NCBI GenBank assembly: GCA_017503575.1
Contig: JAFVSV010000027.1
Location: forward strand, 1-54,230
Direction of reading: 5' to 3'
DNA: 54,230 nt
Source of the DNA: Alistipes sp.
Lineage (GTDB): Bacteria; Bacteroidota; Bacteroidia; Bacteroidales; Rikenellaceae
Shown here piece after piece: positions 1-54,230 of the stretch. How positions within the stretch are numbered: position 1 is the first letter of the stretch; every line of letters begins with the position of its first letter. Below the pieces are notes generated by a model. It saw nothing but the letters and a program-made list of their open reading frames with translations, did not search any database and was not told where the DNA came from. A program made the position numbers and the translations under genes.

Positions 1-2
1 AT

Positions 3-74
3 GGTGGATTCATCTAAGGGCTAGGATACATGCCTCTCACGCATGACATAGGGGTTCGAATCCCCTATCCACTA
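3..74 (+). tRNA. tRNA-Glu (CTC)
   Basis: The cloverleaf can be folded by eye. The acceptor GGTGGAT pairs with ATCCACT (one G-T at the first pair), the anticodon stem is CATGC/GCATG, and the loop CTCTCAC gives anticodon CTC. The T arm is AGGGG TTCGAAT CCCCT and the discriminator base is A74. No CCA is encoded, as is common in Bacteroidales. A terminator follows directly. Confidence 0.93.
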
Positions 75-79
75 CTCAA

Positions 80-108
80 ACGGATAACTTCGGTTGTCCG
101 TTTTTTTT
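80..108 (+). terminator. Intrinsic terminator of tRNA-Glu
   Basis: A nine-base-pair stem (ACGGATAAC with GTTGTCCGT, one wobble pair) closes a TTCG tetraloop. It is followed by a run of eight T. It lies six bases after the tRNA-Glu. Confidence 0.9.
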
Positions 109-155
109 GTATCGTTTAGCGTCGGAGCGAGAGGGGTTGGCGTTGGTCAGCGACA

Positions 156-190
156 AAACAAAAAGTGGCGGTTATCTTTCGAAAACCACC
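156..190 (-). terminator. Intrinsic terminator of tRNA-Arg(ACG)
   Basis: On the minus strand GGTGGTT pairs with AACCGCC (one G-T pair) and is followed by ACTTTTTGTTTTG. It sits just after the 3' end of the minus-strand tRNA-Arg. Confidence 0.75.
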
Positions 191-197
191 ACCCTTG

Positions 198-271
198 TGA
201 CTCCGCCAGGATTCAAACCTGGAACCGCTTGATCCGTAGTCAAGTACTCTATTCAGTTGAGCTACGGAGCC
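198..271 (-). tRNA. tRNA-Arg (ACG)
   Basis: Read on the minus strand, the acceptor GGCTCCG pairs with CGGAGTC. The anticodon stem is CTTGA/TCAAG and the loop CTACGGA gives anticodon ACG. The T arm is CCAGG TTTGAAT CCTGG and the discriminator is A. No CCA is encoded. It is convergent with tRNA-Glu. Confidence 0.93.
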
Positions 272-441
272 ATTCCTTTGCTTTTGCGAGTGCAAATGTA
301 CGGCAAATATTTTATCTATGCAAATATTTTATTGAAAAATTTTCAAAAAAAAGCACCCTGCGCCATCCTCTCACAACGAACATACTACTAATCAGATGTT
401 TATTAAAACATGTGGTTGCGCGATTTCTGCATGGCGCATCA

Positions 442-486
442 CAAAAAAAGCAGGAGACCGCACCAATATATGGTGCAGTCCCCCGT
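442..486 (-). terminator. Terminator of the lipoprotein operon
   Basis: The minus-strand stem GACTGCACCA with TGGTGCGGTC (one wobble) is extended by GGG/TCC and followed by a T-rich tract (GCTTTTTTTG). It lies 17 bases after the last stop codon of the operon. Confidence 0.88.
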
Positions 487-503
487 AAAGAGTCGCAATG
501 GGG

Positions 504-1829
504 CTACTGTTGTAGCTGATACATGCCCGCGATAAACGATGGTATCTCCGCCTCTGGTGTGAAGGTATAGAACTTACCATCAATATCAGCCATTAAGAAC
601 ATCTGTGTGAACTTCGGGTAGCCAGGGACATTTACGCCATAGCGCACAATGACACGCTGACCATCGTCGAGGACACCAGCGATAGCGATATAGTAGTCGC
701 CATCCTTATTATCGTAGTAGTAGCCATCCTCATCGCCAGCAAAGAGGTATATATCGGCCTTGCCATACTCCTCACCAAGGTCGTAGTCCTCGGCAACAAG
801 CTGCGAGTAGAAGAACATGGCGTCGAGCTCGGCATTGTACTCCACCTCAACCTCGAGGTCCTCGAAGCCCTCCCAGCCAGTCATCACAAACGAGCGGTTG
901 GCGTGCTTCTTAGAGATATTCACCGTAGATTTAGCGCCATTCTGTCCCTCGATAGTCCAGTCGCCCAACCACGCGAGGTAGTTTACCGATGCCATCTGCT
1001 CCTCAACCTCGAACTCGTCACTCACAGCAAAGAGACCACTAACCTCACCCGCAGGGGTGAAGCCCACTGCGACAGCGCGATACTTACCAGGATCGAGGTC
1101 GAAGGGGTCAGCGCCATTACCCGTATAGAGCATATCGGCAAAGAGGAACGATGTGGCATTCTGCTCGTTGTATTCCGCAAGGAATGCCTTGAGGTCTACG
1201 AGCATCGCATCGGCGAGCGTATGCAACTCGTATGGGTCGTAGGCATCGGCATATACAAGGGTGATGGCATAAGGGTTATTGTCGGTGCTTATGACACGCA
1301 CAACATGGTCATACTCTGCGCCATTAATCTCATCCTTACCCGTGTACATCACCTTCCACGCTGCATTAGGGCGCATGCCGTTATACTCGACATCCTCGTT
1401 GCCTCCAGCCTCCTTCAATGTCTTAAACTCGACTGCCGTAACTTCACCATACTGCACGCCCTCGGCAGTAAGGCCTGTGGCGATATAGCGATACGAGGTC
1501 TCGGGTGTTAGCCCCTCGAGGATTGTGATATACTGCTTGCTGCGGTGCAACTCCTTGGCGTCGATGCCCTTGGCAACCTCAGCCTCGACAAGAGTCTTTG
1601 CATCAGTTACGGTGTCGTCGGTCACAAAGCCATACCACGCGTTCTCGGCATCGAGCGAGTGCGACACCTTAATCTTCGCCGTAGTTGTTTCGATATCCTC
1701 AACCTCGACCGTAAGTCGCAGGTCGGGCAGTTTCGTCACCTCGTCGCCTCCCCTACTACAAGCCACAACAAAGGCTATGGCCGCAACCGCGACCATAACC
1801 CTTGCAAGAGATAATTTTAGAATATTCAT
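504..1829 (-). CDS. Lipoprotein with fibronectin-III-like N-terminal domain
   Basis: This predicted lipoprotein of 441 residues is the last gene of the operon starting at 10727. The hydrophobic signal ends in the lipobox FVVAC, and the mature start is acidic (CSRGGDE), as in outer-membrane lipoproteins of this phylum. Residues 35-140 read like a fibronectin-III-type beta domain (LRLTVEVEDIETTTAKIKV, then LTPETSYRYIATGL). The rest is an acidic, aromatic-rich beta region with no family I recognise. Start: ATG at 1829 (MNILKL) is preferred because it puts the charged residue near the signal; an in-frame ATG at 1835 is also possible. Substrate or partner is unknown; surface exposure is inferred. 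Confidence 0.8.
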   Translation of the reverse strand: MNILKLSLARVMVAVAAIAFVVACSRGGDEVTKLPDLRLTVEVEDIETTTAKIKVSHSLDAENAWYGFVTDDTVTDAKTLVEAEVAKGIDAKELHRSKQYITILEGLTPETSYRYIATGLTAEGVQYGEVTAVEFKTLKEAGGNEDVEYNGMRPNAAWKVMYTGKDEINGAEYDHVVRVISTDNNPYAITLVYADAYDPYELHTLADAMLVDLKAFLAEYNEQNATSFLFADMLYTGNGADPFDLDPGKYRAVAVGFTPAGEVSGLFAVSDEFEVEEQMASVNYLAWLGDWTIEGQNGAKSTVNISKKHANRSFVMTGWEGFEDLEVEVEYNAELDAMFFYSQLVAEDYDLGEEYGKADIYLFAGDEDGYYYDNKDGDYYIAIAGVLDDGQRVIVRYGVNVPGYPKFTQMFLMADIDGKFYTFTPEAEIPSFIAGMYQLQQ

Positions 1830-1838
1830 AACCATCCA

Positions 1839-4613
1839 CTATTCAAAGTACTTGTATAGACATACAGCGCCAAACGAGCCATTAGTACAGTAGAATGCAG
1901 GAGATGATGTAGTCTTATTGTTGTACTGCATTACGTTACGAGTATTGGTACCCTGTGCAATAATTGTTGCAGCGCCCTCACTGTCGATTTCAATAGTAAA
2001 CTTACCATTGTCATCGAGTGTAGAGGTTACCTTCATATAGTTGCTCGAAGAGCTTGATGCATAGATATATTTACCAGCATCCGAGCCAAGCGTACCCTTG
2101 AATGAGTAAAGACCATTAGCATCAATCTCAAGGGCATACTGCTGTACTGAATCGCTTACATCCTCAAGCGCACCACCATTTCGGGTGATAGCCGTTGATT
2201 TACGGTTATTGGTATTTGTTGCTGTACTAATCGCATAATCCAGACCTGTAGCTGCGATAATAATCATATCGCCAGCCTCGAGATCATTCACATCGGTAAC
2301 TAACCACCAACCCGTCTTAAGGGCTGGATTGACATCTTGCATAACAGAGATAGTGGTCGAAACAACCAATTGAGAGCCAGAAGAGAAGGTCAAGTCTACC
2401 TTGCGACTGCCACCGGTAGTGTTCTCGCCGAATCTAACGACAGCTGTTGCTGTGCCATCACCATTATCAGTAAAACTATAAGCAGAGATTGGGTTACCAT
2501 CAGTTGCCACATTCGAGTTGTCACTGATTACGGTAGGAGCGACAATATGGCCATACTTCCTCACAGCAACGCTGATAGTGGCATCACCACCCTCATAGCC
2601 TACTGCTCCACTTGCGGTAGCCTCAATAGTGAAATGACCCTTATAAATTGATGGGTATGTGCTACTACCACAGGTACCTGCACCATTTGTACCAGTAACA
2701 ATGGTAGTTACTGTCATAACATCACCAACATTAATGTCAACATTATCCTTAACATAACTACCACCATCCGTCTTGAGATAGGCTATATTTGCCTGTTTAC
2801 CATTCTCATCCTCAATTACCCAGTTACCATTTGCTGAACTTGGTATTGTTTTAACCTTACCTGTGACTTTGTATACGGTGTTTGTGTCTTTAGATTTACC
2901 TCTGAGATCAACGATAGATATCTCCTGAGGTGCGCCCTTTTGGGTTACCTTGAACGACCAAGTAAGTGACTCCTTACCCTCCATCGAAGCAGTGATGGTA
3001 ACGGTTGCAGAACGTGCAGTGCCCGTGTTAGCCGCAGCAGTATATGTTAGACAGTTGTTCGCTGCGTCGTATGCCACGCTCAACCACTCGGCCTCTGCCG
3101 CAGCCGAGATTGTCCACTCGCCAACATAGTTAAATACAACATCCGTAATTTTGGTAACAGTAGTAGCTCCCTCCTCGGCAATTACAATAGACTCGTCCTC
3201 ATCAGGTACGGTGATATTTGCATCAATAACAGGAATCTCACCTACACCACCCTCGAGCTTATAGACACATACCGCCTTATAAACTGTACTACTATTCTGG
3301 TTACTTACGAAAAAACCATTCGTATTGTATCTCAATAGATTACCAGCATAAGCTCCTTCCGTGTTTTTGATAGTTGCCTCAGCTGTTGCGCTGTCAATAG
3401 AGATATTAAATGATGTATTCTCGTTGCAATATTCCTGATTAATAAGATATGTAGAACCCGTTGTAGAAGAGACAAGGAACTTTGCACGCTCCTTATCATA
3501 GAAACTAAATGTATCGTCTACTGTACCTGTTACCAAAGTGAATGGCTGTACATCATTACCAACAATTAAGTAGTTGTCTAACTTTGAAACATCTGCAAGA
3601 CCGCGCTTAGCCATGGTAGAGGTCTCCGATGCGTTGTTATGGAGCTTTGTGCTGATTGCCTTGTCGTAATCCTTAGCTGCGATGGTTACGATATCGCCCT
3701 GCTTAAGTGTAGAGGCATCCTTAACAAGTGTCCACTTATCGCTTGGCGCTACGCCCTGCATGTTTACACTAAGGCGATTGACCATACCAGCCTCGAACGT
3801 TAGGCTCTTCTCTGCGGGAACACTACCCTGCTTAACATAGAGTCTCTTATTGGTAATAACAATAATAGTGTAGCTATCGCCAGCCTCAAGCACGGTAGGC
3901 AACACATTGAAATAGATATCGTCAGATGCTTTTGTAGTAACGCTCACGTTATCAACGCCCTCTGCCACGGTGAACTCGTGTGGAGTGTTAAGGTCTGCAG
4001 TGATAGTACCTGCAAGAGCCTTACCCTCGGCTATAAAGACAACCTTCTCGACCTCGTCGCCAGCCTCAAGCGCAAAGTTCTTAAGTGTCATCTTAACAAC
4101 GGCAGCCAAGCGAGTGAACTCCACTTGCTGTGCGTCGGTTGTCACCACCTTCGACACCATAAGGTCGGCATTAGGATCGTACGACCCAGTAGCCATAGTC
4201 TGCACAGCAGGCATCTTGAGTGTTGCCGCATCGATACTCTCGGCCGAGACATAGCCAGCAGCAGGATATACGGATACATACTTATACTCGCTCTTGCCCT
4301 CGTTCTTGGCAAAGGTAGCGCGAATATTAGCCTTACCATCGACCTTCTCGAAAGCAACATTCGAGCCTACGGTCAAGGCATCGGTTTGCTCCAAAACGGC
4401 AAAGGTCTCGCTATCGCTCCAGCTAAACACTGGAGCCTCGTCGTTCGAGGTATCAACAGCCGTACGCGTTGCAGGCTCATCGGCAACAAATGCAACAACC
4501 ACCTCGTCATTTACAGGCTTATTAACATTAGGCTCATCAAACTCATTATGGCAAGCCACACAACCCATTGCTGCTACAGCAACGAGCGCCATATATCTAA
4601 AAAACTTCTTCAT
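1839..4613 (-). CDS. Multidomain lipoprotein with fimbrillin-like, BACON-like and OB-fold-like regions
   Basis: This predicted lipoprotein has 924 residues. The ATG at 4613 (MKKFFRYMALVAV) is chosen over an upstream in-frame ATG because it gives a proper signal peptide ending CVAC. The upstream part overlaps a separate small gene. After PATRT, a motif common in fimbrillin-like proteins, come an N-terminal beta region to about residue 290 and a 'WTLVKDASTLKQGDIVTIAA' domain. A BACON-like domain (EWTISAAAEAEWLSV) and an OB-fold-like segment (YKVTGKVKTI) follow. The C-terminus repeats the earlier domain (GWWLVTDVNDLEAGDMIIIAA, ending GAVCLYKYFE; the first copy ends KAVCVYKLE). This suggests a modular surface adhesin or glycan-binding protein; the ligand is unknown. 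Confidence 0.82.
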   Translation of the reverse strand: MKKFFRYMALVAVAAMGCVACHNEFDEPNVNKPVNDEVVVAFVADEPATRTAVDTSNDEAPVFSWSDSETFAVLEQTDALTVGSNVAFEKVDGKANIRATFAKNEGKSEYKYVSVYPAAGYVSAESIDAATLKMPAVQTMATGSYDPNADLMVSKVVTTDAQQVEFTRLAAVVKMTLKNFALEAGDEVEKVVFIAEGKALAGTITADLNTPHEFTVAEGVDNVSVTTKASDDIYFNVLPTVLEAGDSYTIIVITNKRLYVKQGSVPAEKSLTFEAGMVNRLSVNMQGVAPSDKWTLVKDASTLKQGDIVTIAAKDYDKAISTKLHNNASETSTMAKRGLADVSKLDNYLIVGNDVQPFTLVTGTVDDTFSFYDKERAKFLVSSTTGSTYLINQEYCNENTSFNISIDSATAEATIKNTEGAYAGNLLRYNTNGFFVSNQNSSTVYKAVCVYKLEGGVGEIPVIDANITVPDEDESIVIAEEGATTVTKITDVVFNYVGEWTISAAAEAEWLSVAYDAANNCLTYTAAANTGTARSATVTITASMEGKESLTWSFKVTQKGAPQEISIVDLRGKSKDTNTVYKVTGKVKTIPSSANGNWVIEDENGKQANIAYLKTDGGSYVKDNVDINVGDVMTVTTIVTGTNGAGTCGSSTYPSIYKGHFTIEATASGAVGYEGGDATISVAVRKYGHIVAPTVISDNSNVATDGNPISAYSFTDNGDGTATAVVRFGENTTGGSRKVDLTFSSGSQLVVSTTISVMQDVNPALKTGWWLVTDVNDLEAGDMIIIAATGLDYAISTATNTNNRKSTAITRNGGALEDVSDSVQQYALEIDANGLYSFKGTLGSDAGKYIYASSSSSNYMKVTSTLDDNGKFTIEIDSEGAATIIAQGTNTRNVMQYNNKTTSSPAFYCTNGSFGAVCLYKYFE

Positions 4614-4626
4614 AGCCAATCGAATT

Positions 4627-4773
4627 TTAGAGTTCCCAATCACTATCGTTATAGCCAGAATCCTGTCCTGGTTCACCCACATCGCCATAGCTTGCGGTAA
4701 AGCCCTGCTCCACAGCCAACTCCATGATATCCATATCTGGAGCTTGGTAATCATAAGTTTGTGTACGTTTCAT
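4627..4773 (-). CDS. 48-residue operon microprotein
   Basis: A short open frame of 48 codons begins MKRTQTYDYQAPDMDIMELA and ends GYNDSDWEL before TAA. It lies between two lipoprotein genes with gaps of 24 and 13 bases, which fits a translated operon member. It has no signal peptide and is strongly acidic, with a Gly/Asp/Tyr-rich C-terminus. Small proteins of this appearance (short basic start, acidic W-containing end) are often found inside Bacteroidales lipoprotein operons. I recall the pattern but not a function. It is in a different frame from the neighbouring long reading frame. Confidence 0.65.
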   Translation of the reverse strand: MKRTQTYDYQAPDMDIMELAVEQGFTASYGDVGEPGQDSGYNDSDWEL

Positions 4774-4797
4774 TTTAGTTATGTATTTGTTTGTGTT

Positions 4798-6432
4798 TTA
4801 GTTCTTGCCTTGCTCTCTAACGCAACGCACCGCAGCACCATAGGCGCGGGCGCCATACGAGTACCACGAGCTTGCCACGCTCTCATCAAGAAGTGGGTAG
4901 ATACCGTAGTAGACATCGTTGAACGCTACGAAGAGCGTTGCCGCCTTGCCAAAGCCCGAGGTACCACCACCGAAGCTCTCGGCAGTCCAGTAAAGCATCT
5001 TCTCCGAGGTCTCGCCAATGAGTCCCGAGACATCGTAGTTACCCGTAGCGGGGAAGAAGTCTCCACTGCCACCCGACCAGCGCCAGCCGTAATCCTCCTT
5101 CGTCCACTCATCGCTTACAAACGAGCAGGCGTACTCCGCAGGTATCGCACCAAAGGCACCGCGTGGGGGCACGCAGTAGCCCGGAGGACATGGGTCAAAT
5201 ATAGTCTTATACTCTGTGCCCGCCTCGGCATCGCCCCATAGTCGAGACTCCGACTGCATCATAACACCCGACGTATTCATCAAATCCTGCTGCATATACC
5301 AGTCGAAGAGGTACTCGCCAATGGCAATATCACTTCGGCAACCGAGGAACGTCGTAGGATGCTCCACGGCATACTCAATATTGCCTGGGGCATTGAGTGC
5401 CACAGGGGCAGGATAGCCCACATACTCCCACTCATACTCGCCATCACCCGTCTGCGGATTGTTGACGTTGACAACAATACGCTGTCGCTCAATCTCCTCC
5501 TGAATGGCTGCATACTCCTCCTCGGTCTCGGTGAGGTCGTAGTTCTCGTCATAGCTATGTGTTGGCATCACAACATACTCGGCTGGCGAGGGCAAGAATG
5601 GCTCCTTGCGACCCCACTGGTAGAGCATACCGCGGTTAGAGATATCGCCCATCTCGGTTGTCAGCGCACCGAGGTTGCGATCCATCCACTCCAATCCATT
5701 AGCCGTAGAGTGGCCTATCTCGGCATCGGTAACCCATAGATGCCAGCTCCACAACAGCTTACCGCCACCATCGTAGACCGCAATAAGGGCATTACCCTCG
5801 ATATCACCCGTACGCAGGTAGATATATCCATCGGCATATATGGGCGTTGTCTCGACGATACGCACACTGCGCGTCTTATCGCCATCATATGTTGCCTCCC
5901 ACACTACATCAGCATACGATGCGCCATTGATATCGACACCATGCGTAGCCACATAGCGCGAGTTATCTCTGTTATCGCCATTACCCTTAACAGTAGCCCT
6001 AAACTTCAGCGTTGACTGCGTAGGGGCAATATAGCAGTTTGCCGTAGCCTCGGCCGAGAGGTCCACCACCTCGTCGCCAAGCTGCACGAGCTTAAAGCGA
6101 GCCACAGCCGTATCGGGGTCACCACCCGCCACAACATTGACAACAGCTATACGCTGCTCGTCAGTATCATTCTCATCGACGAAGATAGTCAGCGAGTTAC
6201 CCTCGACACTAAACTCCACCCACTCGGCAACGCACTCCACAGCCCACGCATCGCGGTTTGTCGAGACGAAAATCTCCCTCTTGCCACCCTCGCGCTCAAC
6301 AACAGCACTCGCCGACGAGAGCTCCACATTAGCATAGTCGGGCTCGGGATAGATAATCTCGACGGGCTGTTTGCTGCATCCTACGACCACGACAAGCAGT
6401 AGGACATATATATATGTAAGTATCTTATTCAT
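4798..6432 (-). CDS. BACON-domain lipoprotein with Fib_succ_major-like domain
   Basis: The 544-residue protein starts with a lipoprotein signal ending VVVGC (MNKILTYIYVLLLVVVVGCS). Residues 35-115 form a BACON-type domain (REIFVSTNRDAWAVECVAEWVEF). The C-terminal half carries the motif WMDRNLGALTTEMGD with YQWGRKEPF and a late AVRCVRE, which matches the pattern of the Fibrobacter succinogenes major paralogous domain (PF09603). That domain is common in secreted Bacteroidetes proteins. The gene is nine bases from the preceding operon gene. It is probably a surface lipoprotein that binds carbohydrate or protein; the role is inferred from domains only. Confidence 0.85.
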   Translation of the reverse strand: MNKILTYIYVLLLVVVVGCSKQPVEIIYPEPDYANVELSSASAVVEREGGKREIFVSTNRDAWAVECVAEWVEFSVEGNSLTIFVDENDTDEQRIAVVNVVAGGDPDTAVARFKLVQLGDEVVDLSAEATANCYIAPTQSTLKFRATVKGNGDNRDNSRYVATHGVDINGASYADVVWEATYDGDKTRSVRIVETTPIYADGYIYLRTGDIEGNALIAVYDGGGKLLWSWHLWVTDAEIGHSTANGLEWMDRNLGALTTEMGDISNRGMLYQWGRKEPFLPSPAEYVVMPTHSYDENYDLTETEEEYAAIQEEIERQRIVVNVNNPQTGDGEYEWEYVGYPAPVALNAPGNIEYAVEHPTTFLGCRSDIAIGEYLFDWYMQQDLMNTSGVMMQSESRLWGDAEAGTEYKTIFDPCPPGYCVPPRGAFGAIPAEYACSFVSDEWTKEDYGWRWSGGSGDFFPATGNYDVSGLIGETSEKMLYWTAESFGGGTSGFGKAATLFVAFNDVYYGIYPLLDESVASSWYSYGARAYGAAVRCVREQGKN

Positions 6433-6441
6433 AGCACTACT

Positions 6442-9400
6442 CTAATTTTTCCATGTCTCTGGCATATCCTTATAGTCACTCAGCTTGATGCAGCCAGCAA
6501 AACATCCCGCATGTGCCGAGCTTGACGAGGGGACATAGATAAAGTCGTCACCCTTGGTACGCTCGTATAGGTGTACCTTAGTCTCGGTACCATCCTCGGC
6601 AACAATAATCGTATATGGTGACTCGCCCTTAAGCGACCTACAATTCTCGAAGCAGCCATCTATATAGTTTATGCGGCGTACCGTGTCGAAGAGCGACGCA
6701 GGGATGCTCTCGAGCGATGCGCACTCGGCAAAGCACTCCGAGAATGTAATGCTCGAGGTCTTGGTGCCTATCGACGAGAACAAACCCGCAGGAATGCTCT
6801 TGAGCTTCGTACACTCGGCAAACGTAGTCTCAAACGAGGTGATAGCCACATTATTAGCGAACAACCCCTCAGGGATAGACTCCAAAGCCGCGCAGCCATG
6901 GAACATGCCCTTAACCGTAGTAATATCGGGGCAATAATCCAACAAACCTTCGGGAATACTCTTTAGCGACACACAGTCGGCAAAGGTCTCGGAGAACTGC
7001 TTGGCCTTGATGTTCGAGGCAAATAGCTCGGCAGGTATCTCCTCGAGCGATGAGCAGCCCGCAAACGTAGCGGTGAACTTCAGCTTTGCCTCGCCAAAGG
7101 GTGCAAATAACTCCTCGGGGATAGCTTTCAACTCGGGGCAGTTGCAGAACATATAGCCAACAGATGTGACACCACTATTCTCGGGGAAGATAGAGCCCTC
7201 GATGGTGTGTAGCTTGTGGCAGTTCTCAAAGAGGCTCTCGAAGCCCGAAGAGACATTCGTACTCTTGGCAAACAACCCTGCGGGTATGGTCTCGACGCCC
7301 GATGAATCGAACAAGTTGCGATAGCCTGGCGAGGTCACCTTCGTAAAGGTGTCGAACAGACCCGCAGGCACTGTCTTCAAATTGGGACACTCCGAAAACA
7401 TATATGTGAAGTCCGCCGACGAATAGTCACGAGCATCCTTGAACAGGCCCACAGGCACCGACTCCAAAGCCGTATTGTGGAACATATATGTAAACTCGTA
7501 TGCGAGGGTTAGATCGCGCAACAATCCCTCGGGGATGGTGCGCAATGCAGTACAGTCTGCGAAGCAGTAGCGGAATGACTTGGCAGCCGTAAGACCATCG
7601 AACACGCCCTCCTCGATGGTGGTGAGGTTCGTGCAGTCCTGGAACACAGCGCCTATGGTCTTTGCTCCCGTAAGACCCTCGAAGATGCCCTGCTGAAGAG
7701 TGCTCACGCCGGTCTTATAGAAGATATACTCGAGGTTGGTAACTGCCGCGTTATTGCGGAATACACCCGAGGGTATCTCCTCGATTGATGAACAACCCGC
7801 AAACATATACTTAATATCCAATGCCGCAGTGGCATTAGCCATAAGGTCGTATGGAATCCCCTTCAAACACACGCATGCCGAGAAGGCACCCGTAAACTTG
7901 GTAGCAGCACTTGCACTCGAGAAGATATCCGAAGGTATCGACTCGATGGCCGTAGCACCAAAGACGTAGTCGAGCTGTGTGATATTTGGGCAGTTGGCGA
8001 ACAAACCCTCGGGCAGACTCTTGAGCTTACCCGCGCCAACAAGCTCGCTAACCGATGAGAAGTTGGTGAGTGTCTGGTTTGTATCCACAATGCCCGTACC
8101 CGTAGCATAGAAGGCATACGACAAATCTTCGGCTGCCACACAGTTCTTAAATAGGTCGGCAGGTATCCGATTAATAGATGCCGAGTGCGAGAAGCAATCC
8201 TCGAAGCGCTTGGCTACGGTAGCATAGCGGAACAACCCCTCGGGAATCTCCTTCAAAGACGCACAGCACGAGAAGGCACCATTGAAGGTCTTGACATTTG
8301 CGAACGAGCCTGCGACATCGTTAGGGATATACTCAAGGCACACACATCCAAGACACATATCCGTAGCCTGGGTATAGCCGAGCGTACCCCACGATATTAC
8401 GTTGCGCAGGTCGGTAGTCACCGTATCGTCAGCACCAAACCTCAGCGACTTGGCCTCACCCGTGATTGTTATGGTATAGAGGCCTGGCGTAGCGTAGTTG
8501 TGATATCCACGCACCTCGACAAACTCCTCAACCTCCGAGCCATCGCCCCAGTTGACCCAAATCTGACCGCCACCACTTGGCGAGAGCATCGGCGCTGCTG
8601 TGATGCGCTGGTTAGGCTCCGTAGTCTCAATCTCATATATCAGCTCCTCGGTGTCGGGCCCAATCTGAAGCACATTGATGGTAGCCATAGCCATATTATC
8701 CTCGTCACCCACGACGATATCGAACGAGCCACGACGCTCATTACCACCCACATTCGATGTGACAGTCACCGCAACACTACCCTCCTCCTTCTCGATTGCA
8801 AACCACTCGGCAGAGGCGTTCACAACACTCCACTCGAGCTCGGGGTTAGAGTTGATGTTTAGGCGTCGCGTGCCACCACTATCGTCCGTGGCCACATTGC
8901 GGCTATTCATAATGATAAATGCCGAGCCATCCTGCGTGACAGTCAGCGTCTCGAAGTCGGCATCTTCGGCATCCGAGGCACGCACGACTATCTCGGTTAT
9001 ACGCTGGGCATTTGTTCTGTTATCGTCTGCCGTAAGGCGCAAACCATCGGCCGTAGGCTCAATAAGCAGCCAGCTACATGTGGCATCAAAGGTCCAATCC
9101 TCGGTCGTAGCCTCAACACCAACTATATACTGCAACTCGGTATGCGCCTTGAAGTTATGTTTATCGGCAACAAGCGACACCTCGGGCGTGCCAGCACCAT
9201 TCTGGCGCACCGTGATACGGCACTCCGTACCACGACGTCCATCGTTGGCAACAATCTCAATCACCGCCTCGCGACTCTCCTCCGCGCCATTAGCATCGGC
9301 AGAGAGATAGAGGAAATAATCATCCTTGGATGCGGTAAGCCAGTCGGCATCCACATCATAGCTCCACTCCTCGACATTTGTCACCACATCCAACACAAGC

Positions 9401-9588
9401 TCGCCACCTCGGCTCTTAAAACCAATTGTAGGCACGCCGTCAATAGTGGCAAAGAGTCCACTATCAGAGCTAACATCGAGCTGCACACGACCATCGGACT
9501 GCGGAGGGGTATTATCTATCTCGGTCTCGCTACATGATGCCAATAGGGCGACAAGTAGCGCAAAGGTTATATATCGGAAGTCTCTCAT
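6442..9588 (-). CDS. BspA-like repeat surface lipoprotein with BACON domains
   Basis: The 1048-residue lipoprotein has lipobox LLASC at its start (MRDFRYITFALLVALLASCS). Two or three BACON-type domains occupy about residues 30-310, for example 'EWSYDVDADWLTASKDDYF' and 'DWTFDATCSWLLIEP'. A PKD-like strand pair (HNYATPGLYTITITG) follows near residue 370. From about 390 to 960 runs a long array of BspA-type (DUF285/LRR_5-like) repeats of the form 'F.GCSSLEEIPAGLF', roughly every 22-35 residues. BspA-family repeats are known in adhesins that bind host matrix proteins and other bacteria; here that role is inferred. The gene begins two bases after the upstream gene stops. Confidence 0.9.
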   Translation of the reverse strand: MRDFRYITFALLVALLASCSETEIDNTPPQSDGRVQLDVSSDSGLFATIDGVPTIGFKSRGGELVLDVVTNVEEWSYDVDADWLTASKDDYFLYLSADANGAEESREAVIEIVANDGRRGTECRITVRQNGAGTPEVSLVADKHNFKAHTELQYIVGVEATTEDWTFDATCSWLLIEPTADGLRLTADDNRTNAQRITEIVVRASDAEDADFETLTVTQDGSAFIIMNSRNVATDDSGGTRRLNINSNPELEWSVVNASAEWFAIEKEEGSVAVTVTSNVGGNERRGSFDIVVGDEDNMAMATINVLQIGPDTEELIYEIETTEPNQRITAAPMLSPSGGGQIWVNWGDGSEVEEFVEVRGYHNYATPGLYTITITGEAKSLRFGADDTVTTDLRNVISWGTLGYTQATDMCLGCVCLEYIPNDVAGSFANVKTFNGAFSCCASLKEIPEGLFRYATVAKRFEDCFSHSASINRIPADLFKNCVAAEDLSYAFYATGTGIVDTNQTLTNFSSVSELVGAGKLKSLPEGLFANCPNITQLDYVFGATAIESIPSDIFSSASAATKFTGAFSACVCLKGIPYDLMANATAALDIKYMFAGCSSIEEIPSGVFRNNAAVTNLEYIFYKTGVSTLQQGIFEGLTGAKTIGAVFQDCTNLTTIEEGVFDGLTAAKSFRYCFADCTALRTIPEGLLRDLTLAYEFTYMFHNTALESVPVGLFKDARDYSSADFTYMFSECPNLKTVPAGLFDTFTKVTSPGYRNLFDSSGVETIPAGLFAKSTNVSSGFESLFENCHKLHTIEGSIFPENSGVTSVGYMFCNCPELKAIPEELFAPFGEAKLKFTATFAGCSSLEEIPAELFASNIKAKQFSETFADCVSLKSIPEGLLDYCPDITTVKGMFHGCAALESIPEGLFANNVAITSFETTFAECTKLKSIPAGLFSSIGTKTSSITFSECFAECASLESIPASLFDTVRRINYIDGCFENCRSLKGESPYTIIVAEDGTETKVHLYERTKGDDFIYVPSSSSAHAGCFAGCIKLSDYKDMPETWKN

Positions 9589-9590
9589 CT

Positions 9591-10727
9591 CTATTCACTC
9601 TTTTTTACGAATTGAACATCGCCCATAGGGAACATCGTCGGTCGGTAGTTCGAGCCAAGCGCCACCTTGGCGCCGTTATCGTTGTATGTCCAAAGGCCAA
9701 AGCCAACATAGTTAAAGCCATCGACCGTAGGCAAATCGAGCGTTAGTGTCGTGCACTCATCATTAGGCGTAGCCTCAACCTCCATGGAGGCGTATGAGAA
9801 CTGCGTAGAGCTAACAAGCGTGACGTAGAAGAACACATCATACGACAACACCGTCCAGCCGAATGGGATGATTATACCACCCGTCTCGGCATCGTAGCGC
9901 ACCTCAAGCTCGGTGCCTGGGTACAGGAAGTCGCGCATCTTAAGGGTCTTGCCATACTCCACCTCCTCGAGCGTAAAGATAAGATAGTAGTCCGAGGGGT
10001 TGGGGGCATAGTCAAGGCTATTGAGCGAGCCGTTGGGTGAGTAGAACCACTTGGATGCAGTAATCTCCCAGTTGCCCAATAGACGATAGTATGGATTGTC
10101 GGCATGAGTACCCTGCGTAACGGCGATGGTATAGGCCTTATTACCCGCCTCGATGCGCACCTTTGCCTCTCGCACCTCGTCACCTTCGTTTGCCTCAACC
10201 GATATTGTTGCACGCTGCGCCTCTGGTTCCATGGTGGCTGTCAGCCACTCAGCATCAGCCGATATATTCCACTCCTTATTAGTAAATACGCCGAACGTAT
10301 AGCTCGACGCAGCAGAGTCGAACGCATAGCTCTCTGGGGCGATGACGCGTAGCTCGGCAGTGGTAGCCGCCTCCTGGTCTACTGATATCACAATTTCATC
10401 GAAGAGTGCTTCGGGGCTGACAATCTTAAACGAAGTATTACGCGACTGCGCATTGCTGTTTGGCTCGGCAGTAACACTAATTGCATTACCCTCAACCTCG
10501 CAACGCGCCCAGTCTGCTATGGCAGTCACATCAAGCTCCCACTTAACACTATCTGGGTATGGCGTAACGACAATCTCGTTGTCACCACCCTCGGCAGCGA
10601 AACCAACGCCATACGCCGAGAGTTGCACCCCGCGCATAACATTGGGCGCAGGCTTCTCGCAGCCTACAAACAAAATAGCGCATAGAAGTACAATGCTCCA
10701 CATGCGCCTAAAGATAAACCTATCCAT
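9591..10727 (-). CDS. BACON-domain lipoprotein, first gene of the operon
   Basis: The 377-residue lipoprotein starts at ATG 10727 (MDRFIFRRMWSIVLL); an in-frame ATG ten codons upstream would bury the signal and is less likely. The lipobox is FVGC. Two BACON-like domains lie at about residues 30-110 and 115-205 (KEWNISADAEWLTATMEPEA). A C-terminal lipocalin-like or beta-sandwich region of about 160 residues (LLGNWEITASKWFYSPNGS) ends the protein. It is the promoter-proximal gene of a six-gene operon. The partner specificity is unknown. Confidence 0.85.
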   Translation of the reverse strand: MDRFIFRRMWSIVLLCAILFVGCEKPAPNVMRGVQLSAYGVGFAAEGGDNEIVVTPYPDSVKWELDVTAIADWARCEVEGNAISVTAEPNSNAQSRNTSFKIVSPEALFDEIVISVDQEAATTAELRVIAPESYAFDSAASSYTFGVFTNKEWNISADAEWLTATMEPEAQRATISVEANEGDEVREAKVRIEAGNKAYTIAVTQGTHADNPYYRLLGNWEITASKWFYSPNGSLNSLDYAPNPSDYYLIFTLEEVEYGKTLKMRDFLYPGTELEVRYDAETGGIIIPFGWTVLSYDVFFYVTLVSSTQFSYASMEVEATPNDECTTLTLDLPTVDGFNYVGFGLWTYNDNGAKVALGSNYRPTMFPMGDVQFVKKSE

Positions 10728-10800
10728 TATTCTACAATTTAGCGAAGGATGACACATAAACCAACCTCCGCAATCATACTATATTTAACATGTGAATACA

Positions 10801-10832
10801 CAAAATTAAGCAAATATATCTTAATATCCAAA
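10801..10832 (-). promoter_or_regulatory. Promoter of the lipoprotein operon
   Basis: On the minus strand TTTG (10829-10832) lies 20 bases upstream of TAATTTTG (10801-10808). This matches the Bacteroidetes primary promoter TTTG-N19/20-TAnnTTTG at every fixed position. Transcription would start near 10794, leaving a leader of about 67 bases before the ATG at 10727. Confidence 0.8.
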
Positions 10833-10865
10833 TACATAAGCACATATTATATAGCATAACTCAAA

Positions 10866-10911
10866 ATATTAGGGCTAACCACCCATGCAAAACGCACATG
10901 ATGATTAGCCC
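10866..10911 (-). terminator. Terminator downstream of glutathione peroxidase
   Basis: The minus strand holds GGGCTAA...TTAGCCC followed by TAATATTTTG. The stem is only seven base pairs with a long loop that can fold further. It lies between the peroxidase stop and the next promoter. Confidence 0.55.
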
Positions 10912-10938
10912 AAAGAGGACTCACATATAAGTCGGTGA

Positions 10939-11532
10939 TTATAGCAACTCCTCGACAGCCTGCTCCACCTTTGACATATCTGCCGTAGGCTCGAAGCGTG
11001 CTACAACATGACCATCACGGTCGATAAGGAACTTGGTGAAATTCCACTTTATATCTGCCGACTTATCGTAGTTGGCATCCGCCTCACGAAGTAGCTTATC
11101 GAGTATTGGCGATAGCTTGTGACCCTCGTCAAAACCCTTGAAGCCACGCTCCGCCTTGAGCCACGCGTATAGCGGGAGCTGATTTACGCCATTCACCTCC
11201 GACTTCTTGAACTGCACGAAGGTGGTGCCATAGTTAAGCTGGCAGAACTGCGTTGTCTCGGCATCGCTCTCTGGCGACTGCTCGCCAAATTGGTTGCATG
11301 GGATGTCAATTATCTCAAAGCCGCGCTCATGATACTTGGCATATAATGCCTGAAGCTCCTCATACTGGGGTGTAAAACCACACTTGCTCGCCGTGTTTAC
11401 AATCAACACAACCTTACCCTTGAAGTCGCTCAATGGTACTACCCTACCGTCCTGCGCTTTAAGCTCAAAGTCGTAGAGGCTCTTATTGTTACTCTTTGGT
11501 GTGCAGCAGCACGCTTTTGCTCTTGTCTTCAT
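10939..11532 (-). CDS. gpx: Glutathione peroxidase family protein
   Basis: This 197-residue Cys-type glutathione peroxidase (BtuE/Gpx family) reduces hydrogen peroxide or organic peroxides, in bacteria usually with thioredoxin rather than glutathione. The catalytic Cys is at about residue 51 in NTASKCGFTPQYEELQ. The family's PCNQFGEQSP and WNFTKFLID motifs, which carry the Gln and Trp/Asn of the catalytic tetrad, are present. The start at 11532 (MKTRAKACCC) is preferred to an in-frame ATG 15 codons upstream, since it sits after the predicted promoter leader. Oddly, the N-terminus has three consecutive Cys before the domain and no clear signal peptide. The gene appears monocistronic. Confidence 0.93.
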   Translation of the reverse strand: MKTRAKACCCTPKSNNKSLYDFELKAQDGRVVPLSDFKGKVVLIVNTASKCGFTPQYEELQALYAKYHERGFEIIDIPCNQFGEQSPESDAETTQFCQLNYGTTFVQFKKSEVNGVNQLPLYAWLKAERGFKGFDEGHKLSPILDKLLREADANYDKSADIKWNFTKFLIDRDGHVVARFEPTADMSKVEQAVEELL

Positions 11533-11591
11533 AGTCGAATATTGTTTTATTATTTTTCGTTCAATTATCTGTTTCAAATTCTATTCCGATG

Positions 11592-11622
11592 CAAATGTAT
11601 AGAAAATATTTATCACGGCAAT
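11592..11622 (-). promoter_or_regulatory. Promoter of the peroxidase gene
   Basis: On the minus strand ATTG (11619-11622) lies 19 bases upstream of TACATTTG (11592-11599), a full match to TAnnTTTG. The predicted start of transcription is near 11585, about 53 bases before the chosen ATG. Confidence 0.7.
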
Positions 11623-11766
11623 ACTTTTAATCACCTTGTTTTATAATATATTTTTATAACCATATAGGAAGAACAAATAGTGGGCCGCTAAATTCGATGG
11701 AACAGCCTAATAATCTCGATGTTGGAATTTTAGTTGAGGGGTAGATACAACACTCGCCAAAAAAAA

Positions 11767-11807
11767 AATACGAATGGGCAGTACGCCAAGTACAGCCCAT
11801 CCGTATT
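11767..11807 (-). terminator. Terminator of the nqr operon
   Basis: An 18-base-pair hairpin (arms 11767-11784 and 11790-11807, one mismatch and one wobble) is followed on the minus strand by a run of about ten T. It lies 44 bases after the nqrF stop codon. A-rich flanks on the other side make it partly bidirectional. Confidence 0.9.
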
Positions 11808-11850
11808 TTCTTTTGGTAGGGGAAGTTGATGCCCCTCAATAACGCTAAAA

Positions 11851-13107
11851 TTATGCGCCGAAGTTATCAAATAGAATATTCTCCGCTGGCACTCCAAGAC
11901 CATCGAGGAGGTTTACTACCGACTGCGCCATCATTGGAGGACCGCACATGAGGTAGATGATGCCCTCTGGCTCATCGTGCTGCTTAAGGTATGTCTCGTA
12001 GAGAACATTGTGAACGAAGCCTGGGACATAAGGTACACCTGCCTTGTCAGCCTCTGGATCGGGACGGTCAAGGGCGAGGTGGAACTTGAAGTTGGGGAAC
12101 TCCTTCTCAATCTGGTAGTAGTCATCGAGGTAGAAAGCCTCCTTAAGAGAACGAGCACCGTAGAAGAAGTTAACCTTACGGCCTGTCTTAAGAGTCTTGA
12201 AGAGGTGCATGATGTGTGAACGCATAGGCGCCATACCTGCACCACCACCGATGAATACGAGTTCCTGATCATCCGAGAGGTTATCGGGGAGGAAGAACTC
12301 ACCGAATGGGCCCGACATAATGATCTTATCACCTGGCTTAAGCGAGTAGATGTATGAAGAACATACACCAGGGTTAACATTCATGAAGCCACCCTTTGCG
12401 CGGTCGAACGGAGGTGTTGCGATACGCACATTTAGCTTGATGATATCGCCCTCAGCAGGATATGTAGCACATGAGTATGCACGCACCTGAGGCTCAGGGT
12501 TAACCATCTTAAGATTGAAGACACCCATCTTCTCCCAATCCTCACGGTACTCGGGATCAACGTCGATATCCTTATAATCTACGGTGATTGCAGGAACGTC
12601 AATCTGGATGTAACCACCCGAACGGAAGTTTAGATGCTCACCCTCGGGGAGTTTAACAACAAACTCCTTGATGAATGTAGCTACATTGTTGTTAGAAACA
12701 ACCTCGCACTCCCACTTCTTGATGCTAAGCACCGAAGCAGGAACCTTAATCTGCATATCCTCCTTAACCTTCACCTGGCAGCCAAGGCGCCAGCCCTCGT
12801 TAATCTGACGACGGTTGAAGAAGCCACGCTCGGTGGGCAAAATCTCGCCACCGCCCGATATTACCTGGCACTTGCACTGACCACATGCGCCCTTACCACC
12901 ACATGCCGAAGGGAGGAAGATACCCTGCTCCGAAAGTGTGCTTAGAAGGGTTGAGCCCGAGGCAACCTCAAGTACCTTACCACCCTCGTTGATGTCGATC
13001 TTAACGGCACCCGACGAGGTAAGCTTTGCCTTTGCTAAGAGTAGCAGCAACACCAATACGAGTGTTACAGCAAGAAAGGCAACTACTGCATAAATAATAA
13101 TCTCCAT
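11851..13107 (-). CDS. nqrF: Na+-translocating NADH:quinone reductase subunit F
   Basis: NqrF is the NADH-oxidising subunit of the Na+-NQR complex and passes electrons through FAD and a 2Fe-2S centre. The 418-residue protein has one N-terminal membrane helix (residues 3-24). A ferredoxin domain with CGGKGACGQCKC and a later Cys (GCQV) binds the cluster. The flavin domain carries RAYSCATYP, and the NADH-binding part has FIGGGAGMAPMRSH and YLMCGPPMM. The usual FAD motif is RAYSxASYP, so Ala is here displaced by Thr. It is the last gene of the nqrABCDEF operon. Confidence 0.98.
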   Translation of the reverse strand: MEIIIYAVVAFLAVTLVLVLLLLLAKAKLTSSGAVKIDINEGGKVLEVASGSTLLSTLSEQGIFLPSACGGKGACGQCKCQVISGGGEILPTERGFFNRRQINEGWRLGCQVKVKEDMQIKVPASVLSIKKWECEVVSNNNVATFIKEFVVKLPEGEHLNFRSGGYIQIDVPAITVDYKDIDVDPEYREDWEKMGVFNLKMVNPEPQVRAYSCATYPAEGDIIKLNVRIATPPFDRAKGGFMNVNPGVCSSYIYSLKPGDKIIMSGPFGEFFLPDNLSDDQELVFIGGGAGMAPMRSHIMHLFKTLKTGRKVNFFYGARSLKEAFYLDDYYQIEKEFPNFKFHLALDRPDPEADKAGVPYVPGFVHNVLYETYLKQHDEPEGIIYLMCGPPMMAQSVVNLLDGLGVPAENILFDNFGA

Positions 13108-13126
13108 CTTTTACTCTTATTAAAGG

Positions 13127-13726
13127 TTACAACTTAACACCCGAGAATATCATGAAGGCGATACCCATCAAACCAGTGATGATAAATGTGATACCTGGGC
13201 CCTTCAATGCTGCGGGAACATGTGAGTAGGCAATCTTCTCGCGGATAGCAGCCATCATCACGATAGCCAACCACCAACCAATACCCGAGCCAGCGCCATA
13301 TACTACTGAGTCGCCGAACGAGCAGATGGTATCACCCACGCGCTGCTGCATGAACAACGAGCCACCCATGATGGCACAGTTCACAGCGATAAGTGGGAGG
13401 AAGATACCCAACTGGTTATACAACGATGGTGAGAACTTCTCGACAACCATCTCTACGAGCTGTACGAATGCTGCGATGACAGCGATGAAGATGATGAACG
13501 ACAAGAAGCCAAGGTCGATACCCTCACCCAAGACGTTTGGAGAGAGAACATGCACCTGAAGAAGGTAGTTCAAAGGCACGGTCATCACCTGCACGAAGGT
13601 AACAGCAGCACCCAAACCCAACGCGGTCTTTACGCTCTTTGATACGGCGATATATGAACACATACCAAAGAAGTATGCGAAGACCATGTTTTCAATAAAT
13701 ACCGAATTGAAAAATAAATTTAACAT
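13127..13726 (-). CDS. nqrE: Na+-NQR subunit E
   Basis: NqrE is an integral membrane subunit that helps form the sodium path and, with NqrD, coordinates an iron centre between the half-membrane helices. The 199-residue protein has about six hydrophobic helices. Conserved family segments include YFFGMCSYIAVSKSVKTALG and LPLIAVNCAIMGGSLF, each carrying a Cys at the known metal-ligand position. Its length equals the usual 198-202. It sits between nqrD and nqrF with short gaps (11 and 19 bases). Confidence 0.97.
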   Translation of the reverse strand: MLNLFFNSVFIENMVFAYFFGMCSYIAVSKSVKTALGLGAAVTFVQVMTVPLNYLLQVHVLSPNVLGEGIDLGFLSFIIFIAVIAAFVQLVEMVVEKFSPSLYNQLGIFLPLIAVNCAIMGGSLFMQQRVGDTICSFGDSVVYGAGSGIGWWLAIVMMAAIREKIAYSHVPAALKGPGITFIITGLMGIAFMIFSGVKL

Positions 13727-13737
13727 ACGCTACCCTC

Positions 13738-14337
13738 CTACTTTTCCTGTAAATCCTTATTGAATGAGCGGTGCACCCAGATGATGCAACCTACGATGAT
13801 AAGTGCCATTGGTGGGAAGAGCATAAGCGAGTTAGGTGTATACCAATCGCCAAGTACCTGCATACCGAAGAGCTGGCCAGAGCCGAAGAACTCACGGAAG
13901 AAGGCAACGAGTACGAGGATGAAGGCATAACCCAAGCCGTTGGCAACACCATCAACAAATGAGTCCCAAGGCTTGTTACCCAACGCATAGGCCTCAACAC
14001 GACCCATCACAATACAGTTGGTGATGATAAGACCCACGTATACCGAGAGCTGCTTCGAGACATCGTACATAAATGCCTTGAGGAACTGGTCTACAACGAT
14101 AACGAGAGTTGCGATAACAACCAACTGAACGATGATACGTATACGTGAAGGCACGCCATTACGCAACAACGACATAATGAGGTTAGAGAATGCAGCAACG
14201 AAGGTTACCGAGAGACCCATAACCAACGCAGGCTCCATCTTTACCGTAACGGCAAGAGCCGAGCAAATACCCAAAATCTGAACAATAATAGGGTTATTCG
14301 CTGCTAACGGATTTGTAAAATTCTTACTTAGTTTCAT
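13738..14337 (-). CDS. nqrD: Na+-NQR subunit D
   Basis: NqrD is the homologous partner of NqrE in the sodium-pumping quinone reductase. The 199-residue polytopic protein carries [20 protein letters not shown] near the N-terminus and [19 protein letters not shown] in the middle. The two Cys residues correspond to those in NqrE. The C-terminus is short and charged. It lies 16 bases from nqrC. Confidence 0.97.
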
Positions 14338-14353
14338 AGCTTATCTCCTATTA

Positions 14354-15082
14354 TTATTCGATATTCACATTCACATGTACACCTAATGTTTCGAAGAATG
14401 GAGCATACTTCTTCAAAGAGTTCTCAAGCATGCTATTCACACCATCACAGGTCTTTGTACCACCCGAGATAGCATCGACACTACAACCATCAATATAGGC
14501 TCTATTGTCCTTACCATTCTTGAGCATCTTGAGGGCAAATTCTCCATTTGCATAGAGCTGCTTGCCAGCGAACTGACCCTGAACATCGTCAGTAGCAATC
14601 TCGGCACCAAGACCCGGGGTCTCACCTGCGTGATCCATGATGATACCTACGACCTCCATGTTGTCTGCAACAGGCTTGAGAGCTACATAGCCCCAGATAT
14701 CGTTCCAGAGACCCTTACCTACGATAGGCACAACAAACAAGGTCTCACCAGCCTTCTCATACATAAAGATAGGAAGTGCATCCTCCTCTGCTGCAAGAGC
14801 CTTGCGGTTAGAGATAAGCTCGAAGGCTGCCTTAATATCGGCATCCTTCTTTACCTCAACAAACTGGGTACCGCCGACAATAGCGCCCACGGTAACCTTG
14901 TCGAAGCTCTCACCCTCAGCACCAAAGGCCTTCATGATAGACTCCTTCTGCTCGTTGAGCACGTTATCCTCCTGCATTGGCTTGAGCAATATAGCCAGGG
15001 TAGCAAGCAACGCACCTACGATAACTACCATCACAACAGTATAGATGATGGTATACGCGTTTGAATTTTTATTTAATGCCAT
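14354..15082 (-). CDS. nqrC: Na+-NQR subunit C
   Basis: NqrC carries a covalently bound FMN on its periplasmic domain. The 242-residue protein has one N-terminal helix (residues 10-31), then a soluble domain with GETPGLGAE. The flavin attachment site is SGGTKTCDGVN, where the FMN-linked Thr follows SGG; many relatives have SGAT. Attachment requires the ApbE flavin transferase, which is not in this window. The gene lies between nqrB and nqrD. Confidence 0.96.
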   Translation of the reverse strand: MALNKNSNAYTIIYTVVMVVIVGALLATLAILLKPMQEDNVLNEQKESIMKAFGAEGESFDKVTVGAIVGGTQFVEVKKDADIKAAFELISNRKALAAEEDALPIFMYEKAGETLFVVPIVGKGLWNDIWGYVALKPVADNMEVVGIIMDHAGETPGLGAEIATDDVQGQFAGKQLYANGEFALKMLKNGKDNRAYIDGCSVDAISGGTKTCDGVNSMLENSLKKYAPFFETLGVHVNVNIE

Positions 15083-15092
15083 AGCTTCCTAC

Positions 15093-16202
15093 TTATTTAA
15101 CGTTCTTAATTAGTCTCTTACGACGTGCCACGTTACGCTCAACAACGAAGTAGTCGATGAGTGGAGCGAGAGCATTCATGAAGAGGATTGCGAGCATCAT
15201 ACCCTCTGGGTATGCTGGGTTCATCACGCGTACGCAGACTGCCAAAGCACCTACCATGAAACCGTAGATCCACTTACCCGTATTGGTCTGAGCCGAGGTA
15301 ACAGGGTCGGTAGCCATGAATACAGCACCAAAGGCAAAGCCACCTACCAACAAGTGGTAGTATGCTGGGTACTCCGTCCAGCCAGTGATGTCGAAGAGGT
15401 AACCAAAGGCGAGACCACCCAAGAATACCGACAACATGATACGCCATGAAGCAACACCTGTGAAGAGCAACAACGCTGCACCCAACAAGATAGCGAGTGT
15501 AGAGGTCTCACCAACGCAACCAGGGATAGTACCGAGGAAAGCGTCACATGCAGAGAAGCCCTCCATGGTAGCACCAGGCTGACCCATGTAATCCAAGGCA
15601 GTTGCACCAGAGACACCATCTACGGCGTACCACACCTTCTCGCCAGACATATGGGGAGTATATGCAAAGAAGGCAAAGGCACGTGCCAACAACGCAGGGT
15701 TGAAGACATTCATACCTGTACCACCAAATACCTCCTTACCGATGATTACAGCAAATGCAGTAGAGAGACCCACAATCCAAAGGGGTACACCAATAGGCAT
15801 GATCATTGGGATGAGCAGACCCGTCACGAGGAAGCCCTCGTTAATCTCATGGCCACGCTTCTGCGCAAAGGCAAACTCGATAGAGAGACCTACGACATAC
15901 GATACGATGATCATAGGAAGCACCTCCAAGAAGCCGAACCAGAATGCAGAGAGGCCGGTCTTACCTGCGAAGTAACCGATATTCCACATACCGAACAACA
16001 AAGCAGGAATAAGCGCGAGTACCACAACAATCATCACACGCTTGATATCATTACAGTCGCGGATGTGAGCACCCTTCTTGGTAGTTGTGTTAGGAACAAA
16101 AAGGAATGTCTCGAAGCCCTCGAATGTCGAGTGCAAGAAACTGAGCTTACCTCCCTTAGAGAAGGTGGGCTTTATCTTATCAACAAAATTACGCAATCCC
16201 AT
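15093..16202 (-). CDS. nqrB: Na+-NQR subunit B
   Basis: NqrB is the main membrane subunit of Na+-NQR. It binds riboflavin and covalent FMN and is the site of sodium translocation. The 369-residue protein has about ten helices and the FMN attachment motif VSGATALDY. Family segments include FGGTGMNVFNPALLARAF and the FMATDPVTSAQTNTG region. The N-terminus is cytoplasmic and charged. It begins three bases after nqrA ends. Confidence 0.97.
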   Translation of the reverse strand: MGLRNFVDKIKPTFSKGGKLSFLHSTFEGFETFLFVPNTTTKKGAHIRDCNDIKRVMIVVVLALIPALLFGMWNIGYFAGKTGLSAFWFGFLEVLPMIIVSYVVGLSIEFAFAQKRGHEINEGFLVTGLLIPMIMPIGVPLWIVGLSTAFAVIIGKEVFGGTGMNVFNPALLARAFAFFAYTPHMSGEKVWYAVDGVSGATALDYMGQPGATMEGFSACDAFLGTIPGCVGETSTLAILLGAALLLFTGVASWRIMLSVFLGGLAFGYLFDITGWTEYPAYYHLLVGGFAFGAVFMATDPVTSAQTNTGKWIYGFMVGALAVCVRVMNPAYPEGMMLAILFMNALAPLIDYFVVERNVARRKRLIKNVK

Positions 16203-16205
16203 AGT

Positions 16206-17543
16206 TTAGCTCTCCTTAATCATTAAGTTAATACCATCGCGAACTATCTGCTGCATCTCAATCTTCGAAGGATCAACAAACTCGCAGAGTGCCAAGTCCT
16301 CGGGAAGCACCTCGTACAAGCCGAGATTCTCCATCTTATCGAGATCCTTGACAAGGATTGCCTTCAACAGATAAGATACATAGATATCCATTGGGAGATA
16401 CTCCTCGTAGAGACCCGTAACAACGAATGGACGCTCACCACCATTGAGGTTAGTATCGAGCTTATACTCCTTGCCAGGCGATAGCCATGAGAAGTAAGCA
16501 CGCGATACCGAGAAGCGGTGGGTACGAGGCATTGCCCAGCCCAAAAGCTCATATACATTACCCTCGGGGATGAGAGTAATCATGTTAGCCTGCGCTGCAA
16601 TATAGCCATCAGCAGCTGTGGTAACACCCGTTAGAACATCACCAGAGATGATACGAACACTCTCCGACACCTTACCTACGATAGACTCAACAGCCGCACC
16701 CGAGATGATGCGCTTGTAACATGGCTTCTGAGCCTCGCTACCTGCAACAGCAATAATCTTCGACATGTCGAGCTTACCGGTGTTGACGAAACGACCCATG
16801 ATAGCTACATCCTGGATGTTTACCGTCCATACGATATCGCCCTTTGCGATGCGGTCGATGTGGTGAATCTGAACACCCACATTACCTACGGGGTGCTTAC
16901 CCTCGAAGGTGCGATACTCAACACCCTTGATGCTCTCCATGTAGCCCTCGGCGCCCTTGCGAGCAGAGAGGTGTACCTTGCCATTTGTAAGGCGAGCAAG
17001 AAGTGCCAAGCCAGCCTCGACATTAGCCTTCTCCTCCTTAAGCACGAAGTTGTAGTCTGGAGCGAGAGGTGCCGAGTCGAATGCCGACACGAAGATTGCC
17101 TTAGGTGTAGCATCGGGGTTAGCGACGATACCATAAGGACGCTCTACGATGCGAGTCCAAAGACCCGACTCAAGAAGCATCTCGACAATCTCAGAACGCT
17201 CAGCCTTGGCGGGGTTAACCACCTTGATCTCCTTAACCTGCTGTGCCTGGTCGGGCTCTACGGCAACGTTAAGAAGCTTGCGCTTCTCACCACGATTGAT
17301 TGCCGACACCACGCCGCTAACGGGTGATGTGAAGAGGATGCGTGGATTGTTCTTATCGAAGAACAAAGCCGAGCCTACCTCTACCTTGTCACCAACCTTA
17401 ACCAACAGCTTGGGAGTAACGTTCTCATAATCAAGTGGGCTTACAGCATACGACTTCGCCATTGGAGCTACCTCCAAACGAGCCTCCGCCTTGCCAACAA
17501 GCTTGATGTCGAGACCTTTACGTAATTTAATGTTTTTCGACAT
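16206..17543 (-). CDS. nqrA: Na+-NQR subunit A
   Basis: NqrA is the soluble cytoplasmic subunit implicated in quinone binding. The 445-residue length and the start MSKNIKLRKGLDIKLVGKAE match the family. Other family segments are MGRFVNTGKLDMSKIIAVAG and a late YLPMDIYVSYLLKAILV. It is the first gene of the operon A-B-C-D-E-F on the minus strand. I could not find a full TTTG/TAnnTTTG promoter upstream (17544-17684); the best partial match is AATATTTG. Confidence 0.97.
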   Translation of the reverse strand: MSKNIKLRKGLDIKLVGKAEARLEVAPMAKSYAVSPLDYENVTPKLLVKVGDKVEVGSALFFDKNNPRILFTSPVSGVVSAINRGEKRKLLNVAVEPDQAQQVKEIKVVNPAKAERSEIVEMLLESGLWTRIVERPYGIVANPDATPKAIFVSAFDSAPLAPDYNFVLKEEKANVEAGLALLARLTNGKVHLSARKGAEGYMESIKGVEYRTFEGKHPVGNVGVQIHHIDRIAKGDIVWTVNIQDVAIMGRFVNTGKLDMSKIIAVAGSEAQKPCYKRIISGAAVESIVGKVSESVRIISGDVLTGVTTAADGYIAAQANMITLIPEGNVYELLGWAMPRTHRFSVSRAYFSWLSPGKEYKLDTNLNGGERPFVVTGLYEEYLPMDIYVSYLLKAILVKDLDKMENLGLYEVLPEDLALCEFVDPSKIEMQQIVRDGINLMIKES

Positions 17544-17684
17544 AAAAACTGTTTGTTAGATTAATTTAATAGTTTTATATTTTAAGTTTGTGTTTACTCG
17601 CAAATCAGCACTCAAATATTCACAGTAAAAATGCGCACGAAGATACGCTTTTTTTTCGAAACAAACAATCATTTTAGCCCCATA

Positions 17685-17716
17685 TTTGCGTTTTGGCAGA
17701 TATTTTCATACATTTG
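17685..17716 (+). promoter_or_regulatory. Promoter of the tatD-tcdA-dehydrogenase operon
   Basis: TTTG (17685-17688) is followed after 20 bases by TACATTTG (17709-17716), an exact consensus. The predicted leader is only about 14 bases before the ATG at 17737. Confidence 0.82.
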
Positions 17717-17736
17717 TAGTCGGCAATAGATAAAAG

Positions 17737-18339
17737 ATGCACGAAGAGGGCAACCATAGAGCGTCGACATTTGTCGATATTCACACCCATCATCCACGTC
17801 TCGGGGTGCTCTCGCCAACAATGGCGGGCATACATCCGTGGGATGCTGATAAGGGCAACGCGTCACCCGACCTCGCAGCGTGCGACATCATCGGCGAGAC
17901 AGGCTTAGACTACGCATGCGAGGTGGATAGAGGGGTGCAACGAGAGCTCTTCGAGTGGCATCTATCAGAGGCGGAGAGGTTGCGAAAGCCCATCGTCCTG
18001 CACGTCGTCAAAACCTTTGAAGAGGTGATGACAATACTTGTAAAGCACAAGATTGAAGGCGTTGTATTTCACGGCTTTATAGGCTCAATGGAGCAAGCCA
18101 ATCGCGCCATCGACAGAGGCTACTATCTATCGTTTGGCGAGCGCTCGTTACGCTCACCCAAGAGTCGGTTTGTCGCTGAACAGATACCATTAGATAGGCT
18201 CTTCTGCGAGACTGACGACAACCCCAACATTGCCATCGAGCAGATATACGAGAGCATCGCCACGCTTCGCGGCATAAGGGTCGAGGTATTGGCGGAGCAA
18301 CTTGAACAGAACTATTATAGAGTGATACATAGAAGATGA
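17737..18339 (+). CDS. TatD-family metal-dependent hydrolase (short form)
   Basis: This 200-residue protein belongs to the TatD family of metal-dependent DNases in the amidohydrolase superfamily. Metal-site motifs are visible in order: DIHTHHP near residue 14, IGETGLDY near 51, VLHVVKTFEEV near 88, FHGFIGS near 112 and ETDDNPN near 159. It is about 60 residues shorter than typical TatD (near 260), mainly through short loops, but no catalytic motif is lost. The start follows the promoter closely. The stop overlaps the next start by four bases (ATGA), so translation is probably coupled to tcdA. Confidence 0.85.
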   Translation: MHEEGNHRASTFVDIHTHHPRLGVLSPTMAGIHPWDADKGNASPDLAACDIIGETGLDYACEVDRGVQRELFEWHLSEAERLRKPIVLHVVKTFEEVMTILVKHKIEGVVFHGFIGSMEQANRAIDRGYYLSFGERSLRSPKSRFVAEQIPLDRLFCETDDNPNIAIEQIYESIATLRGIRVEVLAEQLEQNYYRVIHRR

Positions 18340-19082
18340 GAGAGTGGTTAGAGCGCACCGAGCTTCTGCTTGGAGACGAGAAGCTTCAAATACTAAACAG
18401 AGCACACGTCTTAGTCGTGGGCGTAGGTGGCGTAGGCGCTTATGCTGCCGAGATGATTGTGCGTGCCGGCGTGGGCAGCATAACGATTGCCGATGCTGAC
18501 AAGGTGTCGGCGAGCAACATCAACCGTCAGCTTGTCGCCCTGCACTCGACCATAGGGCGCGAGAAGTGCGACATACTTGCCGAGCGGCTACGAGACATAA
18601 ACCCCGAGCTAAACATCACCATTGTCAACCGCTTCATCAAGGATGACGAGACCGATGCGCTCCTCGACAGCGCCAAGTTCGACTATGTTGTCGACGCCAT
18701 AGATACCCTATCGCCCAAGCTCGCACTAATCAAAGGTGCCCTCGACCGCGGCATACCATTAGTAAGCTCGATGGGGGCTGGGGTGAAGACCGACCCAACG
18801 CTGATGGAGATTAAGGATATCGCCAAAACACACCACTGTCCATTAGCCCACATGTTACGCAAACGCCTACACAAGATAGGCATCAAGCGCGGCTTCTGGG
18901 CGGTATTCTCGCCCGAGCCAATACGCGAGGGAGCTATGATTCTATGCGAAGAGCAGAACAAAAAGTCGAATGTAGGCACCATATCCTACATCCCTGCACT
19001 CTTTGGCATCGGCTGCGCCTCGGTAGTTGTGCGCGACCTGATTGGAGAATTTAGAAGTAACACTAATAACGAACAGATATGA
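18336..19082 (+). CDS. tcdA: tRNA threonylcarbamoyladenosine dehydratase
   Basis: TcdA (formerly CsdL/YgdL) uses ATP to cyclise t6A37 in tRNAs that read ANN codons to ct6A. The 248-residue protein has the E1/ThiF-like nucleotide site GVGGVGAYAAEMIVRAGVG and DADKVSASNINRQL, where Arg and Asp contact ATP. The downstream segment MGAGVKTDPTLMEIKDIAKT is diagnostic of TcdA rather than ThiF or MoeB. The length is normal. It overlaps its upstream and downstream genes by four bases each. Confidence 0.92.
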   Translation: MREWLERTELLLGDEKLQILNRAHVLVVGVGGVGAYAAEMIVRAGVGSITIADADKVSASNINRQLVALHSTIGREKCDILAERLRDINPELNITIVNRFIKDDETDALLDSAKFDYVVDAIDTLSPKLALIKGALDRGIPLVSSMGAGVKTDPTLMEIKDIAKTHHCPLAHMLRKRLHKIGIKRGFWAVFSPEPIREGAMILCEEQNKKSNVGTISYIPALFGIGCASVVVRDLIGEFRSNTNNEQI

Positions 19083-20014
19083 AGAAAATAGTCTTTTTGG
19101 ATGAGTATAGCATCGCTGGCAGAGACCTCACATCAATCACCTCGCAGGGCGACTATACAGCCTACGAGAACACCGCAAAAGAGCAGGTCGTTGAGCGTCT
19201 TAAGGGTGCCGAGATAGCCATCACCAACAAGGTGATGATAGACGGCGACGCCATGCGTCAACTGCCCAACTTGAAGCTAATATGCGTAGCAGCTACGGGT
19301 ATGAACAACGTAGACCTCAACGCCGCAGCAGAACTTGGCATCGAGGTGAGGAATGCCGTAGGCTACTCAACATCATCGGTAGCCGAGACAACACTCGCAT
19401 CGGCACTCGCTCTTGCGCGTAACGTTGTATATTTCGACGAGTACTTCCATGATGGTCGCTATGCAAAGGCCGACCGCGCCTTCTGCTACGACCGCCTTAC
19501 GTTCGAGCTTCGAGGCAAGCGCTGGGGCATTATAGGCATGGGTAATATTGGTCGCGAGGTGGCTCGTCTTGCTACGGCATTTGGCTGCGAGGTGCGCTAC
19601 TATTCGACATCGGGAGTAAAGCGCGGCGAGGACTACCCTGCCATGGAGCTCGACGAGCTTCTCAAGTGGTGCGACATACTCTCGGTACACTCACCCCTCA
19701 ACGAGCGCACGCGCGGTCTTGTTGGTCGCAACGAGCTTCAGATGATGAAGCCCTCGGCACTCGTCATCAACGTGGCGCGTGGCGGCATCATCGACGAGGC
19801 GGCACTCGCCGAGGCGTTGGACAACGGCTGGGTGGCGGCAGCAGCCCTCGACGTATTCTCCATAGAGCCACTACGCGAGTCGCCACTATACAGCATTAAG
19901 GATAGATATAAGCTACTTGCATCGCCACACAACGCGTGGTCGGCTGCCGAGGCCATAGACCGTCTCATAGAGTGCGTGGCCGAGAATATACGCCGCTATT
20001 TGGCAAAGGCATAG
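19079..20014 (+). CDS. D-2-hydroxyacid dehydrogenase (NAD+)
   Basis: The 311-residue protein is a D-isomer-specific 2-hydroxyacid dehydrogenase, probably close to glycerate dehydrogenase/hydroxypyruvate reductase. The Rossmann motif is WGIIGMGNIGREVARLA. The catalytic residues appear in order: Arg in NVARGGIIDE, Glu in LDVFSIEP, and His in SPHNAW. The substrate cannot be fixed from sequence. It is the last gene of the operon and is followed by a strong hairpin shared with the convergent DUF5723 gene. Confidence 0.88.
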   Translation: MKKIVFLDEYSIAGRDLTSITSQGDYTAYENTAKEQVVERLKGAEIAITNKVMIDGDAMRQLPNLKLICVAATGMNNVDLNAAAELGIEVRNAVGYSTSSVAETTLASALALARNVVYFDEYFHDGRYAKADRAFCYDRLTFELRGKRWGIIGMGNIGREVARLATAFGCEVRYYSTSGVKRGEDYPAMELDELLKWCDILSVHSPLNERTRGLVGRNELQMMKPSALVINVARGGIIDEAALAEALDNGWVAAAALDVFSIEPLRESPLYSIKDRYKLLASPHNAWSAAEAIDRLIECVAENIRRYLAKA

Positions 20015-20040
20015 CCAAGCTATATGGGCATAAAACAATG

Positions 20041-20068
20041 GAGGCATGGTAGCGCGCTACCATGCCTC
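20041..20068. terminator. Bidirectional hairpin between convergent genes
   Basis: A perfect 13-base-pair stem (GAGGCATGGTAGC with GCTACCATGCCTC, two-base loop) lies between the stop codons at 20014 and 20090. The minus side is followed by ATTGTTTT and the plus side by TTCGCTT. Confidence 0.8.
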
Positions 20069-20089
20069 TTCGCTTATAACAGTTATCGT

Positions 20090-21529
20090 CTACTTCATCA
20101 TCTTGCGTGCAGCACGACGAGCCGCCTTACGCTCGGCCTTCTCAGCTATCTTCTCGGCACGCATAAACTTGGGGCGTGCAAAGTTGAAACCAACACCTGC
20201 ATATACGTTGACACTATTCTGGTAGCGCGGGATAGGAATATCCTTATAGCGACCATAGCGTGTGTCGATAAAGTCGGCACCAACAAAGATATTGAGCACG
20301 CGTGGGTGGAAGTTGATGGCAGCACCTATGACACCCAAGCGGTGCTCCGCCAAGAACGTATGGCTCACGGTTGCCGAGATCCAGTTTGTTGCGCGAATGT
20401 TAAGCGAAGCGGTAAGCTCGGTAAAGACCTTATCGTTAACAAACTCCGTATGTGACAACACGCCCAAAGCGAAGTGGTTACGCAAGAAGTTATACTCGAC
20501 ACCTACGTTGAGAGCTGCGTTAAGCATGGTCTTATAGTCGCGCGATGAGGGCATCTCGGTCTTCATCTCGAAGTCCGAATCCATCTTAACCTCGCCCTTC
20601 TCAATATCGAAGCCCGCGAAGTTGAAGTCGGCAGTTGCTGATGCCGAATAGTTGGTCATAGCCTTCCACTTGATGAAGCCGAGGTCGGTGACAGCAGCAG
20701 ATATCTTGAGGTGGTCACGACAGAACTTAAGCTCAAGACCGAGGTCGGCAGCAAAACCAAAGCTCTTGGCGTTGTTTAGGAGCATGTCGACATCGTCGTA
20801 CACAAGCATATCGGTCGACAATGCCTCACCTGGCTTGATACGATATCTATCGACCACAATACTATTGGCAACCACCCTGCCACGCAACTGCGCTGACACA
20901 CTCTCCTCACCCACAGAGGCATACACCTTATCGAACTCAGTATGTATATTGGCCACACCGACCAAGAACTTCGCACGAAGACCCAAATTCACATGCTTGC
21001 CTATGGGGATCGATGTGCCGAGGTATGCCTCGAGGTAGCTATTCGAGTTTACGCCAGTATTCCTCAAATCGTACTCTCCATTACCCAACGTCTTGAGTGC
21101 CGAGAATATCTCCTTTGAGAGTGTAACATCGGTTGTCGAACGCACTCGAGCACCGAAGTTCCAATACATCTTACCCGCATAGAAGCCTACGCCCAAGAGA
21201 TTGACATTGGCATTAACACCTATACGACCAGTCTCTGGGAGCTTACCGAGAAACTCATCGGGAGTTACCGACTTATGCAGTGCTGTGACCATCTGGCCAT
21301 CTTTCTGATAGACAAAGTTATCTACCGACAAGATGTTAGTAGGCACATCCACGCCTATACCACTCATACCCGGCAAAGCCACATAGCCTCGTGTGGGGGC
21401 AAGGGCTGGGTTCATATCTGTACGGAAGTACGAGCCCTCCATAAAGTATGAGTTACGCGACTGAGCCGAGGCCATATCGACGCCTAACACACATATCGCA
21501 AACGCTAATATTGATAATAGTCTCTTCAT
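20090..21529 (-). CDS. DUF5723-family outer-membrane barrel protein
   Basis: The 479-residue protein has a cleavable signal ending MASAQ (MKRLLSILAFAICVLGVDMASA). The body has alternating beta strands and the DUF5723-like opening 'YFMEGSYFRTDMNPALAP'. It resembles a large beta-barrel of the PorV/FadL-like class and ends in a basic tail (RKAARRAARKMMK), which is unusual for a barrel. It is downstream of a large lipoprotein in a two-gene operon with a gap of 24 bases. Function is unknown; an outer-membrane location is inferred. Confidence 0.8.
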   Translation of the reverse strand: MKRLLSILAFAICVLGVDMASAQSRNSYFMEGSYFRTDMNPALAPTRGYVALPGMSGIGVDVPTNILSVDNFVYQKDGQMVTALHKSVTPDEFLGKLPETGRIGVNANVNLLGVGFYAGKMYWNFGARVRSTTDVTLSKEIFSALKTLGNGEYDLRNTGVNSNSYLEAYLGTSIPIGKHVNLGLRAKFLVGVANIHTEFDKVYASVGEESVSAQLRGRVVANSIVVDRYRIKPGEALSTDMLVYDDVDMLLNNAKSFGFAADLGLELKFCRDHLKISAAVTDLGFIKWKAMTNYSASATADFNFAGFDIEKGEVKMDSDFEMKTEMPSSRDYKTMLNAALNVGVEYNFLRNHFALGVLSHTEFVNDKVFTELTASLNIRATNWISATVSHTFLAEHRLGVIGAAINFHPRVLNIFVGADFIDTRYGRYKDIPIPRYQNSVNVYAGVGFNFARPKFMRAEKIAEKAERKAARRAARKMMK

Positions 21530-21553
21530 AGTTATCTAATGTTTATCATATAG

Positions 21554-23944
21554 TTACAATAATCCCAACTCCTCGAGGTCGGCTGTAACACCTCCCGAGA
21601 GCTCTATCTTCAGCTTCGCCTCGACATACTGCTCATCGAGCAACGGCGCACTACTCTCACCCACACCCATAGCATCAAGCGTAAAGCGTATGCCAGCCAC
21701 GTCGGCGAGCTTCGCGATGCTTCCGTCGACATGAAGCTCAAGGCGCAAGGTACTCTTAGCCTCCTTAACGCCATCCTCCGAACCTACAATAGAGTTACCA
21801 TCATCAGAGAGAGCCACCAGACCATCCATGACCTCACCATCGGCATCGAGTATCTCGACAAACGCCTCAAGCTGCAGAGGCAGGGTTGTTGCCACCTCGG
21901 CAATGATAGCCACATCGTCAACCTCGATATAGTCGAGCTCGGCAAGCTGCTCGAATGGATTATCGACACCCTCCTCGGTGAAATCTATGGTCTGCGCGTA
22001 GCTCAACTTCGTCTCGCTGTTAAGCTCCACCGGCATCTCCAACGAGTAGTCATACTTCAGCACATACTCATCGGCAGTGTGCAGTGCCACAACCTTGGTT
22101 GGGTCTGGGTCGTTCTTGATATCAAGCCTAACATAGAGTTCGTCGGGGAACGCGCCCTTAAAGAGCTTGTCTATATCGCATGGGACAAAGATATACTCAT
22201 CGGCGCTATACTCGTCACGACTCGCTTCGGTGCCGAGCACGATAACACTCTTTGAAGGTGTAACCTCATCATCCTTAACCGTAGCTGCATGGATGGTGAC
22301 ATATCCCACGCCATTATAGCCATTGGAGTTAATGACTCTATCCACTTGTGCCTTATCATCAATATATGGCACAATGCTGTACGATGCCATAAGGTCGAGC
22401 GTAAATGGGTTCTCCAACTCGATTTTTAGCACAGGCTCAAGGCCTACGCCGTCGATATTTAGGCCACCAACATCACCCAACTTAAATCTATCCTCGTAAT
22501 TGTAAGAGTAGTTTATGCGACCACAAACCTCTCGGATATCGAGCTCTGTAGCATTAATGCCAGCATTCAACTTCATCTCGCCCTCGTGCATAATTGACGA
22601 CAGCTTTATCTCGGTACCTCCCGCTATGCGGGCATCAATCTCTGGAGCGAAGCTAATCTCCACATTACCATTGCGTGGATTGAGCTCCTCCTCACCAAAG
22701 TCGAGGGCATCGAGGTCTACCTCTACACCGTGTCGCAGTTCATCAAGCGTAGTATGCAGCTTATGCTCCATTGCATTGTAGCCAATCGCCACGTTCTCGT
22801 GCAGGACGATATAGTCGGGCAACCAGGCGTCGATAATAATCTCCTTTGCCAAATCCTCCGACATCCAATCGAAGCCATCAGCCTTAAGCACCAATGGGGA
22901 CTCTTCGGCGAAGGTTATTGAGTGTATAGACGCAATCTCCTCGGGGAGATTCTCAATCTTCACCTTGGCACTATCACCTTCGGGCTTCATGTGGTCGAGC
23001 AACGCCACCTCGTTAAGCACGATATCAGCATCCTTGTACGCAAGATATGACATAACATGGAGCTGTGGGCCTTGGATAAGCGTCAAATCACCAGCCTTAG
23101 TAGTCATCTCAAATGACAGGTGATACTCAAGGTCTATCGAGAAGTTGATCGCTCCATTCTCAATCTCCTTTTCGTTAGCAACACTCTCAACGTATGCCAA
23201 GAATTTCAGTTCGTTCTCACCCTCTGTGAAATCAAACTCAGTAATAGCAAACTCTCCATCCTCAACATGGTTGCCATTGCCATCGTAGAGATTGCATCCG
23301 TCGGGGGCTTTAAGTTTCAACGTTACATGGCCACCACCGTTGATACTTGCAAGGTCGTTAAGCAAGAAGCGCACGTCGACACGAGCACCAGGGTCACCCT
23401 CCTCGGTAGGCTTTAGATATATACGCTTAACACCCGATAGCATCTCAGGTACGTCATACTCAAACTTCTCAATAACATCGCCATTCTCCTCACCAGTAAC
23501 CGCAATGCCAACCGTCACATGAGTGGTAACACCGCTAACAACTGTTAGGTCTCCGAAATTAGGTACAACATCATAATATTCATCGACCTTTGCAACATGG
23601 TCCGTAAGGCCAAACTCGGGGTACTCTACCGTGAAGCCACTACTTACCTCTGGAATCTCAACAACATGTTTGATGCCATCAATGGTGTGTACTCCCCTAT
23701 CTCCAATGCTCAGCACATAGCGGCCACCCTTCTCGGTAAGGAGTGTATCAATACCCTCAGCCTTCTCCTTTAACTCGCCAAGAGTCATACGCTCAAGGTC
23801 GTCAAGCGGCAATGTTGTACTCCCCTGACCAATTGTCACCTCCGTAGAGACCTCGTCAATACGGAAGCTATCGTCGACACAACCCACCGCAACAGCAACA
23901 GATAGCACCAAAAGCCAACGACAAGCACTGTAAACACGTCTCAT
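21554..23944 (-). CDS. Large lipoprotein paired with the DUF5723 protein
   Basis: The 796-residue lipoprotein has lipobox AVGC followed by VDDSFRID. The mature chain is acidic and rich in beta strands. It contains repeated 'L.DLE' and 'I.L.NP' segments such as LKIELENPFTLDLMASYSI, and no catalytic motif. I do not recognise a named family. It is first in the operon with the DUF5723 barrel, so the two may form an outer-membrane complex; this is inference from context only. Confidence 0.72.
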   Translation of the reverse strand: MRRVYSACRWLLVLSVAVAVGCVDDSFRIDEVSTEVTIGQGSTTLPLDDLERMTLGELKEKAEGIDTLLTEKGGRYVLSIGDRGVHTIDGIKHVVEIPEVSSGFTVEYPEFGLTDHVAKVDEYYDVVPNFGDLTVVSGVTTHVTVGIAVTGEENGDVIEKFEYDVPEMLSGVKRIYLKPTEEGDPGARVDVRFLLNDLASINGGGHVTLKLKAPDGCNLYDGNGNHVEDGEFAITEFDFTEGENELKFLAYVESVANEKEIENGAINFSIDLEYHLSFEMTTKAGDLTLIQGPQLHVMSYLAYKDADIVLNEVALLDHMKPEGDSAKVKIENLPEEIASIHSITFAEESPLVLKADGFDWMSEDLAKEIIIDAWLPDYIVLHENVAIGYNAMEHKLHTTLDELRHGVEVDLDALDFGEEELNPRNGNVEISFAPEIDARIAGGTEIKLSSIMHEGEMKLNAGINATELDIREVCGRINYSYNYEDRFKLGDVGGLNIDGVGLEPVLKIELENPFTLDLMASYSIVPYIDDKAQVDRVINSNGYNGVGYVTIHAATVKDDEVTPSKSVIVLGTEASRDEYSADEYIFVPCDIDKLFKGAFPDELYVRLDIKNDPDPTKVVALHTADEYVLKYDYSLEMPVELNSETKLSYAQTIDFTEEGVDNPFEQLAELDYIEVDDVAIIAEVATTLPLQLEAFVEILDADGEVMDGLVALSDDGNSIVGSEDGVKEAKSTLRLELHVDGSIAKLADVAGIRFTLDAMGVGESSAPLLDEQYVEAKLKIELSGGVTADLEELGLL

Positions 23945-23994
23945 AATTGTAGTATTTTTTATTATTATTTCGCTTGCACGATATAGAATATGTA

Positions 23995-24002
23995 CAAAGA
24001 TA
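23995..24002 (-). promoter_or_regulatory. Probable -7 element of the lipoprotein/DUF5723 operon
   Basis: TATCTTTG on the minus strand matches TAnnTTTG exactly, 50 bases before the ATG at 23944. The -33 position has only TTC rather than TTTG, so the promoter may be weaker or activator-dependent. Confidence 0.5.
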
Positions 24003-24090
24003 ACTCTTTTTGTCGAATAAAAGAACTAAAAGTGATAAAATTTCAAAATTAAGATGCAAAACATCCACAACAGAGACAACTATCTGATTT

Positions 24091-24267
24091 ACTGATAATT
24101 AGCACACACCAACACAACGCCATTGTAACTTGCTGATAATCAGCACTATGAAAAAATCGCAAAATCACACACTCGCTACACACTGAAAATCAACACTTTG
24201 AAAAGCAGCTCGCGGAAAAAATATCGGCCCATTTTCTTGGTCACGCCTATATTTTGTAGTACCTTTG
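24091..24267 (+). promoter_or_regulatory. Promoter module with TGATAATCAG repeats upstream of the TPR regulator
   Basis: The divergent gap 23945-24295 has no gene. It holds three related repeats at 24091 (ACTGATAATTAGCAC), 24132 (GCTGATAATCAGC, then TGAAAAAA) and 24182 (ACTGAAAATCAACACTTTGAA). A CGCGGAAAAAATAT box lies at 24211. The core promoter is CTTG at 24236-24239, 20 bases from TACCTTTG (24260-24267). The palindrome, the CGCGGAAAAA box and the -7 element recur with the same spacing at 26401-26536. The repeats are plausible operator sites for the regulator encoded just downstream. Confidence 0.65.
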
Positions 24268-24295
24268 CACTAACAAAACATCACGATTTAACACC

Positions 24296-25963
24296 ATGAC
24301 ACGCAACGACAACATATTATCAGCAATAGCCAAGATGGGTAGCCTACTACTCGTCGCATGTGTGCTATGCGTGGCATGCAGCAACGAGGCGCCATCAGCC
24401 AACAACGCTCCCACGCGCGTATCACGCGAAGCAGCCATCCGTGCGTGCGAGGAGTGCGAGGAGCAATACCTTAATTATGACGCGCCCGCGTACGAGGAGG
24501 AGCAGATTGCCACGCTACACGACTACTACATGGAGAGCGACGAGCACGGCACCAGGGCGAGAGCGCTATTCTTCTGCGCACAGGCGAGCTACGCCAAAGG
24601 TGACACCGCCCAAGCGCTACTCTACCTTATCGAGGCGGAGAAGTCTGCCGAGGCAAATGGCGACTATCTCTACGACGGCCGTATCAAGCGCATGAAGGGC
24701 GACATATATGGCGAAGGTTACCTCTTTGCAAATGCCCTCGAAGAGTATCAAAAGTGCTACGAGAGCTTCACCAAGGCCAACATGGCATCACACGCGCAAT
24801 ATGCACTCTTCGATGAGGGTGTCACGCTGATACATATACGCGACTTCGCCGCCGCCGAGCAAATCCTAAACAAGACACTCACATACGCAGCCGAGGAGTC
24901 GCTGTTAGGTCTATATTACGGCACGCTACACTACCTTGTAGATATCGCCATATACACCGGTGACTACGACAAGTGTGGCGAGCTACTCGAACTATACGAC
25001 GAGGCGGACAGCGAGTGGTATAACACCGAACATAAGCTATTTGCCGAGGCGATAGTGGCAGCACACAATGGCGACATGAGGGATGCCGATAGGCTATTAG
25101 ACGAGATAGAGGGTACTGCCGAGGTGGAGAGCATCGAGGACTACTACTACACGCACTACCTTGTGCACCGCATTGGTGGCGACAGCCTACGCGCCGTAGA
25201 GTGGCTGGAGCGTAGCAAGGAGCATCAGGATGGACAGATACTCAAGGTGTTAAACCAGCCGACGCTCAACATCGAGTTGGAGCTACTTCAGAGTCGTTTA
25301 GATGCCGAGCGCACCGAACGCCAACTAATCGAGAAGAACAGACAGCAGGAACTACGACATGCCGAGGCGGAGCGCGGCTACATCGTGCGCCTCAACACCT
25401 ATATAATATGTACTATTGTCATTGGCGTCATACTCCTACTACTCTATATTCGTTATCGCTGGAGGGCTAAGAATCGCGACATAGCACAGTACATCGAGAC
25501 AATACGCGAACTTCAGATGGCAAACCGCGACCTCCCGAACGAGATGAACGCCACGATTGCGACAATCTACCGCGACCGCTTCTCGGAGATAAATGCCCTA
25601 TGCGAGACATACTACGACCATAGCGGCACAACGCGACAGAAGAGCATCGTTTTCAACCAGCTGAGTCAGACAATCGAGGATATCAAGGGTGATGACAAGC
25701 GACTTGCGGAGATGGAGCGAGCCGTAAACAAGTATCGCAATAACCTTATGCAGCGACTACGCGAGCAGGTGAGCAAGCTCAGCGAGCGCGACATGCGCGT
25801 GGCGCTATACATATTTGCAGGCTTCTCGAACCGCGCAATATCAATATTTATAGACAGCGACCCAGTGAGCGTATCGAAGCTAAGATATAACATTAAACAA
25901 AAAATAAAGAGCTCAAGTGCCGAAGACTCGGAGGAACTAATACAGGCTCTATCAGAAAAATAG
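24296..25963 (+). CDS. Membrane-anchored TPR regulator with C-terminal helix-turn-helix
   Basis: The 555-residue protein has a lipoprotein-like signal (lipobox CVAC, Cys 28). Helical TPR-type repeats span residues 45-320. A coiled-coil stalk (330-360) precedes a single membrane helix at 367-387 (IICTIVIGVILLLLYIRY). The cytoplasmic C-terminus has a coiled coil and a LuxR-like helix-turn-helix at about 495-545 (LSERDMRVALYIFAGFSNRAISIFI). Such one-component TPR-TM-HTH regulators are known in Bacteroidetes; ligands are mostly unknown. The gene has its own promoter module and is followed six bases later by a small lipoprotein gene. Confidence 0.8.
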   Translation: MTRNDNILSAIAKMGSLLLVACVLCVACSNEAPSANNAPTRVSREAAIRACEECEEQYLNYDAPAYEEEQIATLHDYYMESDEHGTRARALFFCAQASYAKGDTAQALLYLIEAEKSAEANGDYLYDGRIKRMKGDIYGEGYLFANALEEYQKCYESFTKANMASHAQYALFDEGVTLIHIRDFAAAEQILNKTLTYAAEESLLGLYYGTLHYLVDIAIYTGDYDKCGELLELYDEADSEWYNTEHKLFAEAIVAAHNGDMRDADRLLDEIEGTAEVESIEDYYYTHYLVHRIGGDSLRAVEWLERSKEHQDGQILKVLNQPTLNIELELLQSRLDAERTERQLIEKNRQQELRHAEAERGYIVRLNTYIICTIVIGVILLLLYIRYRWRAKNRDIAQYIETIRELQMANRDLPNEMNATIATIYRDRFSEINALCETYYDHSGTTRQKSIVFNQLSQTIEDIKGDDKRLAEMERAVNKYRNNLMQRLREQVSKLSERDMRVALYIFAGFSNRAISIFIDSDPVSVSKLRYNIKQKIKSSSAEDSEELIQALSEK

Positions 25964-25968
25964 ATATT

Positions 25969-26244
25969 ATGAAACGACACCTAAACCTACTACGCAGAGC
26001 AGCTATATTAGCTGTCATATCTTGCACACTGGCAGGATGCGAAATGGGGGCGCTCGACGCAGCTAATCCAGGGAGTCCCGGCTACGATTTCATGCCCGAC
26101 AAGCGACCAACGCCCATCAAGCCTAAAAAGGGCACAGACAGCAAGATTGGGCGCCCAAAGCTCACCGATGACCTTATAAATCAGATTATCGGCAACCGAA
26201 GCACTATGCAATACGACAACAGCAATATCGAGGAGCCACGATAG
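25969..26244 (+). CDS. Small lipoprotein, 91 residues
   Basis: The signal peptide ends in LAGC (MKRHLNLLRRAAILAVISC, then TLAGC). The mature part is about 65 residues, proline- and lysine-rich in the middle (DKRPTPIKPKKG), and has no recognised domain. It starts six bases after the TPR regulator stops, so it is almost certainly cotranscribed. A role as sensor or ligand for the regulator is a guess. Confidence 0.7.
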   Translation: MKRHLNLLRRAAILAVISCTLAGCEMGALDAANPGSPGYDFMPDKRPTPIKPKKGTDSKIGRPKLTDDLINQIIGNRSTMQYDNSNIEEPR

Positions 26245-26400
26245 GCAATCGGCGCACAGCGTGGCAAGAGACGAGAAGACGAGGCGCATAACTATACAAC
26301 GGACAGACATTTGAGTGATTGATACTAATTGCATCACCAAGTGCTTATATACCTGACAATCAATAAATTAGACGACACGACTAAAACATGCGCGTAACTC
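26245..26400. other. Intergenic stretch without a gene
   Basis: Part of the 320-base gap between the small lipoprotein and the next gene. I see no open frame of note. A weak repeat relative (CTGACAATCA near 26353) precedes the promoter module that begins at 26401. Confidence 0.5.
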
Positions 26401-26536
26401 ACTGATAATCAGCGCGTTGAAAAATTAGTAAATTCACCATTTATAAACAGCTGATTTACAAATACTTAAACATCGCGTCGCGGAAAAATATAAGGTCTAA
26501 AAATTTGGTATTTAGCGCAGACAGGTAGTAACTTTG
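26401..26536 (+). promoter_or_regulatory. Second copy of the TGATAATCAG/CGCGGAAAAA promoter module
   Basis: ACTGATAATCAGC (26401) with GTTGAAAAA, then CGCGGAAAAATAT at 26479, lead to TTTG (26504-26507), 21 bases before TAACTTTG (26529-26536). From the palindrome to the -7 element the distance is 128 bases. That equals the distance in the module upstream of the TPR regulator. The -7 region continues GCACTAA in both. Confidence 0.72.
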
Positions 26537-26564
26537 CACTAAACAAATCTTAAAACCTACGATT

Positions 26565-28031
26565 ATGAAACGGACATTAACACTCTTATCGTTATGCACC
26601 TTGGTGCTCACGTCATGCGAGAGTCCATTTGCTGATTATAAGCATCTGGAGGATATCAGCGGCGTGGAGATAAACGACAACAATGGTGGCAAAGAGTACA
26701 TCAGCTACCGCGGAGCAGCACTGCCCAAGGAGGAGATTGGTGGCTACTATGAGATGATAGATGTGCTTGAGCTTATCGCCAAGCAGAATGGCGAGATTGA
26801 CGATGAGCAGTTCGAGCAGCTCCTCAAAGAGAGGCTCTTCAAGTGCACCGACCGCTTTATGATGGATACGGACGACTACGCCATCGAAGAGTATGGCACG
26901 GAGTACTACTGGACATGGGCATTCGACTGGGTTGGCTCTCCTGTATTGGGCACTATAATGTGTACCGAGGATGGTCTCTACTACGAGATATCGGAGCCAG
27001 GATGTGCCAGCGTTGGCGACCATGCGATAGGATATATGTACAAACAGGGCTATCACGGCTGGTACACGACCAACAAGTGGAGCTACGACGCTGAGACAAA
27101 CACCCTCAAAACAACAACAGGGCAAGACCTAAACAAAGAGTTTAATCTCGAAGCCGAGGTGCTATACTTCGATGGCAAGAAGGCCGTGTTGCTCGGACAC
27201 GTGGGTGGCGTAGCGTGGTATGGTTGGCGTGGCAGCGACCCAGAGGTGAAACTATCGTTCAAGGAGGAGCTATACCTCTTCGAGTTTGCGGAGGGTCGCG
27301 AGACATTCCTTGAGGGCTACCTACCCAAGGATGAATACAACGCCATGATTGAGGCATACGAAACTCGCTACGAGGAGTACGAAGGCGCTAAGATGCCTGA
27401 GAAGGGCGCTGGCTACGAGGAGATGATGGGGGTGCTCAACATGGTTGACAGCTTCAACGGCAGTGCTGACGACTACTGGATTGAGAAGTTCATCAAGGAG
27501 AAGCTCATACCCGTGCATACCATATATACGCAGCGTACAAACGACGCCGGTGAGCTGCAGTGGCAGAAGAGAGACTTCGACTACATACGCACCATAATGT
27601 GTAACGATGCCGGCGACGGCTACATATCGTACAACACACGCTACGAGGAGGGCGACATGGAGGCATGGATGCAGGAGCAGGGCTACTACGGCTGGTACGA
27701 GAATCTATCGTGGAGCTACGACACACGCACCAACACACTCACAACGAAAATGGGAGAGCTTACATGCGAGGCCGAGATTGCATACTCTACAAACTGGGAT
27801 ATCGTCCTCAAGGGCCATGTGGCAGGCATCAGCGAGACAACAACAGACGAGTCGGGCAAGGTAGTGCCAGTATCTGATGTCGAGCTAATACCATTCCGAT
27901 TTGCCGACAGCATAACTTTGGGCCGTGACGAGGCTTTAGGCGAGACCATAGGCCTCACACGTGAGACATTCCTCAGCGGCTACTACACCTACGACGCGTA
28001 CTGGGCAAAGGCCGAGGAGTTTGGGAAATAG
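26565..28031 (+). CDS. Internally duplicated lipoprotein
   Basis: The 488-residue lipoprotein (MKRTLTLLSLCTLVLTSCES, lipobox LTSC) consists of two homologous halves. The first runs from about residue 60 (GGYYEMIDVLELIAKQNG) and the second from about 283 (GAGYEEMMGVLNMVDSFNG). Both continue with an 'IMC.. DG' strand and 'GYHGWYTTNKWSYDAETNTL' or 'GYYGWYENLSWSYDTRTNTL'. I know no named family for it. The shared promoter module suggests control by the TPR regulator encoded upstream. It is probably anchored in the envelope. Confidence 0.75.
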   Translation: MKRTLTLLSLCTLVLTSCESPFADYKHLEDISGVEINDNNGGKEYISYRGAALPKEEIGGYYEMIDVLELIAKQNGEIDDEQFEQLLKERLFKCTDRFMMDTDDYAIEEYGTEYYWTWAFDWVGSPVLGTIMCTEDGLYYEISEPGCASVGDHAIGYMYKQGYHGWYTTNKWSYDAETNTLKTTTGQDLNKEFNLEAEVLYFDGKKAVLLGHVGGVAWYGWRGSDPEVKLSFKEELYLFEFAEGRETFLEGYLPKDEYNAMIEAYETRYEEYEGAKMPEKGAGYEEMMGVLNMVDSFNGSADDYWIEKFIKEKLIPVHTIYTQRTNDAGELQWQKRDFDYIRTIMCNDAGDGYISYNTRYEEGDMEAWMQEQGYYGWYENLSWSYDTRTNTLTTKMGELTCEAEIAYSTNWDIVLKGHVAGISETTTDESGKVVPVSDVELIPFRFADSITLGRDEALGETIGLTRETFLSGYYTYDAYWAKAEEFGK

Positions 28032-28037
28032 GTTGAA

Positions 28038-28073
28038 GCAATTATAGCAATTATAGCAATTATAGCAATTATA
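28038..28073. repeat. Four tandem copies of a 9-bp unit
   Basis: GCAATTATA is repeated four times without error just after the stop codon at 28031. A run of this kind can change copy number by slippage. It lies outside coding sequence. Confidence 0.95.
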
Positions 28074-28082
28074 GTAGTAAAA

Positions 28083-28113
28083 GAGGAGGGTTGTTCGACG
28101 AACAACCCTCCTC
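28083..28113. terminator. Hairpin between convergent genes
   Basis: A perfect 15-base-pair stem (GAGGAGGGTTGTTCG and its complement, one-base loop) lies between the stops at 28031 and 28135. On the minus strand it is followed by TTTTACTACTAT, so it best serves the DUF5606 gene. Confidence 0.85.
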
Positions 28114-28134
28114 AATTCATATTGGCCACGACGA

Positions 28135-28563
28135 CTACTCCTCGGCAGCCTCCTCAGCCTTGGCACCTGTCTCGGGAAGTTTGAACTCGGTGAAGCCCGC
28201 CTTAACCAAGATATTATACCACGCAAAGCACTTCTTCATATCCGATACATGTACGCGCTCGCGGTCGTAGTCGGGCAATACGTTGCCAAACTCCTCGATA
28301 ATCTTGTTCGAAGACTCCTTGTGCGACACAGCCTCCTTACCCTCGGTGTAGTTCCAGATGTTTGTAAAGACATCGGCAAGAGCTATATCCTCGCCCTCGG
28401 TGAACATCGAGATCTCCGTAAGGGCGCTTACGCGTGCGTTCGACGATACGTTCATACGCTTGCCGTCGACGAGTGACTCGACGATAACGCCGCGCATAGA
28501 CTGTGCAACATACTTATACAAGCCTGGCTGGCCAGAGATAGCCAAAATATCCTTCAACTCCAT
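28135..28563 (-). CDS. DUF5606-family protein
   Basis: The 142-residue soluble protein starts MELKDILAISGQPGLYKYVA, which is the characteristic opening of the DUF5606 family of Bacteroidetes. It has no signal peptide. Motifs further on include MKKCFAWYNILVKAGF and an acidic, Ala/Glu-rich tail. The function is not known. It is transcribed divergently from serB; TATATTTG at 28624-28631 on the minus strand is a likely -7 element. Confidence 0.88.
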   Translation of the reverse strand: MELKDILAISGQPGLYKYVAQSMRGVIVESLVDGKRMNVSSNARVSALTEISMFTEGEDIALADVFTNIWNYTEGKEAVSHKESSNKIIEEFGNVLPDYDRERVHVSDMKKCFAWYNILVKAGFTEFKLPETGAKAEEAAEE

Positions 28564-28647
28564 AGGTTCGATAATATATTAATTTTGTAATATAATGCTC
28601 TCAATAAAAATTTAGCGCCACAAATATAGCGATTTTTTGTAAAAATC

Positions 28648-28668
28648 ATTACATTTGTACAATGTAAT
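28648..28668. promoter_or_regulatory. Inverted repeat over the serB -7 element
   Basis: ATTACATT and AATGTAAT are perfect inverted eight-base arms around TGTAC. The left arm overlaps TACATTTG (28650-28657), the likely -7 element of serB. The site lies between the divergent serB and DUF5606 genes, so it could be an operator for either. Confidence 0.45.
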
Positions 28669-28690
28669 CACAAATAAAAACCTGAAGATT

Positions 28691-29923
28691 ATGAAGCGTG
28701 ATAATGTTGAGATAATCCAGATTAACATTTCGGGTGAGGATAAGCCAGGCCTAACATCGTCGCTCACCGAGATACTCGCACGACACGACGCCTTTATCCT
28801 CGACATCGGCCAGTCGAATATCCATCAGTCGCTGACACTCGGCATCCTCTTTCTAACCACGCCCGAAAAGTCGGGACAGATAATGAAGGAGCTGCTATTC
28901 AAGGCATCCGAGATGAATATCAACATTCGCTTCACGCCTATCGACGAGGAGGAGTACAACCGTTGGGTAGTAGCTCAGGGCAAGAACCGATATATCATCA
29001 CGCTCATAGGTCGTAAGATCACAGCCGAGCACATCTCGCGCGTGACACAAGCAATATCCGAAGAGGGGCTCAACATCGACGACATCAACCGTCTGACGGG
29101 TCGTATGCCCCTGGACGAGGATGAACGCGCACCAAAGACAAGCATTGAGTTCTCGGTGCGTGGCACACTCGAAGACAAAACACGTCTACAAAACACATTC
29201 ATGGAGCTATCGATGAAGAGCGACGTAGATATATCGTTCCAGAAGGATGGCATCTTCCGCCGCTCACGACGTCTCATCTGCTTCGATATGGACTCGACGC
29301 TTATCCGCACCGAGGTTATCGACGAGCTTGCCGACAGAGCAGGCGTAGGTGAGCAGGTGCGCGAGATAACCGAGCGAGCCATGCGTGGCGAGATAGACTT
29401 CTGCGAGAGCTTCAAGCAGCGCGTAGCACTACTCAAAGGCCTTGATGTCAGCGTTATGGAGGAGATCGCCGTCAACCTACCAATCACCGAGGGTGTAGAC
29501 CGCATGATGACAATCCTCAAGCGCGTAGGATACAAAACAGCCATCCTATCGGGTGGTTTCACATACTTCGGCAACTATCTCAAGAGCCGCTTCGGCTTCG
29601 ACTATGTATATGCCAACGAGCTCGAGGTCGAGGATGGCAAGCTCACCGGTCGCTATACGGGTGAGATTGTCGACGGCAAGCGCAAGGCCGAGCTACTGCG
29701 TCTGTTGTGTCAATTCGAGAATATCGACATACAGCAGTCGGTTGCCGTGGGTGATGGCGCCAACGACTTGGCGATGCTCAACATCGCAGGTCTCGGCATC
29801 GCCTTCCACGCCAAGCCCAAGGTGCGCGCGACAGCGAGCCAGTCTATATCGACCGTGGGCCTCGACGGCATACTCTACTTCCTTGGCCTCAAGGACTCAT
29901 GGGTGGACAGCACCAAGGAGTAA
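28691..29923 (+). CDS. serB: Phosphoserine phosphatase with ACT domains
   Basis: SerB catalyses the last step of serine synthesis, removing phosphate from O-phosphoserine. The 410-residue protein has two ACT-type regulatory domains in residues 1-175 (IQINISGEDKPGLTSSLTEI at the start). A HAD-superfamily phosphatase domain follows: motif I DMDSTLIRTE, motif II ILSGGFTY, and motif IV AVGDGANDLAM. The start at 28691 (MKRDNVEII) is preferred over an ATG 12 codons upstream, because it follows the -7 element closely and begins the ACT fold. It is longer than E. coli SerB because of the double ACT region, as in many Bacteroidetes. Confidence 0.95.
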   Translation: MKRDNVEIIQINISGEDKPGLTSSLTEILARHDAFILDIGQSNIHQSLTLGILFLTTPEKSGQIMKELLFKASEMNINIRFTPIDEEEYNRWVVAQGKNRYIITLIGRKITAEHISRVTQAISEEGLNIDDINRLTGRMPLDEDERAPKTSIEFSVRGTLEDKTRLQNTFMELSMKSDVDISFQKDGIFRRSRRLICFDMDSTLIRTEVIDELADRAGVGEQVREITERAMRGEIDFCESFKQRVALLKGLDVSVMEEIAVNLPITEGVDRMMTILKRVGYKTAILSGGFTYFGNYLKSRFGFDYVYANELEVEDGKLTGRYTGEIVDGKRKAELLRLLCQFENIDIQQSVAVGDGANDLAMLNIAGLGIAFHAKPKVRATASQSISTVGLDGILYFLGLKDSWVDSTKE

Positions 29924-29941
29924 CAGCAACACGCATACCCG

Positions 29942-30736
29942 ATGTTTAGGTACGGCATCATAGCTCTACTATGTCTCGTCATGGGATGCGCCAAGGGTAG
30001 CGCGCCAGCACATACACTCCCGTTAAAGGAGCGCACAACAACAATAGAGCAGCTACACTTTCGAGCAGAGACTAATCGTGCCGTGACCATCACCGACGAT
30101 ATCATCGTAAGTGGTCGTATCACCTCATCGGACATAGAGGGCAACTTCTTTCGCTCGCTTATCATCGAGGATGAGAGTGGCGCCATGGAGCTACTAATCA
30201 AGGAGTACGACCTATCGACAACATACCCCGAGGGGTTACGCGTGGCACTCCACCTCAAAGGTTGCGCCATAGGCTACAACATGGGCATACTGCAAGCGGG
30301 CGTCAAGAGTCCCGATTACGACTACTACGAGATTGGCTACTTGGAGACAAAGCAGAGCATTAATCGCGTGGTACGACGCTCAACAGACGTAGCACCCATC
30401 ACGCCTCGCAGATGCTCAATAGCCGACATCGGACGTGACGATTGTGGGCGATTAGTTCGCATCGACGACCTATCGCTACGGCACACGACATCCATAGACA
30501 CCCTCAAAGGCATGACACTCAACGATGCCACATGGCAGGGCTACGCCCTATTCTTCGACCAGAGAGGCGACTCCATAGCCGTATACACCTCACCCGATGC
30601 ACGTTTTGCCAAGCACAACATACCCACTACCCCACTCGCCATTACAGGTATCGTACAGTGGTGCAGCTACAATGATGGCGAGGAGTGCGCACACCTAAAG
30701 ATGAGATATGCTATCGACTATGAAGAATCGTTATAG
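29942..30736 (+). CDS. DUF5689-like lipoprotein A
   Basis: The 264-residue lipoprotein has lipobox VMGC. Residues 35-130 form an OB-fold-like segment (ITDDIIVSGRITSSDIEGNF, then SLIIEDESGAMELLIK), the pattern of DUF5689. The second half repeats strands of a similar type. It is 18 bases after serB, so it may be cotranscribed. It overlaps its paralogue by 17 bases. The role is unknown; DUF5689 domains occur in many surface lipoproteins. Confidence 0.75.
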   Translation: MFRYGIIALLCLVMGCAKGSAPAHTLPLKERTTTIEQLHFRAETNRAVTITDDIIVSGRITSSDIEGNFFRSLIIEDESGAMELLIKEYDLSTTYPEGLRVALHLKGCAIGYNMGILQAGVKSPDYDYYEIGYLETKQSINRVVRRSTDVAPITPRRCSIADIGRDDCGRLVRIDDLSLRHTTSIDTLKGMTLNDATWQGYALFFDQRGDSIAVYTSPDARFAKHNIPTTPLAITGIVQWCSYNDGEECAHLKMRYAIDYEESL

Positions 30737-31490
30737 TCTCTACATCATCGCGCTCGCAGTAGCGCTATGTAGCATCAGTTGCACGACACAAGAGCCATAC
30801 GGCAAGAACACCACACGGCGCGACATAGCCTATCTATGGTCACTCGCACGACACGGTAGTGTTGCCATAAGAGAGGATATATCAGTGCGAGGTATGGTGG
30901 TAGCCAACGACAAGTTCAACGAAGTGACCAAGAGCATAATCGTTGCCGACATGAGCGGTGGCATAGAGGTAGCCATCGACTCATACAACACCGAGAGCAT
31001 AGCACCGTTATTTAGCCATGTGGAGCTCAACATATCGGGGCTACACATTGGTCGTCAAGGCATAAAGTGTATCCTTGGAGCACCACCAACAGGCGAATAT
31101 GTTGTCGACCGCATAGCCGAGAGGGATATATCAAAATACATAAGGCCGTGTGACAATGACGATACGATACGCGCCAAACAGATGTCAATTGCGGAGATAG
31201 ACAGGAGCCATCTACTACACTATGTATATGTTGATGGGGTTCGATTTATAGACGAAGAGAGGAGTGCAAAGTGGTGTGATCGCGACACAACAGGCAACTA
31301 TATAGAGAGCATCCGTCACCTTACCGATGGCAAGGACACACTACGCGTGGTATGCTCCGCCGAGTGCAACTACGCCGCAACGGATATACCCAAGGGCATG
31401 GTATCGCTTTATGGCGTTATCGACTATGCTAAACAAGATATTGCGCTACGCATAACGCACTACCAAGCACTAAGCCCTACTCATAGATAG
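30720..31490 (+). CDS. DUF5689-like lipoprotein B
   Basis: The 256-residue lipoprotein starts at ATG 30720 (MKNRYSLYIIALAVAL), four codons after another in-frame ATG. The lipobox is SISC. Like its neighbour it has 'ISVRGMVVANDKFNEVTKSI' then 'IIVADMSGGIEVAID', an OB-fold-like DUF5689 pattern, and is evidently a diverged tandem paralogue. Its 3' end overlaps the convergent rsmA stop by 21 bases. Confidence 0.75.
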   Translation: MKNRYSLYIIALAVALCSISCTTQEPYGKNTTRRDIAYLWSLARHGSVAIREDISVRGMVVANDKFNEVTKSIIVADMSGGIEVAIDSYNTESIAPLFSHVELNISGLHIGRQGIKCILGAPPTGEYVVDRIAERDISKYIRPCDNDDTIRAKQMSIAEIDRSHLLHYVYVDGVRFIDEERSAKWCDRDTTGNYIESIRHLTDGKDTLRVVCSAECNYAATDIPKGMVSLYGVIDYAKQDIALRITHYQALSPTHR

Positions 31491-32270
31491 TCGCTCCGAC
31501 ACCCACTGGGTAAGCTCCACGAAGTCGGCGACAGATAGCTGCTCGGCACGCATCGAGAAGAAACGATGCTCCTCGCCACCAAAGTCCCCAAATACCGACT
31601 TCAGCGAGTTGCGTATCATCTTACGGCGCTGACCAAACGACGCCTTGACGACCTTAATAAATAGCGTCTCGTCACAATCCAACTGCTTCACATCGTTACG
31701 CACAAGGCGAACAACAGCACTCTTGACCTTTGGGGGAGGGTTAAATACCTTCTCACCTACGGTGAAGAGGTAGTCAATATCATACCACGCCTGAAGCAGA
31801 ACGCTAAGGATGCCATACTCCTTGGAGCCTGGAGGCTCCGCCAAGCGTACCGCCACTTCACGCTGTATCATGCCCACACACTCGGGGATGATATCTCGAT
31901 TTTCGAGCACCTTGAAGAATATCTGCGACGATATATTATAGGGGAAGTTACCGATAATCTTGAGCCTATCACCGTACTGTTTACGAAGATCCATCTTCAG
32001 GAAGTCTCCCTCCGTAAGGCGTGGTGCGAACTCCGGGAAGTGGTCGTGAAGATAGGCAACCGACTCGCTATCGATCTCCGCGCCATAGGTCACGACATCC
32101 TCACGCTCAAGCATAAACTGCGTGAGCACACCCATGCCACACCCCACCTCGAGCACCTTATCAGGGTTTTCGGTCGTACCACCCTCGAGCGACATGGCAA
32201 TCTTGCGGGCAATGTTCAAGTCCGTAAGGAAGTGCTGCCCCAATGCCTTCTTTGCGCGTACCTCTGCCAT
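31470..32270 (-). CDS. rsmA: 16S rRNA adenine dimethyltransferase
   Basis: RsmA (KsgA) dimethylates A1518 and A1519 of 16S rRNA using S-adenosylmethionine. The 266-residue protein starts MAEVRAKKALGQHFLTDLNI. It has the SAM-binding VLEVGCGMGVLTQFML and the catalytic NFPYNISSQIFFKV, the Bacteroidetes form of NLPYN. FGQRRKMIRNSL is the conserved C-terminal element. It lies 10 bases after recQ on the same strand and is probably cotranscribed. Its end overlaps the convergent lipoprotein gene. Confidence 0.96.
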   Translation of the reverse strand: MAEVRAKKALGQHFLTDLNIARKIAMSLEGGTTENPDKVLEVGCGMGVLTQFMLEREDVVTYGAEIDSESVAYLHDHFPEFAPRLTEGDFLKMDLRKQYGDRLKIIGNFPYNISSQIFFKVLENRDIIPECVGMIQREVAVRLAEPPGSKEYGILSVLLQAWYDIDYLFTVGEKVFNPPPKVKSAVVRLVRNDVKQLDCDETLFIKVVKASFGQRRKMIRNSLKSVFGDFGGEEHRFFSMRAEQLSVADFVELTQWVSERLSMSRA

Positions 32271-32280
32271 ACGTCACCGA

Positions 32281-34469
32281 TTAGTTTGCTACCTCCGATA
32301 TAAACTTTATACGCACCAAACGAATCTCCTCCTCGCTATACTCGGCACCAAGCTCCTCGATAGCATCGTCCAACGAGTCGGTCTCGGCATCCTCCTTGAA
32401 GTAGAGGTATATATCCTCAACCTTATCCTCATCCATGACGGTATTTAGGTAGTACTGTATATCGAGTCGTGTACCCGAGTTGACAATAGCCTCAATCTCC
32501 GTAAGAAGCTCATCCATATCGAGGTTACGAGCGCGAGCTATATCCTCGAAATCCATCTTACGGTCGATAGACTGAATGATGAATATCTTATTGTTCGACT
32601 TGCTGGCAACGCTCTTAACGACCATATCCTGTGGGCGGATAATCTCCTTCTCGTCGACGTATGCCTTGATAAGTTTGATGAACTCGGCACCAAACTTCTG
32701 CGCCTTACCAGCACCGACACCCGAGATTGTCTGCAACTCCTCCATGGTGATGGGGTACTGTATGGACATATCCTCCAACGATGGATCCTGGAAGATGACG
32801 TATGGAGCAAGACCATTCTGCTTTGCAACCTTACGGCGCAAATCCTTGAGCATGGCGTATAGCTCCTCGTCGGCAGCACCGCCACCCTTCATCGGACCTA
32901 TCTGGTCCTCATCGGGCTCTGCATCGTAGTCGTGGTCGAGGGTTACGGTGATGGGCGTAGGCTTGACGATATACTGCTCTCCACGCTCATTGACCGAGAT
33001 AAGACCATAGTTCTCGATATTCTTATCTATGAAGCCCATGATAAGCCCCTGGCGTATCACCGCATTCCAGAAGCGCGCATCCTTATCGGCACCAGCGCCA
33101 AAAAACTCCGACTTGTTATGTCCGTAGCTCTTGACCATTGCCGTAACCTTACCCTGAAGCACCGCCACGAGGTGGTCAATCTTAAACTTGTCACCTATAT
33201 CTTTGAGTGCCTCTAATGCGAGCTGCATCTCATCGTGCGCCTGCACCTTGGGTTTTGGATGGCAACAGTTATCGCAGCTACCACAGTTGGCCTCAGTATA
33301 CTCCTCGCCAAAGTAGTGTAGCAGTGAGCGACGACGACACATCGAACTCTCGGCATACGACACGGTCTCCAAGAGCAACAACTTACCAATCTCCTGCTCG
33401 GCAACAGGCTTACCCTGCATGAACTTCTCGAGCTTCTGGATATCCTTGTAGCTGTAAAATGTTAGGCAGTGGCCCTCGCCGCCATCACGGCCAGCACGAC
33501 CCGTCTCCTGATAGTAGCCCTCGAGTGACTTGGGGATATCGTAGTGGATAACATAGCGTACATCGGGCTTGTCGATACCCATACCAAAAGCGATGGTGGC
33601 GACGATGACATCCACCCTTTCGTGGAGGAAGGCATCTTGGTTGTGGCACGCGTCTGCGCATCCATACCAGCGTGGTATGCCAGCGCCTTGATGCCATTTG
33701 CCATGAGCAGCTCGGCGAGCTCCTCAACCTTCTTACGGCTGAGGCAGTAGATGATACCACTCTTGCCATCATGTTGCTTGATGAAGCGGATGATATCGTG
33801 GTCTACGTTATGCTTTGGACGTAGTTCGTAGTATAGATTTGGGCGGTTGAACGACGAACGGAATACCGTAGCGTCGGTCATGCCGAGGTTTTTCTGAATA
33901 TCCATCTGCACCTTTGGCGTAGCTGTCGCCGTAAGGGCGATGAGCGGTGCTGTGCCTATATCGTTGATGATGGGACGTATGCGTCGATACTCTGGGCGGA
34001 AGTCGTGACCCCACTCCGAGATACAGTGCGCCTCGTCGATGGCGTAGAACGACACCTTTATCTTGCGCAAGAAGGCGATGTTATCCTCCTTGGTTAGCGA
34101 CTCTGGGGCGAAATATAGCAGTTTGGTGCGACCCTCCAAGACATCCTGGCGCACCTGCATGATGGCCGACTTATTGAGCGACGAATTGAGGAAGTGCGCA
34201 ATGCCCGACTCGGTAGAGAAGGTACGCATTGCATCTACCTGATTCTTCATCAGGGCGATAAGTGGCGATATGACAATAGCTACACCATCCATGATGAGGG
34301 CAGGGAGCTGGTAACACAACGACTTACCGCCTCCCGTAGGCATCAACACAAAGGTATCCTTGCCCGAAAGTACGTTCTTAATGACTGCCTCCTGATTGCC
34401 TTTGAACGATGAAAATCCAAAGTACTCACGCAGTTTCTCGTGTAATAATCCTCCTTGTTCGGTGTCCAT
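32281..34469 (-). pseudogene. recQ: recQ DNA helicase interrupted by a frameshift
   Basis: The 5' part (34469 to about 33643) encodes the helicase core: TGGGKSLCYQLPAL, IDEAHCISEWGHDF and LTATATP. The 3' part in another frame continues DVIVATIAFGMGIDKPDVRY, then QETGRAGRDGG. A zinc-binding region (CRRRSLLHYFGE and CGSCDNC), a winged-helix RQC domain and an HRDC domain (LQTISGVGAGKAQKFG) follow. Restoring one A in the minus-strand run at about 33641-33643 rejoins the frames (RAT-NQDAFLHERVDVIV). This gives about 729 residues, a normal Bacteroidetes length. The change is a real mutation or a sequencing/assembly error; I cannot tell which. The start at 34469 (MDTEQGGLL) is chosen as usual for RecQ. 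Confidence 0.85.
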
Positions 34470-34528
34470 AATTTCTTGTCGTAGAAAAAATTTACCCAAA
34501 TATACTATATTTTTTTGAAAAATAGTCA

Positions 34529-34536
34529 TAACTTTG
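34529..34536 (+). promoter_or_regulatory. -7 element upstream of lptB
   Basis: TAACTTTG matches TAnnTTTG, 21 bases before the lptB ATG. No TTTG sits at the right distance, so the -33 element is poor. Confidence 0.5.
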
Positions 34537-34557
34537 TGAAAAATTTACGAATAATTT

Positions 34558-35409
34558 ATGCGACTCTATACAAGCGAGCTGGTAAAATCCTATAAATCAC
34601 GCACTGTCGTCAACCACGTCAGCATCGACGTTAAGCAGGGCGAAATCGTCGGTCTGCTCGGTCCCAATGGCGCTGGCAAGACCACAACGTTCTACATGAT
34701 TGTAGGCCTCATTAGACCCAACGAGGGGCGTATATTCCTCGAGGACGACAATGGCAAAGTGAGCGACATCACCAAACTGCCAGTATACAAGCGTGCACAG
34801 ATGGGCGTCGGATATCTCGCACAGGAGGCATCGGTATTTCGCCGCCTAACAGTCGAGGACAATATTCGCGCCGTACTCGAGATGACGAAGTACTCGCGTA
34901 AATACCAGAAAGAGCGCGTAGAGCAGCTTATCGAGGAGTTCCGCCTGCAGAAGGTGCGCAAGAGCTACGGTAACCAGCTCTCGGGTGGCGAGCGACGCCG
35001 TACCGAGATAGCGCGTGCCGTGGCCATCAACCCCTCATTCATCCTCCTCGACGAGCCATTTGCGGGCGTCGACCCTATCGCCGTAGAGGATATTCAGAGC
35101 ATCGTAGGTACACTCAAAGATAAGAACATTGGCGTCATCATCACCGACCATAACGTGGATGAGACCCTCGCCATCACCGACAGAACATATCTCCTCTATG
35201 AGGGTAAGATTCTGAAGGCTGGCTCGGCAGAGGACCTCGCCGCCGACGAGATGGTACGCCGCGTATACTTGGGTAGCAACTTTGAGCTTCGCGCCTCACC
35301 ACAGATGATTCGCGAGCGTAAGGAGCGCGAGGAGCGCGAGAGGCAGGCAGCACTTCGCGAATTGGGTATAAACAGCAACGAGGGCGACGAGGAGGAGGAC
35401 GACGAGTAG
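34558..35409 (+). CDS. lptB: LPS export ABC transporter ATP-binding protein
   Basis: LptB is the ATPase of the LptB2FGC complex that extracts lipopolysaccharide from the inner membrane. The 283-residue protein carries Walker [13 protein letters not shown], the Q-loop region [10 protein letters not shown], signature [14 protein letters not shown], Walker [14 protein letters not shown] and the switch His in ITDHNV. The C-terminal 40 residues are a charged extension ([12 protein letters not shown], then an acidic tail) beyond the usual 240-residue core. It heads a run of plus-strand housekeeping genes. Confidence 0.95.
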
Positions 35410-35426
35410 CCCCCTAAACACTTTAT

Positions 35427-36698
35427 ATGGACGATAGTACAGTTCCCCTACGAAATAGATTGCATGGCGAGATAACACCCCCATGCTCAAAGAGTTATGC
35501 ACAGCGCGCCTTGGCAGCAGCACTTCTGACCAAGGGACGCACAACGCTACGCGGCATAGAGCTATGTCGCGACACACGCTCGGCAATAGCCGCGATAGAG
35601 GCATTAGGCGCAAAGGTCGAAATTCTCGACGATAACACACTCTCTATAGTTGGAGGGCTATGCCCCACTACCGACTGCCTGAATGTTGGCGAGTCGGGCT
35701 TGGCAGCGCGTCTCTTCACCCCGATAGCCGCACTTTGCGATAAGCCAATAACAATCAATGGTGAGGGCACCCTACGACACCGCCCCATGGCGATGATGAT
35801 AGAGCCACTGAAGGCCCTTGGCGTAGATATCCGCGATGGTGGCGGAAGGCTCCCCATCGAGGTGTGTGGCCCCATGCAAGGTGGTGAGGTAACGGTAGAT
35901 GGCTCGGTATCTTCGCAGTTTATAACAGGTCTACTCATAGCCCTGCCATTAGCCTCGAACGACACAACAATATATGTACATGAGGCGGTGTCGACACCAT
36001 ACATCGACATGACACTCAAGACCCTCGAGCGCTTTGGCATCAGCGTGATGTATAACGAGGGCGACTACACCCAGTTCTACATCGAGGGCGGACAGGAGTA
36101 TGAGGCCGTAGACTACACAATCGAGAGCGACTGGAGTGCCGCAGCATCTATAATGGTCGCCGCCGCCATAGCTGGCGAGATTACCATTCACAACATCTCT
36201 ACCCTATCGAGCCAGGCTGATACGGCAATTTGTCGTGCTCTGGAGCGTGCTGGAGCATCCATAGTCATCGAGCGCGACACCATCACCGTTGCTCACCGAC
36301 CACTCGAGGCCTTTGAGTTCGACGCCACGCAGTGTCCCGACCTCTTCCCTGCACTCGTAGCACTCGCAGCAGCAGCAAGTGGCGTATCGTCGATATATGG
36401 CATAGGTCGACTACGCGGCAAGGAGAGCGACCGCGCCGAGGTGCTACGCGAGGAGTACGACAAACTCGGCATAGAGATAGAACTCGACTACGATAATGAT
36501 GTGATGCGCATTGTGGGAGGAGAGCCTCGACCTCACGACGTAGACAGCCATGACGACCACCGCATAGCGATGTCGTTGGCCATAACCGCTCTACGCATTG
36601 AGGAGCCTATTGAGATTAAGAACCGCGAGTCGGTAGCCAAGAGCTACCCCTCGTTCTTCGATGATATTGAGAGCCTTAAACAACACGACGGTGAATAA
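35427..36698 (+). CDS. aroA: 3-phosphoshikimate 1-carboxyvinyltransferase
   Basis: AroA (EPSP synthase) joins phosphoenolpyruvate to shikimate 3-phosphate, the penultimate step to chorismate. The 423-residue protein shows PPCSKSYAQRALAAALL at the N-terminus, the LNVGESGLAARLFTPI segment, DGSVSSQFITGLLIALPL and the C-terminal DSHDDHRIAMSLAI. All are signature regions of the family. It starts 17 bases after lptB and overlaps aroC by eight bases. Confidence 0.96.
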   Translation: MDDSTVPLRNRLHGEITPPCSKSYAQRALAAALLTKGRTTLRGIELCRDTRSAIAAIEALGAKVEILDDNTLSIVGGLCPTTDCLNVGESGLAARLFTPIAALCDKPITINGEGTLRHRPMAMMIEPLKALGVDIRDGGGRLPIEVCGPMQGGEVTVDGSVSSQFITGLLIALPLASNDTTIYVHEAVSTPYIDMTLKTLERFGISVMYNEGDYTQFYIEGGQEYEAVDYTIESDWSAAASIMVAAAIAGEITIHNISTLSSQADTAICRALERAGASIVIERDTITVAHRPLEAFEFDATQCPDLFPALVALAAAASGVSSIYGIGRLRGKESDRAEVLREEYDKLGIEIELDYDNDVMRIVGGEPRPHDVDSHDDHRIAMSLAITALRIEEPIEIKNRESVAKSYPSFFDDIESLKQHDGE

Positions 36699-37671
36699 TC
36701 AGTTTGGACATAGCCTGCGCATGACAATCTTTGGAGCGTCACACGACAGCCATATTGGCATCCTCATCGAGGGGCTCCCCGCAGGTATACCCCTACCAGC
36801 CGAACTATTCACTGCCGACATTGACCGCCGCCGCCCACAGCTACGTGGCGAGACTACGCGCCACGAGAGCGACACCCTCCACATCGAGGGGCTCGACAAC
36901 AACGACACCTCAACAGGGGCACCAATACGCATAACATTCCAGAATAGCAACACTCGCTCAACGGATTACACTCACCTCGTGGAGCACCCACGACCCTCGC
37001 ATGCCGACCTTGTGCAGCGCCGCAAGTATGGCGAGGAGTACAACATAGCGGGCGGAGGCATGGCATCAGGGCGTATGACCGTAGCCCTTGTGGCCGCAGG
37101 TGTGGTCGCCAAGCAGGTTATCCCAGAGGTGGCGTTCACATCGGAGCTTATAAGCGTTGGTGGCAACAGCGATAGCGCCACATTCGACGCAACAATTGCC
37201 GAGGCGGCACGCATGGGAGACTCCGTAGGCGGTGTTGTAGAGTGTCGTGCCACGGGCATACCCCACTCCTTGGGTGAGCCATTCTTCGACTCCGTGGAGA
37301 GCATCATCGCCCACCTAATATTCTCGATACCGGCAGTCAAGGGTATCGAGTTTGGCGACGGCTTTCGAGGCTGCGCCAAGCGAGGTTCGGAGCGTAACGA
37401 CAGCATAATAGATGCCGCAGGGCACACCGCGACAAACAACGAAGGGGGCATAAACGGAGGTATCACCAATGGCAACGATATCGTTTTGCGCGTGGCCATA
37501 AAGCCTACGCCAAGCATCGCACTCGAGCAACGCACATACAACTTCCGAGAGGCAGCCATTAGCGCACTCACCATAGGGGGTCGTCACGACGCCTGCATAG
37601 CACGCCGCGCCGCAGTGGTTGTCGAGGCAATGGTGGCATTCGCCCTCGCCGATCTTAAACTACGCGCATAA
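36691..37671 (+). CDS. aroC: Chorismate synthase (divergent, short form)
   Basis: Chorismate synthase converts EPSP to chorismate with reduced FMN. GTG at 36691 gives MNNQFGHSLRMTIFGASHDSH, which aligns with the family start; an ATG at 36661 would extend 30 bases into aroA and is less likely. The protein is 326 residues, about 30 shorter than usual. RRRPQLRG, then HPRPSHADLVQRRKYGEEY and GGGMASGRMT, stand where typical enzymes have GxRPG, RPSHADYTY and GGGRSSARET. The catalytic His residues remain. It is probably a divergent Bacteroidetes clade enzyme rather than a pseudogene, since the frame is open and the neighbours are aroA and prmC. Confidence 0.88.
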   Translation: MNNQFGHSLRMTIFGASHDSHIGILIEGLPAGIPLPAELFTADIDRRRPQLRGETTRHESDTLHIEGLDNNDTSTGAPIRITFQNSNTRSTDYTHLVEHPRPSHADLVQRRKYGEEYNIAGGGMASGRMTVALVAAGVVAKQVIPEVAFTSELISVGGNSDSATFDATIAEAARMGDSVGGVVECRATGIPHSLGEPFFDSVESIIAHLIFSIPAVKGIEFGDGFRGCAKRGSERNDSIIDAAGHTATNNEGGINGGITNGNDIVLRVAIKPTPSIALEQRTYNFREAAISALTIGGRHDACIARRAAVVVEAMVAFALADLKLRA

Positions 37672-38525
37672 TGGCCACACGACGCGAGATATTCAACGAG
37701 CTGACCACAGCGGCCATGGAGTGCTACGCCGCAGCAGAGGCACGCCAGATTGCCGAGATGATCATAACCACCAAGGGCGGCATCACGCGCAACGACCTTA
37801 TAGTAGAGCCCACAAAAGAGCTCATCATAGACGAGCTTGCGAGCATCAAAGAGCAGCTCAAAACGTGGCGCCCCGTGCAATACATATTGGGTAGCGCCGA
37901 TTTTATGGATATGAGCCTCGAGGTGAACGAGGCGGTGCTCATTCCACGCCCCGAGACCGAGGAGTTGGTATTATGGGTAGCAGAAGCTTCACACGAAGGG
38001 GCTACGATACTCGACGCCTGCACGGGTTCAGGCTGTATAGCCATAGCACTCGCACGCACAATCCGCGATAGCCGCGTCTACGCCTTTGACCTCTACGACA
38101 GTGCGATAGAGACAGCCAAGCGCAATGTCGAACGCTATGCGCCGCAGGTCAACATACGCAAGGGTGATGCCCTCGCCGACTTCTCCGAGCAATTTACCGA
38201 GAGGTTTGATGCAATAGTCTCCAACCCACCATATATACCGATTAGTGACAGCGCCATGATGCGCCCCAACGTCACCGCACATGAGCCTCACGAGGCGCTA
38301 TTTGTCGACGACAACGACCCGCTACTCTTCTACCGCGCCATAGCACGCACAGCACGCAAGATGCTCACCGCGGATGGCGCACTCTACTTCGAGATATACG
38401 AGACCCTTGGCACAGAGATGTGCGACATGTTGCGTAGCGAGGGGTATAGAGATATTACCCTCCGCGAGGACTTCAGAGGTAAACCACGAATGATATGCGC
38501 AAGAGTGAGTTCGATAGCGAGATGA
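37671..38525 (+). CDS. prmC: Release factor glutamine methyltransferase
   Basis: PrmC methylates the Gln of the GGQ motif in release factors. The 284-residue protein has an N-terminal helical domain and ends of the family pattern PVQYILGSADFMDMSLEV. IPRPETEELV and the SAM site ILDACTGSGCIAIALA precede the catalytic VSNPPYIPISD. It overlaps the aroC stop by one base (TAATG), so translation is likely coupled. Its own stop overlaps recX. Confidence 0.95.
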   Translation: MATRREIFNELTTAAMECYAAAEARQIAEMIITTKGGITRNDLIVEPTKELIIDELASIKEQLKTWRPVQYILGSADFMDMSLEVNEAVLIPRPETEELVLWVAEASHEGATILDACTGSGCIAIALARTIRDSRVYAFDLYDSAIETAKRNVERYAPQVNIRKGDALADFSEQFTERFDAIVSNPPYIPISDSAMMRPNVTAHEPHEALFVDDNDPLLFYRAIARTARKMLTADGALYFEIYETLGTEMCDMLRSEGYRDITLREDFRGKPRMICARVSSIAR

Positions 38526-39019
38526 CGCCCGCTCCCCGCGAGCGTAAGACGAAGAGTGCCCAGCAGGCACTCCAAGCACTTATGCGTCTATGTTCGCGTG
38601 CAGAGAAGTCTACGGGTGATGCCATGCGACTGATGCGTACATGGGGCGTGCCCGAGGCGGAGCGCCAAGGCGTTGTCGACACACTCATCGCACAACGCTT
38701 CATATCGAACCGCCGCTATGCCGAGGCGTATGCTCGCGAGAAGTCGTCGCTTGCTGGCTGGGGGCCCAAGAAGATAGCCATGCAACTAAGAGCCAAGGGC
38801 GTTGAGCGCGAGATAATTACGGAGGTGATTAGTCAATATGACTACGACACGCACCGCGAGCGTCTCACCGAGCGTCTACGACGCAAGCTACGCACAACAA
38901 AGGCCGCGTCGGAGTATGAACTGCGAGGCAAGCTATTGCGTTATGCTCTATCCTTGGGTTATGATTACGATACCGCCATGGCGAGCATCGAGAGTATAGA
39001 GACCTCAACAGAGCCATAG
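38522..39019 (+). CDS. recX: Regulatory protein RecX
   Basis: RecX modulates RecA filaments. The ATG at 38522 overlaps the prmC stop (ATGA) and gives 165 residues; an ATG nine codons earlier lies in the prmC frame. The family pattern is clear: ALMRLCSRAEKSTGDAMRLM, then DTLIAQRFISNRRYAEAYAR, GWGPKKIAMQLRAKGV, and a C-terminal third repeat ending YDYDTAMASIESIE. The last 77 bases before the final six codons are duplicated exactly at 45007-45083, which implies an insertion at this gene's end. Confidence 0.9.
   Translation: MTPAPRERKTKSAQQALQALMRLCSRAEKSTGDAMRLMRTWGVPEAERQGVVDTLIAQRFISNRRYAEAYAREKSSLAGWGPKKIAMQLRAKGVEREIITEVISQYDYDTHRERLTERLRRKLRTTKAASEYELRGKLLRYALSLGYDYDTAMASIESIETSTEP
38923..38999 (+). 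repeat. Left copy of 77-bp direct repeat (recX 3' end)
   Basis: This 77-base sequence is identical to 45007-45083 in the same orientation, checked base by base. Here it encodes residues near the C-terminus of RecX (RGKLLRYALSLGYDYDTAM and following). Confidence 0.97.
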
Positions 39020-39058
39020 AGATGCCAACCGATGGAGGCATGTTTACCACAGCCCGAA

Positions 39059-39981
39059 CTATTTGATGACTTGATACACAAGCACCGAAGAGAAGCTACC
39101 GCTATCATGCACATCTACCGACACACAGAATCGACCCTCACATGTAGGCTGTATGGTCATAGTCATCTTACCATCGTCACCCACACTCCACTCATCATGC
39201 TGTATCTGGCCGCCGTCCTCAATAATAGCCCATGTCTTATCCTCACCTCTACCCTTGGGATAGAAGCTAAAGGTATATGCGCATCCTACTTTCAGCTTAT
39301 AGTGCATAGGGATGTTGTCAATAGTTAGGCAGCCACCCATGCTATTGCTTATGATAGCGAGGGATTTCACATCATGCTCTGTAATAAGCCTTACCAACTC
39401 TTTCTCATCGACACCTGCGGCCTTCCACTCTGTCCACAATAGATGCTCCACCCCTTAACCATATCCCGTGGGTAGGCCTCTCGTATGACGTTTTGCTCCT
39501 CTATTGTAGGCTTAGCGATGTTGTACTCGGCAACCTTTTTCCAATTATTGCCTCCATTCGCATCTCGTACGACCAAGCTTAGTTTACGAGAGGAGCCACT
39601 ATCGTTACGAGAGGTACCTTTTACAATATATGACTCTATACCAATGGCACGCGATAATTGGTAGAATAACTCACAGTAGGCCTGACATACGCCCCTGCGA
39701 TTATCAAAACAGAACCCAGGGTCGTCAATAGTGTATGTAGTATCGAACGCTATATTAGTACATATCCACTCATAGAGAGTCTTCACCTTATCATAATCGC
39801 CCTCGCACCACATAGTGATATTCTCGGCGCGTATTCTAAAGTCATCCTCCTTATACGCAACATATTTTATTCTCTTCTTGGGTTCCTGTGTGAGAGATGT
39901 ATCGTTGGCAACAACAGCCTCGCTTGCCGCAATCATACCGACCAAGGCGAGTGAAATTAGGGTTTTGTGTATAGTTCGCAT
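39059..39981 (-). pseudogene. Transglutaminase-like secreted protein, frameshifted
   Basis: A signal peptide (MRTIHKTLISLALVGMIAAS) is followed by a transglutaminase-like domain: DKVKTLYEWICTNIAFD, then the catalytic-Cys motif RRGVCQAYCELFYQL. After about residue 175 the frame breaks at a minus-strand G run (39451-39454). The second frame continues EHLLWTEWKAAGVDEKELV, then a beta domain ending VSVDVHDSGSFSSVLV. Adding one G joins both into about 307 residues. It is either a real pseudogene or a sequencing error. It lies in the suspected 6-kb insertion. Confidence 0.65.
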
Positions 39982-40267
39982 AGATATAGAAGTTAAACTC
40001 AATCTACCATCAAAGAGAGTTTATTCCGTATTGTTCTATCAAAAATTATTGATTTCACAAATTTCACATCCGCGGATTGCCATGAGGCAGAGGCTATATG
40101 TTATCGTGCGCAGGAACACGCATGGTATTCTAATACTCCCGACAGAGCTATTGTGCCGCACTATGATAGATTACACAGCACGAAACACTCTATATATGCA
40201 AAAGGAACGGCGATACGACGCCTAACTCTTATCAATATGATATGGATTGAATTAAAAAAATAGATTT
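39982..40267. other. Divergent intergenic gap, nothing recognised
   Basis: This 286-base stretch separates the transglutaminase-like gene from the zinc-ribbon gene. I found no full TTTG/TAnnTTTG promoter and no gene. An open frame from 40084 has no recognisable protein. Confidence 0.4.
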
Positions 40268-41341
40268 ATGGAAAACGAAGTTATAATTAGATGTAAGTCG
40301 TGCGGTGTTGCTTTGAAGAAGTACACTCCCATGTGCCCACATTGCGGTAGAGAGGTGAAGTTCGAGCGTCACTGGATTGTGACAGCTGGACTATGGTTGG
40401 GCATCATAGTGAAATGTCTAACCATCGGTCTCTACATAGCTATTGTTGGCTGGGGTGTAGGGCCATTCTTGGATATATTTACGGAGGAGATTGGAGGCAA
40501 GGTCGTATTCTCTTGCTTAATAATTGGAGAGGGTTTAGCTATCGCCGGACTGGTTAGGAAGTTGCAGTGGAAGAGAGGGGCTGTGCTAATGATACCCCAC
40601 GCTATGGCATTAGGACTACTAATGTTACAGGTTGGGGCTGCACTATTTGGAGACTTTGCCTTTGTTGGATTTTTATTGATACTCCCTGTAATACTTATCC
40701 AAACCAAACCCTACGAGCTACTACTAAATGTTAAGAAGGATGGTGTTTCATGCTCGCAAATATTAACGTTTATTCATGGTGATGACTCTACGACGAAGGA
40801 CACCTACAAACTCACCCTTATGAAGGTGGGAAGATGCCAGGGGTGCAAATTTGCTAAAACACCTCTATACACAAAGTGCGACGAATGCAGAAAGAGCGTG
40901 AAATTTAAGCGTCACTGGGTATCTACATTAGGGTTGTGGCTCTTGATTATCATGAAGTGTATCCTGATTGGCCTATGCGTGGGTATCACATTCTCACATA
41001 TTAGACCCGATATCGCATATATGATTGATGGAACGGAGCGTGCCTTTGCATGTTTGGGCGTGAGCATATCCTCGTTGATTGGAATTATTGGATACATCAA
41101 GCTATTGATGCGCCGAGACGGATCGCAGCTTATTGCTTTCGACATCATCGCTTCGAGCATCCTGTTAATACTGATATTCCCGATCTATTCGATTGGCATT
41201 ATCGGACAGTGCATCCTGTTAATTACGCTTGTTGGTATTCAATATGCACCCCTTGCACTCATACTATACGCCAAGCGAGATGGTCTAACATTTTATGAGC
41301 AGTTGGTATTTCGCAAAGGTCACGAATTGGATATTGAGTAG
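40268..41341 (+). CDS. Tandemly duplicated zinc-ribbon membrane protein
   Basis: The 357-residue protein has two similar halves. Each begins with a zinc ribbon: Cys 9, 12, 23, 26 (CKSCG and CPHCG) and Cys 190, 193, 204, 207 (CQGC and CDEC). Each continues with a nearly shared block VKFERHWIVTAGLWLGIIVK or VKFKRHWVSTLGLWLLIIMK and then about three membrane helices. Total predicted helices are about six. The two ribbons are cytoplasmic by the positive-inside rule. I know no named family for the duplicated architecture. It stands alone between pseudogenes in the suspected insertion. Confidence 0.78.
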   Translation: MENEVIIRCKSCGVALKKYTPMCPHCGREVKFERHWIVTAGLWLGIIVKCLTIGLYIAIVGWGVGPFLDIFTEEIGGKVVFSCLIIGEGLAIAGLVRKLQWKRGAVLMIPHAMALGLLMLQVGAALFGDFAFVGFLLILPVILIQTKPYELLLNVKKDGVSCSQILTFIHGDDSTTKDTYKLTLMKVGRCQGCKFAKTPLYTKCDECRKSVKFKRHWVSTLGLWLLIIMKCILIGLCVGITFSHIRPDIAYMIDGTERAFACLGVSISSLIGIIGYIKLLMRRDGSQLIAFDIIASSILLILIFPIYSIGIIGQCILLITLVGIQYAPLALILYAKRDGLTFYEQLVFRKGHELDIE

Positions 41342-41392
41342 CAATACAGAGGGTGGAGTTGCTGAACAAGGTAGACCAGCACAGACATTAGT

Positions 41393-41423
41393 GGGCAGGA
41401 GAGGCTTCACCCTCTTCCTGCCC
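41393..41423. terminator. Hairpin after the zinc-ribbon gene
   Basis: GGGCAGGAGAGG pairs with CCTCTTCCTGCCC with one bulged base, giving a strong GC stem between convergent reading frames. Neither side has a good T run, so it may be a weak or factor-dependent terminator. Confidence 0.5.
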
Positions 41424-41431
41424 TAAGTGAC

Positions 41432-41848
41432 TTACTCATTGCTAATCAGCATAGGCCAACCATCGACACCAAAGCCCCATAGATAATTACATTGGGGTGT
41501 ATTAGCTATGTTCCAAGTGGCGATTTGGGTATTCATCGCAGTGATTGCGTTCTCATTGTTCTCGGCGTCGCCCTTTTGCAAAGTGTAATAGCCATCAAGA
41601 GCCACAGAATATTCCATTCCGATTTTCCATACGCCATATTCAGCAGTACCACGCATCAACTCGCCCGAAATGTTGTTTGAAAGAGCAGTCGAGATAGTAC
41701 CCATATTGGCACACGCTACATACTCCGTATCAACACCACCATACGCACTGCCTATGCCATAGGTATAGATAGGCGTGATGAAGAAAGAGGTGCTACACTT
41801 GGCAAAAAAAGAGCGACATAACCCCAACAGAGATTGCTCGCACGTCAC
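41432..41848 (-). pseudogene. Fragment of a surface protein (C-terminal part)
   Basis: The open frame of up to 138 codons has no signal peptide and no clean start. Its C-terminus (GGVDTEYVACANMGTIST, then QIATWNIANTPQCNYLWGF and DGWPMLISNE) resembles the last repeat of GLUG-type or similar bacterial surface proteins, where 'CN..W..G...YPTL' ends the chain. I read it as the remnant of a longer gene. It overlaps a possible regulator remnant on the other strand. Confidence 0.4.
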
Positions 41849-41943
41849 ACATGTCGCAGATAAAATTCTTCAAATTCTGCCGTAAGCACTTCGATTGCAC
41901 CGCCACAGAGCTTATCGCAAAGGCACAAAGCGAAGGTAGATAA
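41808..41943 (+). pseudogene. Remnant of an AraC-type regulator C-terminus
   Basis: Reading plus strand to the stop at 41941-41943 gives KSDITPTEIARTSHMSQIKF then KFCRKHFDCTATELI. This resembles the second helix-turn-helix and end of AraC-family regulators (F...FK..FG.TP.E). No N-terminal part or intact start is present. It abuts the sulfatase gene. Confidence 0.35.
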
Positions 41944-41970
41944 GAGGTACTAATTACTCATATAGACAAC

Positions 41971-43500
41971 CTACTTGTCCAAGCGAGGCATTGTGACCTT
42001 GAAGTGGGGACTCTCGACATGTTGAGAGTAGGCAATAGCAATCATTTGACGCAGGATGTCGGGGTACTTGTCTGCCAAGTCGTTATCTTCGTGAAGGTCA
42101 TAGGCGAGATTATAGAGATGAGGCACGCCACCTTTAGACACCATCTTCCAATCACCCATACGCACAGCCACCTGGTCGGTCTCCTCGAACTCCCAATACA
42201 AAAAATCGTGTTTTGGTTGCTCTCCCTCGCCAAGGAGCGTGGGAGCAAACGACACACCATCGAAGTAGTCGACCTCAACATTTGGGTTTCTATATCGCTC
42301 CGAGTAGTCATCAACACCCGCCAACTCCGAAAGCGTAGGCATCATATCGTAGAATGCCAAGATATGGTCGTTCACCGCTCCCGCCTCAACCGTTCGTGGC
42401 CACCACGCAATAAACGGCACTCGAACGCCACCCTCGTGTGTCTCTCGTTTGATGCCGCGAAGCTCAGCATTAAAGCCAAAGAACTCGGGGTCGGCGCCAC
42501 CCTCGGCGTGTGGGCCATTATCACTTGTAAAGATGACTAACGTATTCTCCGCAAGGCCATTAGCACGCAACACATCCAATATCTCACCAACATAGATATC
42601 AAGGCGCGAGACCATGGCGGCAAACTGAGCGTGCGCATCGCGCGAGGTATTATATCGTGACCAAGGATTTGTCTCCCAATCGCTATCCGACGACTTAAAC
42701 TTATCCCTATAATGTTGCAGCAACGAGTCTTGAGGCTGTACCAACTCAGCATGGGGCAGGGTGTAGGTGAAGATGCCGAAGAATGGCTTATCTCCCTGCT
42801 GACTGCGCAACCACTCCATAGCCCTGCGATGAATCATATCGGCAGAGTACTGCGTACGATTCGTATACCCCTCACCCTTTTGCGGATATCGGATATTCTC
42901 CTTAAGGACAACACGCACGAGCGTAGTGTCGCCCTCAAGCAGACTATAACGGTTCAAGAAGTTGGGATAATAGAGGTGGGCTTGATACTGGCATATATAG
43001 CCGAAGAACTCATCTATACCTCGCTTGTCGGGCGTAGAGTGTGAGCCCTCATAGCCACCAGCCCACTTGCCAAACATAGCTGTGGCATAACCATTATCGC
43101 GCATTATCTCGGGAAGGATAATATGCTCGCTGGAATAGGGATGTTGACCCACACGAGAGTAATCCTCATTCTCGCCATAGCGGACCATAGGCACATCACG
43201 CCAATACTCCTTATTACCCCTCACCTCCGTATGCCCCGAGTGCTGACCTGTCATAAACGATGCACGCGATGGTGCACTCACAGGGCTACCTGCATACGCC
43301 TGCGTAAAGCGCATACCCTCACGCGCCATACGGTCGATATTCGGTGTCTCGATAAGCTGCTGGCCATAGCAGCCCACATCGTTATAGCCGAGGTCGTCGC
43401 ACATAATGATAATGACATTTGGCTGCTCACCATAAGCGTAGAGTGGTGGTAGAAACATCCCACCACACAAAAGAGAAGTATATAATCGTCTTTTCCTCAT
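41971..43500 (-). CDS. Ser-type sulfatase, secreted
   Basis: The 509-residue S1-family sulfatase has a signal region (about 24 residues) followed by the metal site MCDDLGYNDVGCYG. The formylglycine site is S75-A-P-S-R79 (PVSAPSRASFMTG). The residue to be oxidised is Ser, so it needs the anaerobic maturase encoded directly upstream. FGKWAGGYEG replaces the common GKWHLG. DNGPHAEGG carries further metal or sulfate contacts. A QAHLYYPNFLNRYS segment marks a particular subfamily that I cannot number with certainty. It probably removes sulfate from host or dietary glycans; the substrate is unknown. It starts five bases after the maturase gene. Confidence 0.93.
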   Translation of the reverse strand: MRKRRLYTSLLCGGMFLPPLYAYGEQPNVIIIMCDDLGYNDVGCYGQQLIETPNIDRMAREGMRFTQAYAGSPVSAPSRASFMTGQHSGHTEVRGNKEYWRDVPMVRYGENEDYSRVGQHPYSSEHIILPEIMRDNGYATAMFGKWAGGYEGSHSTPDKRGIDEFFGYICQYQAHLYYPNFLNRYSLLEGDTTLVRVVLKENIRYPQKGEGYTNRTQYSADMIHRRAMEWLRSQQGDKPFFGIFTYTLPHAELVQPQDSLLQHYRDKFKSSDSDWETNPWSRYNTSRDAHAQFAAMVSRLDIYVGEILDVLRANGLAENTLVIFTSDNGPHAEGGADPEFFGFNAELRGIKRETHEGGVRVPFIAWWPRTVEAGAVNDHILAFYDMMPTLSELAGVDDYSERYRNPNVEVDYFDGVSFAPTLLGEGEQPKHDFLYWEFEETDQVAVRMGDWKMVSKGGVPHLYNLAYDLHEDNDLADKYPDILRQMIAIAYSQHVESPHFKVTMPRLDK

Positions 43501-43505
43501 AACAT

Positions 43506-44729
43506 CTACTTTTTACACCTCATAATATTTGCTGGTGGCATACCCTGCTCCAACTGCCCACGCATATAGTCCATCGCCTCGTGAGCATGCTCAAAAAAGG
43601 CGTAATAACCCTCACACAAATAGTTGAGCCCCGCTTCACCATCCTCGGTCACAATAAACCTATTACGCGGGCACTCGCCATGACACGCAAACTCATACCT
43701 GCACTCTCGGCACTTTTGAGGTAGCGAGGTGTACTTATTTGCGCCGAACGCTCGTTGCTTCGCGCCATACATCATATCTATAAGCAAGCTATCCCTAAGG
43801 TTACCGAGCCTATACTCTGGGAATACAAAGTGGTCGCACGAATAGAGATCGCCATTATGCTCTATGACTGCCGAGTGTCCGCAATATTTCGACATGGTGC
43901 ATACCCCAGCGGGTGCACCCACCCAATTAGCAAGTGTCGTATCGAAGAGCTGAACGAAGAACTCTCCAACATCGTTATGCACCCACTCATCGAAGATAGC
44001 GCACAAGAACCTCCCCCACTGCTCTGCCGTTATGGAGTATGGCGTAACCTCGCCACCCGACTCACCAGCGTGCATTAGCCTCGGTACACCGCCCTCCACA
44101 GATATGCGCTCCACGACGGGTGTAAACTGCAGGTAGCGGCACGCCAACTCATCACGAAAGAAACGATAGAATTCCAACGGACGCTCCACATTCGCAGCAT
44201 TCACCGTGGCCATAGCATTCCACTCCACGCGGTATTTTTCAAGCAGCCGTATGCCACGGATAACATCTCGAAAGCTACTCTCGCCATTGCGGGTTCTGCG
44301 CATCGCATCGTGCATCTCGCACGCGCCATCTATCGAGACACCCACCAAGAAATTGTGTTTCCCAAGAAACTTGCACCACTCCTCATCCAAAAGTGTTGCA
44401 TTTGTCTGTATGCAGTTGTCCACCCTGCGCCCATCGGCATAGCGTCGTTGCAACTCGACAGCTCGCTCATAGAACGATATAGGGCGTAACAGAGGCTCAC
44501 CGCCATGCCATATAAAGAGCACATCAGATGTGGTCTGCGAGTGAATATACTCTTTAACGAATAGTTCGAGCATATCATCACTCATCATCTGCGAGGAGCC
44601 GCCACATTGTTCGCTCTTTTCGAGATAATAGCAATAGTCACATCGCAGGTTACACTTCGCACCCACCGGCTTCGCCATCACATACATTGGACGGCCATAC
44701 CCGACCTCTATCTCCTCGCTTTTACTCAT
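43506..44729 (-). CDS. Anaerobic sulfatase-maturating enzyme (radical SAM)
   Basis: This anSME oxidises the sulfatase Ser or Cys to formylglycine without oxygen. The 407-residue protein has the radical-SAM cluster motif C26-x3-C30-x2-C33 (KCNLRCDYCYYLE). GGEPLL follows the first barrel strand. C-terminal SPASM cysteines (CTMSKYCGH, YSCDHFVFPEYRLG, CRECRYEFACHGECPRN) bind two more clusters. The length fits the family. It lies upstream of the sulfatase it presumably matures. Its promoter is so close that the transcript may be leaderless. Confidence 0.95.
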   Translation of the reverse strand: MSKSEEIEVGYGRPMYVMAKPVGAKCNLRCDYCYYLEKSEQCGGSSQMMSDDMLELFVKEYIHSQTTSDVLFIWHGGEPLLRPISFYERAVELQRRYADGRRVDNCIQTNATLLDEEWCKFLGKHNFLVGVSIDGACEMHDAMRRTRNGESSFRDVIRGIRLLEKYRVEWNAMATVNAANVERPLEFYRFFRDELACRYLQFTPVVERISVEGGVPRLMHAGESGGEVTPYSITAEQWGRFLCAIFDEWVHNDVGEFFVQLFDTTLANWVGAPAGVCTMSKYCGHSAVIEHNGDLYSCDHFVFPEYRLGNLRDSLLIDMMYGAKQRAFGANKYTSLPQKCRECRYEFACHGECPRNRFIVTEDGEAGLNYLCEGYYAFFEHAHEAMDYMRGQLEQGMPPANIMRCKK

Positions 44730-44733
44730 AGTG

Positions 44734-44765
44734 CAAATTTACAAAAAAATCAAAACAAACTGCAA
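44734..44765 (-). promoter_or_regulatory. Promoter of the maturase-sulfatase pair
   Basis: On the minus strand TTG (44763-44765) lies 21 bases upstream of TAAATTTG (44734-44741). The -7 element ends only four bases before the ATG at 44729. The transcript would then begin at or next to the start codon. Confidence 0.62.
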
Positions 44766-44796
44766 TTATTCGCCATTTATCGACAATTGAGCTAAA

Positions 44797-44943
44797 GTGT
44801 TCCTTTGCGGAATTGAGTTACCAACAATAACAGGACTGCATCTGACTCGCCCGATTATATCGGATTGCGAAAGTCGTAACCCGCAGAATTTGGTCGGATC
44901 TGTGCCTAATGTCCCGACATCAGCTAACATCTTGATACAGAAA
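44797..44943. other. Stretch without a recognised gene, edge of insertion
   Basis: No credible gene is seen. An 83-codon frame at 44797-45048 runs through the terminator and the tRNA-end fragment and is rejected. On the minus strand this is the sequence beyond an orphan terminator. Confidence 0.45.
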
Positions 44944-44979
44944 AGAGGCCGAATAAAAAGTGATTTTTGGTCGGCCTCT
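44944..44979 (-). terminator. Orphan terminator after a tRNA 3'-end fragment
   Basis: Arms AGAGGCCGA and TCGGCCTCT form a nine-base-pair stem followed on the minus strand by TTTTCTG. Directly upstream on that strand is a 12-base copy of a tRNA-Arg 3' end. The arrangement equals tRNA gene end plus terminator, but no tRNA body is present. Confidence 0.75.
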
Positions 44980-44997
44980 ATATTTTTTAGTTCTTTC

Positions 44998-45009
44998 GTG
45001 ATTCCGGCG
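44998..45009 (-). other. Orphan tRNA-Arg 3' end (att-like)
   Basis: On the minus strand CGCCGGAATCAC equals the last 11 bases of tRNA-Arg(TCT) plus one. It touches the start of the 77-bp recX repeat (three bases overlap). Such tRNA-end copies usually mark attachment sites of integrating elements. Confidence 0.55.
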
Positions 45010-45083
45010 AGGCAAGCTATTGCGTTATGCTCTATCCTTGGGTTATGATTACGATACCGCCATGGCGAGCATCGAGAGTATAG
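45007..45083 (+). repeat. Right copy of 77-bp direct repeat (recX 3' end)
   Basis: Identical to 38923-38999. After the repeat the recX frame would read ESI-APII and then stop at TAA, followed by a terminator-like hairpin at 45105. This looks like an alternative or original end of recX, now separated from the gene by about 6 kb. Confidence 0.95.
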
Positions 45084-45104
45084 CCCCTATCATATAAAAG
45101 ACAC

Positions 45105-45136
45105 AACGCACCTCCGATTCCCATCGGTGATGCGTT
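45105..45136. terminator. Hairpin beyond the duplicated recX end
   Basis: AACGCACCTCCGAT pairs with ATCGGTGATGCGTT with one mismatch and one wobble. The minus side is followed by TCTTTTATAT. It may be the original terminator of the lptB-recX run or the terminator of the large lipoprotein gene. Confidence 0.6.
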
Positions 45137-45213
45137 GCCATTATCGTTTACTGAAAGCCGTATATTAACTCCATACCTACATGCTCGGAGCATGTGTATC
45201 GAGTCTCCTTTTT

Positions 45214-45243
45214 AAGTGTAGCAGACCGAAGCCTGCTACACTT
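45214..45243. terminator. Hairpin after the 1429-residue lipoprotein gene
   Basis: A perfect 11-base-pair stem (AAGTGTAGCAG and CTGCTACACTT, eight-base loop) lies 27 bases beyond the stop at 45270. The minus side is followed by AAAAAGG, not T, so its efficiency as an intrinsic terminator is uncertain. Confidence 0.5.
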
Positions 45244-45269
45244 GGTTGGCTTAGTCAGCCTCTTCAATA

Positions 45270-48200
45270 TTACTCAGTAATTGTAAGTGTAATCTTGAAT
45301 GAGGTAGTCTCTTGCTGCCAGATATGTCCAACATACACGTTAACGTTAAGCTCGACAGTCTTAGTCTCAGTCAACGCGTTTTTATTGTTGTAAACCAACT
45401 TACCTGTAGCCTCCTCGAAGGTGAGAACTGACTGGAGCTGCTCAGGAATAGTGAGTTTGTAAACAGGATTCTCCAATCCATAGATATCAGCTGCACCATA
45501 AGTGGTTGCGAAGCCGTTAGTATCGTCACCCTCTGTCCAGTTAGCATTGCTCCATGCTACCTCTATGTCGGTATCCTTTACAAGCTCACCGTGCTGGATA
45601 AGGTCGAAGCCACGAACATCCTGAAGTGTCAACTGGTTCATCAGGTAGTAAGTGTATGTCTTAGCCTCACTATTCGAAATAATGATGTTAAGATTCTTCG
45701 ACTGGAGGTGACCAACAAGGTTATACTGCTTCACATAGTAGTTAGCATACTTCTGTCCAGCATCGAAGTTTGTAGGAAGAACAGTCTTCACACCGTTGGT
45801 GTTCTCGAGAACAAGTGTACCCTTAACGCGTACAGATGCATCGCGACCCTGGTAGAAGAGTATGTTCGAACCATCCTGGAAGTAGATGCCAGCACCAGGT
45901 GCCTGAGCGAAGCTGAATGTGCTGGTCAAGCCGAGAGCTGCAAGATTCTCAATAGGAGCACCATTGTTGTCAACAACGTTGAATGCATAATCCATGTTGA
46001 TGCTTACATAAGCGTTGTAGAGCGACTGCGACTCCTCAGGATTGTTCAGATATGTAGCCTTAGGTACAGAGAAGTACTCATCGTCAATGTTGTATACATA
46101 GTACTCAACGTCATCATAGTTGTAAGTAGTCCAATCAACATTGATAGTCTTGTTAACGATGATTGTCTGACCATACCATGTTGTGTAAGTAGACTTGTAA
46201 ACAACCGACTCAGGTGTTGCGTCGAAGTCAACATAGCTGTAGTTTGCAGTTGCTGCAGCACCCTCGGTAGCATCAGCGCTAACTACCAACTTAGTGTTGT
46301 CCATAGTAACACCATTAGCAAGGTCAACCTGTGCACGCATAGCGTTATCTACGAAGATAGCATCCAAGTACTCAGCAGCGGTAGTGAAGCTATCCTTATC
46401 AACATTACCAACAACGTCGTAAATCTCGCTCAACGAACCAGCAGCCTTAGAGAATACAAGGTCCTTAACAAGCATTACAGTGTCGTCTGCAAGAGTGATC
46501 TCAACAGTCTCGAGGCCGATGTTCAAAGTCTTAGTGAACTTAACCTGCTGACCGTACCAGAGAGTTACCTCCTTAACGTAGTCAATCTTCTCAGGAATCT
46601 CAGTTGCAAAGTCATCGATGTTGTAAATAGAGCTGATCTCTGTACCATCGATGTCCATCATGGTGTTAGTGTAATCAGCACCATTTGCCTGGTTAGAATC
46701 AACAGTGTAACGATTAGTTACGAAGATATCCTCAAGGAACTCATCAGCATCCTTAGTAGTGTTAACGTTGCTTGCTACCAATGCATCGAACAAAGGCTCC
46801 AACGAATCAGTGTAAACACTCTCATTAGTGAACTCCTTAGTAAGCATCCATGCTACCTCATCGAGAGCGATTACGATAGGCTCACGACCACGGTCAACAG
46901 TGTTAACGGTAACAGATATAGTTACATCAATGCTATCCAACTCGTAGAGAGCGGTAATCTCGTAAGTCTTATCCCACTCGAAGCCTACAAGCTCAATTGT
47001 AGGTGCAGCGTTGGTTCCAGCGAACTTAACGGCTACGTTATTAACAGCTACACCACCGGTTGCAACGGTAATAGCAGGATTCTCAACAAGAAGGTCTGCG
47101 TAAGTTACGTCATCAGGAAGAGTGCTTGTCGCAATTGTAAGCGCGTCGATAGAGTTAGTAGGCTCACTACCTGCATCGCTCTTAGCATCCTGCTCATAGT
47201 TCCAAACGATAGCGACATCCTCCATTGCAATCTCGCGAGTAATCTTAGTTACGCGTACATTTGCAGATGCAGTAAGCTCAGTGCCGCAAACGTCATACTT
47301 GTACGTTACAGTCTCGATATCGCCTACAGCAAGCTTAGTAGCCTCCTTAAGGCTAACCGATGCCATATTCAAATAGGGGTCGGTGTTGTCCAATGTGTTC
47401 TTGAATACGTTACGGTTGGTATCGCCATCGTGAGTTGTAACAACATAGGTAGGATCATACTTAGTTACGTTGATAGCATAACCATCGTCGATCATATCAG
47501 CAACAGTGAACTCACCCTCGCCATTAACAGTGAACTGGAAGTCATGCTCGGGCAAAATCTCAACTACCTTCTCAAGATCGGTATACTCAATAGTGTAGTC
47601 GTTAGCAACCTGTGCGTTAACCAAAGCAACCTCAATTACATCAGCCTGCTTAGCAGGAACTACATTTGTGTAAACAGTTGAAAGGTTAGCAGTCTCAGTA
47701 TTCAACACGAGTGATACGCCATACTCCATTTTACCATTGTAGAAGTCTTCACCGAGATTACGAGCATCGAAAGTAACGTAAAGACGACCATTGAGATCAC
47801 CCTCAACACCTACGATATTGAACTCAGGCTCAACACCACGAGTGCGCAAGCCCTCAAGCTCGAATGAAAGCTGATCAACTGTGCCCTCAACAGCGGAAGC
47901 GCTTGCAATAACTGCAGCACACTCAGCGGGGTATACCTGATAAACCATAGTAGAGCGGCCCTCTACGATAGTCTGACCAAGCATTGCATAGTTAATGGTA
48001 CCCTTGCCATCAGAGTACTCAGGAACGAATACGATAGACTGAACACGGTTCAAAATCTTTGCGATATCACCCTTAAGACCCTCGATAACCTTGTCGTTAG
48101 AGGCTATATACTCGTCAATCTTCTGCTCGATAGTAGTAGCATAAGCTGATAGCTGATCAAGCTTAGTTCTGATATCAGCGAGCTCGCGCTCCAACGCCTT

Positions 48201-49559
48201 CTGAAGCTCATCAGTGTAAGCCTTAGCAGCATCCTCAGCATCCTTAGCTGCCTTAAGAGCAGCTGCAAGAGCAGCATCGATAGCACCATCAAGACGTGCA
48301 ATCTGCTCTCCCATTTGCTTCTGGAAGTCAGCCAATGTTGTCTCCAACTCAGCCAAGTCCTGAGTAAGAGCATCGATGGTTACCTGCATCTGTGCAATGT
48401 TGGTCTGAATCTTGGCGATAAGACCCTCAGCTGCACCTACACGCTGATCAAGAGCTGCAAGGCTCTCCTCAAGGGCAACCAACCAAGCTGCGTGCTGATC
48501 TAAAGTCTGAAGAATAGCAGCATCCTGAGCCTGAAGTGATTTGATGTCCTGCTCATGCTGAGTCGAAAGCTGGTTGATAAGGGCAGTATTTTTAGCGATC
48601 TCGCCAAATGCCTTCTCGAACTGCTCGTTAACGATTCTCTGGTAGTCTATGAAACTGTTCTCAAGGTTAGTTACCTTAGTATCAACAGTCTCGATAAGTT
48701 CCCTAATTGCCTTGTCAGCCTCAGCAAGGAGATCAAGTTGATCCTGTGTGTACTGTGCCAACTCCTCAAGACGGCCATTGAGGTTATTAATGAGAAGAGT
48801 CTGATTGTCATGCAAAGTGTACAACTCCTCAACATTACCCTCAAGTGTCTTAATAGCAGCCTCAGCAGCATCTACACGACCCTTAAGTGTCTCGATAGCA
48901 GTGTTTGTTGCAATAGTATACGCATTGAACTCATTAGTAAGATCAAGAAGATCTGTCTGAAGGCCCTCGATAGCCTCAGCATTCTCAGCGATAGCCTCAG
49001 CATTCTCAGCGATAGCCTCAGCGTTGAGTGTGATTGAAGCCACTGCTGTCTCGATGTCCTTAGCAAGCTCAGCATCTACATCCTTAAGAGCCTCGATTGC
49101 CTCCTCGTTAGCCGAGATGCGCGCAACAGCATCGGCAATCTTAGCGTTCACCTCGGCAACCTGCTTAGCAATCTCGTCGTAAACAGCCTTGATATCAGCA
49201 TCGTGCTTACCCTCGAGCTCAGCAAGCTGACCCTTAAGAGCCTCAAGCTCAACTACTGCATCAGCAATAGCATCCTTAGCCTCCTGGATTGCCTCGTCAT
49301 GCTCAGCATCGGTAGCTACTAAAGCATCGATTGCTGCCTTATTCTCAGCAATCTTTGCATTACCGGCCTCGATAGCATCCTCGAGAGCCTGCTTCAAGCT
49401 CTGCAAGTCAACCTTCAAGGGATTGATCTCACCCTCGCGAATATCGTCGATCTGCTGCTGCATATCGCGAATATCCGCATCGTAGTCAGTACATCCGGTT
49501 GAATAGAGCATGGCTCCAACCAGGAGCATACTCAGAAATTTAGATAAGTACTTCATCAT
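45270..49559 (-). CDS. Giant coiled-coil lipoprotein
   Basis: The 1429-residue lipoprotein has lipobox STGC (Cys 23) followed by TDYDADIRDMQQQIDD, like DUF4988-type openings. Residues 25-515 are almost wholly coiled coil, rich in Ala, Glu, Ile and Leu with heptads such as EAIAENA. From about 520 (IVFVPEYSDGKGTINYA) the chain turns into beta-sandwich repeats that include three 'W.. I.VTVN'-type units and a C-terminal domain (QTTSFKITLTITE end). A 490-residue rod could span tens of nanometres and project the beta domains from the cell. It lies 49 bases after an OmpA-like gene in one operon. Start ATG 49559 or 49556. Function is unknown. Confidence 0.8.
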   Translation of the reverse strand: MMKYLSKFLSMLLVGAMLYSTGCTDYDADIRDMQQQIDDIREGEINPLKVDLQSLKQALEDAIEAGNAKIAENKAAIDALVATDAEHDEAIQEAKDAIADAVVELEALKGQLAELEGKHDADIKAVYDEIAKQVAEVNAKIADAVARISANEEAIEALKDVDAELAKDIETAVASITLNAEAIAENAEAIAENAEAIEGLQTDLLDLTNEFNAYTIATNTAIETLKGRVDAAEAAIKTLEGNVEELYTLHDNQTLLINNLNGRLEELAQYTQDQLDLLAEADKAIRELIETVDTKVTNLENSFIDYQRIVNEQFEKAFGEIAKNTALINQLSTQHEQDIKSLQAQDAAILQTLDQHAAWLVALEESLAALDQRVGAAEGLIAKIQTNIAQMQVTIDALTQDLAELETTLADFQKQMGEQIARLDGAIDAALAAALKAAKDAEDAAKAYTDELQKALERELADIRTKLDQLSAYATTIEQKIDEYIASNDKVIEGLKGDIAKILNRVQSIVFVPEYSDGKGTINYAMLGQTIVEGRSTMVYQVYPAECAAVIASASAVEGTVDQLSFELEGLRTRGVEPEFNIVGVEGDLNGRLYVTFDARNLGEDFYNGKMEYGVSLVLNTETANLSTVYTNVVPAKQADVIEVALVNAQVANDYTIEYTDLEKVVEILPEHDFQFTVNGEGEFTVADMIDDGYAINVTKYDPTYVVTTHDGDTNRNVFKNTLDNTDPYLNMASVSLKEATKLAVGDIETVTYKYDVCGTELTASANVRVTKITREIAMEDVAIVWNYEQDAKSDAGSEPTNSIDALTIATSTLPDDVTYADLLVENPAITVATGGVAVNNVAVKFAGTNAAPTIELVGFEWDKTYEITALYELDSIDVTISVTVNTVDRGREPIVIALDEVAWMLTKEFTNESVYTDSLEPLFDALVASNVNTTKDADEFLEDIFVTNRYTVDSNQANGADYTNTMMDIDGTEISSIYNIDDFATEIPEKIDYVKEVTLWYGQQVKFTKTLNIGLETVEITLADDTVMLVKDLVFSKAAGSLSEIYDVVGNVDKDSFTTAAEYLDAIFVDNAMRAQVDLANGVTMDNTKLVVSADATEGAAATANYSYVDFDATPESVVYKSTYTTWYGQTIIVNKTINVDWTTYNYDDVEYYVYNIDDEYFSVPKATYLNNPEESQSLYNAYVSINMDYAFNVVDNNGAPIENLAALGLTSTFSFAQAPGAGIYFQDGSNILFYQGRDASVRVKGTLVLENTNGVKTVLPTNFDAGQKYANYYVKQYNLVGHLQSKNLNIIISNSEAKTYTYYLMNQLTLQDVRGFDLIQHGELVKDTDIEVAWSNANWTEGDDTNGFATTYGAADIYGLENPVYKLTIPEQLQSVLTFEEATGKLVYNNKNALTETKTVELNVNVYVGHIWQQETTSFKITLTITE
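48969..49025 (-). repeat. 21-bp tandem repeat within coiled-coil region
   Basis: Two full and one partial copy of a 21-base unit (start GATAGCCTCAGC) encode seven-residue steps AIAENAE. The unit equals one heptad, so copy-number change would lengthen the rod by exactly one turn pair without a frameshift. Confidence 0.9.
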
Positions 49560-49608
49560 TGTTAATTAAATTGATTAAAAAAAATATATATGTCTATTAT
49601 TGACGTTG

Positions 49609-50811
49609 TTACTCGAGAGTGCAGATAACAACTCGGTTGTCAGCCGGATTATCAAAGGGCTGCTCCGTGTCGCCAACGAACGATGTCGTAATGCGCTCCT
49701 GGGCTACGCCTGCCTCGGCCAACGCGCGTGTTACTGCCTCGGCGCGACGCTCCGATAGTCGGAGGTTGCCCGCTGCTGTACCCGTCTCGCGGTCTGCATA
49801 ACCTACGATTACTACGCTGTAGTCCTCATTCTCGACAAGCCACTGAGCCATACGCTCAATCTTCACAGCCTCGTCACGACGAATGTTAGCCGAGCCGATA
49901 GTGAAACGGATGTTCTCAGAGTGCTCCTTGATTACCGCAGCACGCTCTGCCAAACGTTGAGCCTCAAGCTCCTGCTGTTGACGAATCTGCTCCTCCTCGC
50001 GACGTACTCGTTCCTCCTCCTGACGTGCGAGCTCCTCCTGCTGTTGCTGTGCAGCTATGCGTGCAGCCTCCGCCTCAGCCAAGCGCTGCTCAGCGATGCG
50101 AATAGCCTCCTGCTGTGCGGCCCATACCTTAGACTCGCGATGCTTTGGGCCGAAGCTATACGACACACCGGCCAACATGTTGAGCTGCCAGTCTGCGTTG
50201 TCGGCACGCTTAGAGTTGAACTTGTCCGAGAGAACGTTGGCGTTAGCCTCTAAATTAATAAGAACGCGCTCGCCTACGCGGAAGTCCAAGCCAAGTCCCA
50301 TGCGACCTGCAACAAAAACCTTCTTATCCCACAAATACTCCATGCCGATAGACCAAGCGGGGCGACCGGCTGCGATAGATGTGGCCTCATTATTGTTAAA
50401 GCCGTAATTTAGGCCTACACCGACCAAAGCGTAGAAACCTACGACGCGCTTATGGTTGTAACCGCCAAAAAGCGATACGAGGTCAAGCTTGTAGTCAGCG
50501 TTGAGCTGTAGGAAGTTGAATGTGTACAAGCTCTCGGGCGAAACAATCGCACCCTTGCCCTGCCAACCTCCTAAACCAAAACGCACACCCATGGCGTGGT
50601 GGAAGCGATAGTTAGTCGACAAATAGAGTGCTGGCGAGATCAAATCGCCTGAAGTCGAAGACTCTCCAATGGTGTAACCAACACCACCTTGAAGTTGTAA
50701 ATCCCAATGAGGGCGGAATTCAACGCTCTCATCAGCCTCGCTCTGCTGTGCGCTTACCGATGTAACACACAGAAATAGAGCTAATAACGGAATAAGTTTT
50801 TTAATTACCAT
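49609..50811 (-). CDS. OmpA-family protein with N-terminal barrel and coiled-coil linker
   Basis: The 400-residue protein has a signal ending VSAQ. Residues 30-230 form an outer-membrane beta-barrel-like domain (GVGYTIGESSTSGD at the start, MLAGVSYSFGP at the end). A charged coiled coil (RIAEQRLAEAEAARIAAQQQ and further) links to an OmpA C-terminal domain with IRFTIGSANIRRDE, VIVGYADRETG and NLRLSERRAEAV. The Asp and Arg of the peptidoglycan-binding site are retained. It probably anchors the outer membrane to the cell wall. It is first in the operon with the giant coiled-coil lipoprotein. Confidence 0.92.
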   Translation of the reverse strand: MVIKKLIPLLALFLCVTSVSAQQSEADESVEFRPHWDLQLQGGVGYTIGESSTSGDLISPALYLSTNYRFHHAMGVRFGLGGWQGKGAIVSPESLYTFNFLQLNADYKLDLVSLFGGYNHKRVVGFYALVGVGLNYGFNNNEATSIAAGRPAWSIGMEYLWDKKVFVAGRMGLGLDFRVGERVLINLEANANVLSDKFNSKRADNADWQLNMLAGVSYSFGPKHRESKVWAAQQEAIRIAEQRLAEAEAARIAAQQQQEELARQEEERVRREEEQIRQQQELEAQRLAERAAVIKEHSENIRFTIGSANIRRDEAVKIERMAQWLVENEDYSVVIVGYADRETGTAAGNLRLSERRAEAVTRALAEAGVAQERITTSFVGDTEQPFDNPADNRVVICTLE

Positions 50812-50855
50812 CTTAGTTTACCCGTAGTGAGTGAATTAGTTAAAATTGCTTGGGG

Positions 50856-50863
50856 CAAAGATA
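50856..50863 (-). promoter_or_regulatory. -7 element of the ompA-like operon
   Basis: TATCTTTG matches TAnnTTTG, about 45 bases before the ATG at 50811. No TTTG lies at the -33 distance. Confidence 0.5.
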
Positions 50864-50922
50864 GTTTATATATAGATTATAGTCTGCGTCTTAGCGATGC
50901 TGCAGAAGCTACAGAAGTGTTG

Positions 50923-51159
50923 CTATTTTCTCAACAAATGATGCTCGACTGAGTTTGATATGTCGGTAAAGAAGTTGTGATTTAGTACTTTGCAAATGCG
51001 GATTAGTAGCTCTGTGTCTATGCTGTCTTTGGCAAATATGCGGTATACATTGGTGCGGTCGCATGACAGATGCTGAGCAAACCATACGACACTTCGCTCC
51101 TGACGTTCTAACTCGGTTTTGATCAATGTTCCGACCGATATGCTCTTGTTATCACCCAT
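50923..51159 (-). CDS. Small XRE-type DNA-binding protein
   Basis: The 78-residue protein (ATG at 51159, MGDNKSISVGTLIKTELERQ) is a single helix-turn-helix domain of a kind common in Bacteroidetes. Recognition helix region: RSVVWFAQHLSCDRTNVYRIF; end: LLIRICKVLNHNFFTDIS. An in-frame extension to 51294 exists but has no family character. The promoter at 51403-51433 would give a leader of about 235 bases to this start, so the longer form cannot be fully excluded. Target genes are unknown. Confidence 0.75.
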   Translation of the reverse strand: MGDNKSISVGTLIKTELERQERSVVWFAQHLSCDRTNVYRIFAKDSIDTELLIRICKVLNHNFFTDISNSVEHHLLRK

Positions 51160-51402
51160 ATTTATACAAAAAAGACGCGGTACTTTTAGTATACTCGCAT
51201 CCCAAGGTGTCTGGCATAACCCAACGACAGAATAACCAAAAGCCCGCGCCAAGGGCACGAGCACTCTTGCAATATTCGTGTCGTTATCCATCAAGCTGCC
51301 AGACTTTTGGGATTACAGAATATAGCCTAAATGCTTTTAGACATCAATATGTTACAACTACTTTATCTTACATAAGCACAATAAAAAACAAATCATTTAC
51401 TG

Positions 51403-51433
51403 CAAAGGTAGTGATAATTTTGCAAATGTCAAT
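51403..51433 (-). promoter_or_regulatory. Promoter of the small XRE gene
   Basis: On the minus strand ATTG (51430-51433) lies 19 bases upstream of TACCTTTG (51403-51410). The predicted leader to the ATG at 51159 is unusually long, about 235 bases. Confidence 0.65.
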
Positions 51434-51588
51434 CTAGATGTATTATTTGTTGTAAAATGTACAACACTATGTGTAACCGACAACATAATATATTGTATTT
51501 ACCTCGAAAATATGCTTTCTAATAAGCCGTCGTAGTAGATAGTTTTGGCACCATGCACGATAATATTCACAACGATAGACCTAAAAAT

Positions 51589-51619
51589 TTTGCAATTCGA
51601 TATATTTTGCTTACTTTTG
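51589..51619 (+). promoter_or_regulatory. Strong promoter upstream of tRNA-Arg(TCT)
   Basis: TTTG (51589-51592) is followed after 19 bases by TACTTTTG (51612-51619), an exact consensus. Transcription would start near 51626, about 240 bases before the tRNA, through a non-coding leader with short direct repeats. Confidence 0.75.
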
Positions 51620-51707
51620 CACCGCAAAAGCCTAAGTAGTGGAACAATTAACTGCAACGCAGGGACTGCTGGCAAAGCATCATAACGCCATCAAGAGCCG
51701 AGGTAAC

Positions 51708-51828
51708 GGTGTCGCTGATGCGAGGTTGTTTCAGAGGTGGTGGTGTCACTGATGTGGGAAGAGGTAGGTCCAGAGATTGCGGTGTCACTGATGTGGAGTT
51801 GTTTCTGAGGCAACTGATTTCACTGATG
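51708..51828 (+). repeat. Four short direct repeats in the tRNA leader
   Basis: GGTGTCGCTGATG (51708), GGTGTCACTGATG (51742 and 51781) and ATTTCACTGATG (near 51817) recur at spacings of about 34-39 bases. They lie between the promoter and the tRNA-Arg. No protein of recognisable type is encoded. Confidence 0.75.
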
Positions 51829-51867
51829 TGTGGGGGAGGGAGATTGTTTTACTATATGGTGCGAGAT

Positions 51868-51941
51868 GGTTCCGTAGCTCAGCTGGATAGAGCAACAGCC
51901 TTCTAAGCTGTGGGTCGTGGGTTCGAATCCCGCCGGAATCA
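51868..51941 (+). tRNA. tRNA-Arg (TCT)
   Basis: The acceptor GGTTCCG pairs with CGGAATC (one wobble). The anticodon arm ACAGC/GCTGT has loop CTTCTAA, giving TCT. The T arm is GTGGG TTCGAAT CCCGC, and the discriminator is A51941. No CCA is encoded. The 3' 13 bases recur as orphan copies at 53080 and, shortened and inverted, at 44998. Confidence 0.94.
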
Positions 51942-51957
51942 CAAGGAGAGTGAGAGC

Positions 51958-52082
51958 AATAACAAACAAGGTGTTACTCGTAGAGTCCAAAAACAAAAGA
52001 GAGGTGACTTCAAGTTTAATCGAAAGTCATCTCTCTTTTGTTTTTGCAGTGTGCGCAGCACAATCACCTTGTTTTGTTATTG
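51958..52082 (+). terminator. Nested long hairpin after tRNA-Arg
   Basis: Inner arms 51988-52010 and 52024-52046 form a 23-base-pair stem with one wobble and end in TTTTGTTTTTG. Outer arms near 51958-51974 and 52065-52082 extend the structure (one extra T). The inner hairpin is a very strong terminator of the tRNA transcript. Confidence 0.85.
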
Positions 52083-52151
52083 CCGAGCCGACGCAGTGAA
52101 AGACGAGCGAAGCGAAGTCAATCACATTGTAAGTAATGCTGGCGCTCCCTA

Positions 52152-52208
52152 TGCCGAGGACTCCAAGGGAAAGACGCAGTAAAGCGCAGCGGCTGCGTCA
52201 ATCCTGCC
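52152..52208 (+). repeat. Distal part of repeated tRNA-flank element, copy 1
   Basis: TGCCGAGGACTCCAAGGG and the following AATCCTGCC also occur, slightly changed, at 53214-53281. Both copies lie downstream of a tRNA-Arg 3' end with terminator, so the whole unit of about 200-280 bases appears duplicated. Confidence 0.6.
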
Positions 52209-52501
52209 ACGCCAATAACTGAAAACTATTTTATTATAAAAGTTCATAGGTTCACTTCCTGATTTTTTGTCTTATCGTTGCTCAATAGAATAGATACAAC
52301 CATTTTAAGGTTGCTATAAAAAATGGCGCAGTGGTGGATAGTTGTCGAACTGTCAATTGGTGTACTCGTGTTAAGCGAAATTTGTAAGATATTTACTCGA
52401 AATAAGTGGTAGTAGTATAACAAATTATATCGTGTAGAGATTTACTATAAGATATACAAATAGTCGCATAAAAACTTTCGATATAAATTCCGCTTATAAA
52501 A
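52209..52501. other. AT-rich gap without a recognised gene
   Basis: About 290 bases between the tRNA-flank repeat and the rhodanese promoter. I see no open frame, hairpin or RNA that I can name. Confidence 0.45.
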
Positions 52502-52533
52502 TTTGCCAGTCCGATAGTGTAATGTTATCTTTG
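52502..52533 (+). promoter_or_regulatory. Promoter of the rhodanese gene
   Basis: TTTG (52502-52505) and TATCTTTG (52526-52533) are separated by 20 bases, an exact consensus. The leader is about 24 bases to the ATG at 52564. Confidence 0.82.
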
Positions 52534-52563
52534 CAGAGAGTAAAACCAATAAAAGATAAAACT

Positions 52564-52941
52564 ATGAAGACTATTTTGTATATTCTATTTGCGGCAACAA
52601 TGATGGTTGGATGCAATAACTCAAAGGCAACGAAGGGTTTTGATTCGGTAGATGCAACACGCTTTGCCGAGGTGATTGAGAACGAGCAGGTGCAAATTAT
52701 CGACACGCGAACACCTGAGGAGTTCAGCGAGGGACATATACCTGGTGCAGTGAACATTGACATCGATAGCGAGGAGTTCGCAGCAAAGGTTGCCGAGTTG
52801 GATAAGTCGCGCCCCGTAGCGGTATATTGTCGTGGTGGTCGCAGAAGCAAGGAGGCTGCCAAGCATATGGTAAGTTGCGGTTTGGAGGTTACGGAGCTCT
52901 CGGACGGCATTATGTCGTGGAAAGGCGCGGTAGAGAAGTAG
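52564..52941 (+). CDS. Rhodanese-like lipoprotein
   Basis: The 125-residue protein has a lipoprotein signal (lipobox MVGC, Cys 17) and one rhodanese domain. The strand QIIDTRTPEEFSEGHIPGAVN is characteristic. The active-site loop is C89-R-G-G-R-R-S, so the sulfur-carrying Cys is present. The start at 52564 is chosen over an in-frame ATG 14 codons upstream that lies before the likely transcription start. It is probably a periplasmic sulfur carrier or thiol-handling protein; the acceptor is unknown. It is flanked by tRNA-end elements. Confidence 0.88.
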   Translation: MKTILYILFAATMMVGCNNSKATKGFDSVDATRFAEVIENEQVQIIDTRTPEEFSEGHIPGAVNIDIDSEEFAAKVAELDKSRPVAVYCRGGRRSKEAAKHMVSCGLEVTELSDGIMSWKGAVEK

Positions 52942-53079
52942 TTAGTGTGTATGGTCATGCATACTGCGCGTCAGGCGTATTATGCAGGGAGTGTTGGGTT
53001 GTGAGTGTCGTGTGAGTGCGCATTGCTAAATTGGTATAACGCATTGAATGGTTGAAACAAGCTACTCCATCCATCTTCA

Positions 53080-53092
53080 CCGCCGGAATCAC
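53080..53092 (+). other. Second orphan tRNA-Arg 3' end (att-like)
   Basis: CCGCCGGAATCAC is identical to 51930-51942, the 3' end of tRNA-Arg(TCT) plus one base, but no tRNA body precedes it. It is followed by a terminator, as in a real tRNA gene. The segment between the two, about 1.1 kb, holds only the rhodanese gene. There is no gene in 52942-53281. Confidence 0.6.
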
Positions 53093-53137
53093 GAGCGCAG
53101 AGAGCGCGCAAGCAGCACCGCAGGTGCAAAACGAGAA

Positions 53138-53180
53138 AGAGAACGAGTTGAGTTTACTCAAACATCGTTCTCTTTTTTTT
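53138..53180 (+). terminator. Terminator after the orphan tRNA end
   Basis: AGAGAACGA pairs with TCGTTCTCT, with an inner GTTGAGT...CTCAAAC stem, followed by eight T. It serves no visible gene on the plus strand other than the orphan tRNA end or the rhodanese gene. Confidence 0.85.
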
Positions 53181-53213
53181 GTGTATTGCCACTGGCAATG
53201 CTTGTGCTCTCTC

Positions 53214-53281
53214 TGCCGAGGATTCCAAGGGGAAGGCGTTAAGCGGAGCAGACCTTGGTCTGCGGAGTAGCCAATCCCGCC
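53214..53281 (+). repeat. Distal part of repeated tRNA-flank element, copy 2
   Basis: TGCCGAGGATTCCAAGGG and a final AATCCCGCC mirror the element at 52152-52208. The final bases resemble the T-stem region of tRNA-Arg (GAATCCCGCC), which suggests a second tRNA-derived junction at about 53272-53281. Confidence 0.55.
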
Positions 53282-54094
53282 TTAAAAATTATCTTCTATA
53301 TACTTTAATAACTTGGCTGCACTTGCATTTGATAAGTTCATACCTCCTCGTGGAGCCATTGCCAATCCATTTTCCAAGAGGTGTGGTAGCGACATCTTAT
53401 GCGTATGACTTTCGGACAACAGTCGAAGCTTTATGAAACGATTGTGTTCCTTTGCTGTTTCAAAGTCATTAACATCTACATAGAACTCTTTTTCTTTGTC
53501 AAAGTCGGGTTGATATGGGATATCGTGAGCCTCAACCATCAATTTGTATTTTATACAACTATCAGGGCTTGACGAATATATATAAACAATATCTCCCTTC
53601 TGTATCTTGTAATTTTGTGTCCAATATATCTCATTGTGTTTTTTCAGACAACCATCGACATCAAAGAACTTACTATTGGCTGGCAATAGCCAAACAAACG
53701 ATTGCCCTCGTGGAGTTGATGGCTTTTCCACACCCGTTTTATCACTTTTTCCAACTACTACTTGCTTAAAGACTTCTTCAATTTCAGCATCATCCAATAG
53801 TAGGGCCACCTCCTTAAAGATAGCAAGGGCCTCCTCGGGTGCGACATTGAAAAACTCTCTATTGTTGCGAATACGCAAATTTGTAAAACGCTCAATATAG
53901 TGATGAATTAGCTTCTCTGCCTCCGAATACTTCACTGTTTTCAAGGTTGCATAAATCTCAAATGGCAGAGGTACGGCAGTATTATCCAGTTCCTTAGAGC
54001 GGATGTCTACAGGGCGAGAACTTTTACCAATTTTAACCCAATCCTCCTTGAAACTTGGATTGGTAAGGATATATACATAGCCGGCTTCTTTCAT
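53282..54094 (-). CDS. GIY-YIG-type (T5orf172-like) / EVE-like fusion protein
   Basis: The 270-residue soluble protein begins with a GIY-YIG-superfamily pattern: YVYILTN (6-12), KIGKS (21-25), Arg 32, a mid-helix Glu (YSEAEKLIHHY) and NREFF (78-82). This fits the T5orf172/MUG113 branch. After a linker (residues 100-130), FVWLLPANSKFFDVDGCL, YWTQNYKIQKGDIVYIYSSS and the ending LLENGLAMAPRGGM resemble an EVE-type domain, a reader of modified bases. The domain names come from motif memory, not a search. The combination suggests a modification-dependent nuclease. The gene is alone, with its own promoter, beside a tRNA-end scar. Confidence 0.72.
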   Translation of the reverse strand: MKEAGYVYILTNPSFKEDWVKIGKSSRPVDIRSKELDNTAVPLPFEIYATLKTVKYSEAEKLIHHYIERFTNLRIRNNREFFNVAPEEALAIFKEVALLLDDAEIEEVFKQVVVGKSDKTGVEKPSTPRGQSFVWLLPANSKFFDVDGCLKKHNEIYWTQNYKIQKGDIVYIYSSSPDSCIKYKLMVEAHDIPYQPDFDKEKEFYVDVNDFETAKEHNRFIKLRLLSESHTHKMSLPHLLENGLAMAPRGGMNLSNASAAKLLKYIEDNF

Positions 54095-54116
54095 AGTATT
54101 TCTGTTTTGAGATACA

Positions 54117-54147
54117 CAAAGTTAGGAATTTTTTCTTACTCCCCAAA
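54117..54147 (-). promoter_or_regulatory. Promoter of the nuclease-like fusion gene
   Basis: On the minus strand TTTG (54144-54147) lies 19 bases upstream of TAACTTTG (54117-54124), an exact consensus. The leader is about 17 bases. Beyond 54148 to the window end no feature is seen. Confidence 0.8.
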
Positions 54148-54230
54148 ATCTTTGCCTTTTGCAATCCGATAAAATCAGGTGAAATTCGATGCAATTCTCC
54201 TTGCCTGACAATTCCAATCCCAAACGAAGA

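Follow-up and report, generated by a model that had tools for sequence, protein, structure and literature searches.

Why part of recX should occur twice, on either side of about 6 kb of other genes, is the question raised by contig JAFVSV010000027.1 of an Alistipes sp. metagenome-assembled genome (MAG, GCA_017503575.1; 78% complete, a draft metagenome assembly of 100 contigs), from which a stretch of 54,230 nt was analysed (the window). The 77 bases at 38923-38999 recur without a mismatch at 45007-45083, in direct orientation and with an offset of 6,084, and the copies have different bordering bases on the left (T/G) as well as on the right (A/C), which bears out the exact direct repeat claimed in the first-pass annotation. 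The pair is the longest exact repeat of the window, the runner-up being a 34-base pair separated by 21 bases, and the chance expectation for a 77-base exact repeat is approximately 10^-37. When the MAG was searched for the 77-mer, copy 1 and copy 2 were the only sites returned. As a control, 47 stretches from relatives (684,347 bases) contained 57 exact-repeat pairs of at least 30 bp with copies >500 bp apart. The top 40 by length all fell within three stretches, two of which (L207, L033) have what seem to be paralogs and the third (L205) a CRISPR-like array, and the remaining 17 were at most 47 bp. The features of the locus are:

38495-39019, + strand: recX open reading frame with repeat copy 1 (PF02631 RecX_HTH2, E 6.2e-14)
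38923-38999, + strand: repeat copy 1, located within recX and 77/77 identical to copy 2
39000-45006, no strand: segment bounded by the two copies, read as the likely insert
39059-40002, - strand: broken transglutaminase-like gene (PF01841, E 5.8e-11), both parts matching single genes of relatives
40268-41341, + strand: zinc-ribbon membrane protein with internal duplication (weak zinc-ribbon Pfam matches under the cut-off)
41432-41848, - strand: frame without family assignment (no Pfam, NCBIfam or PHROG match)
41971-43500, - strand: sulfatase (PF00884, E 4.8e-56)
43506-44729, - strand: anaerobic sulfatase maturase, radical SAM/SPASM (NF010308, 618 bits, cut-off 484)
44837-44944, no strand: part of a dispersed repeat (86% match to C99:691-799)
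44944-44979, + strand: hairpin, then T-rich sequence, with no + strand gene ahead (fold of 44930-45006, z -2.79)
45007-45083, + strand: repeat copy 2, 77/77 identity with copy 1
45084-45137, + strand: end of the frame running through copy 2, and bidirectional hairpin (fold, translation)
45270-49559, - strand: large coiled-coil surface-type protein (open reading frame), convergent to recX, outside the repeat
49609-50811, - strand: OmpA-family protein, outside the repeat, with a homolog adjoining the coiled-coil gene in relatives G055 and G020
51868-51942, + strand: tRNA-Arg(TCT), near the 3′ side of recX in several relatives

The two copies lead into very different sequence. The description of the repeat as the 3′ end of recX holds in so far as copy 1 lies inside the gene (on which the NCBIfam RecX models score under their cut-offs), but not at its extreme end, as recX continues for 20 more bases and finishes with ETSTEP and a stop codon, leading into the transglutaminase-like gene, and the stretch 3′ of copy 1 has an unremarkable fold (z -0.75). 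Copy 2, read in the recX frame, continues to IESIAPII and a TAA at 45095-45097, followed at 45104-45137 by a hairpin that is strong in both directions (z -3.45 on the + strand, z -4.52 on the - strand), so the possible recX end and hairpin noted earlier at the second copy are indeed present, and they resemble a native, complete end of recX. The order of recX, copy, 6 kb, copy and downstream sequence makes it likely that the middle segment is the insert, as first proposed, and the stop and two-way hairpin 3′ of copy 2 support this.

The gene content originally listed for the 6 kb was correct. The transglutaminase-like gene consists of an N-terminal part (39391-40002) and a C-terminal part (39059-39451) in different frames, with about 0.5 kb of the middle missing compared with homologs, while residues 189-247 of the zinc-ribbon protein show a 44% match to its own N-terminal DNA, this protein having one weak relative besides itself among 61 genomes. 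The sulfatase and maturase are 80-82% and 74% identical, respectively, to their counterparts in G013 and G070, whereas RecX, PrmC and AroC of G013 are only 43-59% identical to those of the window; since the pair is so much more alike, it was probably transferred within the genus. A block related to the dispersed repeat is also present 3′ of recX in G020, and arms related to the hairpin at 44944-44979 occur at many sites in the MAG. A phage or plasmid origin was rejected, as a 6.16-kb query matched five plasmid and four phage records with at most 29% coverage and at most 71% identity, the matches listed being to the sulfatase and maturase genes only, and a 48-base piece of the repeat had no exact match in viral contigs.

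Comparison with relatives, for which the collections hold one genome per species, showed that the transglutaminase gene is rare (8/180 genomes of the genus, including this one). In three of the seven other carriers (G050, G094 and G140) it lies directly 3′ of recX and convergent to it, and in the other four it is on a contig separate from recX. No second recX end was found within 13-17 kb 3′ of recX in these three species, nor was a second direct copy seen in the 56 relatives' stretches 3′ of recX, 41 of which span at least 12 kb and one of which has no downstream sequence. The gene at the left edge of the insert is thus a neighbour of recX in three species lacking the repeat, which suggests that a fragment collinear with recX may have been imported by homology.

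We therefore favour, at a probability of roughly 45%, the explanation that a recX-collinear donor fragment integrated by homologous recombination in the end of recX, duplicating 77 bp. What we infer here is the donor, an intermediate that was either circular or one-sided, and the role of RecA. The donor would be a strain or related species with the transglutaminase gene 3′ of recX, and the incoming fragment would have included part of recX, with a break at around codon 143 of the gene. Entry would be by RecA-type homologous recombination within the shared piece, either by a single crossover after the fragment ends had been joined to a circle, or by a crossover at one side while the opposite end was joined illegitimately. 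By either route the locus can come to read upstream recX, then the shared piece, the insert, the shared piece again and the former downstream sequence, as observed. The end of copy 1 would then be the donor's recX tail, continuing into the donor's neighbouring gene, and copy 2 the cell's own tail with its stop and terminator; the repeat would require no function and would simply be a scar.

Several features expected of a homology-anchored import are present, with a piece of the anchoring gene duplicated on both sides of the insert and a native-type gene end and terminator retained 3′ of copy 2. The adjacency of recX and the transglutaminase gene in G050, G094 and G140 may point to collinearity at the anchored end, although the homologs in these species are not the best matches: the N-terminal part of the window's gene scores best against G114 and the C-terminal part against G153, where the gene is not adjacent to recX. 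Neither arrangement occurs 3′ of recX in G055, the closest relative. No genome was found with the full donor order of recX, transglutaminase gene and cargo, and a contig scan for the locus returned 14 loci, all from other species, with own or very near records possibly omitted. Also speaking against the import, the insert holds a decayed gene, although the identity of the copies implies a recent event, and 77 bp is below the 109-950 bp duplications of its precedent.

The decayed gene suggests long residence, and on this basis the order recX, transglutaminase gene and 6 kb may itself be the resident one, with copy 2 being 77 bp of recX stranded at an ectopic site by a rearrangement that introduced the coiled-coil and OmpA side, through tandem duplication and later deletions or as filler DNA at a break. 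The adjacency of recX and the transglutaminase gene in three other species fits such a history, as does the location of the coiled-coil/OmpA pair away from recX elsewhere, the coiled-coil homolog in G055 (62%) being about 195 kb from recX and the pair in G020 on a different contig. This explanation is nevertheless doubtful, as it needs two breaks that keep exactly a 77-bp piece, and leaves the stop and strong hairpin right after copy 2 unexplained. The sequence beyond copy 2 also bears on the extent of the interruption. The tRNA-Arg(TCT) is close downstream of recX in many relatives, but here the conserved block preceding it lies at 51583, about 12.5 kb away from recX; the offset of 6,084 bases stands, and the whole interruption from recX to tRNA-Arg is, at about 12.5 kb, wider than claimed. 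Conserved blocks at 51.6-51.9 kb were considered as a repeat family and rejected, as they represent the tRNA-Arg and the sequence preceding it. In several relatives the surroundings of recX and tRNA-Arg contain CRISPR-Cas, restriction or other variable genes.

Site-specific integration, with the recX end as attachment site, a recombinase that was lost or acted in trans, and the copies as attL and attR, would account for a gene end repeated exactly and in direct orientation on both sides of foreign-looking cargo, and for the plausible recX end restored by copy 2. Repeats of comparable length are known, such as the 83-bp target of the integrative and conjugative element Tn5253 in the available part of its description (PMC6079316), and in the accessible account of E. 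coli H47 (PMC5426353) an island flanked by direct repeats excises while lacking a recombinase. We consider such an integration unlikely at this locus. Searches of the six insert open reading frames against Pfam, NCBIfam and PHROGs gave no recombinase and no other mobility gene, in agreement with the earlier remark that no integrase was visible, and the genome-wide search of the 78% complete MAG, which used PF00589, gave three matches, each on another contig. The 77 bp, scanned for a recombinase core, contain just a 10-bp palindrome (38974-38983) and have an ordinary fold (z 0.28). With the relatives' stretches showing neither a second recX end nor a repeat where the insert's first gene adjoins recX, the initial reading that the segment entered as integrating elements do is not supported.

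The contig could also be a chimera, joining two strains that differ 3′ of recX. The fragmented draft assembly allows for this; 77 is a common assembler k-mer size, and a graph with k=77 could leave a repeat of fixed length back from a fork. One 77-base match between contig ends (C14/C20, offsets 0 and 9) was found, which is terminal on one side only and lies inside a repeat family. In the comparison of contig ends (102 ends, 11 dropped for N, 91 used), however, four pairs, representing two junctions, had end-to-end overlaps of exactly 141, with others of 85, 68 and 30 and none of 77. The final k was thus most likely 141, and the usual k list ending in 141 does not contain 77, so an assembler k-mer artefact is unlikely and a chimera quite improbable. 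Equally slight is the chance that the 6 kb, as an island with no recombinase, can leave and return between the recX ends via host enzymes, in a recX/tRNA-Arg region serving the genus as capture site for homology-anchored fragments.

Overall, the duplicated recX end and its 6 kb look more like ordinary recombination than like a new mobile element. If the import is real, it represents a clean, recent and natural case of genes moving between uncultured gut bacteria with no mobile element involved, in which a short shared gene end is the anchor and a duplicated gene tail the mark of import. Such scars can then pass for attachment sites of unknown integrases, from which two questions may separate them: whether in other genomes the insert's first gene ordinarily adjoins the anchoring gene, and behind which copy the native terminator lies.

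The available sections of the literature on recX and integration sites, including PMC4961963 and PMC2647930, did not describe integration at the recX end in any member of Bacteroidota, and no literature was found on sulfatase island transfer in Alistipes. The locus shares with integrative elements at gene 3′ ends the direct repeat of a gene end on both borders, but differs in having no integrase or mobility open reading frame and no further case in the 56 relatives. It resembles H47 in being a small island with direct repeats and no recombinase of its own; according to the accessible text (PMC5426353) the H47 repeats, of 148 and 144 bp, are imperfect and its excision was demonstrated, whereas the recX repeat is perfect and any excision there putative. 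Homology-facilitated illegitimate recombination has been proposed, in the available portions of the respective papers, for arrays of immunity genes in Vibrio (PMC5361080) as well as for small variable segments (PMC2884548), where, as here, one homologous side serves as the anchor for non-homologous DNA and partial old genes stay downstream. One-sided events usually delete recipient DNA (PMC3240628, available part), whereas at recX a piece was duplicated. A close parallel is in that E. coli study, in which 56 of 60 clones expected to represent one-sided recombination gave a PCR product typical of a duplication and 14 sequenced clones had duplications comprising 109-950 bp of the homologous gene end, attributed to a single crossover with recircularised DNA (PMC3240628). 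The recX case differs from this laboratory conjugation system in its length of 77 bp, its natural setting and its inferred intermediate, and matches it in having the insert between direct duplications of part of the homologous gene end, with one duplication border arbitrary and a recombinase unnecessary.

The first-pass annotation had read 77 bases at the end of recX as an exact direct repeat, and the two copies are indeed identical over 77 bases, with unlike bases bordering them on both sides. The features of the locus are as follows:

38923-38999, + strand, copy 1 of the repeat, inside recX (38495-39019)
39000-45006, the ~6 kb segment between the copies, read as the insert
45007-45083, + strand, copy 2 of the repeat
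51583-51632, conserved block preceding the tRNA-Arg, matching relatives
51868-51942, tRNA-Arg(TCT)

No other exact repeat in the window is as long, the pair far exceeds what chance would give, and a search of the whole draft genome (MAG; 100 contigs, 1.82 Mb, 78% complete, the window being its entire contig C29) found the 77-mer at these two sites and no others. Judged by sequence, the duplication is recent, unless gene conversion evened out the copies, since these show 0/77 differences (upper 95% limit ~3.9%) versus 15% divergence of the window's recX from that of G055, the closest relative by RecX (93%).

The order aroC, prmC, recX was constant in the relatives compared, as was that of aroA and lptB where the sequence includes them, and the sequence 3′ of recX varied. 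Counting the first two or three tRNAs listed for each of 56 relatives' stretches, tRNA-Arg(TCT) lies ≤300 bp behind recX on the same strand in at least nine, 1.4-6.7 kb behind it on the same strand in at least seven further, and 3.1 kb behind it on the opposite strand in at least one. The corresponding distance in the window, from recX to the conserved tRNA-Arg block, is ~12.5 kb. One part of this is the 6-kb segment bounded by the copies, the other a gene pair for a coiled-coil and an OmpA-family protein; homologs of the latter pair lie ~195 kb from recX in G055, where two genes resembling rpoB and rpoC by eye precede them (L185:1-11820), and on a separate contig from recX in G020. G+C content falls from ~0.56 upstream of the recX end to 0.42-0.52 downstream. 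Searching behind recX in the 56 stretches (one without downstream sequence, 41 with ≥12 kb) turned up no further direct copy of the recX end, and three contained a 15-base match in inverse orientation.

Other genes near recX in relatives include Cas9-like proteins with RuvC_III and HNH_4 domains in G056 (L198:1824-5288) and, with a CRISPR-like array, G155 (L205:4073-10148), Cpf1/Cas12a domains across two ORFs with Cas1 in G090 (L304:2586-7786), and an N6_Mtase gene in G160 (L302:12468-14516). At the right of the window, the 13 bases CCGCCGGAATCAC of the tRNA-Arg 3′ end recur at 53080-53092 (window 51930-53107), and 52135-52176 recurs at 53197-53238 (83%); both pairs enclose a small gene, rhodanese-like by eye (52564-52941), and the arrangement is possibly an old tRNA-end duplication. 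Positions 44837-44944 and 54158-54230 are two pieces of one dispersed repeat, within which the contig terminates and whose parts are adjacent in C99:691-836 of the MAG and behind recX in G020 (L037:982-1102). Close to the contig end lies a T5orf172-domain protein (53282-54094), a homolog of which, by its start, sits behind recX and tRNA-Arg in G024.

Copy 2, together with its right flank, resembles a complete recX end, since the frame through it stops at a TAA (45095-45097) and a strong hairpin follows (45104-45137; z -3.45 on the + and -4.52 on the - strand), preceding the coiled-coil gene convergent to recX, with an ordinary fold behind copy 1 (z -0.75). The insert behind copy 1 carries a transglutaminase-like gene, split into two frames and with a mid-part ~0.5 kb shorter than in homologs. 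Searched for with 70 residues of its G094 homolog, this gene turned up in 8 of 180 genus genomes, the window's own included; it adjoins the recX 3′ end convergently in three of the seven other carriers (G050, G094 and G140), behind whose recX no second direct recX end was found, and is on a separate contig from recX in four. The right flanks of both copies look like recX ends, as if from two lineages; to the left of copy 2 lies unrelated sequence, following an orphan hairpin. The insert also encodes a zinc-ribbon membrane protein with an internal duplication, a frame without assigned family, and a sulfatase with its anaerobic sulfatase maturase. These last two genes have probably moved between members of the genus, because they are 80-82% (sulfatase) and 74% (maturase) identical to the G013 and G070 counterparts, versus merely 43-59% for RecX, PrmC and AroC of G013. 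Through a deletion within the same gene pair, a short ORF in G020 (L190:7119-7507) joins maturase-homolog residues 1-49 to sulfatase-homolog residues 433-508.

The best explanation, at a probability of roughly 0.45, is homology-anchored import: a fragment beginning within recX and collinear with its donor's recX locus would have entered through a crossover within the recX piece common to both, leaving the observed flanks. The figure reflects that the transglutaminase pieces score best to homologs away from recX, which counts against part of this reading. Also against it are a decayed gene inside the insert despite the recent event, the presence of neither arrangement behind recX in G055, and that a donor with the entire gene order was not found among the genomes compared. 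The earlier proposal that the middle segment was inserted is probably right in direction; its likeness to an integrating element gained no positive support here.

That copy 2 is an ectopic recX piece at a rearrangement is unlikely; this would leave the stop and strong hairpin immediately following it unexplained. Less likely still is site-specific integration at the recX end: none of the insert's ORFs matched a recombinase or transposase, in line with the integrase noted as absent at first pass, and PF00589 has three matches in the MAG, each outside the window's contig, and matches in 71/71 genus genomes searched, which XerC/XerD would presumably account for. Because 77 is a usual k-mer size for assemblers, overlaps were tested among the usable contig ends (91/102), giving four pairs of exactly 141 bases end to end at two junctions, others of 85, 68 and 30 bases, and a single 77-base match (C14/C20), terminal at one side only. 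This makes 141 the most likely final k of the assembler, and an assembly chimera is quite improbable as the source of the repeat.

The repeat is a real scar, most likely of an ordinary process. In an E. coli study, 56 of 60 presumed one-sided clones yielded a duplication-type product, and 14 sequenced clones carried 109-950 bp duplications of the homologous gene end, ascribed to a single crossover of DNA that had recircularised (PMC3240628); a study of Vibrio proposes one-sided import displacing old genes (PMC5361080).
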